From contig JAFWWU010000025.1 of the NCBI GenBank assembly GCA_017523285.1, positions 1 through 41,784 on the forward strand: a stretch of 41,784 nucleotides of DNA, written 5' to 3'. Both the position numbers and the translations under genes were made by a program. Below the pieces are notes generated by a model. That model searched no databases and had not been told where the DNA came from. It was given only the letters and a program-made list of their open reading frames with translations. Source of the stretch: Ruminococcus sp. (GTDB lineage: Bacteria > Bacillota > Clostridia > Oscillospirales > Ruminococcaceae). Below, one piece after another: positions 1-41,784 of this stretch; the stretch's first letter is position 1; each line of letters starts with the position of its first letter.

Positions 1-2
1 CT

Positions 3-902
3 GTTTCATCTGGTATAACTGACAATTCATATACCGATATATCCGAAGCTGTACAATCGGAAACTGAATCCGAAACAGAAGAAAAAGCTACAGAAGAAAT
101 CAATATAAACATTGAACCGCCAAAAGCAAAAAATCCTGTTATTGCTTTCCTTGAAAATGTACTCAATGAAAATCCCGAAGAAATATCCGATATAAAAAAA
201 TCAAAGTCTGAGGCTGATGATATTGATATTTCAGTTTCGGGAAAAAGTAAATTTAAAAAGCATTTTTACTCCGTTATCGGTGTTCTGCTTTTTGTTTTCG
301 CAGTTATCGGATTTACATTCTCTGTCGGTGAGGGTATTAAGTTTGCTCAGAAATTCACATCAGGCGAGGATAAAAAAAGCGAATACATCAACACAGTTTA
401 CCCTGCTGTTATAATGGATATTGACGCTTTCAGCTCTCCGTCTGAGCTTTCATCAGAGCAGATTATAAACGCTTCTGTATGGTCATTTGTAATCTCTGAT
501 GACATTGAAAAATACGAGCATACGCTTGATATGGTAAGCGTTCCTGCTGTTGATATTGAAAAATATGCAACCGACCTTTTTGGAAGTGACATACCACAGA
601 TTGAACATAAAACAGTAGGTTCGGGCGATGTAAAATTCTATTACAATGCTGATTCAAAATCTTACAACATCCCTGTAAATCCTGTTATTTTCTCATACAA
701 GCCGTATATTTCCGCTATTTCCAAAAACGGAGATATCCACACAGTAGAGGTAAAATATATTCAGGAAACTCCTTCATGGATGGCTGAAAAAACAAAATAT
801 ACTGAGGTTTACGCTAAAGTTACTAAATTCAAGCTCCGCAAAACAGAAAACGGATATAATATAAATTCCGTTGAAGTTATTAGCATTAATTCAGTAAACT
901 GA
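3..902 (+). CDS. C-terminal part of a single-span membrane protein, function unknown (5' end outside window)
   Basis: An open frame runs from the window edge to a TGA at 900-902, so the gene starts upstream. The visible 299 residues begin with an acidic Ser/Glu-rich linker, followed by one strong transmembrane helix (about residues 88-107, after a KSKFKKH basic patch) and a roughly 180-residue soluble domain with many beta-prone stretches. This suggests an inner-membrane protein with a cytoplasmic acidic N-terminus and an external domain. I do not recognise the family. An internal ATG at 414 is only a Met inside the extracellular domain and is not the start. The gene converges on hom and shares a bidirectional terminator with it. 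Confidence 0.8.
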   Translation, partial: VSSGITDNSYTDISEAVQSETESETEEKATEEININIEPPKAKNPVIAFLENVLNENPEEISDIKKSKSEADDIDISVSGKSKFKKHFYSVIGVLLFVFAVIGFTFSVGEGIKFAQKFTSGEDKKSEYINTVYPAVIMDIDAFSSPSELSSEQIINASVWSFVISDDIEKYEHTLDMVSVPAVDIEKYATDLFGSDIPQIEHKTVGSGDVKFYYNADSKSYNIPVNPVIFSYKPYISAISKNGDIHTVEVKYIQETPSWMAEKTKYTEVYAKVTKFKLRKTENGYNINSVEVISINSVN

Positions 903-910
903 TAAAAAAT

Positions 911-940
911 AATGGTATCGGAATTTCCGATACCATTTTT
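911..940. terminator. Bidirectional rho-independent terminator
   Basis: A perfect 12-bp stem (911-922 with 926-937, loop ATT) is flanked by T residues on the right and A residues on the left. It can end both the plus-strand membrane protein gene and the converging hom transcript. Confidence 0.85.
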
Positions 941-953
941 TATCTCTATTAAC

Positions 954-2147
954 TTATGCAAGAACAGGAATAACTGCTGAAGCTGAAAGCTTTTCTTCAA
1001 GAGCCTTAGCCTGTGCAAATGTCATTTCCTTTGAAATAAATGCTGTTTCGCCGTTTGCATCTGTAATTTCGCCGTCAGCATATTCGGAAATATTCTTTTC
1101 AGCAGTTCTGAAATACCACTTTGCAGTAAAGCTTTCAACACATTCAATGAAGCTGTCATCTGAAGCAGATTCCCATGACTGTGAGAATACATTAACCTTA
1201 TGCTTTGCAGCGTCAATTATATCGCCCATTACAGCACTTGCAGTCGGAAGCTTTCCTGCACCTCTGCCATAGAACATAGCCTTGTCAAAGCCATCGCCTG
1301 TTACAAGAACAGCATTGAATACATCGTCAACCTTTGAGATTATATTTTCAAACGGAATAAGCATAGGCATTACAGCAGGAAGGATTTTTCCGTTTTCAAG
1401 CTTCTTGAATGAAGCTATAAGCTTAACTGCATAGCCCATATTGTCAGCAGTAGCAACGTCTGCGAGATTTACCTTTGAAATTCCCTTTGTGAATACATTT
1501 TTAGGATAAACGTGCTTTCCGAAAATAAGTGAGGAAATAATGCAGATTTTTCTGCATGCATCGTGTCCCTCTACGTCAGCAGTAGGGTCTTTTTCAGCAT
1601 ATCCAAGCTCCTGCGCAAGCTTTAATGCATCTTCAAATGACATTTTATCATTATACATCTTTGTAAGAATGAAGTTTGTTGTACCGTTTAAAATACCCGC
1701 AACCTCTGTTATATCATTACCTGCAAGGCACTTATGAAGAGGTCTGATAATCGGAATAGCACCACCTACGCTTGCCTCAAAGAAGAAATTGCAGTTTTTC
1801 TCTTTAGCGATTGAAAGAAGTATATCGCCTTTTTCAGCAACAAGCTCTTTATTTGAAGTACATACACTTTTTCCTTTTTCAAGGCATGATTTTACAAATG
1901 TGAATGCAGGCTCTACTCCGCCCATACATTCTGCAACAACAGTAACCTCATCATCATTGAGGATATCATTGAAATCCTTTGTAAACTTTTCTGCATAAGG
2001 AGAATCAGGAAAATCTCTTAAATCAAGAATATACTTTATATCCATATCAGTACCCGCTTTTTTGAGGATACTGTTTTTATTTTTGTAGAAAAGCTCAACT
2101 ACACCTGAACCTACGACACCATGACCTAAAACCGCAAATTTTGACAT
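954..2147 (-). CDS. hom: Homoserine dehydrogenase
   Basis: NAD(P)H-dependent reduction of aspartate semialdehyde to homoserine, on the route to threonine and methionine. The protein has 397 residues. The Rossmann glycine motif GHGVVGSGV is at 8-16, a SNKELVA segment with Lys100, the signature GILNGTTNFI at 151-160, and the substrate-binding stretch LGYAEKDPTADVEGHDA at 181-197 followed by Lys200. The start chosen is ATG at 2145-2147, which has GGAGG about ten bases upstream and begins the Rossmann strand directly; a longer frame to 2210 would overlap the upstream gene. Many bacterial Hom proteins have a C-terminal ACT domain of about 90 residues. Here only about 75 residues follow the catalytic core and no clear ACT signature is visible, whereas a separate ACT protein is encoded 22 bp upstream. 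Confidence 0.95.
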   Translation of the reverse strand: MSKFAVLGHGVVGSGVVELFYKNKNSILKKAGTDMDIKYILDLRDFPDSPYAEKFTKDFNDILNDDEVTVVAECMGGVEPAFTFVKSCLEKGKSVCTSNKELVAEKGDILLSIAKEKNCNFFFEASVGGAIPIIRPLHKCLAGNDITEVAGILNGTTNFILTKMYNDKMSFEDALKLAQELGYAEKDPTADVEGHDACRKICIISSLIFGKHVYPKNVFTKGISKVNLADVATADNMGYAVKLIASFKKLENGKILPAVMPMLIPFENIISKVDDVFNAVLVTGDGFDKAMFYGRGAGKLPTASAVMGDIIDAAKHKVNVFSQSWESASDDSFIECVESFTAKWYFRTAEKNISEYADGEITDANGETAFISKEMTFAQAKALEEKLSASAVIPVLA

Positions 2148-2169
2148 TATTATAATTCCTCCGTAAAAA

Positions 2170-2613
2170 TCATTCTGCTGAAAGTATTTTAACTTCAACA
2201 ACGCCCTCAATTTCCTTTAATGAATTAAGGGAATAAACCTCACCACCGGGATTATCCGAAAGCTTAAGAGCTATATTGACAGATGCAACTCCGTCAATCG
2301 GAATACTCTGATTAACTGTAAGGATATTGGCTTTAATACCATACAAATAAATCAGTACGCTTGAAAGAACTCCAGGATTATCCTTAAGCAGTAAATAAAT
2401 ATTTACTATACTGCGTGTAAGTACATCTTCATAAATAAAAACACTGTCTTTATATTTATAATATGCGCTTCTTGATATACCAACATGTTTACAAGCAGAA
2501 GCACAGCTTTTTTCTGCTTTATGAGCGACAAGTTTCTTGACTTCAAGCACCTTTCCGAACACTTCGGGAAGCACAGCTGAGTCAACAACCATAAACTGAG
2601 TTTTTGATTTCAT
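2170..2613 (-). CDS. pheB: ACT domain protein of the PheB / UPF0735 family
   Basis: 147 residues, the usual length for this family. The N-terminal half contains a helix-turn-helix-like segment (ACKHVGISRSAYYKYKD, about residues 41-57). The C-terminal half is an ACT domain with the ligand-loop signature LLKDNPGVLSSVL at about 75-87. ACT domains bind amino acids and regulate biosynthetic enzymes or transcription; the precise role of PheB is not well defined. It lies 22 bp upstream of hom, in the same operon behind a near-consensus promoter. This suggests it senses a product of the aspartate pathway and acts on Hom or on transcription (inference). The start is the ATG at 2611-2613, preceded by AGGTG. 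A longer frame to 2670 would begin at the predicted transcription start and is not used. Confidence 0.85.
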   Translation of the reverse strand: MKSKTQFMVVDSAVLPEVFGKVLEVKKLVAHKAEKSCASACKHVGISRSAYYKYKDSVFIYEDVLTRSIVNIYLLLKDNPGVLSSVLIYLYGIKANILTVNQSIPIDGVASVNIALKLSDNPGGEVYSLNSLKEIEGVVEVKILSAE

Positions 2614-2674
2614 AAAAAAACACCTGCTAAAAAATAGTAAACAGTCCGTCTGTGAAATACAGTTGTACATTAAG

Positions 2675-2703
2675 AGTATACCACTTTAGTAAGAATTTGT
2701 CAA
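2675..2703 (-). promoter_or_regulatory. Sigma-A type promoter of pheB-hom
   Basis: On the minus strand TTGACA (2698-2703) and TATACT (2675-2680) are separated by exactly 17 bp. The predicted transcription start is near 2668, about 55 bases before the pheB ATG. Confidence 0.85.
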
Positions 2704-2769
2704 TCGTACATATTCACAAACACATTGATTTTATTCTGAAAATACTATCTATTTTTTCAGCAACATGCA

Positions 2770-4194
2770 TTATTCCGCTATAAGCTTTATATTTGATATT
2801 TTTACGGTATGCCTGCCGATTGAGGCGCTGTTATCTATATTTCCAAGCTGGAATTTTATATCGGCTTTCATATCATTATCAAACGCTATATCAAATGAAC
2901 AATTCTGCTTTTGCGATGAAATCGTAAGCTTTTCGTCAAGATAACGTGTATATGAAGAATCTTCAACAGTAAATATCATATTTCTTTCGATAGTTGATTC
3001 AATATCAAACTCTATTTTATATTTCTTCCCTGCTTCAAACTTTCGTGCATTTAGAAGTCCGAGAACAGCATATTCAAGTGTACCTGCATTATTTATATCA
3101 AAAACAGAATATCCGTCCATATTGGAAAGAGATGCGTCTGCACCCTCAATATAACTGTCAAGAGGAAGCGAGGTTATTTCAGCAGGCTTGAAATCCGAAT
3201 CTGATTTTTCATAAACGCGGACATAATCTATCTGAAAATTCTTTTCTCCGTCAGCAAAAGTCTGTGGGTCACCGTATATTCCGTCAACACCATCAAAATG
3301 TCCTCCGACTGCAAGATTTAAAATTATGTAGAAATTCTGATTGAATGGTGCAGGGTAAGCGTGATTTGTACTGTACCAGTCCGTCTGTGTGCTGTAAAGA
3401 ATATCATCTACATACCAGCGTATTTCATTTTCCTCCCATTCAATTGAATAAGTATGCCAGTTTTCAGTCGAATCACCGCTTTCAAAGAAGTAATCCTTTG
3501 TGAGGTATGTATTATTCGGCCATACATCACCGAAATGAATTGTACCACAGATTTCCTCTGGTCTGCTTCCATACCCCTCCATAATATCAATTTCACCCGA
3601 AGCCGCCCAGCCTCCGTAATGACTGTCCTCAGGCAGCATCCATATTGCAGGCCATAATGATTTTCCAGAATCACATCTTGCTCTTACTTCAATTCGTCCT
3701 CCGCATACGGAAAATTTATTCTGCGTACTTAGTCTTGAAGATGTATAATCATAACTCCCCTGCACTTCATCAACATATTTTTCGTGCCTTGCAGAAATTG
3801 TGAGTATCCCGTCTTTTACAGAAGCGTTTCTATCGGTATAGAATTCCTGTTCATTATTTCCCCAGCCGTTTGTAATGTAATTCCCATTCGCATCAAGCTT
3901 CCAGTTTCCGAGCTCATACGACCATTTTGTCATATCAGGCTCAGTACCACTGAATTCATCACTCCATTTAAGAATCCAGCCGTCATTGCTTGCAGGTCTT
4001 GTTACAATGTAATCCGAAAGTGAAGAAAGTAATTCGGCATCATTATTTTTTCTTGCCATAATCATATCAAAGCAATCAACATTCATATCTGAATTCAAAT
4101 CAAATCCGATGTTTTCACAATACACATTAAGTGGCTGATAATGAATTACTGTTATAGCAGACATTACAATTGCAATTAATCTTTTTATCTTCAT
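2770..4194 (-). CDS. Secreted GH16 beta-glucanase (lichenase/laminarinase type) with a dockerin-like half repeat and a C-terminal carbohydrate-binding module
   Basis: Endo-acting hydrolase of beta-1,3/1,4-glucans. The 474-residue protein has a signal peptide (1-26), then one calcium-loop repeat of dockerin type (DLNSDMNVDCFD, 32-43), then a GH16 domain (about 72-333). The GH16 active-site motif is visible as EIDIME at 201-206: nucleophile Glu201, Asp203, acid/base Glu206. A beta-rich C-terminal module (about 345-474) resembles CBM4/9-type sugar-binding domains. A full dockerin has two calcium repeats; only one is evident here, so cohesin binding is uncertain. The start ATG has GGAGGAG upstream. 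The gene follows the EAL-HDOD gene on the same strand, with a terminator-like hairpin between them and almost no room for a separate promoter. Confidence 0.9.
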   Translation of the reverse strand: MKIKRLIAIVMSAITVIHYQPLNVYCENIGFDLNSDMNVDCFDMIMARKNNDAELLSSLSDYIVTRPASNDGWILKWSDEFSGTEPDMTKWSYELGNWKLDANGNYITNGWGNNEQEFYTDRNASVKDGILTISARHEKYVDEVQGSYDYTSSRLSTQNKFSVCGGRIEVRARCDSGKSLWPAIWMLPEDSHYGGWAASGEIDIMEGYGSRPEEICGTIHFGDVWPNNTYLTKDYFFESGDSTENWHTYSIEWEENEIRWYVDDILYSTQTDWYSTNHAYPAPFNQNFYIILNLAVGGHFDGVDGIYGDPQTFADGEKNFQIDYVRVYEKSDSDFKPAEITSLPLDSYIEGADASLSNMDGYSVFDINNAGTLEYAVLGLLNARKFEAGKKYKIEFDIESTIERNMIFTVEDSSYTRYLDEKLTISSQKQNCSFDIAFDNDMKADIKFQLGNIDNSASIGRHTVKISNIKLIAE

Positions 4195-4216
4195 ATTCTC
4201 CTCCGATTTATCAGTA

Positions 4217-4252
4217 AAAATCCCCTTACGCAGTATAACGTAAAGGGATTTT
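4217..4252 (-). terminator. Terminator or attenuator between the EAL-HDOD gene and the GH16 gene
   Basis: A stem formed by AAAATCCC-CTTACG and CGTAAAGGGATTTT overlaps the stop codon of the upstream gene. It is followed on the minus strand by a T run and then, within about 20 bases, by the GH16 Shine-Dalgarno sequence. Confidence 0.75.
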
Positions 4253-5483
4253 AAAACCTTATATTTTTAATCAGTTCATTTGTATGCATTATGCATCTGA
4301 GGTTGATTTTTGAAATATCAGCCGAAGTAATGCAATATTTTTTACAGAATGTATCAAGCGAATCCCAGTCAGCGTTTTCAAATGCAATAACCGCACTTAA
4401 AGCATCACCAAAGAGATTGCCCTCTGTTCTGTGAAGTCCGAGTTTTATATTATCGGAAAGCGGAAGAGCGTCTATTTCTTCATTTTCAGCTGTATCAACA
4501 TTACAATCGATAATGATTGAAATAAGACCAAGGAGATACATTTCTTCCTTCTGTCTTTTATCATATCTTCGAAGAAGCTCTGAAATACTTTCACAGAATT
4601 TTGCTCTGAAAAATCCCGTTGTTATCATTTCATCAATGAAATTCTCATTCATAGTCTGCAGACTGAGGAAATATATGAAATCCTTGGTACGTCTTAAACC
4701 TACGGCTGTAACAGCCTGATGAACAGATTCAATTCTTTCTAGATAATCCTCACGCTGAAGATTTACAAAACGCAGGAATTTAAGCGTCATACCCGAATCG
4801 GTTCTGATAATTTCAGAAAGCTCACCAAGATTAACTTCTTCATCTATAAGCTTGACCATAAGCTGCATAAAGGTAATCTGAAGCGGATTCGGATTTTTTA
4901 TTGAAACAAGGAGAGGACGTGAGAAATAGTATCCCTGGAAGAAAACCGCACCAAGCGATTTTGCATATTCAAGTTCTTCAGCAGTTTCGATTTTCTCGGC
5001 GAGTATTCTCTTTTTCAGTCTACGGCACTTTTCAGCTGTTTTTTCTATTTCTTCCTTAGGACAGCGGAAATCTATTTTTACAATTTCAGCATAATCAAGG
5101 AAAACAGCACGTTCTTCTGAATAGACATAATCATCAACAGCCATACGATAGCCCTTTTGCTTTAATTCAGCAAGCTTTTCAAGCACCATAGGAGTAGGAT
5201 TGACGTCTTCAAGAATTTCAATGACAAGCATATCCTTAGGCAGAATATTTACAACATCTTTAAGAATCAGAGATTCGGTAAAGTTTATATAGAGCTTTTT
5301 ATTTCTGAATGCTGTTTTCAGGTCTGAGCCGAGAAAAGCACTGTTGATAACGCTAAGGCTTGCACCCTCGCCGCTGTTGTAGCTGTAAGACGTAGAACCG
5401 CCTGAATTACGGAATAAAAGCTCATACGCTATTGTATCGCTATTCAGATTAAAAATAGGTTGTCTTGCGTAATATGAATCCAA
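4251..5483 (-). CDS. EAL-HDOD two-domain signalling protein (YuxH/CdgJ type)
   Basis: 410 residues. The N-terminal EAL-family domain (1-195) opens with YYARQPIFNLN, typical of YuxH-like proteins. Several phosphodiesterase positions persist: ELL in place of EAL at 21-23, Asn67, Glu89, Asp117-Asp118, Lys136, Glu163 and Gln183. The loop-6 DDFG(S/T)G signature is replaced by VDDYVY, so cyclic-di-GMP hydrolysis is doubtful. An HDOD domain (about 200-390), with the motif ITFMQLMVKLIDEEV, probably mediates protein contacts. The start is a TTG (5481-5483) placed six bases after AAGGGGGTGG. It is transcribed divergently from the hydrogenase-like GGDEF-EAL gene; a functional link is inferred only from position. 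Confidence 0.88.
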   Translation of the reverse strand: MDSYYARQPIFNLNSDTIAYELLFRNSGGSTSYSYNSGEGASLSVINSAFLGSDLKTAFRNKKLYINFTESLILKDVVNILPKDMLVIEILEDVNPTPMVLEKLAELKQKGYRMAVDDYVYSEERAVFLDYAEIVKIDFRCPKEEIEKTAEKCRRLKKRILAEKIETAEELEYAKSLGAVFFQGYYFSRPLLVSIKNPNPLQITFMQLMVKLIDEEVNLGELSEIIRTDSGMTLKFLRFVNLQREDYLERIESVHQAVTAVGLRRTKDFIYFLSLQTMNENFIDEMITTGFFRAKFCESISELLRRYDKRQKEEMYLLGLISIIIDCNVDTAENEEIDALPLSDNIKLGLHRTEGNLFGDALSAVIAFENADWDSLDTFCKKYCITSADISKINLRCIMHTNELIKNIRF

Positions 5484-5518
5484 TCAAATCCACCCCCTTG
5501 CGTTATTCTTTTTTATAT

Positions 5519-5547
5519 ATTATATCATACTTATTTAAAGAAATCAA
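5519..5547 (-). promoter_or_regulatory. Promoter of the EAL-HDOD gene
   Basis: TTGATT (5542-5547) and TATAAT (5519-5524) on the minus strand, 17-bp spacer. It lies in the 303-bp AT-rich intergenic region shared with the divergent gene; nothing else stands out between the two promoters. Confidence 0.7.
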
Positions 5548-5691
5548 CAATTTTTTTATATTTTTTGAATCTTAACCGCACTACAACGTATACAGTAAGT
5601 AATCATGATATATTTTTCTTCTCACAGTATTAGCACTTTTCACAAAAATCGATGAAAGTGGTAAAGAATTGCATTATATTAGTATAAACTC

Positions 5692-5720
5692 TTGAAATTT
5701 CATTTTTATTATGCTATAAT
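5692..5720 (+). promoter_or_regulatory. Promoter of the hydrogenase-like GGDEF-EAL gene
   Basis: TTGAAA (5692-5697) and TATAAT (5715-5720) with a 17-bp spacer. The predicted start is near 5727, about 60 bases before the TTG start codon. Confidence 0.75.
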
Positions 5721-5786
5721 ATGTGTAAGATGTAATTACTGAAAGTATACAACTGTTCAGTCATTTTGTTTCGTGAGGTGATTTAC

Positions 5787-8327
5787 TTGACATTCAATGA
5801 TATTAAAATTATTTTTAAAAATGATAGCTGCAGCAATTGTAATACATGTACCTCTGTATGCCCTGTCATGAATACACATTTATCCCTTCAAAGCATCAAT
5901 CATACTATGTGTATTCACTGCGGAAACTGCATCAGTGCCTGTGACAGAAATGTAAAGAATTATCTTGATGATACACAGCAGTTTTTTGAAATGCTTGAAA
6001 ACGGCGAACAGGTTTCTGTCATCGTTTCTCCTGATTTCTATGCAAAATTCGGAGATAAAGCTTCAAATATACTCGGTTATCTAAGAAAAAAAGGCGTCTA
6101 TAAAATATATGACGCAGGAACAGGGGCTATGATATCACTCTGGGCTACCATAAAATATCTTTCGGATAACCTTGATAATCCAGATAAAGCGTTTTTAAGT
6201 CAGAACTGCTCTGCACTTATCAATCTCCTTGAACGCTATTACCCTGAATTCATAAAGTATATCATTCCTGTTTATTCCCCGATGGTTTGTGCGGGAATAT
6301 ATGCAAATCACTATCTTAATGATAAATCTGCTCTTGCATTTTTATCATCATGCATCTCAAAAAAGGATGAAATAAATATTCTCGGCAATTCCGATATAAA
6401 GGCATTAAATGTAACTTTCAACCGCCTTTCGGAATACATTGACGAAGATATTTCAGACTATCATTCCGAAAGTGATCTCACAGGTGACGGTTTCGGTAAT
6501 CTGTTCCCGTTCGCAGGCACTTTCAAGGATGCTGTTTCGATGTTTTTCCCGAAGTATGAATCAGTTTATTCATACGACAGCATAGATAATGATACAATTT
6601 CAATGCTAAAGGACATTTTATCTGACAAGGATAAGGAATCGCCTTTATTCATTGAACTTACCAACTGCACATCAGGATGTGTTGCAGGTCCGGGAAACTG
6701 TCCCGAACATAAATCACTTGATTTCAACAGCTTATTCGCAGCTGTATCCGATAATTCTCCGACGCAGTTCATCACCTCAGAAATTCCGGAAGCAAATTTC
6801 CATAAGCTGTATAAAATGTTTGAGCATATAAATTACAATGATTTCATACGTTCATTTGAATACAGACTTCACGAACAGTTTGAAATTCCACGCTCAACAA
6901 GCGAGGATATCTTCATTGCAATGCATAAAAATACACCCGAAAAGCGCACTATAAACTGTGGGGCATGCGGATGTAAATCATGCAATGATATGGTAGTTGC
7001 TATCGCTCACGGTTTCAATAAAATGGAAAATTGTATCCATTATATGCAGGATGAGTTCCACATCAGATTCCATACCGATTTGCTTACGAATATTCCGAAT
7101 GCAGAGGGATTTTACATTTATGCTGCGGAAAAAATTGCCGCAAATCCTGATGCTACATACGCTATTGCTGTTGCGGGAATAAACGAACTCAACGTAATAA
7201 ACGAGCTTTACGGATTCAAGGTTGGCGACCTTATTATTAAAAAGCTTGCAAATATGTATTCCTCTTTCGCAGGTAGACACAAGGGTGTTGCTGGACGTCT
7301 TGCAGGCGGCGAGTTCCTGTTATGCTTTGAATATTCCGATGATATTATCAAGAGCATTCACAAAATCGCAAGCTTTGACTGCAAGGAATTCGGTGTCGCA
7401 TTCCCTGCTACCGCAAGAATCGGCATATATATTGATGAAGACCATTCGAAATCCATAAACTCAATGGTAAGTCTTGCACAGCTTACAAAGGATAAGCTTG
7501 ATGAAACAAGCACTTATTCATATCTGATTTTTGATGAAGAAATCAATAAGAAAATCGCTCTCGAAGCCTTTGTTACAGCGCAGATGTATTCGGCTCTTGC
7601 AAATAAGGAGTTTGTCCCTTATTTCCAGCCGCAGTATAATCATAAAACGCATAAAATGGTCGGTGCGGAAGTTCTCTGCCGCTGGTTCCAGGACGATGAT
7701 AAAATGGTTTCACCGGGTATATTTATTCCGATTTTTGAAAAAAGCGGATTTGTAAAACAGCTTGATAAATATATGTGGGAAAAAGCTTTTGAAACGATAA
7801 GGCACTGGATAGACAGCAATAAACCTTATGTGCCTATTTCTGTCAATATTTCAAGAGTATCAATCATTGAAGAGGATTTCGTCGAAACAATCGCAAATAT
7901 CCAGAAAAAATATCAGATTCCGACAGATTCAATTCATTTTGAAATTACTGAAAGCGCTTACGCCCGTAAGCCTCACATAATTATCGACAGAATCAATAAG
8001 ATTCGTGAAATGGGCTTCAAAATAGCTATGGACGACTTCGGAAGCGGTTATTCTTCACTCAACACTCTAAAAGATGTTCCGATTGATATATTAAAGCTTG
8101 ATATGGGATTCCTGCGTGGCGATAATGTCGATAAAGGCGAAAGCATTATCCGTCATGTTGTTTCTATGGCAAAAGAGCTTGGTCTTTCAATCGTTACCGA
8201 GGGTGTCGAAAAGCTTGAACAGGCAGATTTCTTAAAGCATGTCGGATGCAGTATTGTTCAGGGCTTCTACTATGCCCGTCCTATGCCGATAAATCATTTT
8301 GAAGAGCTTTGCTATACAAGCATATAA
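5787..8327 (+). CDS. Redox/H2 sensor-like fusion: ferredoxin clusters, [FeFe]-hydrogenase-like domain, Fe-S motif, degenerate GGDEF and EAL phosphodiesterase
   Basis: 846 residues from a TTG start with GAGGTG six bases upstream; an earlier in-frame TTG at 5766 has no such site. Two [4Fe-4S] sets come first (Cys15/18/21/25 and 42/45/48/52). A hydrogenase large-subunit-like region (about 70-355) keeps four cysteines at the positions of the H-cluster cubane ligands: Cys141 (SQNCSAL), Cys189 (SSCISKK), Cys294 and Cys298 (NCTSGC). The neighbouring proton-transfer cysteine of catalytic enzymes is Asn140. A further CGACGCKSC cluster is at 391-399. The GGDEF signature is AGGEF (506-510), so cyclase activity is unlikely. 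The EAL domain (about 595-846) has EVL 628-630, Asn687, Glu719, DDFGSG 749-754, Lys770, Asp772, Glu805 and Gln825, consistent with active c-di-GMP hydrolysis. The protein is probably cytoplasmic; the signal it senses is inferred. Confidence 0.9.
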   Translation: MTFNDIKIIFKNDSCSNCNTCTSVCPVMNTHLSLQSINHTMCIHCGNCISACDRNVKNYLDDTQQFFEMLENGEQVSVIVSPDFYAKFGDKASNILGYLRKKGVYKIYDAGTGAMISLWATIKYLSDNLDNPDKAFLSQNCSALINLLERYYPEFIKYIIPVYSPMVCAGIYANHYLNDKSALAFLSSCISKKDEINILGNSDIKALNVTFNRLSEYIDEDISDYHSESDLTGDGFGNLFPFAGTFKDAVSMFFPKYESVYSYDSIDNDTISMLKDILSDKDKESPLFIELTNCTSGCVAGPGNCPEHKSLDFNSLFAAVSDNSPTQFITSEIPEANFHKLYKMFEHINYNDFIRSFEYRLHEQFEIPRSTSEDIFIAMHKNTPEKRTINCGACGCKSCNDMVVAIAHGFNKMENCIHYMQDEFHIRFHTDLLTNIPNAEGFYIYAAEKIAANPDATYAIAVAGINELNVINELYGFKVGDLIIKKLANMYSSFAGRHKGVAGRLAGGEFLLCFEYSDDIIKSIHKIASFDCKEFGVAFPATARIGIYIDEDHSKSINSMVSLAQLTKDKLDETSTYSYLIFDEEINKKIALEAFVTAQMYSALANKEFVPYFQPQYNHKTHKMVGAEVLCRWFQDDDKMVSPGIFIPIFEKSGFVKQLDKYMWEKAFETIRHWIDSNKPYVPISVNISRVSIIEEDFVETIANIQKKYQIPTDSIHFEITESAYARKPHIIIDRINKIREMGFKIAMDDFGSGYSSLNTLKDVPIDILKLDMGFLRGDNVDKGESIIRHVVSMAKELGLSIVTEGVEKLEQADFLKHVGCSIVQGFYYARPMPINHFEELCYTSI

Positions 8328-8330
8328 ATC

Positions 8331-8368
8331 AAATGGGTAGGTTGCAGAGTGCAATCTGCCCATTTTTT
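8331..8368 (+). terminator. Terminator of the GGDEF-EAL gene
   Basis: A stem of AAATGGG-TAG-GTTGCA with TGCAAT-CTG-CCCATTT (three-base loop) is followed by a T run, directly after the stop codon. Confidence 0.85.
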
Positions 8369-8448
8369 AAAAATTCGTCATAGATACATAATCTCAATTT
8401 AACATCATGATGATATAATTGATACAGATGAAAGGATTGTGATTTGAT

Positions 8449-9804
8449 ATGAAAAGATTATTTTCTACAATTATAACAGCTTCTGTTTTGTCATGCAGTT
8501 TATTAAATCCCATTGCGTACGCCGCAGAAAATATATACACACCTGATTATAAAATTGCAGACAGGATTTCGATAAACAGCAACTCCGCAAAGCCTGTTGC
8601 AAATCCTGTTATAAGCCGTGGTGTTCCTGCATATTCCGCAAAGGGTGATGCAAAAAGCGGTAATGATGTTCATTATTTTTCATTCTGGAATTCTGCAACT
8701 CCTGATTATCTTGCATACGACCTTTCAGGAGTTCCTAAAGAACTGAAAAAACAGGTAATTGCAGTATGGTATAACACAAGTGCTTTTGACTCTATCGGCA
8801 ATTACGCAAACAGAAATATGGAACCCTCAGACTACACAATTGAAGTAAATGCAGCAGATGGCGGAGAATATCCCGAAAGCGGCTGGATTGTTGCGGAAAC
8901 AGTAACTGATAATACTTTAAGCTCACGTCAGCATGTTGTATCTATGGAAGGATATAACTGGATAAGAATCAACATAACAAAAGCAGACGGAGAAGAAGGC
9001 AGAAATGCAAGTATAAACTTCGATATACATAATGTTTCTGACGGAATTTTTGACAGCTGGCTTTTTCTTGGTGACTCAATAACAGCCTGTGGAATGAATA
9101 ACTGCTATGGAACAGGTTTTGCAACTCATGTAAACGAACTTGACAGCAAGTATTTTCCCATTCAGGAAAACGGCGGCATAGGCGGGATTACAAGTACTGA
9201 CGGCAAAAACAACATTGACCGCTGGCTCGAAACCTGCAATGCAAATTTCGTCAGCATAGCTTATGGAACAAACGATGCCTGGGGTAATCCGTCAGGAGTT
9301 GAAAAATACTATGAAAACACTAAATATATGATTGATGCTGTTCTTGAGGCAGGAAAAATCCCTGTTCTTCCAAAAATTCCATATGCTTCGGAAAAAGCAG
9401 TTCTTGAAAACCTCGGCAAATACAATGAAGTAGTCGAAAAACTCTGGCAGGAATATGATGGCAAAATCGTAAAAGGACCTGACCTGTATGAATTCCTTGA
9501 AAAGAATCCCGATTATCTCAGCGGTGACGGAGTTCACCCGTCTGATACAGGTTATGCGGCAATAAGAAAGCTATGGGCTGAAACTATGTATGAAAGAGTA
9601 TATACTGCTAAAATCAGCGAGGCTGTAATCGGAGATATAAACTCCGACGGAGTATTCGATATCTCTGACGCTGTTACACTTCAAAAATGGCTTCTCAGCG
9701 ATGATAATGCAAAAATCAACAACTGGCAGACAGGAGATTTATGCAAGGATAATCTGCTCGATATCGCAGATTTATCTGCAATGAAAAATGCGCTGATAAA
9801 ATAA
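8449..9804 (+). CDS. Secreted SGNH/GDSL esterase with C-terminal dockerin
   Basis: 451 residues with a signal peptide (cleavage near AYA-AEN, 26). An N-terminal beta-rich domain (about 28-200) precedes an SGNH hydrolase domain (about 203-385). The catalytic blocks are visible: GDSIT with Ser210, GTND with Asn275, and DGVHPSD with Asp360 and His363. A type I dockerin with two calcium repeats closes the protein (GDINSDGVFDISD from 395 and GDLCKDNLLDIAD). Such enzymes usually remove acetyl or similar esters from plant polysaccharides, and the dockerin would tether this one to a cohesin scaffold. The substrate is not readable from sequence. A good -10 box (TATAAT, 8414-8419) lies upstream with no convincing -35 element. 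Confidence 0.9.
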   Translation: MKRLFSTIITASVLSCSLLNPIAYAAENIYTPDYKIADRISINSNSAKPVANPVISRGVPAYSAKGDAKSGNDVHYFSFWNSATPDYLAYDLSGVPKELKKQVIAVWYNTSAFDSIGNYANRNMEPSDYTIEVNAADGGEYPESGWIVAETVTDNTLSSRQHVVSMEGYNWIRINITKADGEEGRNASINFDIHNVSDGIFDSWLFLGDSITACGMNNCYGTGFATHVNELDSKYFPIQENGGIGGITSTDGKNNIDRWLETCNANFVSIAYGTNDAWGNPSGVEKYYENTKYMIDAVLEAGKIPVLPKIPYASEKAVLENLGKYNEVVEKLWQEYDGKIVKGPDLYEFLEKNPDYLSGDGVHPSDTGYAAIRKLWAETMYERVYTAKISEAVIGDINSDGVFDISDAVTLQKWLLSDDNAKINNWQTGDLCKDNLLDIADLSAMKNALIK

Positions 9805-9843
9805 CAGTGTTATCTGACAGATAAAAATTAAATTCATCACCTA

Positions 9844-9872
9844 TTGACAAATATACTCAATGGGTGTATAAT
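9844..9872 (+). promoter_or_regulatory. Promoter of the metK leader
   Basis: Consensus TTGACA (9844-9849) and TATAAT (9867-9872) with a 17-bp spacer, just upstream of the SAM riboswitch. Confidence 0.9.
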
Positions 9873-9895
9873 ATAAAAGTAATATTTACAATATA

Positions 9896-9994
9896 CCTTA
9901 TCAAGAGTGGCGGAGGAACAGGTCCTGTGAAGCCCGGCAACCTGACTGTTTACAGACAAGGTGCTAAATCCTGCGGTTTATCCGAAAGATGAGG
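9896..9994 (+). ncRNA. SAM-I (S-box) riboswitch aptamer
   Basis: The S-box hallmarks are present: AAGAGTGGCGGAGG, then TGAAGCCCGGCAACC, then the 3' part with GTGCTAAATCC and CCGAAAGATGAGG. Helix P1 pairs CCTTATC (9896-9902) with GATGAGG (9988-9994). SAM binding should stabilise P1 and favour the downstream terminator. The segment around 9986-10000 can instead pair with 10004-10020 as an antiterminator. This gives feedback control of SAM synthesis. Confidence 0.96.
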
Positions 9995-10011
9995 ATTTTT
10001 ATGCAAATCAT

Positions 10012-10041
10012 GACGTCTTTTTGATAAAGACGTCTTTTTTT
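10012..10041 (+). terminator. Riboswitch-controlled terminator before metK
   Basis: A 9-bp stem, GACGTCTTT with AAAGACGTC, is followed by seven T residues and lies between the aptamer and the metK Shine-Dalgarno sequence (GGAGG at 10044-10048). Confidence 0.92.
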
Positions 10042-10056
10042 ATGGAGGTTTTTAAA

Positions 10057-11238
10057 ATGGCAAGATGTTTATTTACTTCAGAGTCCGTTACTGAGGGACA
10101 TCCTGATAAAATCTGCGATCAGATTTCTGACGCTGTACTTGACGCAATTCTCGAAAAGGATAAGAATGCAAGAGTTGCCTGCGAAACAGCTTGTACAACA
10201 GGTATGGTTCTGTGTATGGGCGAAATCACAACAAATGCTTACGTTGACATTCAGAGCATTGCAAGAAATGTAATTATCGATATTGGTTACGACAGAGCTA
10301 AATACGGCTTCGATGGTCATACTTGTGCTATTCTCACTTCAATTGACGAACAGTCATCTGATATTGCTATGGGTGTTAATTCTGCTCTTGAATACAGAGA
10401 TAACGGCGAAGAAACAGACTTCGCAACAGGTGCAGGAGATCAGGGTATTATGTTCGGTTATGCCTGCAAGGAAACTCCTGAGCTTATGCCTATGCCTATT
10501 TCTCTCGCACACAAGCTTTCACTCAAGCTTACAGAGGTTCGTAAGGATGGCACTCTCCGTTATCTTCGTCCTGACGGAAAATCTCAGGTTACTGTTGAAT
10601 ACGAAAACGGCAAGCCTGTTCGTGTAGACGCAATTGTTGTATCTTCACAGCATGGTGCAGAAGTTCCGCTTGAAACAATCAGAGCAGATATTCAGGAATA
10701 CGTTATCAAGCCTGTTGTTCCTGCTGAGCTTATGGATGAAAACACAAAGATTTTCATTAACCCGACAGGAAGATTTGTTATCGGCGGTCCACAGGGCGAC
10801 AGCGGACTTACAGGAAGAAAAATCATCGTTGATACATACGGCGGATACTCACGTCACGGTGGCGGCGCTTTCAGCGGCAAGGATCCGACAAAGGTTGACC
10901 GTTCAGCAGCTTATGCGGCAAGATATATCGCTAAAAATATTGTTGCGGCAGACCTCGCAGACAAATGCGAAGTTCAGCTTGCTTATGCTATCGGTGTTGC
11001 TAAACCTGTATCAATCCTTATTGATACTTTCGGCACAGGCAAGGTTTCAGAGGAAGCACTCTCAGAAGCAGTTGACAAGGTTTTCGACCTCAGACCTGAA
11101 GCTATTATCAATATGCTCGACCTCAGAAAGCCACAGTACAGACAGCTTGCGGCTTATGGTCATATGGGCAGAGAAGACCTCAACGTTGCATGGGAAAAGA
11201 CAGACAGAATTGACGCTCTTAAAAAGGCGCTTCAATAA
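10057..11238 (+). CDS. metK: S-adenosylmethionine synthetase
   Basis: Makes S-adenosylmethionine from methionine and ATP in the cytosol. At 393 residues it is full length for the family. The substrate-binding motif GHPDK is at 14-18, GAGDQG lies in the central region, and the second signature [16 protein letters not shown] is further on. The start is the ATG preceded by GGAGG; the frame is open back to 9961, but that part covers the riboswitch and terminator. The gene is controlled by the SAM-I riboswitch and is followed 32 bp later by ispF in the same direction, so the two are probably co-transcribed. Confidence 0.98.
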
Positions 11239-11270
11239 TTAATAATCAATAACAGATTGGAGAGAGAATT

Positions 11271-11747
11271 ATGTTCAGAATTGGTCACGGTTACGATGTT
11301 CACCGACTTAAACCGGGCAGAAAGCTTATTCTTGGCGGTGTTGATATTCCAAACGCTATGGGACTTTTAGGTCACTCAGACGCAGACGTTGTCGTTCATG
11401 CAATTATGGACGCAATTCTCGGTGCGCTGGCGTTAGGAGACATCGGCAAGCACTTCCCTGATACAGATGAAAAATACAGCGGCGCAGACAGCATAAAGCT
11501 TCTCGAATGTGTATGCAAGCTTATCGATGAAAAGGGATACAAGGTTGGCAATATTGACGCTACAATTATTGCTGAGCGTCCTAAGCTTGCACCAATCATC
11601 GACGATATGAGAAAGAATATTGCAGACGCTTGCGGCTGTGATATTTCTCAGATAAGTGTTAAGGCTACAACAGAAGAAAAGCTCGGATTTACAGGCGAAA
11701 TGCTCGGTATATCTGCTCACAGCGTTGCACTGCTTATGAAGAAATAA
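11271..11747 (+). CDS. ispF: 2-C-methyl-D-erythritol 2,4-cyclodiphosphate synthase
   Basis: Zinc-dependent step of the MEP pathway of isoprenoid synthesis, forming the cyclic diphosphate. 158 residues, normal length. Metal-binding Asp8 and His10 are in GHGYDVHRL (5-13), the family motif [13 protein letters not shown] contains the next His, and DIGKHFPD follows. The C-terminal stretch with [12 protein letters not shown] is typical. A GGAGAG ribosome site precedes the ATG. Its position after metK suggests riboswitch control of both genes. Confidence 0.97.
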
Positions 11748-11772
11748 TAATTATTTCCAATGAGGTATCTAT

Positions 11773-12153
11773 ATGAAAAATAAAAAACGTTTAATTCCAA
11801 TTATTATTATCAGTTTTATCTTAGTTCTGATAATAACATTTGTTATTGTAGTTGTAATAAACGATAGTATTAATATCTCAACAGGAAGATATTTAGAGGC
11901 AAGCAACGGAACACCTATGTTCGTTCACAATGGTGAACCTGATTGTATGTCAACAGATAATGAAGACATGTTTGACAATCTTGATACAGGAGATAAGATT
12001 ATCGTTGTTCACGACTTATGGCTGTTAACTTACCCGGGCAAAACCCATGTATATGCAGTTTTTAAACTGAAAGACGGAACAATAGATGATATTTCTAAAT
12101 CAACTATAGATAAATTGGTTGAAATGGGTTGGCTTGAAGAAAAAGCAGAATAA
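11773..12153 (+). CDS. Small membrane-anchored protein, unknown function
   Basis: 126 residues. A basic start (MKNKKR) leads into one hydrophobic helix (about 8-29), then an extracytoplasmic domain of about 95 residues with alternating beta-type strands, including TGDKIIVVHDLWLL. The domain could be a small beta barrel, but I do not recognise the family. A GAGG site lies about eight bases before the ATG. It begins 25 bp after ispF and is probably the last gene of the metK transcript, which ends at the terminator at 12174-12210. Confidence 0.75.
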   Translation: MKNKKRLIPIIIISFILVLIITFVIVVVINDSINISTGRYLEASNGTPMFVHNGEPDCMSTDNEDMFDNLDTGDKIIVVHDLWLLTYPGKTHVYAVFKLKDGTIDDISKSTIDKLVEMGWLEEKAE

Positions 12154-12173
12154 ACATCTATAATATAATTAAC

Positions 12174-12210
12174 AAATCCAGAGAATAAGCCATATCTTCT
12201 CTGGATTTTT
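12174..12210 (+). terminator. Terminator of metK-ispF-membrane protein operon
   Basis: A perfect 12-bp stem (AAATCCAGAGAA with TTCTCTGGATTT, 11-base loop) is followed by a T run. Confidence 0.88.
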
Positions 12211-12222
12211 ATTATTATTTGC

Positions 12223-12250
12223 AAAAAAATCGCCTCCCTTTCGGGAGGCG
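12223..12250 (-). terminator. Terminator of the GH5 gene
   Basis: A GC-rich stem (CGCCTCCC with GGGAGGCG) is followed on the minus strand by a seven-T run. It lies 53 bp downstream of the GH5 stop codon. Confidence 0.9.
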
Positions 12251-12303
12251 TTAAGATAAGTTGAAATCAGTTAGATATATATGGCAGATTTAGAAGAAAT
12301 CAA

Positions 12304-14709
12304 TTATGCAACAGGAAGTGCATCAATAAGTTTAAGTGCAAACTTCTGAACTGCAAGAGCGTCCTGAACATTAAGTCCGTCATTGCCTACAACGTCAGCA
12401 TTCTTAGCGCCGTCAGCAGTCATAGCATAAGTTTCTGAATTGATAAGATAGCACTTGATTAATACAACGTCAGCAATATCAGTCATACCGTCACAATTAG
12501 CATCACCTGCTTTATAGTTTTCAGATGTTGAAGGCTGTGTTGTTGCAGGTGGAGTTGTTGGCTGTGTAGTAGGAACATCTTCTGATGACTTAACTGTGAT
12601 TGATGTTACCTTAACATAATCACTTGCAGGCTTGAGTTCATTCCAAGCTGAGTCAGCTGCATACCAGTACTGGAGATCTGCTGATTCTCTTGTCATGAGT
12701 TCCTTAGCGATTGCATCAATAATTTCCTGATCATCAATTGGAACTGCGTTGCCGTCAGCATCAGGGTTTGTAACGTCGCCAACTGTTGATGGCTTTGTCA
12801 TATCGATTTTATATGTAGCGCCTGATTCTGAAGCTTCCCATGAGTAAGCAACCCAGTAATCAATGCCGTCATACTTTGTATTGAACGCAATACAACCATT
12901 TGCAAAGTTTACGATATCTTCCTTTTCGATTGTTACATAAACTGTATCACCGATTGGCTGACCGAATTCAATCTTGCCGTTTGGAAGAATTTCAGCTTCT
13001 GTCTTTTCAGGAGCCTTAAGAAGTGCAGCCTTTGTTATTTCAGCGTAATCTGATGCAGGTTCAAGTGCAACCCAAGCTGAGTCGGCTGCATACCAGTACT
13101 GGAGTTCAGCTGATGTACTTGCCATAACAGAATCAACAAGCTTTGCGATAATAGCTTCATCTGTTACTTCTGTAGGATTTCCTTCAGCATCCTCATGTGT
13201 TACATCCTGAACGAATTTAGGCTTCTTCATATTAAGCTCAACGTCACCGTCTTCAGATGCTTCCCACTGATATGAAATCCAGTAGTCTACATCATCAATC
13301 TTGAATGAGAAACCAAGGCAACCATTTACATAATTAGCGCCATCCTTAATGTCAACTGTAAGCTGAACTGTATCACCGATAGCCTGTGAGAACTCAATCT
13401 TACCAGCGATAATTTCGCCTTCGATTTCAGTTTTTTCTTCACCTGGATCAGTTGGTGGAACTACGATTGTTCCTTCGTTGCCTGAATACTTGTTAAGACC
13501 TTCAACAATTTCAGGATACTTCCATGTGCATGAAGCTCTGTCAAGAAGACCAAATGCTTCGCCTGATGTGAATGCATTGTTATCCCACCAGCAGCATGTA
13601 ATGCCTCTTGCTCTTGCAGCAGCAATATAGTATGTAGCGTAATCGATACGATCCTGAACATTGTCAGTTTTTCTTCTTGCACCGAATTCACCGATTACAA
13701 CAGGAACATTCTTTGAAACATACTTTGCATAGAGTGTATCCATGAGGTTATCGATTTCCTTTGAACCAGCAGTACCGATTCCGAATTCAGTAGTGCTTCC
13801 TGATTCGCCTTCGCCCTGAAGTGCAAAGTTATAAGGTGTATATGCGTGAATTGAGAGAATAAGCTTATTTGTTGCTGTATCCTCCGGCATCTTGAAATAG
13901 CTTGTTGTAGCACCGTCAATTGAAGCACAGTAACCTGGAACCATAATGTAACGGTCAGCGTTATTTCCACCTGACTTACGAATTGTATTTACGATTGTCT
14001 GGTTAAGCTCGTTAAGAGTTTCAACAGCGTCGATACACTTAGGATCTGACATATTGAGCCACCATTCGTATGTATCGCCTACGAGTCTTGGTTCGTTAAG
14101 GCATTCGAAAATAAGCTTTTCATCATAATCCTTGAATCTTTCTGAAAGCTGTGTCCAGATATTTGTAACATAAGCTGTTGAAGATTCAGCGTGTTCTGAA
14201 TCAGGGAACATATACTTAACATCGTTATCGTGATGGATGTTAAGGATAACATACATATCATTATCAAGAGCATAGTTCATAACTTCTTCAACTCTGTCGA
14301 GCCATGCCTTGTTGATTGTACCGTCTGAGCTGAGGTGATTGTGCCATGAAACAGGAAGACGGAGTGTCTTGAAGCCTGCTGCAGCAATTGAGTCAATCAT
14401 CTGCTTTGTTGTTTTGATTCCGCACCAGTATGATTCGATATCAAGATCATTCTTGCTGTATCCGTCATCATCAACAGCGTCAAAAGTGTTACCAAGATTA
14501 AAGCCGAGAGTCATATCCGATACGAACTTGAAAGAATCAAGGTCAGGAATACCCATTGATGCAATATTTACATCAGGAACGGTATACTCGTCAGCCGCAG
14601 ATGCAACAAGCGGAATCTGCTGATTTTCAACTGTTGTTGTGAATACAGGGACAGCTGCAAAAGATAATGCAATAGCTGTCAATGCGCTAAAAATTCTTTT
14701 TTTCACCAT
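12304..14709 (-). CDS. Secreted GH5 endoglucanase with two tandem binding-type modules and a dockerin
   Basis: 801 residues. A signal peptide (about 1-39) leads to a GH5 (beta/alpha)8 domain (about 55-410) with acid/base Glu206 in CLNEP and nucleophile Glu341 in VIGEFGA. Two homologous modules follow (about 436-565 and 578-706), each with a DYW(I/V) strand, a WEAS(E) motif and a YWYAADSAW motif. The abundant exposed aromatics suggest carbohydrate binding; ruminococcal modules such as CBM80 come to mind, but this is only from memory. A Thr/Pro linker (712-730) precedes a dockerin (about 735-797, GDANCDGMTDIAD and DVVGNDGLNVQD). The likely substrate is cellulose, mixed-linkage glucan or mannan. 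The leader upstream is structured, and the best Shine-Dalgarno is 25 bases from the ATG across a hairpin. Confidence 0.93.
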   Translation of the reverse strand: MVKKRIFSALTAIALSFAAVPVFTTTVENQQIPLVASAADEYTVPDVNIASMGIPDLDSFKFVSDMTLGFNLGNTFDAVDDDGYSKNDLDIESYWCGIKTTKQMIDSIAAAGFKTLRLPVSWHNHLSSDGTINKAWLDRVEEVMNYALDNDMYVILNIHHDNDVKYMFPDSEHAESSTAYVTNIWTQLSERFKDYDEKLIFECLNEPRLVGDTYEWWLNMSDPKCIDAVETLNELNQTIVNTIRKSGGNNADRYIMVPGYCASIDGATTSYFKMPEDTATNKLILSIHAYTPYNFALQGEGESGSTTEFGIGTAGSKEIDNLMDTLYAKYVSKNVPVVIGEFGARRKTDNVQDRIDYATYYIAAARARGITCCWWDNNAFTSGEAFGLLDRASCTWKYPEIVEGLNKYSGNEGTIVVPPTDPGEEKTEIEGEIIAGKIEFSQAIGDTVQLTVDIKDGANYVNGCLGFSFKIDDVDYWISYQWEASEDGDVELNMKKPKFVQDVTHEDAEGNPTEVTDEAIIAKLVDSVMASTSAELQYWYAADSAWVALEPASDYAEITKAALLKAPEKTEAEILPNGKIEFGQPIGDTVYVTIEKEDIVNFANGCIAFNTKYDGIDYWVAYSWEASESGATYKIDMTKPSTVGDVTNPDADGNAVPIDDQEIIDAIAKELMTRESADLQYWYAADSAWNELKPASDYVKVTSITVKSSEDVPTTQPTTPPATTQPSTSENYKAGDANCDGMTDIADVVLIKCYLINSETYAMTADGAKNADVVGNDGLNVQDALAVQKFALKLIDALPVA
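12600..13430 (-). repeat. Internal duplication encoding the two GH5 accessory modules
   Basis: Two adjacent segments of about 400 bp encode modules of similar sequence. Near-identical stretches such as GCATACCAGTACTGGAG recur at about 12659 and 13089. Confidence 0.8.
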
Positions 14710-14842
14710 AATTTTTCTGCCTTTTTAAAGGCAACCTCCTATTCTGTTTTAAACTCTGCTTTGCCGTTTTGAGAGTAAACAGGAGAAACGAAAATGGGTT
14801 TCGCATAAATCCCGCCTATAGAATATGCATTTTTCGCTCTCC
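14710..14842 (-). promoter_or_regulatory. Structured 5' leader of the GH5 gene (possible regulatory RNA)
   Basis: The predicted transcript starts at about 14842, exactly at the first base of a long-range stem pairing GGAGAGCGAAAA (14842-14831) with TTTTCGTTTCTCC (14794-14782). A second hairpin pairs CTGTTTACTCT with AGAGTTTAAAACAG (14782-14744). The AGGAGG ribosome site (14735-14740) is then followed by a GCCTTT/AAAGGC hairpin (14719-14732) lying between it and the ATG. I recognise no known riboswitch consensus here. The 14845-15109 region upstream is AT-rich and gene-free. Confidence 0.55.
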
Positions 14843-14848
14843 GAAATT

Positions 14849-14877
14849 AATATATCACATTATTTAGGTTAAGTCAA
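14849..14877 (-). promoter_or_regulatory. Promoter of the GH5 gene
   Basis: TTGACT (14872-14877) and TATATT (14849-14854) on the minus strand, 17-bp spacer. Confidence 0.75.
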
Positions 14878-14924
14878 TAAGGAAAATTAATTAAAAACCA
14901 AAACAGCAATTATTTGTTACAAAT

Positions 14925-14950
14925 CACAAATTATAATATAATTATTTGTG
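14925..14950. repeat. Inverted repeat upstream of the GH5 promoter
   Basis: CACAAAT (14925-14931) and ATTTGTG (14944-14950) flank an AT core. It lies about 50 bp upstream of the GH5 -35 box and could be an operator. The rest of 14951-15109 shows only AT-rich DNA. Confidence 0.4.
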
Positions 14951-15109
14951 AAAATAAGAGAATAACCATATTATTAATTGTGAATTATAATAGCCAAAGT
15001 TAAAATATATTCCTTAAATTAGTTCATCACCTGTTAACAACCACTTAATAATTTAATTAAATTATAACAGTTTATTAACAAAATATTTCAAAACAATAAT
15101 GGAAGTGAA

Positions 15110-15583
15110 TTAATTTAAGATAAGTGTCCCAAGTGTCAGATATACAGCAAAAGCTGTCCATATAATATAAGGAATATTCATATATGCGGCAATAGATCTT
15201 ATTCCGTAGAACAGATAAAACATATATATCAATAATATAAAAAGTATTACCGCAATTGCAAACGCTCCGCCGATTGAGCCTAAACGGAAGAATACAATGC
15301 TCCAGCTGAAATTCAGCAAAAGCTGTATCACATAAACTATAAGAGCCTTTCTCTTTTTGTAATCCTCTGCATCGGAATTATAAATCAAATACGCTGAAAT
15401 TCCCATAACAGCATATAAAATCGCCCAAACCACAGGAAAAACTCCTGACGGCGGAGAAAATGGCGGCTTTATCAGCTCACTGTACAACGCAAATGATGAA
15501 CCTGTAATTATCCCTGACAATACACCGATTAATTCAGTAGCAACAACAAAGATAACCAGCTCTGTAATTTTAATTTTTTTCAT
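15110..15583 (-). CDS. tspO: TspO/MBR family membrane protein
   Basis: 157 residues with five transmembrane helices, the usual size and topology. Family signatures are PPFSPPSGVFPVVW near residue 36, LNFSWSIVFF in helix 3 and the C-terminal PYIIWTAFAVYL. TspO proteins bind tetrapyrroles and have been linked to porphyrin handling and stress responses in bacteria; the role here is not evident from the neighbours. The start is the ATG at 15581-15583 with GAGAGGTG upstream. A longer frame to 15631 lacks a ribosome site. No clear terminator is seen downstream. Confidence 0.9.
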   Translation of the reverse strand: MKKIKITELVIFVVATELIGVLSGIITGSSFALYSELIKPPFSPPSGVFPVVWAILYAVMGISAYLIYNSDAEDYKKRKALIVYVIQLLLNFSWSIVFFRLGSIGGAFAIAVILFILLIYMFYLFYGIRSIAAYMNIPYIIWTAFAVYLTLGTLILN

Positions 15584-15671
15584 ACATTTCACCTCTCTGT
15601 TAAAGTGTTTTATTATTATGCTAAAAATCACAATAAAATACTTTCAAAGGCGAAAATAAAGAAAAATTTGC

Positions 15672-15843
15672 AAAAAAAAGACTGTTAAAAAACAGCCTTG
15701 TTTTTTGGCTTTAATATTATATAAAGCCGAGGGGTGGGTGTTGTTATACCCTAGAAAATAAGGTATTGGAAGGTTTTTATGTAAAGCATCGGATGGTGAT
15801 GAGAAAACATCCGACAGCTTAACATCTTTGTCTGTCTGACTAT
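15672..15843 (-). ncRNA. Candidate small RNA with own promoter and terminator
   Basis: The 407-bp space between tspO and the next gene holds a complete minus-strand unit. A promoter (15850-15878) predicts a start near 15843. A two-part hairpin follows (15779-15787 with 15817-15825, and 15790-15795 with 15808-15813), then a second hairpin (ATACC/GGTAT, 15746-15766), a C-rich single strand with ACCCACCCCTC (complement of 15729-15745), a third hairpin (15707-15728), and a terminator stem (15680-15686 with 15691-15697) plus eight T residues ending at 15672. There is no coding frame with a ribosome site. The length is about 170 nt and the family is not recognised. Confidence 0.55.
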
Positions 15844-15849
15844 GGTTAT

Positions 15850-15878
15850 ATTATATCTGTTTTTTCTTACGCTTACAA
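15850..15878 (-). promoter_or_regulatory. Promoter of the candidate small RNA
   Basis: TTGTAA (15873-15878) and TATAAT (15850-15855) on the minus strand, 17-bp spacer. Confidence 0.6.
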
Positions 15879-15990
15879 CTCACATTTTGTTTTTTTGGTG
15901 GACAAAATGAATATTTTATTTTTACACTTGAAAAATTATTATTCCAGCCGATATATACTATATAATAATTCTTTATAAGGAGGGAAATAT

Positions 15991-16815
15991 ATGGATTTTT
16001 TATTCGGCACTGTAAATAGCTATGTAAAAGGCATAGAGCTTAATAACAAATGGCAGATGAAAAAGAAGAATAACGATTTTACTCCCGAAAAAAAGCTTAC
16101 TGAAATGCAAAGAAAAAACGAGCAGTTCAAGGCTTCATATAAACAGCAAAAAGAGCTTGAAAAAGAACACACAGACGAAATGCTTTCAGATATTCATAAA
16201 AAAATTGAGGCAGGAACTAAACTCACACCTGAGGAAATGAATTATCTCCAATCAAAAGACCCTGCAATGTATCAGAAAGTAAAAGAGATTGAACGTGAAG
16301 TCAAGCAATATGAAGCAAAGCTTAAAAAATGCAAGACAAAAGATGAAGTGAATCGTGTTAAAATGCAGAAATTTGCGGAAGTAGCTTCAGCTATGGGCTC
16401 AGTAAAAAACAATCCTGCAATCCCCGAAGGTCAGAAACTCGCTATGGCTCAGCATATTATGAAGCGTTTGAATCAGGTTCAGAAATGCGAGCTGAAAATC
16501 GCCAAAAGCGGACATTTCAGTTCTCTGCCGACAGATGAAGAATATAATAAGGCTATGGCAGAGCTTCGAGGTGAAAAGCTCCCCGAAACAGCAAAAGAAA
16601 ACACAAAAACAGAAAATTCGGAAAACATCAAGGAAATCACCTCTCCCGAACCACAGAAAACCGAAAATCCCGAAAATGACAAGCCCGATACCGAAAGCTA
16701 TGAGCTTCAAAAGGTTAAACGCTCAAAGGCAAAATCAAGATATCTTGAAACTATAAACGATACTCAGCCGACAGCAACCAATATCATACCTAATATAATT
16801 GATATCAAAGAATAA
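15991..16815 (+). CDS. Charged, mostly helical protein with coiled coil, unknown function
   Basis: 274 residues, rich in Lys and Glu. Helical, coiled-coil-prone segments cover about 30-190. A disordered Glu/Pro/Lys/Asn tail follows (about 195-274) with repeats of the type TENSEN, PEPQKTENPEN. No signal peptide or membrane segment is seen, so it is probably cytoplasmic. A strong AAGGAGGG site precedes the ATG and AT-rich promoter-like sequence (TTGAAA near 15928) lies upstream. It converges on the GH53 gene and they share a terminator. I do not recognise the family. Confidence 0.8.
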   Translation: MDFLFGTVNSYVKGIELNNKWQMKKKNNDFTPEKKLTEMQRKNEQFKASYKQQKELEKEHTDEMLSDIHKKIEAGTKLTPEEMNYLQSKDPAMYQKVKEIEREVKQYEAKLKKCKTKDEVNRVKMQKFAEVASAMGSVKNNPAIPEGQKLAMAQHIMKRLNQVQKCELKIAKSGHFSSLPTDEEYNKAMAELRGEKLPETAKENTKTENSENIKEITSPEPQKTENPENDKPDTESYELQKVKRSKAKSRYLETINDTQPTATNIIPNIIDIKE

Positions 16816-16847
16816 AACGGTTACAGCAATTCGCTGTAACCGTTTTT
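16815..16847. terminator. Bidirectional terminator
   Basis: A 12-bp stem (ACGGTTACAGC with GCTGTAACCGT plus flanking A/T) has T runs on both strands, placed between two converging stop codons. Confidence 0.9.
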
Positions 16848-16848
16848 A

Positions 16849-18816
16849 TCATATATGTGGAAAAATCGTGTTCTTTGGAGTTCCGAATTTTTCTGCTTTG
16901 AATTCACCCTCACCAAGAATAAATCTCATCATCATAACATAATCAGACATATCTGTATTCTTATCCATGTTCAAATCTGAAGATTTATCATATTTGTGAT
17001 TTTTTATATTTTCTCTTAAAACACACAAATCAAATATATCAATAGAATCATCTCTATCCGAGTCACCGAGCATATAATACTCCTCTACAGGTTCAAGAAT
17101 CCATTTTTGACAGCTATGACCATTTATTTCATATTGCTGAGCGTTTCCACCATTTTTATCCGAGCCGTCGGCAATTTCAACAGCTTTCAGATTATTCGTG
17201 TTTTTTGTAACTATATAATATGTACCGTCATCATTCTCAATAAGCTTGAATTTCTGCGCATCACTTTGTGTATCGGTATATATGCCGATATTTGTTTTAT
17301 TATCAGCTTTTCCGCCGTCAAGATCAAGATAATATTCTTTTCCGCCTGTTTCGGAACGTATATAGTAATAGCCATTATCATCAGAAACAAAAGTCCACGA
17401 ATTATAATCTGCATATCCATCCGAAGCATACTGAATAACATTTGCGCCTGCTTCTCCCTTGCCATTTGCAACTGTAAGATATAATCTGCTGTGTGCATTT
17501 TTTATTCTGTATACAGCATCATCTATGCTTGCATTTTCAATAGTGGGGGTATTTTTCTGCGGATAGATTTTGGAAAAGACATTGAGAGAATCAAGTGGCT
17601 TTCCGCCAAAATCAAAAAGCGCCTGATTATCATATGCAGAGCCGCCTGTTTCTGTTGCGGAGGAATCATATTCGCCTGCATAATAAGTTGCCCAGCCTGA
17701 GCCGTATTCATTCCATAATCTGCTTTGTTCTTCCCATGAGATATTGTTCTTTCCAAGCCATGCAGGCTCCCAGTAAAATGCGCCTATCCCCTTTGAGCCG
17801 ACATTCGCAACAGCCTGAAATACATCTGTAATACATTTCGCCTGTCCGTCGACTGAAATATCATATCTCAGTTCAACATCAGATGTTGATGCTGAAACTG
17901 CATTGCCAAACGTGTCGCCGTCCTCATTTGTATATGGATATGCTGTTTCAGCAACCATAACATATTTATTATATTTATCCGCAATTGCTTTAAGCACAGA
18001 AGTAAGATTCTGAGTTGTACCGTGCCAGAAAGAATAATACGAAGCCGCAAAAACATCATAATCAACCCTGCATTCGTTGAGAACCTGTGCATACCAATCG
18101 AAATATCCTGTTGCAGGATTTGCAAAATGAAGTGCAATCATAATATCCCTGTCAAATTCTCTTACAGCCTTACATCCCGAAGAAAACATATCGCATATTT
18201 TATACATATCCTTTTCGCCGCAGAAAAAGCAGTTCGTTTCGTTTCCAACCTGCACCATACCTATATCTGCACCTGCTTCTGAAATTATTTTCAGAGCTGA
18301 CTTCGTATAATCATATATGGCTTGTTTTTTCTGTTCATGAGAATAATTAATCCACTCTTTCGGAACAGTCTGCTTCCCTGGGTCTGCCCAGAAATCAGAA
18401 TACTGCAAATCGACAAGAAGCTTTATTCCGTATTGTGCGGCTCTTTTGCCTATTTCAGCGGCTGTATATACATCATTGTTTCCGCCGCCGTAAGAGTGTC
18501 CGTCTGTTGTATATGGTTTATTCCACACACGCACTCTTACATAGTTTACGCCTTTTTCAGATAATGTTTTGAAGATATCCTGTTTATTGCCGTAATCGTT
18601 GAAAAAATCAACACCTGCATTTTCTATTGCAATGATTGACGAAACATCAACGCCTCTGATTACATCTCCACCATTTACAGATGAATCAAAATCCGTAAAA
18701 TAAACCTCAGGAGTGCCTATTGCTTCTGTTGTAAAAGTATCGCCCGACTGTATCGGCGAAAGTGCAATTGCCGCAAGAGTTACAGCGGCTGTTAATTTAC
18801 TTATAATCTTTTTCAT
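16849..18816 (-). CDS. Secreted GH53 endo-beta-1,4-galactanase with ricin-type beta-trefoil and dockerin
   Basis: 655 residues with a signal peptide (1-24, possibly to 32). The GH53 domain (about 50-418) shows the RGVDVSS opening, acid/base Glu193 in VGNETN and nucleophile Glu290 in VAETAYPY. It should cleave beta-1,4-galactan, the side chains of pectin rhamnogalacturonan I. A beta-trefoil lectin module (about 435-578, CBM13/ricin-B type with QKF and QKW signatures) follows. A dockerin lies at about 584-635 (GDSDRDDSIDIFD and SDLNMDKNTDMSD), then a short tail. The Shine-Dalgarno (GGGGA) is weak. The gene has its own near-consensus promoter. Confidence 0.93.
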   Translation of the reverse strand: MKKIISKLTAAVTLAAIALSPIQSGDTFTTEAIGTPEVYFTDFDSSVNGGDVIRGVDVSSIIAIENAGVDFFNDYGNKQDIFKTLSEKGVNYVRVRVWNKPYTTDGHSYGGGNNDVYTAAEIGKRAAQYGIKLLVDLQYSDFWADPGKQTVPKEWINYSHEQKKQAIYDYTKSALKIISEAGADIGMVQVGNETNCFFCGEKDMYKICDMFSSGCKAVREFDRDIMIALHFANPATGYFDWYAQVLNECRVDYDVFAASYYSFWHGTTQNLTSVLKAIADKYNKYVMVAETAYPYTNEDGDTFGNAVSASTSDVELRYDISVDGQAKCITDVFQAVANVGSKGIGAFYWEPAWLGKNNISWEEQSRLWNEYGSGWATYYAGEYDSSATETGGSAYDNQALFDFGGKPLDSLNVFSKIYPQKNTPTIENASIDDAVYRIKNAHSRLYLTVANGKGEAGANVIQYASDGYADYNSWTFVSDDNGYYYIRSETGGKEYYLDLDGGKADNKTNIGIYTDTQSDAQKFKLIENDDGTYYIVTKNTNNLKAVEIADGSDKNGGNAQQYEINGHSCQKWILEPVEEYYMLGDSDRDDSIDIFDLCVLRENIKNHKYDKSSDLNMDKNTDMSDYVMMMRFILGEGEFKAEKFGTPKNTIFPHI

Positions 18817-18865
18817 TTTAATAATCCCCGTTTTATATTTTTGTGTAAAACTTGTTTACAGCATT

Positions 18866-18894
18866 ATTATAAATCGTTATGGAAATTAAGTCAA
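18866..18894 (-). promoter_or_regulatory. Promoter of the GH53 gene
   Basis: TTGACT (18889-18894) and TATAAT (18866-18871) on the minus strand, 17-bp spacer. Confidence 0.8.
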
Positions 18895-18927
18895 TATCAT
18901 AATGCTGATAAACCATACATTTATGAA

Positions 18928-18964
18928 GAAAAAATCCGCTTCTGACATTAAATCAAAAGCGGAT
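18928..18964 (-). terminator. Terminator of the rnhA-nifS-nifU operon
   Basis: ATCCGCTT and AAGCGGAT form an 8-bp stem followed on the minus strand by six T residues, just after the nifU stop codon. Confidence 0.85.
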
Positions 18965-18972
18965 ATACTTAT

Positions 18973-19398
18973 TTATTCGTGGCAGTGGTCACATTCCTTG
19001 ATTTCGCCCACAATCGGAAGCGGATCAATTCCCTGTCTTGTGTAATAATCAGCAAGAGCAGACTTTATAGCCTGTTCAGCAAGTACAGAACAGTGAAGCT
19101 TAACAGCCGGAAGTCCGTCAAGAGCCTCAACAACAGCCTTATTTGTAAGCTTGAGCGCATCATCAATTGACTTACCCTTGATAAGCTCTGTTGCCATTGA
19201 AGATGTAGCAACCGCCGCACCGCATCCGAAAGTCTTGAACTTTACGTCTGTGATGATACCTGCATCAACCTTGATGTACATTTTCATAATGTCGCCGCAT
19301 TTTGCATTTCCTACTTCGCCGACACCGTCAGCATCCTCAATTTCTCCTACATTTCTTGGATTTGAAAAATGGTCAAAAACCTTATCACTGTATAACAT
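18973..19398 (-). CDS. nifU: Iron-sulfur cluster assembly scaffold (IscU/NifU N-terminal type)
   Basis: Scaffold on which Fe-S clusters are built with sulfur supplied by the cysteine desulfurase. 141 residues. The three conserved cysteines are Cys34 (GNAKCGD), Cys59 (GCGAA) and Cys103 (LHCSVL), and the family opening YSDKVFDHFSNPRNVG is intact. The C-terminus carries an extra CDHCH motif (136-140) that could bind metal. It is the last gene of an operon with rnhA, nifS and an EF-Tu domain II-like gene, 13 bp after the latter. Confidence 0.95.
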   Translation of the reverse strand: MLYSDKVFDHFSNPRNVGEIEDADGVGEVGNAKCGDIMKMYIKVDAGIITDVKFKTFGCGAAVATSSMATELIKGKSIDDALKLTNKAVVEALDGLPAVKLHCSVLAEQAIKSALADYYTRQGIDPLPIVGEIKECDHCHE

Positions 19399-19411
19399 AA
19401 ATAATTCTCCT

Positions 19412-19783
19412 TTATTTTAAAATTAAATCACCTTTATGGATATGCGAACGAGTAATATCTTTTAAGAGCATCCCCGCATTATCGCCTTCATAAACAATAT
19501 CGCATTGCTTTCTGAACTGCTCAAGAGCTGTGATAACCGTTTCTGTACTCTGCTCAGAATCAATCGTCACTTTATCCCCTACCGAAAATGTACCCTCTGT
19601 TACAGTTCCGACAGCAACAGTTCCTCTGCCGCCTATTGAAAAAACATCATCAACAACAAATACTGCTTTTCCTGTTGCATCAGAAATTCTTTCTTCCTTT
19701 GCTCTTTGTTTATTGTAGAGTCTGAGTTCTTTTTCATCATCTGACTCTTCATTACGTCTGATAATTCTACTCAGAATCCCCAT
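19412..19783 (-). CDS. Stand-alone EF-Tu domain II-like protein
   Basis: 123 residues. After a charged N-terminal helix (1-35), residues 38-123 closely resemble the domain II beta barrel of EF-Tu: VDDVFSIGGRGTVAVGTV parallels the EF-Tu segment DVFSITGRGTVVTGRV, followed by FSVGDKV and ALEQFRKQCDIVYEGDNAGMLL. There is no G domain, so it cannot be a GTPase. Domain II in translation factors contacts the aminoacyl end of tRNA or other factors; the role of an isolated copy is unknown. It starts within two bases of the nifS stop and lies 13 bp before nifU, suggesting coupled expression with Fe-S assembly. Confidence 0.85.
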   Translation of the reverse strand: MGILSRIIRRNEESDDEKELRLYNKQRAKEERISDATGKAVFVVDDVFSIGGRGTVAVGTVTEGTFSVGDKVTIDSEQSTETVITALEQFRKQCDIVYEGDNAGMLLKDITRSHIHKGDLILK

Positions 19784-19784
19784 A

Positions 19785-20975
19785 TCAGTTGAAGCTCTCC
19801 CCTTTTATGATGTGTTCCCATAATGGTGACATATCTCTGAGGCGGTTTACTATATTTGGTACAACTTCAAGGATATAATCAATATCCTCATCTGTTGTTT
19901 CAGCACTTATTGAAAGTCTGAGTGAGCCATGTGCAACCTCGTGTTTAAGTCCGAGCGCAAGCAGAACGTGCGACGGATCAAGTGAGCCTGATGTACAAGC
20001 TGAGCCCGAAGAAGCACATATTCCGTTCATATCAAGCATAAGAAGCAAGGATTCACCCTCAACGCCCTCGATTGATATATTACAGTTGCCTGCAAGACGC
20101 TTTTCTCTGTCACCGTTAAGACGAGTGCGTGGAAGCTGTAAAATTCCGTCAATGAGTCGGTTTCTCATTGCAGTAACCTTTTCATTCTTGCTCTTTATAT
20201 CTGCTGTTGCAATTTCAATAGCTGTTCCAAGACCTACGATTGCAGGAACGTTTTCTGTACCTGCACGCTTGCTTCTTTCCTGTGCACCGCCGAAAATAAG
20301 ATTAGGAAGTGCAAGTCCCTTTCTTACATAGATAGCGCCGATGCCCTTCTGAGCGTGAATTTTATGTCCAGATAATGAAAGCAGGTCAATATTCTGTGCC
20401 TTAACGTCAATTTCAACGTTTCCGACAGCCTGAACAGCGTCTGTATGGAAGATAACTCCCTTCTCACGACAAACTGCACCTATTTCAGCGATAGGCTGAA
20501 TTGTACCGATTTCATTATTTGAATACATTATTGAAACGATTGCTGTATCTTCTCTGATTGCATTCTTAACATCATCAGGATTTACAAATCCAAGCGGACT
20601 TACAGGAAGATAAGTAACCTCATACCCCTCTTTTTCAAGAGCCTGACAAGTATGAAGAATAGCATGATGCTCAAATACAGAAGTAATAATGTGATTCTTG
20701 CCCTTAGCCTTAAGACGCTGACAAGTACCTCTTATCGCCCAGTTATCTGATTCTGAGCCACAGCTTGTAAAGTAGATTTCAGATGGCTCTGCGCCGATTG
20801 CCTTTGCCACCTTTTCTCTTGAAGCTTCAATTGCTTTTTTTGAGTTTCTTCCAAGTCCGTAAATACTTGAAGCATTGCCGTATTCCTCTGTGAAGTAAGG
20901 ATACATAGCATCAAGAACTTCTTTTGAAACCTTTGTTGTAGCCGCATTATCAGCATAAACAAATCTTTTTTCCAT
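19785..20975 (-). CDS. nifS: Cysteine desulfurase
   Basis: PLP enzyme that takes sulfur from cysteine for Fe-S cluster assembly. 396 residues. The PLP lysine is Lys205 in [11 protein letters not shown], the conserved His pair is in FEHHAIL (103-104), and the active-site Cys327 lies in the loop [10 protein letters not shown], typical of NifS/IscS proteins. The opening VYADNAATT is canonical. The start has GGAGG upstream. It lies 21 bp after rnhA and immediately before the EF-Tu-like gene and nifU. Confidence 0.97.
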
Positions 20976-20996
20976 ATATGTGAAAACCTCCGTTTA

Positions 20997-21455
20997 TTAT
21001 TTCGAATACTTATCACGTTCCATAACAGCAAGTCTGTCACAGCGTTCATTTTCGGGATGTCCTGCATGACCTTTAACCCACACGAAATTCACATCATGCT
21101 TTTCGAGAAGCGGCAGAAGCTGTTCCCACAAATCAACATTGAGTGCAGGCTTTTTATCGGATTTAATCCAGCCTTTTTTCTTCCAGCCGTAAACCCAGCC
21201 CTTTGTTATGCTGTCAACAACGTATTTGCTGTCTGTTGTAAGAGTAACACTGCAAGGCTCTTTAAGAGCAGAAAGTCCTGTTATAACTCCGAGAAGCTCC
21301 ATTCTGTTATTTGTTGTTTCAGCTGAGCCACCCGATAATTCTTTTTCAATCTGACCGAAACGAAGCACAACGCCATATCCTCCCGGTCCGGGATTGCCGC
21401 TGCATGCACCGTCAGTAAAGATTTCGACCTTTTTTATAGTGTTCACCTCTTTCAT
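20997..21455 (-). CDS. rnhA: Ribonuclease HI
   Basis: Cleaves RNA in RNA-DNA hybrids. Active-site residues are visible: Asp in [16 protein letters not shown], Glu in NNRMELLG, Asp in TTDSKYV, and His/Asp in [17 protein letters not shown]. The ATG at 21453-21455 gives 152 residues but lacks a good ribosome site and lies about nine bases from the predicted transcription start. The in-frame ATA at 21435-21437 has AGAGGTG exactly six bases upstream and would give [10 protein letters not shown], matching the usual family N-terminus (E. coli MLKQVEIFTDG). The real start may therefore be the rare codon AUA, giving 146 residues. It is the first gene of the operon with nifS. Confidence 0.93.
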
Positions 21456-21470
21456 AATTATCCACATATT

Positions 21471-21499
21471 ATTATAACGTATTTCCGTACAATAATCAA
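21471..21499 (-). promoter_or_regulatory. Promoter of the rnhA-nifS operon
   Basis: TTGATT (21494-21499) and TATAAT (21471-21476) on the minus strand, 17-bp spacer, start near 21464. Confidence 0.75.
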
Positions 21500-21579
21500 C
21501 AATGTTAACTCGGTGCAACTTTTTTTGAATATGGAATATTACATAAGCTTTATCTGTAAATTTGTGCATTATAACAAAA

Positions 21580-21658
21580 GTGATAAATTTGTCACTTTTA
21601 TATTGACAGACAGAAAATTAGGTGATATAATTGTCACATAAGGTGATAAATAAATCAC
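21580..21658. promoter_or_regulatory. Three phased palindromic operators at the membrane-protein/xre operon promoter
   Basis: Three 16-bp sites of form GTGAT-N6-RTCAC start at 21580, 21622 and 21643: GTGATAAATTTGTCAC, GTGATATAATTGTCAC and GTGATAAATAAATCAC. Start-to-start distances are 42 and 21 bp, near four and two helical turns. The middle site covers the -10 box. The Xre protein encoded at the end of this operon is the obvious candidate ligand (inference). Confidence 0.8.
21603..21631 (+). promoter_or_regulatory. Promoter of the membrane-protein/xre operon
   Basis: Consensus TTGACA (21603-21608) and TATAAT (21626-21631), 17-bp spacer, embedded among the three operators. Confidence 0.9.
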
Positions 21659-21690
21659 ATAAACATTAAACACAACAAGAGGTAAAAACA

Positions 21691-22395
21691 ATGTTTGATA
21701 TTATCAAAACTATTGAGAAAAAAATCAACACAACTGGCAACAAACTCTCAGCCAAACTCAAGACAGCAATAAAAGAAAAAATTCTTGCAAACGAAATCCC
21801 CCGTAAAACTTACATTCTATCTGAGATTTTATGCACACTATGCACATTATATATATATATTGATGACTTATGTTTCAAAAAAATGCCACATAATCAACTA
21901 ACACTAATAATCTATATGACATTTGCTACAATGATTGCAGTATACATACCCTATACCAGCCTTAAATTCGGCAAAAAAATACTATCTTTTATCGCCGTAT
22001 ATGCTGTATTCATTTTAATGTATATAGCTAAATACTTCTACGATAATAAAGGATTTTTGTTATCGATTTTCGACACGTCTTTGGATTACCTGCTAATTGT
22101 AGCTGTTATTTTATTTATAATATTTGTGGCTGATAATGTAAAATTCGCATTAAACGATGAAGCATTTAAGCAAAACCTTCTCACATCTTTCAAATATTCA
22201 TATATTATATGCGTTGCTATTTTAAGTGCAACAAGTCTATTTATGACATTTATAATACCGAATACGAAAATTACTATAAACTCAGATTTTGTTTTAATTG
22301 CTGCTGTTATTATGCTATTAGTTGAATCAATAACACATTATGTAATCGAATATAAATTTGAAAAAGGCTTAAAATGTGACGAGGATGAGGAATAA
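21691..22395 (+). CDS. Six-span membrane protein, first paralogue of an Xre-linked family
   Basis: 234 residues. A basic amphipathic N-terminus (1-35) precedes about six hydrophobic helices and a short acidic tail (KGLKCDEDEE). I do not recognise a named family; small multi-span proteins encoded beside YozG-type Xre regulators are common in Firmicutes and mostly uncharacterised. An AGAGG site lies eight bases before the ATG. It is the first gene behind the triple-operator promoter. The shared motif DEAFKQNLLTSFKYS links it to the next paralogue. Confidence 0.8.
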   Translation: MFDIIKTIEKKINTTGNKLSAKLKTAIKEKILANEIPRKTYILSEILCTLCTLYIYIDDLCFKKMPHNQLTLIIYMTFATMIAVYIPYTSLKFGKKILSFIAVYAVFILMYIAKYFYDNKGFLLSIFDTSLDYLLIVAVILFIIFVADNVKFALNDEAFKQNLLTSFKYSYIICVAILSATSLFMTFIIPNTKITINSDFVLIAAVIMLLVESITHYVIEYKFEKGLKCDEDEE

Positions 22396-22460
22396 TGCTC
22401 AGCTTTAATATATTATCTTCCTATCACTCGCCAAAACACTTAACGAGAAAGGAATAAACA

Positions 22461-22541
22461 ATGAAAATTATAGAAAAACTCTTCGCCAATAAATTACCGC
22501 ATAAAGCTCGTATAATAACTTATATATTGTTTTGTATATAA
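22461..22541 (+). pseudogene. Truncated copy of the 5' end of the third membrane protein gene
   Basis: A 26-codon frame whose DNA is almost identical to the first 77 bp of the gene at 23325 (ATGAAAATTATAGAAAAACT and onward), including its ribosome site GAAAGGAATAAACA. It stops at the junction of the tandem duplication and is probably not functional. Confidence 0.8.
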
Positions 22542-22580
22542 AATCACATAAACATTAAACACAACATGGAGGTAAAAACA

Positions 22581-23259
22581 ATGTTTGATATTATCAAAAC
22601 TATCGAAAAAAAGACCAACTCATTCAGCAACAAGCTCAACACAGGAATAAAAGAAAAAATTCTGGCAAATGAAATACCACGAACAGTTTATCTTTTGTCA
22701 TATATTATATGGCTGATCACCTCATTTATCGAAATCTTTTTTGAAGGAAATAGCATCTACGAGCCAATATACCATATGCTGTTAGCAACAACCCTTGTAG
22801 TATTCATCCCTTACACCAGTCTTAAAAAAAAGCACAAAAAGATTATCAGTTATAGGAATATATGCTATATCAATACTTTTATATATTGCAAAATACATTA
22901 TCGATAAAAAAGAAATAACATTCAGGATTTTAGATTTATCATTGTCATTGGAAGAAGTGCTGATGTGGTCTATGTTATTAGTTTTAATAGTTTTATTCTC
23001 AAACGCAAGATTTACATTAGCTGATGAAGCTTTCAAGCAAAATCTTCTTACTTCTTTTAAATATTCATTTATCATATGCTTTATCCTTCTTTTTGTATCA
23101 GGTATGTTCCTCTTAGCCGATACAAAGATATATTTTAGTCCAAAGCTTTTTTCAATTGCTACGCACACTATGCTTTTAGTCGAATCAACAACACTTTATG
23201 TTATTGAAAAGAAGTTTGAAAAAGGCTTAAAATGTGATGAGGATGAGGATGATGAATAA
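22581..23259 (+). pseudogene. Second paralogue of the membrane protein, broken by a +1 frameshift in an A run
   Basis: The first 84 or so codons match the upstream paralogue, then the frame is lost at eight consecutive A residues (22824-22831) and a stop follows at 22905-22907. With one A removed the reading continues as LKKSTKRLSVIGIYA, aligning without gaps to LKFGKKILSFIAVYA of the intact paralogue, and stays open to 23259, ending KGLKCDEDEDDE. The start ATG at 22581 follows GGAGG. This may be a pseudogene, a slippage-dependent gene or a sequencing error; the rest of the frame is well preserved. Confidence 0.8.
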
Positions 23260-23324
23260 TGCCCAGCTTTAATATATTATCTTCCTATCACTCGCCAAAG
23301 CACTTAACGAGAAAGGAATAAACA

Positions 23325-23948
23325 ATGAAAATTATAGAAAAACTCTTCGCCAATAAATTACCGCATAAAGCTCGTATAATAGCTTATATATTGTTTTGTA
23401 TATATACAGGATACATCTTATTATATAATGAAAATCACGACCATAACCATAAACATAAAATAATGTATCTGTATTTTGCAACAATGTTTGCAAATATAGT
23501 ATTTTTCAGTATTCATAATAAAATAAAGAAAACTCTTATCATTTTTGGAACATACATTATCAGCATCGGCGGTTCTGTTTTAGTATCTTTTTGTATGGAA
23601 TCAGATGAAACTAAAATAATAGCATTATTAATTAATAATTTTATTATGTTATGCACACTTATTACGGTAATCATAATAGCCGCCAATATACGATATGACA
23701 TAACGGACGAATCGTATAAAGCAAACATGCTTGTTTCATATAAATATTCTTTTTACACCTATGTAATCATATTTATAACAGGATATCTGATTCTTCATAT
23801 TACAGACTACCAACTAAATATTTCTTTAAATTCAGATATTCTTATTATTGTGGCTTTATTGATAATTATTATACAACAAATAATACTTCTTATCCTTGAA
23901 TGTAAATTTGAAAAAAGCTTAGAATGTGTTGAAGATGAGGAGGAATAA
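23325..23948 (+). CDS. Multi-span membrane protein, third member of the Xre-linked family
   Basis: 207 residues with about six hydrophobic helices and an acidic tail (KSLECVEDEEE) like that of the first paralogue. The N-terminus is shorter and contains EKLFANKLPHKARIIAYIL, comparable to the EKILANEIPRKTYIL region upstream. A GAAAGGAAT site precedes the ATG. Two bases separate its stop from the next GTG start. Confidence 0.8.
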   Translation: MKIIEKLFANKLPHKARIIAYILFCIYTGYILLYNENHDHNHKHKIMYLYFATMFANIVFFSIHNKIKKTLIIFGTYIISIGGSVLVSFCMESDETKIIALLINNFIMLCTLITVIIIAANIRYDITDESYKANMLVSYKYSFYTYVIIFITGYLILHITDYQLNISLNSDILIIVALLIIIIQQIILLILECKFEKSLECVEDEEE

Positions 23949-23950
23949 TC

Positions 23951-24409
23951 GTGCTTAAACTTAAAAATATAATACTTTCATACATACAATATTATAAAAT
24001 CTGTATCGCTTACAGCTTGATAAGCAGTATTATATGGGCAATTGGCGGAATTGTTGACTTGCTTGATATACTTGACGATAAAAGTCTGCCTGTAATTATA
24101 ATTTACTATACTGTTCATGGCCTATCAATTTTAATCATTTTTGAAATTTTTGTGATTGCTAATGCAATGCGTGATAAAGAAGATGAACTATATAAGGAAA
24201 ATATTGCAAAAACAAACTCCGCATTTTTATGGTTTCTATTCTTTGCAGGATTAGCACTTTACATCATAGCAAGTATACTGAAATTATCTGCGATAACATT
24301 ACCTCTTAATCACTGGCTGATTGGTGCAGTTATATATATGTTATACGCTGTATATAACATATATGCTCTGCATTATGAAAGCTCTGCAAGCAATGCGGAG
24401 GATGAATAA
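23951..24409 (+). CDS. Four-span membrane protein in the Xre-linked operon
   Basis: 152 residues from a GTG start with GAGGAGG upstream. About four hydrophobic helices (near 18-37, 45-65, 92-112, 120-140) and an acidic C-terminus. It is more distant from the three preceding paralogues. Its stop overlaps the xre start by one base (TAATG), so translation of the regulator is probably coupled to it. Function not recognised. Confidence 0.8.
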
Positions 24410-24612
24410 TGCCTGAATTCACAACGAAAATGAAAGAATACAGAGCAAAAAAGAATATAAAACAGGGCGAGCTTGCCGAAATGGTCGGCGTAAGAAGAGA
24501 AACTATCATCCGCCTTGAAAAAGGTCAGTATAATCCCTCACTCAAGCTTGCTCTTGATGTTGCAAAAGCTCTGGATACTACCGTTGAAGAACTTTTTATA
24601 TTCAACAAATGA
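24409..24612 (+). CDS. Small Xre/Cro-type transcriptional regulator (YozG-like)
   Basis: 67 residues, almost entirely a helix-turn-helix domain: [29 protein letters not shown] carries the helix-turn-helix, followed by [20 protein letters not shown]. There is no ligand domain. Such minimal regulators usually bind short palindromes as dimers. Being the last gene of the operon, it probably autoregulates through the three GTGAT-N6-RTCAC sites at 21580-21658. One of the membrane proteins may control it by sequestration (inference). Confidence 0.92.
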
Positions 24613-24781
24613 AAATATGCTATCAAAATGCACATAAAATCATTATATATCCGCATTTTAAAGTGAATTTTGATGATTTATAAATAATGAAATGAAACGT
24701 GAGATAATGAGAGAAAAAGAGAAAAACAGAGAGAAATCAAGTGTAAAGGGGATATAGATTAAAAAAAACGCATTTTTGCTC

Positions 24782-24810
24782 TTGACATTTTATATTTTTG
24801 AGGTTATAAT
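24782..24810 (+). promoter_or_regulatory. Promoter of rplM-rpsI
   Basis: Consensus TTGACA (24782-24787) and TATAAT (24805-24810), 17-bp spacer. The 24613-24781 stretch before it holds only AT-rich DNA with a weak imperfect hairpin. Confidence 0.92.
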
Positions 24811-24816
24811 TAATCT

Positions 24817-24870
24817 TGCGTTGTCGGAATGGAGTATTTATTCCATCGACGAAAATACTATAAATGGAGG
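24817..24870 (+). ncRNA. Ribosomal protein L13 leader hairpin
   Basis: A hairpin GTCG-GA-ATGGA with TCCAT-CGAC (24823-24850) sits between the predicted transcription start and the rplM ribosome site. It matches in position and form the L13 leader of Firmicutes, thought to bind L13 for autoregulation. Confidence 0.7.
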
Positions 24871-24879
24871 ATTAACATT

Positions 24880-25308
24880 ATGTCAACTACTATGCCAAAG
24901 GCACAAGAAGTAAGCCGTTCATGGTATATATTAGACGCTGAGGGCAAGTCACTCGGTCGTGTAGCTGCTAAGGCTGCTCACATTCTCAGAGGTAAGCACA
25001 AGCCAACATTTGTACCTCACGTTGATTGCGGCGACCACGTTATCATCATCAACTGCGATAAGGCTGTTCTTACAGGTAAGAAGCTTGAGCAGAAGAAGTA
25101 CTACTGGCACACAGGCTGGATCGGTGGTCTTAAGGAAAAGAGCTATAAGGATCTTATGGCTAACGAAGCTGACAGAGCTATGACAATTGCTGTAAACGGT
25201 ATGATTCCAAACACAGCACAGGGCAGAGACCAGATGAAGCGTCTCAGAACATACAAGGGTTCAGAACACAAGCACGAGGCTCAGAAGCCTGTTGCTTACG
25301 AATTATAA
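24880..25308 (+). CDS. rplM: 50S ribosomal protein L13
   Basis: 142 residues, standard length. The central signature is recognisable (WYILDAEGKSLGRVA, GDHVIIINCDKAVLTGKK, KYYWHTGWIGGLK). The start is the ATG at 24880 with GGAGG upstream; the longer frame from 24829 runs through the leader hairpin. It forms an operon with rpsI. Confidence 0.98.
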   Translation: MSTTMPKAQEVSRSWYILDAEGKSLGRVAAKAAHILRGKHKPTFVPHVDCGDHVIIINCDKAVLTGKKLEQKKYYWHTGWIGGLKEKSYKDLMANEADRAMTIAVNGMIPNTAQGRDQMKRLRTYKGSEHKHEAQKPVAYEL

Positions 25309-25326
25309 TAAAAGGAGGCTATCTAA

Positions 25327-25728
25327 ATGTACGAATCAAAGGTAAAATACTTTTACGGAACAGGCAGAAGAAAGCACTCCGTAGCAAGAGTTAGAATTTA
25401 TCCAGGTAGTGGTAACATCACTATCAACAACAGAAATATCGATGAGTATTTCGGTCTTGAAACTCTCAAGCTTATCGTTCGTCAGCCACTCGCTCTTACT
25501 GATAACCTTGACAAGTTCGACATCGTTTGCACAGTTGCAGGCGGCGGCGTTACAGGTCAGGCTGGCGCTATCAGACACGGCGTTTCAAGAGCTCTTCTTG
25601 AATATGATGCTGAGCTCCGTCCAGCTCTTAAGAAGGCTGGCTTCCTCACTCGTGACCCAAGAATGAAGGAAAGAAAGAAGTACGGTCTCAAGGCTGCTCG
25701 TCGCGCACCACAGTTCTCAAAGAGATAA
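25327..25728 (+). CDS. rpsI: 30S ribosomal protein S9
   Basis: 133 residues with the S9 features: [13 protein letters not shown] at the N-terminus, the [14 protein letters not shown] signature, and the basic C-terminal tail ending in SKR that reaches the tRNA site of the ribosome. An AAAGGAGG site precedes the ATG. It is the last core gene before the accessory region. Confidence 0.98.
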
Positions 25729-25753
25729 TTACATCCCTACTGGGACTTATACA

Positions 25754-25789
25754 AAATCCCCGATCCTACGCGGTTCGGGGATTTTTTTG
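25754..25789 (+). terminator. Terminator of rplM-rpsI
   Basis: AAATCCCCGA and TCGGGGATTT form a 10-bp stem followed by a T run. Confidence 0.9.
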
Positions 25790-25818
25790 TTATTCTGAGA
25801 ACAGCTGAAAATCAGGCG

Positions 25819-25850
25819 GTATCCAACAAGTATCCAACACGTATCCAACA
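25819..25850. repeat. Three direct repeats of GTATCCAACA with 11-bp period
   Basis: Perfect copies start at 25819, 25830 and 25841, each separated by one base. They lie between the rpsI terminator and the gene wrecks that open the accessory region. Possible recombinase or replication-protein binding sites. Confidence 0.75.
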
Positions 25851-25889
25851 AACTGTCAGTCCATAATATAAAGATCCATAGCAGATGTT

Positions 25890-26235
25890 TAGTATCGTTT
25901 GACAAATTCACAGTATACATGATATATTTTATATTATTTGAAGAAGCAAGCCGTTCCGCAGCAAATTTCTTGGCAACAACAATACTATTTTCAATCATAT
26001 TGTCCTGATTAACTTCAATGATTTGATATGTCCCATAGTCCATCTTAGCAAAAAATCAGGATAATATTTCCATAATTTGCCGGATTCAGGAACGTAGTAA
26101 TGAACTGCAAACCCAGAATGATTGGAAGTAAACATTCCAGTAAAGTAGATTTCCTTAACTCTACCACTCCTGATATACATATCCTTACTCATAAGCTGAG
26201 AAATAGTGTCATTAAAGCAATAATTAAGCGAACTA
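25890..26235 (-). pseudogene. Remnant of a restriction-subunit-like (type III Res-type) C-terminus
   Basis: Two overlapping frames join into one recognisable domain: HSGFAVHYYVPESGKLWKYYPDFLL in one frame and DYGTYQIIEVNQDNMIENSIVVAKKFAAERLAS in the next. This resembles the PD-(D/E)XK end of type III restriction/helicase subunits, where the usual text is YxPDF...IIEVKGDN...AKK..AE. A one-base deletion near 26048 breaks the frame, and the catalytic Lys after Glu is Asn. No helicase part remains. Decayed. Confidence 0.65.
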
Positions 26236-26277
26236 TACATGATCGTTTCCGTATTCAATAAACGAATCTGCTGTTTC

Positions 26278-26355
26278 TTACTTACAATGACTACAAAATC
26301 CCATACCATTGTCAAATACAGGAGCAAGTCTAATCATCTCAAACTTCGTCTTAAA
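26278..26355 (-). pseudogene. Short fragment resembling the C-terminus of a HipA-like kinase
   Basis: A 25-codon open piece contains EMIRLAPVFDNGMGF, similar to the LAP(I/L)xDNG segment of HipA-type kinases. It is bounded by stop codons on both sides. Too short for certainty. Confidence 0.4.
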
Positions 26356-26435
26356 TTAACAAGGAAATGCTGATTCTATCCACAGACAGATTTAAAAGTA
26401 TCATAATGCATCTTAACTTATAATCATTTGAGTAA

Positions 26436-29400
26436 TCATTTGAGTGTCAGTTTGCGCAATGCATATGGTTTGGCAAACTTAATATATGCATCGCTGACAT
26501 AGATAGTATCATCTTCAATTGGTGATTTTCTAATAGCAGGATATACGATAACCTTTTTTGAAGAATGGTTGTTACATATTTTGATTATATCATTTGTTAC
26601 GATTAGCTTATTATTTGCGGCTTCAAGTATACCAGAGAGCTGATTTATATACTTGGCTTGTTCTGAATGTGGAATGTCCTTTGGAAGTTCGCCATACTTT
26701 CCCCAGCGGAGCAATTCAAGGCCTGCAAATCGATCAAGTTGTCCATGAACAAAATGATTTCTATAATGTCTTAAACATTTATGACACGAACTATCACACC
26801 CACAATTATTAAGTATTTCTTCTGCTTTAACAAGCAGCATTTCAATCTCTTTAGCTACGCTTGCTGAATATCCAGCACCACTTGAAAGACTGTCATAAAG
26901 ATATACATCAAAAAATGCACCTTGTGAATTATTACGGAATCTAAAACCAGATACAAGTTCAGTGAATTCTATATCCAATTCTTGACTTGCAGCTAATCTA
27001 AGAGCTTCTGCTAATGATTGGGCTGCCCTATTGAGCCATATTCGGTTATCTAAATCAATATTGATTTGATTAGTATCCAAAGCTATTTCAAGCACCATCA
27101 TATCTGTTACAAAATCATATCCAAGGTTTACATGTTTGGCGTTAGGATGTTTACACTTTGGAAGATTTCGAAATGATTTATAGGGCCTTTTAAGGTCGTC
27201 AAGTACCTTTTTACTATCGCCGGGCATTGATGCACCGCAATCTTCGCAAACCATGAAACCAGAACCACTCGGTCCACTGTTTAACATAATTATTCTTTGA
27301 TTAGTTCTTGATGCAATCCTTATATTCTTACACCCACAAATCTCTTTAATATCGTCAGATTCGGGTAATGTTGAATACAGCGGAGGTTGAGTAAACGAGT
27401 ATTCTTCATCAAGTTGAGCATCATGAACCTTTTCAGCATCTTTAGGAGCAAATCCCCATGGTTTTAACATCTGTGTGGTTAAAGTGATTTCATTATTCCC
27501 ACAAAATGGACATGTTTTAACTGTTTCGTCTTCAAGACCAAACCATCCGCATTTATGGCATAATTGTACGCTCTTTAAGTAATTAGGATCATCAAGGAAA
27601 GCCTTTGCTGGTGACATAATATTCTTGCTGCCTGGAACAAAGAATCCCCCCAACTGATACGTTTTTTTATCAACTACTATTGCCCTTCCTGGTGCATATT
27701 CACTTATTGCAACATCAAGGCCTCGTTCAACCTGATATGCTATTTTATTATTGTTTCCAGTTATATAAGTGCTTACAACATTTTTAGGGAATGAGTATGT
27801 TGGTATTATTCCTTCCTCATATAGTGCGTCAAGAAGACTTTTTTCTTTCACAAGTTCAACAGAATCAATTGCACCATACAATTCAGGATGCGACTCAAAT
27901 TTTATTTTTAAACTCAACAATTCTTTTTTAAGGCTATTTTTTAAATCTCTTTCATTTATATACGCTTCTTCAGGAACAAGAATGCTGCTATTATCAACAA
28001 CATAATTATCAATAAAACGCAGGCTCATATCAAAGTACTTGTTCATATAATCGCAGACAGGTAAGCTATCTAAACTTGCTTGTATGCTCGTAGTAAACTC
28101 CTGCATTAAAACCATATTCAAATGCCTGAAAAGTATCTTCTTGCTATCAATATCGATCCATGGTTTTCTTGGATCTCCGCGAAACATAGGAACTGGATTA
28201 TTGAAGTAGATCGTATCATTTGGCCCGTCTTCACAAAATGTAATTATTGTTGATAAACTTGCTCCTCGACGTCCGGCACGTCCAGCTCTCTGTTGATAGT
28301 TCTCTCTCATAGGAGGAATATTTCTCAATCCTACTGCAACAAGTGAACCGATATCAATACCTACTTCCATTGTTGTAGTACTTGATAAAATATCAACTGG
28401 TGTTTCATTATCTTGAATCAAATCTTGAAAACGCAATTCATATTTTTCTGTTTTTGACCATAAATCATCTCTTTGATCTTTGTGAGACAACTGAGCAGTG
28501 TGTTCTTCGGTATCTATAACCCTAATTTTCGCACCGTTCATCGCATCATAAACTGGATTCCTCCAGAAATCCAGAGCTTTCAATTCCTCATCTGACATTT
28601 CATGAATCATATGGCTACCGCAACATGGACATACTCCTTTAAGTAAAAATGGTGTTAATTCTGAACATATCTCACATTTGAACCATTTATGTTCAAGATT
28701 AAATCGAGGCCGTACTCTTGAAAGGTCAATATAGTAACGATCCCTTGGTATAGCTAGATAATTCTCAGTAATAATTCGTCTCCATATTAACATCTCTGGT
28801 GTATTATCTTTCCAGCCCATTATTCTTTTAATGTTTTCTGAAAATTTCCATTCTTTGTCAAGACCGTATTTATCAAATTTTCTTCTTACATCTAGTCGAA
28901 TATCATCGGATATTATATGTCCTAAAGCTGTTGCAGAATCACATACATCTATTATCCACGCATTAAAGAAACTTATAAAATCATCTTCAGAAACATTAAT
29001 ACCATTTTCCTCAAAGCTGTCTATGGAATCATAAAGTGCTTTTTGTGTAGGTTCAATCCAACTAATACCAGAATCCATAAGAGTATTGTATCCTCCACAG
29101 AATAATCGAAGAAGATATTTCTGCATCTGAATCGGTGCATTTGTCTGATCAAACCTTGGATTGTATTTTTGATTTCTCTTAAGACATCTATTATAATTTT
29201 TTATTGTAGTTTTACATTGGTCAGCAAAGTTCTCACTATCATCGCCGTTAAATATGTGAACATTATTTATTCCAGCTTCAAGGCAGAAAAGATCATAAAG
29301 GCTATTTAAAGATATATTTTTAGAATTCTCCATTATTTCCGAATCCTCCATTTTATCAATTGCTAATGCAAACAATTGACGAGCAGCTTCAATATCAGAA

Positions 29401-31670
29401 ATATCCGACATATCCCTTGCGAGCTTAGCCGCCCTCTGGCGGCTATCAGAGAACAGAAGCACTTTTCGACCTTCATTAGGGATCCTATCTGGATCATTAT
29501 CTTTTCCTGCTACGGGAGCTTGAACCTGAAACTGTGCTTTTATAAGATTATAGAACGATTGATTACCGCGAGTACTGAATGATGTTAGCTGCATCTGAGA
29601 TAATAAATGATGACAATGAGGGCATGAAGGAAAAGTAATTATCTGCGGTCTGCCAGGAGCTTTAAAATCGCAATAAAACAGCTTGCGCATATTGGGATCA
29701 CCAGACTTGGAATCGTCTTTAAAGTATAAAAAACCGCTTTTAATATCAAGATAACAAATCTCTATAGGGTATTTTCCACGTTTCTGATATATAAAATCTT
29801 CAGGTGGGATATACAAATGTATTTCTTTTAGATTTTTATCAAGTAATTGACCAGAATAATGCCACAGATATGCAAAACCAGATGTTCCTATTTCATCATC
29901 AAGTATATATCCCTTATAAAAAAGCGATCCACATCGGCGGTCGTTATAAAGCTCATATACAACACTTCCGCATTCAGGACATATCATATGTCCATCATTC
30001 AAAAAGATCTCTCCTAAAGTTAGAGATTTATGTGAATGAGAATGAGTGCAAAGGGGATTTGCACAGGCATATACGCCTTTGATTCCACGAAACAGCATAT
30101 GCATACGTGCAGGGAACAAAACCATATTATTCTTTCTTGCTAATGGTGCGATAGCAAGCAGTACACTTACAGCATTAAGGGCTTCATCTCTATCCAAACT
30201 TGAGAAAATACTTTTAGAGAGTTCGTCCAAAGAAACAGCGTTTCCCCTGCAAAGTCGAATCAATTCGTAGAATGGACGATAGTGAATTATATTATCATAC
30301 ATCCAAATACAAGCTTCGTCGACAGATGCAAATTGTTTCGGAACTCCTTCAATTTCATGCCAGAAATTATTCAAAGCCTCTAAGCGAGCATCTTCTTTTT
30401 CTTCTATGTCTGAAATTGATGCATCACTAAACTTATGAACAGGGATATCATACTTCTGCATACCATCTATTTTTTCACGTTCTCCACGCAAAAAAACAAA
30501 TTCAGCATTATTATCGGAAGCTGTAAGCTCTCTTGCAAATGTCATAACAGCTTTTTTCTCATCATCAGTTCCATAAGGCATACTTGCTGTTGTGAGTATG
30601 AATTGCACTCTGTCTCTGCTTATTCCAAGTTTATGAAACATTCTTCTGATTAATAGCGCAACTTCTCCGCCAGAAGAACCACGATACATATGTGCTTCAT
30701 CAATAATGAATAAAAGTTTATTGTTCTTATCTTCGTTGAGCCAGTTTTTTGTTGAATCCCATATTTTTTTTTCGCGAGGTCGTAATAGCATATACTCAAG
30801 CATCGAGTAGTTTGTAATAAGAATATCTGGACAGATTTCCTGCATTTCAAAGCGCGTGATCAATTCTGCATCTTCAGGATTAGGAATATGTAAGCCTTTT
30901 TTTATTCCATTTAGATATGTTTCCATATCTGCTTTTGCAGGAATTTTTCCTTCTTTATTAAGATTATTAAGGTATTCCTTGTCGTTATCAGTTTTAGGGA
31001 ATGCCATTCGAGATAGAGTTTGTACAAGTTGTTTGTCTTCGGAAGCTTTCGGTTCAGTTCCAGGATATGGAGTACGACCAGTATACATACCAAACTGCGG
31101 TCTACGAACATCAGCTCCACATACATCACGAAATATGCTTATAAACTTATTATCCTTATCACCAATAAGCCTTCTTAATCGGCTTACCTGATCGGAAACA
31201 AGCGCATTCATTGGATACATGATAACGGTTCTAACACCGCGCGTTCCCCATGTGCCGGGAGAATTTTTTGCTTCATCTGCAAGCTTTGCCAATAAAGGCC
31301 ACATAAAACACTCTGTTTTACCAGAACCTGTTCCTGTTGAAACAAAAAGGTCTTTTCCATCAAATGCAGCTTTAAGTGCATCAATCTGATGAACAAAAGG
31401 AGATGAATAAACGCCTAATTCTGCCGCTGATAATTGTCCCATAAATTGTTTCAGCCAATCTGGAAGATCAGTTTTCTTTATTCCCTCTGGACAACTTTTA
31501 TAGGCAGGCGAAGATTCTATATAAGGTCGTTGATATAATAATGATTCATCATCAAGATGTGAGTTTATTGCTGACAATAGAATCGGAGATTTTCCGAAAT
31601 ACTGAGATTTGATATAGTTTTCAAGTTCTGATCTCAGCTGTTTATGAACTGAATTAGCACCATTCGACAT
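26436..31670 (-). CDS. Very large DEAH-box helicase with DUF1998-type C-terminus (DruE/DrmA class)
   Basis: 1744 residues. Helicase motifs are clear: Q-type segment SPFVHQIDAL (90-99), Walker A STGTGSGKTE (111-120), MYPMNALVSDQ (151-161), PDILITNYSMLE (281-292), DEAH (324-327), TTASMPYG, and motif VI QQRAGRAGRRG near 1125. Several Cys pairs suggest zinc sites (CANPLCTH, CPECG, CEICS, CPCCG, CHKCGW, CPFCG). The C-terminal CDSSCHKCLRHYRN (near 1627) is the DUF1998/Zn-binding signature. This class includes DruE of Druantia, DrmA of DISARM and MrfA-like helicases; the size fits DruE best. It is the last gene of a four-gene operon, two bases after its neighbour, with GAGGAAT as ribosome site. Probable role: nucleic-acid translocase of an anti-phage system (inference). 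Confidence 0.9.
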   Translation of the reverse strand: MSNGANSVHKQLRSELENYIKSQYFGKSPILLSAINSHLDDESLLYQRPYIESSPAYKSCPEGIKKTDLPDWLKQFMGQLSAAELGVYSSPFVHQIDALKAAFDGKDLFVSTGTGSGKTECFMWPLLAKLADEAKNSPGTWGTRGVRTVIMYPMNALVSDQVSRLRRLIGDKDNKFISIFRDVCGADVRRPQFGMYTGRTPYPGTEPKASEDKQLVQTLSRMAFPKTDNDKEYLNNLNKEGKIPAKADMETYLNGIKKGLHIPNPEDAELITRFEMQEICPDILITNYSMLEYMLLRPREKKIWDSTKNWLNEDKNNKLLFIIDEAHMYRGSSGGEVALLIRRMFHKLGISRDRVQFILTTASMPYGTDDEKKAVMTFARELTASDNNAEFVFLRGEREKIDGMQKYDIPVHKFSDASISDIEEKEDARLEALNNFWHEIEGVPKQFASVDEACIWMYDNIIHYRPFYELIRLCRGNAVSLDELSKSIFSSLDRDEALNAVSVLLAIAPLARKNNMVLFPARMHMLFRGIKGVYACANPLCTHSHSHKSLTLGEIFLNDGHMICPECGSVVYELYNDRRCGSLFYKGYILDDEIGTSGFAYLWHYSGQLLDKNLKEIHLYIPPEDFIYQKRGKYPIEICYLDIKSGFLYFKDDSKSGDPNMRKLFYCDFKAPGRPQIITFPSCPHCHHLLSQMQLTSFSTRGNQSFYNLIKAQFQVQAPVAGKDNDPDRIPNEGRKVLLFSDSRQRAAKLARDMSDISDIEAARQLFALAIDKMEDSEIMENSKNISLNSLYDLFCLEAGINNVHIFNGDDSENFADQCKTTIKNYNRCLKRNQKYNPRFDQTNAPIQMQKYLLRLFCGGYNTLMDSGISWIEPTQKALYDSIDSFEENGINVSEDDFISFFNAWIIDVCDSATALGHIISDDIRLDVRRKFDKYGLDKEWKFSENIKRIMGWKDNTPEMLIWRRIITENYLAIPRDRYYIDLSRVRPRFNLEHKWFKCEICSELTPFLLKGVCPCCGSHMIHEMSDEELKALDFWRNPVYDAMNGAKIRVIDTEEHTAQLSHKDQRDDLWSKTEKYELRFQDLIQDNETPVDILSSTTTMEVGIDIGSLVAVGLRNIPPMRENYQQRAGRAGRRGASLSTIITFCEDGPNDTIYFNNPVPMFRGDPRKPWIDIDSKKILFRHLNMVLMQEFTTSIQASLDSLPVCDYMNKYFDMSLRFIDNYVVDNSSILVPEEAYINERDLKNSLKKELLSLKIKFESHPELYGAIDSVELVKEKSLLDALYEEGIIPTYSFPKNVVSTYITGNNNKIAYQVERGLDVAISEYAPGRAIVVDKKTYQLGGFFVPGSKNIMSPAKAFLDDPNYLKSVQLCHKCGWFGLEDETVKTCPFCGNNEITLTTQMLKPWGFAPKDAEKVHDAQLDEEYSFTQPPLYSTLPESDDIKEICGCKNIRIASRTNQRIIMLNSGPSGSGFMVCEDCGASMPGDSKKVLDDLKRPYKSFRNLPKCKHPNAKHVNLGYDFVTDMMVLEIALDTNQINIDLDNRIWLNRAAQSLAEALRLAASQELDIEFTELVSGFRFRNNSQGAFFDVYLYDSLSSGAGYSASVAKEIEMLLVKAEEILNNCGCDSSCHKCLRHYRNHFVHGQLDRFAGLELLRWGKYGELPKDIPHSEQAKYINQLSGILEAANNKLIVTNDIIKICNNHSSKKVIVYPAIRKSPIEDDTIYVSDAYIKFAKPYALRKLTLK

Positions 31671-31672
31671 AA

Positions 31673-32680
31673 TTAATATTCCTCTTTAAAACTAAATCCG
31701 GTCTGATTTAATAATCCTATGATTGCTTTTAATACGTCCGTATCAATTACTCTTGAAAAATTGCTCTTAACATTTAAGAAGGTCTTTGGCCAGCTATACA
31801 GCATTATCATATTCTGCTCGGCTGGAGGAAGAAGATATCCGATTTGCAAATATGAAATGGCACCGTCGATTTGATATTTAATATCAGGCAACACTTCTTT
31901 CGAAGCTAAAAGTCCATTAGAAAGATATAAGTAATTCATATCCTCAGTTAACCAATACGGAATCTGACTCGCCTCAACTTCATTATTGTTATACTTATAA
32001 AAATAATAGATCCTTGTTCCTAGAGCAGAAGTCCTCATTAACGATATTCCTGTGTTAATATCAGGCTTCTCTATCCAATAACCATTCCCAAAAGAAGGCT
32101 TGGTTTTTAAAAATTCAAATCTATCATCTGATTTTAAAACAGTAAATTTTGCCTGTTCGGAGTAGTGTTTCCAATAATCAATAATCGAATGCGGTGTTAG
32201 GTTAAACATTTCGCTGACGGAAAGTATATTATTACCTGCTTTATTTTTCGCAAGCGTACCAATGCCACTGATTGACACTTTTTTCGATAAAGATGTTCCA
32301 AGAAGGAATTCTATTCCATTAATGAAAGCTTGTCTATTTGCAGATGGTGAAATCCTTTTGGGTGAATGATAGACATTTCCAGTAGCTAAAAATGTATTAT
32401 AGATATTATCACTGATTTCATCAAAATGATCAGGATACAAGCTTTCGACTTCAGGATACATTTTCAAGTAACTGTTTAAAGTTGTTTCAATTCGTCGCTT
32501 GAAATGCTCTATTGTTACGGGAACCTCTTCCTCAAGCTTATCCCATAACGAAGAATATCCTATCCTTGATACTGCACTATATATCAATCTTGATTTATAA
32601 TACTCCTCTGGCTCTGTATCACCTTTTCGAATATCCAAATCAGATGCAATACGTGATAAAAGGCAGTTATATTTATTCAT
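31673..32680 (-). CDS. Unknown protein, third gene of the helicase defence-like operon
   Basis: 335 residues, soluble, no signal peptide or membrane segment, no motif I recognise. The N-terminal 130 residues look helical, the middle contains a Ser/Gly-rich loop (KKVSISGIGTLAKNKAGNN), and the C-terminal half is mixed with many aromatics (RIYYFYKYNNNEV, YWLTEDMNYLYLSNG). Its start overlaps the end of the preceding gene by eight bases and its stop is two bases before the helicase start, so it is surely part of the same system. It could be an adaptor or a divergent nuclease; nothing in the sequence decides this. Confidence 0.85.
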   Translation of the reverse strand: MNKYNCLLSRIASDLDIRKGDTEPEEYYKSRLIYSAVSRIGYSSLWDKLEEEVPVTIEHFKRRIETTLNSYLKMYPEVESLYPDHFDEISDNIYNTFLATGNVYHSPKRISPSANRQAFINGIEFLLGTSLSKKVSISGIGTLAKNKAGNNILSVSEMFNLTPHSIIDYWKHYSEQAKFTVLKSDDRFEFLKTKPSFGNGYWIEKPDINTGISLMRTSALGTRIYYFYKYNNNEVEASQIPYWLTEDMNYLYLSNGLLASKEVLPDIKYQIDGAISYLQIGYLLPPAEQNMIMLYSWPKTFLNVKSNFSRVIDTDVLKAIIGLLNQTGFSFKEEY

Positions 32681-35360
32681 CGCATTCTCCTAAATAGTTC
32701 TCTACAAGTTTAATATACTCAGAGGGAGCTCTTGATAGTACGTTGTTCTGATTATGAATTGTTTCCAAAAGAAGTTCTTCTTTTCCAGTTATATAGGCAC
32801 AAGGAAGTAGAAGATAAACAAGATCAGTTCCTTCACTTATTTCATATAATGAAGCCGCCTGAGCAACGAGTGTGCTTATCTTTTTTACAGCCAATGATGA
32901 CATCTTCATTTTTGACAGTAGTTGACTGTAAATTCTATTGTTTACCTTTTTACCAATGGTAGGAATAAACCCTTCGGAAGGCATAGAACCAACAAATGCA
33001 TTTGTCGGCTCTGAATCAACAAATAATTCCGTAAAAATAGGAAGTACATAGTTCAGCAAGCCTTTAGGCTCGATTGATAGATCTTCTATAAATGGCATCA
33101 CAAGAATAAAAAACTTGTCTGGTATATTAATTAACTCCATAATTGAATATACCCACTCGCTGCTGAAAGGATTTTCAATGATAATTACTGTATCATCACT
33201 ATTCATAACCTCTGATAGCACGTTACTTTCGTATGAATGCGAACAGTTCAAAGTACCAGCAAGCCTTGCATTTAATGCGGCTGAAAAAGCATTTGCAATA
33301 CTTTTACCGCATGGTCCAGCTAACAATACAGGAGTATGTGTTAAATATGCTGAATACATATATGCTGCAAGACTATCTCTGAATTTGCTTGAAACGCCAG
33401 CATTCTGCAATTCTTCTGAAATAAGGTTTTGAAGATCATTGATATCATTATATTCTTCAATACCTTCTGAAACGAGCAAACTTCCAGAAGTATAACATGA
33501 TTTAGGGATGATAGAAGCCGTAGAATTAATAGGTGTTACAAATGCCATTTGACTTATAAATTCAGCCGCATTTTTCCTTGCATCGTCAATTTTATTTTTT
33601 ATTCGCTCTTCAACATCTGATGCAAGTTTTTCTTTATCGGCAATACTATCGGAAATAGCACTAAGCTCAGACGAGAGCCGATCACGTTCCTTTTTAACGT
33701 TTTCTAATTCATTCCTTTTATCAGAGACATCTTTTTCAACCGCCATTAATTTTTCACTTGCAACTTTAATTCTCTCTACGTTTTCAGTTTCCCAATCATG
33801 ATTGATCAGTTCTTTGCATTTTTCGATTAATTCTGGATGCTTAGGAATTATATTGGCAAGAATGTCATTTTCAACATTATCATTATTTATGTAAGTCTCC
33901 GCATTCTCAATAAGTGAGACAACATACTGTTTGGCTTCAGATTCCGAGCATTTGCACGAATAGCATATCTCTTTATACAATTCATCCTGTGGCAGTTCCG
34001 TAATATAATCTCTGTAAATCTTCCATGTATTCTTAGAAACACCTTTTTGTTTTATAGCATTCCATGATGCACGCCTGAGAACTATATCTGTTACTATCTT
34101 TATTGGATCATAAAGCTTGATTATTTTAGGTATACCTTTGATTTTTAGGTATCTGTAGAACATTTTTCCGTCCAGTTCAACTATATCATCAAATTCAATG
34201 GTATATTCATCAACATAATAGCAGTCTTCTTTGAGCTTTAATAAGCCATTGTCTATTTCGCAATTTTTATTTGAGCATAATACTCCTCGATATTGTCTGT
34301 TATTTATTTTAATAGCCAAAATAATCATACCTGTTGACGGGTTTACAGATACCCCATTCTTTAAACAATCTACTACTTCGCCACTATTAACACTTACTGA
34401 AAAATCAACAACTTCAATCGGAACATATTTTTCACAATATAAATCATGAGTGTAATCCTCATCAGGGCGCTTATAGTTCTCTTCAAAGTTCCATGCCCAT
34501 ATGCCAATATGTCCTATTCCATCTGGTCCAGTTGTACATCTCAAACGAGTATTATTTCCGAAAGCCGGGGGCTTATTTACGTCAACCTTGAATGGAATTA
34601 ATTCATTCTTTTCAACATCAGCAAGTCTACTCATCCAAAGTTTACCATTATACTCATAGATCTTACATAAAGAATGATATGTATATCCATCATCTATGTC
34701 TTCTTCCGGTATTTGTTCAGCTGCTTTTAACGTATTCAATTCTGATTGAAGAGAAAGAATAGAAGCGTTTGCTTCATCAAGCTGTTTACTTATATCAGCA
34801 ACTCTTTGATCAGTTTCCTTTTGAAGCTGTTTCATTATTTCATTGCTGGATTCAAGCAATGAATCTTTTTCTTCCAGCTGCTTTGTGAGCTTTTCAATCT
34901 GTTCTGATAAATCACTATCATCGTTTTCATATGAAAGTTCTTTTACCAGTTTAGGTGATTTTACAAGTAACGAAACTAGCTTTAAATAATCATCATCAAT
35001 CGTTTTCTCTTTCAATTTATAATATATAGATACATTATCTTTGAAAAGACTTTCAGCTAAAACTATAATAATAGCCTTATTCTTGTCTGTTATATCTTTT
35101 TCTTTTTTTGAAACGCTTTCATCTATTTGACTAACAATATCTTCGGTATTACTTTGTAAAAATCCATAGATAAAATCTTCCGAAAGATTATTATGAACAA
35201 GAAATCTTATCTGATCAGCTGATAATGACTTTGCTCTAAGAGGTGTTATCTTTTGAAGGCCACGAGGATTCTTCTGAAATTGCTTCCGGATGTTTTCAAT
35301 TCCAAGTGTATTAATCAAAAAATCGATTTCTTCTTTGTTTAATTTAATAATTGAAAGCAT
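32673..35360 (-). CDS. Coiled-coil protein with a degenerate P-loop ATPase-like C-terminus
   Basis: 895 residues. A helical N-terminus (1-140) leads to a coiled coil (about 150-215), a beta-rich middle domain (about 225-410), a helical segment, a second coiled coil (about 530-600) and a C-terminal domain. That domain contains LLAGPCGKSIANAFSAAL (679-696), a Walker A-like loop lacking one residue of the GxxxxGK[ST] spacing, and VIIIEN (725-730) where a Walker B would be. This resembles an AAA+/McrB-type fold that may have lost or altered ATP binding. The architecture, long coiled coils plus ATPase-like head, fits an assembly or sensor subunit. It lies one base after the previous gene and overlaps the next, between a Zn-finger protein and a helicase. 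Family not recognised. Confidence 0.85.
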   Translation of the reverse strand: MLSIIKLNKEEIDFLINTLGIENIRKQFQKNPRGLQKITPLRAKSLSADQIRFLVHNNLSEDFIYGFLQSNTEDIVSQIDESVSKKEKDITDKNKAIIIVLAESLFKDNVSIYYKLKEKTIDDDYLKLVSLLVKSPKLVKELSYENDDSDLSEQIEKLTKQLEEKDSLLESSNEIMKQLQKETDQRVADISKQLDEANASILSLQSELNTLKAAEQIPEEDIDDGYTYHSLCKIYEYNGKLWMSRLADVEKNELIPFKVDVNKPPAFGNNTRLRCTTGPDGIGHIGIWAWNFEENYKRPDEDYTHDLYCEKYVPIEVVDFSVSVNSGEVVDCLKNGVSVNPSTGMIILAIKINNRQYRGVLCSNKNCEIDNGLLKLKEDCYYVDEYTIEFDDIVELDGKMFYRYLKIKGIPKIIKLYDPIKIVTDIVLRRASWNAIKQKGVSKNTWKIYRDYITELPQDELYKEICYSCKCSESEAKQYVVSLIENAETYINNDNVENDILANIIPKHPELIEKCKELINHDWETENVERIKVASEKLMAVEKDVSDKRNELENVKKERDRLSSELSAISDSIADKEKLASDVEERIKNKIDDARKNAAEFISQMAFVTPINSTASIIPKSCYTSGSLLVSEGIEEYNDINDLQNLISEELQNAGVSSKFRDSLAAYMYSAYLTHTPVLLAGPCGKSIANAFSAALNARLAGTLNCSHSYESNVLSEVMNSDDTVIIIENPFSSEWVYSIMELINIPDKFFILVMPFIEDLSIEPKGLLNYVLPIFTELFVDSEPTNAFVGSMPSEGFIPTIGKKVNNRIYSQLLSKMKMSSLAVKKISTLVAQAASLYEISEGTDLVYLLLPCAYITGKEELLLETIHNQNNVLSRAPSEYIKLVENYLGECDE

Positions 35361-35361
35361 A

Positions 35362-36861
35362 TCATTTCCCCCTTATAAGCTTATATGCCTTTTCTGAAAT
35401 ATAACCATTTCTAATCTGTGAATATATCCATTTTTGTACAAGAGGATATCCATTATATTTCTTCGCTACAACTCCGAACAAATGTGAAATCGGAATCGTT
35501 TTACCACCTGTGCTTTGTAACCGCTGCAATAATTCTTCTTCATTATCAGAAACAGTTTTCTTCTGTCTCACATATGAAACCGTCCATACACATTCAAGAC
35601 CTTGAAATATATTTATAGTTATACCGAATTGAATCCGGTCTATTTCCGAAATAACATTTGCATTTATTCTACGTTTTTCAATTATCCAGCCATCTTTTAA
35701 TATTTCAATATAACCATCAAATTGAGGAGTAATTTGCAAGATTCCCTTCTCAGGTAGTCTATTATTTTCCCCAGCAATCACTTCAAAGCCTTTTATATCA
35801 GTTATTTTGACGATTGGAGGCTCAATATATGTATAAAGGTTATCTTTCCATAAGTATGTATAGCGCAGCACCTTTGTTCTTCCAGCAGATAATAATTGCT
35901 GGCGCGCATTACATTCCACAGTAACAGCTACCCCATTATCACTATCACAGTATTTACAGCAGAGGATATTTCCAATGGGATATATCTTCGGTATTATAGA
36001 ATCTCCTTGAATATATAGGTTAATCTTGTCAGCTTTGTGCTTAATTACATATGGAGAAAGAATGTATTCAGGCCACAAAAAAGTCAATGAAGCCTGCTTC
36101 TCAGTTAGCAAATAACCGTAATTGAAAAAGAAATCAGCATTGGATCTATTAAATACTTTTGCTCTAATCTTATAGATATACCAGCCGTTCATAATGCATA
36201 TTTGAGTACCTATAATATCTGATGGCACATAAATCTTTTTTGTTGTAAGAAAATAATAGTCATGATTTACTACAACATCCGCATCATCAGGTAATTTCTT
36301 CCTTGTATAATAATCAAACAACACACCGCTCTTTTTTATACCATCAACAATATGTGGCAAAGAAAGAGAACTTTCTGAAACACTTATAATGTATTTTTCA
36401 GCAGGAACAGATCCTAATTGTAAATATGTCAGGCTATCATAACTCAAGCGAGAAATATCATATTTGAATTCACTGGTTGAAAGATTATCGTTTTTAATTA
36501 TGATACTACCTCTGTTATTCTTGATATCAGGCGGAAGAAAGAAACCCATTTCTAATGAATATGACTGATTATTATGTATTTTTATTCTCATTGGCGGAAT
36601 AAAAGTATGTAATTCAAAATTTTGTACAGGAGAAGATAAAGCTCGATCATCGCATTCTTTATCTATATCGCCACGACTGTGCTTAAAACAGCGAGCATAG
36701 ATTCCTGGAGCAGTGAATGTAACATACTTTTTACAGAGTCTACACATAAAAATACCGCTATTTGCCGAGACTTTCTCATCTGGAAATATCCTAACCGCTT
36801 CATCTTTTGTTACACTTTTCCAGCCTTTGTCAGTCCACATCGCAACATTTGTTAGAGCCAT
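35362..36861 (-). CDS. Zn-finger, beta-rich protein opening the helicase operon
   Basis: 499 residues from the ATG at 36861, preceded by GGCGG; a longer frame to 36939 would include the promoter. The N-terminus has a zinc-ribbon-like set Cys40, Cys43, Cys58, His61 and Cys70 (FMCRLCKKYV...YARCFKH). Most of the rest (90-450) is beta-rich with repeated aromatic strands. A second Cys cluster (CCKYC) lies near 324. The C-terminal 60 residues are helical (FGVVAKKYNGYPLVQKW). No enzyme motif is seen. As first gene of the operon it may recognise DNA or scaffold the complex (inference). Confidence 0.85.
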   Translation of the reverse strand: MALTNVAMWTDKGWKSVTKDEAVRIFPDEKVSANSGIFMCRLCKKYVTFTAPGIYARCFKHSRGDIDKECDDRALSSPVQNFELHTFIPPMRIKIHNNQSYSLEMGFFLPPDIKNNRGSIIIKNDNLSTSEFKYDISRLSYDSLTYLQLGSVPAEKYIISVSESSLSLPHIVDGIKKSGVLFDYYTRKKLPDDADVVVNHDYYFLTTKKIYVPSDIIGTQICIMNGWYIYKIRAKVFNRSNADFFFNYGYLLTEKQASLTFLWPEYILSPYVIKHKADKINLYIQGDSIIPKIYPIGNILCCKYCDSDNGVAVTVECNARQQLLSAGRTKVLRYTYLWKDNLYTYIEPPIVKITDIKGFEVIAGENNRLPEKGILQITPQFDGYIEILKDGWIIEKRRINANVISEIDRIQFGITINIFQGLECVWTVSYVRQKKTVSDNEEELLQRLQSTGGKTIPISHLFGVVAKKYNGYPLVQKWIYSQIRNGYISEKAYKLIRGK

Positions 36862-36876
36862 TTCCCCACCGCCTTT

Positions 36877-36893
36877 GTTTATGAAATATAAAC
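36877..36893. repeat. Inverted repeat in the operon leader
   Basis: GTTTAT-GAAAT-ATAAAC, a perfect 6-bp inverted repeat between the predicted transcription start and the ribosome site. It may be an operator or an RNA hairpin. Confidence 0.45.
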
Positions 36894-36907
36894 AATTATC
36901 TTTAAAT

Positions 36908-36936
36908 ATTATACCACAATTATAGGCAAACGTCAA
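36908..36936 (-). promoter_or_regulatory. Promoter of the four-gene helicase operon
   Basis: TTGACG (36931-36936) and TATAAT (36908-36913) on the minus strand, 17-bp spacer, start near 36901. The stretch 36940-37170 upstream contains no convincing gene. Confidence 0.85.
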
Positions 36937-37174
36937 CACAAAATACTTCTGATTATTTCAAATAATTGCAAATGAATTATTAATGCGAAAATGCTATTTC
37001 CTGCAAGAAACATTGTGTTGTTTAGATTTCAATACGAATAAAACTATATATCGCTCTAAAATATTATCATTGAATATTATTACAAAAGCTCCTCAGACTA
37101 TCCTATCACCTAATCTGAAAACACCTACATTTCGCTATAACACTCTGAAAGAGCTTTCTACAATGGATATTAAG

Positions 37175-37280
37175 CATAACTGCATTCGCAGTTATGGAAT
37201 GTGGAGGGACTTCATCCCTCCACGCCTCCCGATAGGGGCAAGCCCCTCACATTTTGCTTTACCTACGGTACCGCAAAATG
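37175..37280. repeat. Array of four strong hairpins between the helicase operon and the primase gene
   Basis: Consecutive inverted repeats: CATAACTGC/GCAGTTATG (37175-37196), GTGGAGGGA/TCCCTCCAC (37201-37223), AGGGG/CCCCT (37234-37247) and CATTTTGC/GCAAAATG (37250-37280). The block is clearly GC-richer than its surroundings. It lies just downstream of the primase stop on the minus strand, without a T run. Confidence 0.7.
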
Positions 37281-37297
37281 CACACCCCATACATATA

Positions 37298-39847
37298 TCA
37301 GACTTTTTCAATACTGCATTGTCTTAAAGGAAGATTTGAATATAGGTTTACAGTGCATTTATTACTTACAAGCCTTGCTCGACCTACTGCTTGTTCGGAT
37401 TCGCTTTCTATCATCCATAACTGAATAGCCTGAAGGAGTTCATCCTTGAACGTCATAAAAGGAAAGTTGAACCCGTTTCTATTTACACGTCTTACCGCCA
37501 GAACATCTCCTGTGTTTGAATTGCCTGTTATCATCCCGAATAGCTTATACACATATTCAGGTCTGTGAAATGTACCGGCTACGGTAATGTTATGCCCTTG
37601 AAGATAATTGAATCCCTGTGAAGCTCCAAGATATATTTCTCCAGGTTCCGATAACGCCTTGAATGTGATTATGCTTTCATTATCATGTCTGTTTCGTATC
37701 TTCCTTATAAGCTCAGGCTTCGAGTTGAAGCACTCCCTGCTGTATGTCTCATCCGGATGAAGAATAAGTTCACCCATATACTTCAATAGCCCTAAATCAT
37801 TGAAGCTGTAAAGTCTTTTACTAAATATGCTCTCATACAATGCTTTATCCGCAGTTGCTGAAAGTATTGTACAACTGCACCCAGGAAGCTCCTTTTTGTA
37901 GAGGAAATATATTATATCATTTCCTTTTTCATGATAAAAACAGCGTGAATATATAGCATGATAAATACTTGAACTCCATGTTCTGCAATCAATACAGTTA
38001 TTAACTACAGCACGTTCACATTCATCTATATCAAACGTAAATTCGTCGAGCATTTCATACCCCTCAACTCCTGCAATTCTTTTCATTCTTGCCGCTACTA
38101 CAGGATTTATAGGCAGACGATATAAATTCTGGTTAAGCAGGGAATATATATCACCAACAGATACCTGATTAACCTGAAACATAGTTGTAAGTATATCCTC
38201 ATCTATAATTACATTTCGTGGTCTGAGATAATCCTCTTTCATATTTAAAAGCCTTGCATGTGTGGTAATAACAAGTTGTCCTTTAAAAGAGCGTATCTTA
38301 TCCATAGCTTTAAGATATTCTTTAGCATTTGGAGAATCACATTCCCTGAGCAATGCATTTATAGCCATATCATCACCAATCATATAATGGTGGCGTATTT
38401 TTTCTTCCGTTTCTTTATCAAGTGACATAAGAAGCTCATCTATAATTGGTGTGGTAATATAGTTGATTCCCATATCATCAGCTGTATCAGCAACAGAATA
38501 CATAAGCTTTGAGTTTGGAACAGCTACTATGGTCTGTTTATCTGATTTCATTACAGCTTGCAGATATGTATATGTTTTTCCTGCCCCCGTAGGCGCCTTT
38601 ATAACATTGATGCCATTGTTTTTTAGACACTTATCAAGAGTCACTCTTAAATTTTCTCTCATAGTATCAATTTCTATATATTCCGGATTATCGTCCAATG
38701 TAATTATCTCACTGCTAAAGCTTTTCAGCGTATGGCACATGGTTGATTTATGACAGCATGTATCAGCATATGAACAATAATTATCACAGCGCTGAGGTTT
38801 ACAGTTATTACGATTTGCCCAGCTTATCTGTTCCATTTTTCTTGTAATATCACCATATCTGTCAGAATACTTATCAAATGTTCTTGCAAGAAGTTCCTTA
38901 CCGCCTTTGATATGTATAAGATTAAGAGCAAGTCCGAACCATTCATCATGTGAAAGTCTCTCTCCTGATATATAATCACAGAATAAACGGCATATAGTGT
39001 TGTTATTCAAATTTACTCTTAACGGCTTATCCTTTTTCTCCGAATATATAATAGATTTGCCTGTACTAAATAGTAATTTTGAAGATTTTCGGACATTGTC
39101 CCTATTATTATATATGGTTATTGTCCGAATATCTTCATTTTTTAGTATTTCATCTTCAACTTCCACCATAGGTAGAGAAAAAGAAGGGGCACCGGTAGAG
39201 CATATATCGGAGTTTTCTATGATAGCAAATGTATTGTTCCTAAGAACAACCTTTGTTTTTTCTGCAATAGCTTTAAGCTTACGGCTTTTATTCTTATTAT
39301 CATACTCATCAAGATACTGTAGTGTACTCAACAAAAGTTCATATACAGTAAAATTGCTATTTTCGCTATATGTGACATTCCTGCCTGGAAAGTAAAGCTT
39401 ACTGAAATCCTTAGAAGTAGTATCTGCTTCAGGAAATATACTGCAAAGACATATCTGAATCAGTAATGCCATACTCTTATCGATTATAACCTGATTACAA
39501 GCAAATACAATTCTGAAACGAGAAAAGCTCTCTGAACTCATTGTTTCATAGCTCAGAGCTATAGGAAGCTGATACTTATCAGCTCTTTTTATTACCTCTG
39601 TATAAGTTATACCACCATCAAAATCAAGTGCAAAAAGCTGTATGGAAGCCAGATCATCCTGACGTTTAAGTTCACCATTGAATGTTGACGGGCACCATAC
39701 GTACTGTTCTTCTATATATTCAGCAAGCTGAGATAATGAAATATCATATCTGTGATTCGCTATAAGCTTACATATCTTCTTTGTATTAATCTCTGATTTG
39801 GCTATGCCTTTGATACTTTCAGGGTATATCGATACTTTAAAACGCAT
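37298..39847 (-). CDS. Primase-helicase fusion of a mobile element (AEP-type primase plus SF2-like helicase)
   Basis: 849 residues from the ATG at 39847, which has AAGGAGATG upstream; the longer frame to 39964 crosses a hairpin. The N-terminal domain (1-180) carries an archaeo-eukaryotic primase-like acidic pair in LFALDFDGG (Asp75, Asp77), then SFSRFRIVF and DFSKLYFPGR. A middle region (about 280-365) ends in a cysteine cluster (Cys344, 348, 354, 355, 361) that may bind zinc or Fe-S. The helicase part has Walker A APTGAGKT (408-415), motif II IDED (538-541), a TTHARLL segment and EQAVGRAR as motif VI near the end. It should prime and unwind element DNA. Translation may be controlled by the inverted repeat covering its start. 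Confidence 0.88.
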   Translation of the reverse strand: MRFKVSIYPESIKGIAKSEINTKKICKLIANHRYDISLSQLAEYIEEQYVWCPSTFNGELKRQDDLASIQLFALDFDGGITYTEVIKRADKYQLPIALSYETMSSESFSRFRIVFACNQVIIDKSMALLIQICLCSIFPEADTTSKDFSKLYFPGRNVTYSENSNFTVYELLLSTLQYLDEYDNKNKSRKLKAIAEKTKVVLRNNTFAIIENSDICSTGAPSFSLPMVEVEDEILKNEDIRTITIYNNRDNVRKSSKLLFSTGKSIIYSEKKDKPLRVNLNNNTICRLFCDYISGERLSHDEWFGLALNLIHIKGGKELLARTFDKYSDRYGDITRKMEQISWANRNNCKPQRCDNYCSYADTCCHKSTMCHTLKSFSSEIITLDDNPEYIEIDTMRENLRVTLDKCLKNNGINVIKAPTGAGKTYTYLQAVMKSDKQTIVAVPNSKLMYSVADTADDMGINYITTPIIDELLMSLDKETEEKIRHHYMIGDDMAINALLRECDSPNAKEYLKAMDKIRSFKGQLVITTHARLLNMKEDYLRPRNVIIDEDILTTMFQVNQVSVGDIYSLLNQNLYRLPINPVVAARMKRIAGVEGYEMLDEFTFDIDECERAVVNNCIDCRTWSSSIYHAIYSRCFYHEKGNDIIYFLYKKELPGCSCTILSATADKALYESIFSKRLYSFNDLGLLKYMGELILHPDETYSRECFNSKPELIRKIRNRHDNESIITFKALSEPGEIYLGASQGFNYLQGHNITVAGTFHRPEYVYKLFGMITGNSNTGDVLAVRRVNRNGFNFPFMTFKDELLQAIQLWMIESESEQAVGRARLVSNKCTVNLYSNLPLRQCSIEKV

Positions 39848-39894
39848 TATAACATCTCCTTTGACTTTATATTGCTTTATATAGATGTTATAAT
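39846..39894 (-). promoter_or_regulatory. Perfect 12-bp inverted repeat covering start codon and ribosome site of the primase-helicase gene
   Basis: ATTATAACATCT (39846-39857) and AGATGTTATAAT (39883-39894) are perfect inverted repeats 25 bases apart. In the mRNA the hairpin would bury the Shine-Dalgarno GGAGATG and the AUG. Alternatively it is a DNA operator. Confidence 0.7.
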
Positions 39895-39912
39895 TGTTTT
39901 CACTAAAATAGC

Positions 39913-40004
39913 GGACAGGCATAGCGCCTGTCCTGAACGCACTGTGCGAAGTCCATATAACCACAGTACAGCCGTAAGTTATACATCATAGTATAACCTA
40001 CGGC
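39913..40004. repeat. Cluster of inverted repeats upstream of the primase-helicase (origin-like)
   Basis: GGACAGGC/GCCTGTCC (39913-39933), CGCAC/GTGCG (39938-39948) and a long hairpin GCCGTAAGTTATAC/GTATAACCTACGGC with one mismatch (39971-40004). The position beside a replication gene suggests a replication or transfer origin (inference). Confidence 0.55.
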
Positions 40005-40092
40005 ACCCGCCAGCTTCGTTATTCAGCATAAAGCCTCAGACTTCTCACTGACGAGTCTATATAGAATAATAATGTTACAAAAATAGATTAAT

Positions 40093-40131
40093 AAGAAAAA
40101 AACTGTGCTTAGCAAGCGTACAGGGTACGCT
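40093..40131 (-). terminator. Terminator of the excisionase-like operon
   Basis: AGCGTAC/GTACGCT (40115-40131) forms a 7-bp stem with a three-base loop, followed after a short spacer by a T run on the minus strand. Confidence 0.5.
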
Positions 40132-40132
40132 G

Positions 40133-40315
40133 CTATTTCGCACATTCAGTCTGCTCGTTGATATATTCGTATACCGACGAGACAGGTATCTTCCATTTGT
40201 TTCCAATCCGGAACGCCTTAATAGCTCTGCTGTCAAGAAGCTTATATGCTGTATTCTTGCCTATATTAAGCATATCCATGAGCTGTTCTATAGTAATAAT
40301 TTCATTCTCTTTCAT
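40133..40315 (-). CDS. Excisionase-family helix-turn-helix DNA-binding protein
   Basis: 60 residues. A single winged-helix domain of the type IITIEQLMDMLNIGKNTAYKLLDSRAIKAFRIGNKWKIP, typical of small excisionase or MerR-like DNA-binding proteins found on integrative elements. The ATG at 40315 overlaps the end of the preceding gene by 14 bases; a longer TTG start at 40354 has no suitable ribosome site. Probable role: directing excision or regulating the element's genes. Confidence 0.85.
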   Translation of the reverse strand: MKENEIITIEQLMDMLNIGKNTAYKLLDSRAIKAFRIGNKWKIPVSSVYEYINEQTECAK

Positions 40316-40502
40316 CTTCTTCAACCTTATCCCTGTATTTTCGCGCCATTTCAAGCCCTGCTAACAGTATCTCAATCATCAATGACTGTGCTTCTCTACG
40401 CTGATAAAGAACCAGCTCCCTTACTTTGTAAACAACTATACAGACACTTATATGCAAAGCAATCAATAGTACATACAATATGATACATATCATACCAAGC
40501 AT
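40302..40502 (-). CDS. Small single-span membrane protein
   Basis: 66 residues. One hydrophobic helix (about 2-25) is followed by a charged helical tail (KVRELVLYQRREAQSLMIEILLAGLEMARKYRDKVEEDE, shown here in its parts KVRELVLY and EMARKYRDKVEEDE). GGAGGATG lies before the ATG. It overlaps the excisionase-like gene downstream and is probably co-transcribed with it. Function unknown. Confidence 0.7.
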   Translation of the reverse strand: MLGMICIILYVLLIALHISVCIVVYKVRELVLYQRREAQSLMIEILLAGLEMARKYRDKVEEDERE

Positions 40503-40682
40503 AAAATCATCCTCCTTCCATTTCGATTCATTATATAGTTATAATAATCTTTTAGAAATTGAAATAAAACTATACGAGCTATATTAAGTTTTAAAATGAA
40601 AATATAACTGCTTGTGTACATTATTCATTTCTGTAAAACTCCTCCATTTCAGTTATATATAATAATAGTGCTATGGTATGCA

Positions 40683-40701
40683 CTATCGTGTGCAACGATA
40701 G
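40683..40701 (+). repeat. Perfect hairpin in the leader of the DUF960 gene
   Basis: CTATCGT-GTGCA-ACGATAG, a 7-bp stem with a five-base loop about 40 bases upstream of the ATG. The 40503-40740 gap otherwise holds AT-rich promoter-like DNA. Confidence 0.55.
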
Positions 40702-40740
40702 GAACATAGGGAACGTAGAAAACTTGAAAAGGAGGAAATC

Positions 40741-41025
40741 ATGTTCAGCAACAACCGATACCTAACCAAAGGAGTTCAGACAGAAATACCGCTTGAACTC
40801 CAGATTTTTATGTGGGAGTGCATTGATAAGCTTTCAGAGCCAAAGGATTACTTGCAGGTCTTTAATCTTGAAGCTTTAAAAGGGGTACAGCGTATTGCTC
40901 ATAGTTCAGAGGAGCCTGAGTATAAAATGGAATACCTTATGCCGTCGGAAGCTCCCATAACACAAAAGGTCTATGTCATTGATGACGGAGACCATTCAAC
41001 GATGTTACTTGCAGAAGAATACTAA
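40741..41025 (+). CDS. DUF960 family protein
   Basis: 94 residues. The N-terminal MFSNNRYLTKGVQTEIPLELQ and the C-terminal VYVIDDGDHSTMLLAEEY are the hallmarks of this small Firmicutes family, often found on conjugative elements and plasmids. Its function is unknown. AAAGGAGG precedes the ATG. A hairpin resembling a terminator lies before the amidoligase gene downstream. Confidence 0.88.
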   Translation: MFSNNRYLTKGVQTEIPLELQIFMWECIDKLSEPKDYLQVFNLEALKGVQRIAHSSEEPEYKMEYLMPSEAPITQKVYVIDDGDHSTMLLAEEY

Positions 41026-41029
41026 CAAG

Positions 41030-41058
41030 CCGTCTCGGTTAATCCGGGACGGCAATTT
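41030..41058 (+). terminator. Terminator after the DUF960 gene
   Basis: GCCGTC-T-CGG and CCG-G-GACGGC form a strong stem followed by AATTTTT. Confidence 0.75.
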
Positions 41059-41071
41059 TTATGCTATGGAG

Positions 41072-41784
41072 GAAAGCGAAAATGGAAGAAAAAATCTACT
41101 GCTCTCACTGTGGAGCTATTATTGAAGATGATGACTACACTACTGTCAATGGACAGATTGTCTGCTCAGAATGTATAGAACGATATTGTTGCGTCTGCGA
41201 CAGATGCGGTGCTACTGTCTGGGATTCAGATGCTTATGGTGATGAATACACAAATCTCTGCCAGCATTGCTATGATAATTACTATACCCGCTGTCAGACC
41301 TGTGAAGCCCTGATGCATATAGATGACGCTTATCATTACGGGGATGGAGATTACTGCTCTGAATGTTATCATGACATAATTAACGAAAATTCTTCTATCA
41401 AAGAGTATAGTTATAAGCCTGAACCGATATTCTACGGCGATAATTCACGCTATTTCGGTGTTGAGCTTGAAATTGATGTAGCTGGCAAAGATTGCGAATA
41501 TGCCGACGAGCTTCTTAATATCGCCAATGAAGACAAGGAGCATATCTACATAAAATCAGACGGAAGTCTTAATGACGGCATGGAGATAGTAACACATCCC
41601 ATGACGCTTGATTACCACAAAGACTACTGCTGGAAAGAAATAATGAGAAAGGCTGTTTCTCTGGGATACCGTTCACATCAGACCAGTACTTGTGGACTTC
41701 ATATCCATGTCAACAAGACAAGCCTTGGAGAAACTAACGAGGAGCAGGAAGACGTAATTTCCCGTATTCTCTATTTTGTTGAAC
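41072..41784 (+). CDS. Putative amidoligase (Amidoligase_2 type) with N-terminal zinc ribbons, 3' end outside window
   Basis: The frame is open from the ATG at 41072 (GGAGG upstream) to the window edge, 237 codons. The first 100 residues contain repeated Cys pairs (CSHCG, CSEC, CCVCDRCG, CQHC, CQTC, CSEC), resembling LIM-like zinc ribbons. The catalytic part then begins with YFGVELEIDVAG, KSDGSLNDGMEIVTHPMTL and CGLHIHVNKT, matching the amidoligase family related to glutamine synthetase-like COOH-NH2 ligases. Members occur in phages and integrative elements of Firmicutes and are thought to make peptide-type bonds, perhaps protein tagging; the substrate is unknown. Confidence 0.85.

Follow-up and report, generated by a model that had tools for sequence, protein, structure and literature searches.

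The window, a 41,784-nucleotide stretch of DNA from Ruminococcus sp. (contig JAFWWU010000025.1), carries on its minus strand a four-gene operon, druB-druC-druD-druE under one promoter, which is probably a DruA-independent form of type I Druantia serving as an accessory anti-phage system. A sequence-only reading of this DNA had proposed an undescribed or divergent system; the operon is indeed divergent, but not unrelated to known systems: it represents a variant of type I Druantia that lacks DruA. The four packed genes of that reading, with gaps of 1, -8 and 2 bases, are all present in the ORF list (36939-35362, 35360-32673, 32680-31673 and 31670-26436, minus strand), and the same packed order recurs widely in relatives. 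With the first start codon corrected, the four genes extend from 26436 to 36861. The features discussed below are as follows.

26426..36984, minus strand: transferred unit of promoter and operon, from the nucleotide match to R. flavefaciens XPD3002
36908..36936, minus strand: promoter TTGACG-17-TATAAT with TG before the -10 box, from the promoter scan, with the same site in the XPD3002 copy (L036)
35362..36861, minus strand: druB-like gene, 499 aa, with an N-terminal CxxC..FxH..C zinc-finger-like motif (PADLOC DruB1; hhalign)
32673..35360, minus strand: druC-like gene, 895 aa, with a variable N-terminal part, a coiled coil and a conserved C-terminal domain (residues ~613-895; hhalign)
31673..32680, minus strand: druD-like gene, 335 aa (PADLOC DruD1; hhalign)
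26436..31670, minus strand: druE (DruE1), 1744-aa YprA-family DEAH helicase with an MrfA Zn-binding domain near the C-terminus (PADLOC, Pfam)
25714..25760, plus strand: 3' end of rpsI plus the bases behind it, resembling an attachment site, with second copies in same-genus genomes

The near-consensus promoter is confirmed as a site (11 of 12 consensus bases) and is also present in the copy of the operon from Ruminococcus flavefaciens XPD3002. Since the stretch holds 65 promoter-like sites against 52.5 expected (sd 8.2), two others of which also reach 11/12, such a site counts for little by itself; its place and its conservation in XPD3002 make it credible. At 36939 the GTG lies directly against the -35 box, and the XPD3002 relative starts at an ATG equivalent to 36861. 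The first gene therefore had its start codon moved in our annotation: it probably begins at the ATG at 36861 (MALTNV..., 499 aa) rather than at the GTG. All four genes are under purifying selection, with dN/dS values relative to XPD3002 of 0.12 (B), 0.28 (C), 0.29 (D) and 0.08 (E).

Identity of the four proteins

The helicase had been placed in the DruE class, and the PADLOC models agree: DruE1 matches it at full length (1748.5 bits, residues 2-1738 of 1744), followed by DruE2 at 616.6 bits. This match places the operon in Druantia irrespective of type, as DruE is described as the only part common to all Druantia types (PMC13192584). Pfam detects DEAD, Helicase_C and MZB domains, the Walker A motif reads TGTGSGKT, and both DEAH and motif VI are present in all 84 long DruE sequences. 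The window DruE is 33% identical to that of P. putida, and helicases 9tu7 and 9wae are among its 10 matches in a search of solved structures. Apart from matches of helicase type, family profile scans of the four proteins found no nuclease family at the settings used; an inactivated Vsr domain is reported for type I DruE (PMC12458937).

Taken as single sequences, the three partners match weakly. The first protein matches PADLOC DruB1 at 1.2e-5 over residues 166-259 only, the 895-aa protein matches DruC1 at 0.0025 among coiled-coil matches, and the 335-aa protein matches DruD1 at 3.7e-11 over residues 5-333. Family alignments were then built from relatives and compared by hhalign with the canonical E. 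coli and P. putida proteins, whose profiles rest on 2-3 sequences. They paired B with B at 97.8% (7e-13), C with C at 96.2% (2e-9) and D with D at 94.4% (9e-8), and the other 12 of 15 pairings all stayed at or below 0.6%. The DruA-D set had been read as absent; DruA is missing and has no match, but B, C and D are assigned to type I by this comparison. They stand in the order B-C-D-E, which is also the order of the annotated druA-E genes of E. coli FREC5 and of the annotated DruA with the next four genes on P. putida pKF715A. On pKF715A, B, C and D are annotated merely as hypothetical.

The CxxC..FxH..C motif of DruB is present in all 63 aligned sequences, the window included, and in both canonical DruB proteins; the PADLOC DruB models match at most 23 of these 63. 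A search of solved structures with DruB returned one weak zinc-ribbon chain (E 0.13), and DruD gave no match in the same search. The DruD1 model matches 72 of the 74 aligned DruD sequences. The best fits of DruD1 and DruB1 to the aligned sequences (1.5e-156 and 2.4e-206, respectively) are so strong that genes of this kind were probably in the PADLOC training sets.

DruC is recognisable by its C-terminal domain only. Residues 613-895 alone match canonical DruC at 94.5% (8e-8), and nothing canonical was matched by hhalign in the N-terminal two thirds (N-terminal and middle parts at most 1.3%, coil 0.8%). A coiled-coil artefact can be dismissed as the source of the DruC match, because the coil alone scores 0.8% and the part behind it 94.5%. 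The structural matches of DruC, among the best 60 of 78, are mainly of coiled-coil type. The description of this protein as P-loop-like was not upheld: GK[ST] occurs in just 2 of 67 aligned DruC sequences (the window and XPD3002), the usual loop being GPNxxxIA, and no ATPase family is found among the best 25 of 119 Pfam families for 58 members. The stricter pattern G-x4-GK[ST] is absent from all 67 DruC sequences but also from all 84 DruE sequences with a genuine Walker A, so it provides no test. To judge by its sequence, the conserved C-terminal domain of DruC is one without a Walker A motif.

Compared with type I Druantia of E. coli FREC5 and P. putida pKF715A, the operon shares the DruE1-class helicase, the DruB, DruC and DruD homologues, and the order and packing of the genes. 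It differs in the absence of DruA, in the distance of its DruE, in the limited extent of the DruC match and in the remote-homology level of DruB and DruD. DruA-bearing systems vary too, since in Nitrosococcus the 955-aa gene that separates DruA from DruD fits neither the B nor the C nor the D profile. Other known systems were compared through the PADLOC matches, which are all listed for the three partners and given as the best 25 of 31 for the helicase; among the matches listed for the four proteins, no DruF, DruG, DruM, DruH or DrmB model appears. Type III (DruH-DruE) likewise combines a YprA-family helicase core with subtype-specific partners, but the window lacks DruH, and its best DruE3 score is 510 bits versus 1748 for DruE1. 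Type II, type IV CoCoNuT and PADLOC Druantia type IV share a DruE-class helicase and a coiled-coil partner, but DruM, DruF, DruG and DruL are not among the matches listed. Types II, III and IV were rejected for this lack of partner models, and with them the idea that the first two genes correspond to DruF and DruG. The verdict against DISARM stands: the operon shares a YprA-family helicase with DISARM and ARMADA, but its four proteins include no DrmB and no DNA methylase match, there is one helicase gene only, and the similarity is limited to the DrmA-type helicase (best 36 bits). No title naming a DruA-less type I form was found among the literature matches listed, a search that did not cover the founding 2018 paper, and an earlier mention is possible.

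Conservation, absence of DruA and mobility

A scan of GTDB genomes gave 537 DruE relatives, of which the best 80 were kept, so that the sample is biased to the kin of the window. The conserved four-gene neighbourhood that the sequence-only reading had suggested looking for was found: the complete set of four could be placed in 66 of these 80 loci, the rest being mostly cut by contig ends or split. Median gaps are -4 (B-C), -2.5 (C-D) and -1 bases (D-E), and gaps fall within -60 to +40 bases in 60/66, 70/72 and 71/75 cases, respectively. The four proteins have concordant distance matrices (r 0.80-0.95, n=62, 0 of 999 permutations), a result that shared descent alone can produce. Hosts are mostly Clostridia, and many loci are metagenome bins. 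Further hosts include Selenomonadaceae, Bacilli, Erysipelotrichaceae, Thermoguttaceae, Anaerobiospirillum, Ruminobacter, Parasutterella, Mailhella and the archaeon Methanogenium. A Prevotella bin (L064) hardly differs from one of the Clostridium sequences in the tree and may be misbinned.

In a FastTree phylogeny of 88 DruE sequences, the 83 rows without DruA form one clade (support 100) apart from the five DruA-bearing rows, among which a long-branch warning applies. A quick IQ-TREE analysis without mixture models, covering 45 rows, again groups the 37 rows without DruA in one clade (100), separate from eight DruA-bearing rows, with one change of state; because the root is unknown, loss and gain of DruA are not separable. 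The DruA-less state is not a local accident, being common to a large clade with many hosts. Canonical type I itself is thinly sampled, since DruD1 was found in just 1 of 321 genomes of another class, and that one is DruA-less. The P. putida DruD and DruC, used as queries for plasmid kin of canonical type I, retrieved their own record only, and DruD was not found in phage records.

Type I Druantia as described includes DruA (PMC7251935). The DruA family, PF14236, has no match in the four proteins or in the genome of the window (97.5% complete; the built-in controls of this search were silent), and the P. putida plasmid, the positive control in a companion search, was detected at 5.8e-82. Two phmmer queries with canonical DruA matched in 0 of 87 loci, and DruA was seen in none of the 80 closest GTDB loci. 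Searches of other genomes with DruE relatives detected PF14236 in 1 of 48 and 1 of 32 further cases, that is, in 2 of 80; two genomes were probably counted twice (L060 = G352, L061 = G085), and L077, L104, L028, L035, L048, L063 and L086 were left out. Both matches (L102 1243-3516; L110 1-838) are short DUF4338 proteins similar to each other (2e-54), one adjoining an IS66-like transposase and the other at a contig end; canonical DruA queries hit one at best at 3e-5 and the other not at all. Among viral contigs, B-C-D-E without DruA is found in the two loci closest to the window (41%), and DruA accompanies 4 of 16 viral loci (27-32%) when canonical and haloarchaeal DruA are used as queries. The viral contig L155 (8922-12432) carries a DruD-like gene and a DruE 32% identical to that of the window, and DruA, B and C were not recognised within 9 kb upstream. 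This locus indicates that DruA can be absent outside the clade as well, and the split may not be absolute; it counts against the DruA-independent reading, and the L110 locus counts for it.

The operon is accessory and mobile, as had been claimed. The nucleotide match to XPD3002 covers 26426-36984 in two pieces, with a gap inside druC, and none was found in the flanks compared; because the match ends there on both sides, promoter and operon moved together in one transfer. DruD was detected in 4 of 125 genomes of the genus, counting that of the window (the other three copies are 84, 35 and 22% identical), and in 7 of 394 genomes of the window's own order, so that the cassette is not a core feature of its relatives. 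The cassette follows rpsI. In 5 of 40 genomes of the genus (G794, G795, G798, G811 and G824), the contig carries the rpsI 3' end a second time, at a distance of kilobases. An integrase-like gene, identified by eye, directly follows rpsI in G824 (L145), and none lies between the two copies in G795. The window's own genome has a single copy. We consider it likely that an integration hotspot lies beside the cassette at rpsI.

Proposed function and alternative explanations

The four genes most likely act against phages. In the papers cited here, a mechanism is described for type III Druantia and none for type I; in the type III system, DruH probably does the sensing, and the effector is DruE, a helicase-nuclease that acts on DNA in which single strands are exposed (PMC13192584). 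For the operon in the window, we infer that DruB (zinc finger), DruC (coiled coil and C-terminal domain) and DruD would form a sensing or regulatory part, possibly in a complex. They may license the loading of DruE on DNA that is specific to infection, for example replication intermediates containing single strands. DruE would then translocate on or unwind phage DNA, and phage replication would fail. Cutting may be left to host nucleases, and in the sister branch described below an endonuclease would help.

Given that DruA belongs to type I as first described, the operon could be a degraded system that lost DruA, no longer works and is kept just by recent transfer, and the DNA right after the operon end holds two small ORFs of unknown kind only. 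A decaying system would hardly be expected to keep all four genes open at dN/dS 0.08-0.29, to preserve both helicase motifs throughout the long DruE sequences or to share its DruA-less state with a large clade in many hosts, and we regard degradation as very unlikely. Dependence on a DruA encoded in trans is so improbable as to be nearly negligible: it might find encouragement in the DUF4338 proteins of two genome searches, but these are short proteins of transposon type that canonical DruA queries hardly reach, and no such protein was found in the window's own genome or in 78 of 80 others.

A different possibility is that the DruA-less cassette is not antiviral at all and targets plasmids or other incoming DNA, or serves DNA repair like the MrfA/YprA helicases. 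The helicase is, after all, a member of the YprA family with an MZB domain (PMC12458937). The accessory spread of the cassette in the genus, its travel as a unit, the restriction-modification genes that precede it in related loci and the DruE1 assignment all point to defence, and this alternative is accordingly unlikely. If the DruA-independent reading holds, a natural four-gene form points to the likely core parts of type I and offers a smaller system to reconstitute. Searches built on a five-gene model would rate such operons as incomplete or overlook some of their genes, as the limited reach of the DruB models illustrates.

The front slot and neighbouring genes

The sister branch of the tree comprises 24 rows, of which 20 loci with a whole druB and at least 1 kb before it could be judged. 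A C5 cytosine methylase precedes DruB in 11 of the 20 (L062, L065, L069, L070, L071, L073, L075, L077, L078, L079 and L081), and the remaining nine have no such gene; methylase fragments in L063 and L099 were left out of the count. Endonucleases are of Eco47II type in six loci (L062, L069, L071, L075, L078 and L082, the last cut by a contig end) and of EcoO109I type in four (L073, L077, L079 and L081), the families having been checked by Pfam scans of example loci. Both endonuclease types recognise sites with a GGNCC core. Among viral contigs, L151 (methylase) and L152 (methylase, endonuclease and, by eye, downstream integrase-like genes) repeat the sister pattern. The C5 methylase and type II endonuclease stand directly before druB-C-D-E in L062, L069, L071, L073, L075, L077, L078, L079, L081 and L152. 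In the 50-row clade of the window, queries with two methylases and two endonucleases found neither gene before DruB in any of 33 judged loci.

The methylase/endonuclease form suggests that the front gene supplies target choice. We give roughly even chances to a reading in which B-C-D-E forms a Druantia core that is sufficient by itself and the front slot is an exchangeable specificity module, filled by DruA, by a C5 methylase usually with a type II endonuclease, or by nothing, as in the window's lineage. DruA would then lie outside the core machine, and type I would split into at least three subtypes differing in how self and foreign DNA are recognised. The idea that loci of the window's branch share a fifth conserved gene was rejected, as none of the flank families keeps a constant place or strand, in a comparison limited by contig ends.

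The surroundings do not fit the typical defence island described earlier. Genes to the left of the operon (scan excluding 1-9960) serve mainly metabolism and housekeeping: SAM synthetase, GH5, GH53, NifS/NifU, RNase H, L13 and S9. One of them, at 19785-20975 (minus strand), strongly matches the DndA/SspA models; it is a class-V aminotransferase-type (NifS-like) gene near a NifU-like gene and probably has a housekeeping rather than a defence role. Upstream of the operon, at 37298-39964 (minus strand), an 888-aa ORF has weak DEAD and phage-replication similarity (phrog_4913, 2.8e-6) and perhaps comes from a mobile element. In the XPD3002 copy, a hairpin with a T run was seen by eye after druE (L036 15232-15300); homology with the window stops 10 bases after the druE stop codon, and this hairpin is absent there. 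Near the cassette in two other loci (L008 5612-9137; L011 309-3947), a helicase-like gene of 1047-1084 aa lies beside a small NUDIX-like gene, both noted by eye, and a relative of the large gene is also present in L029.
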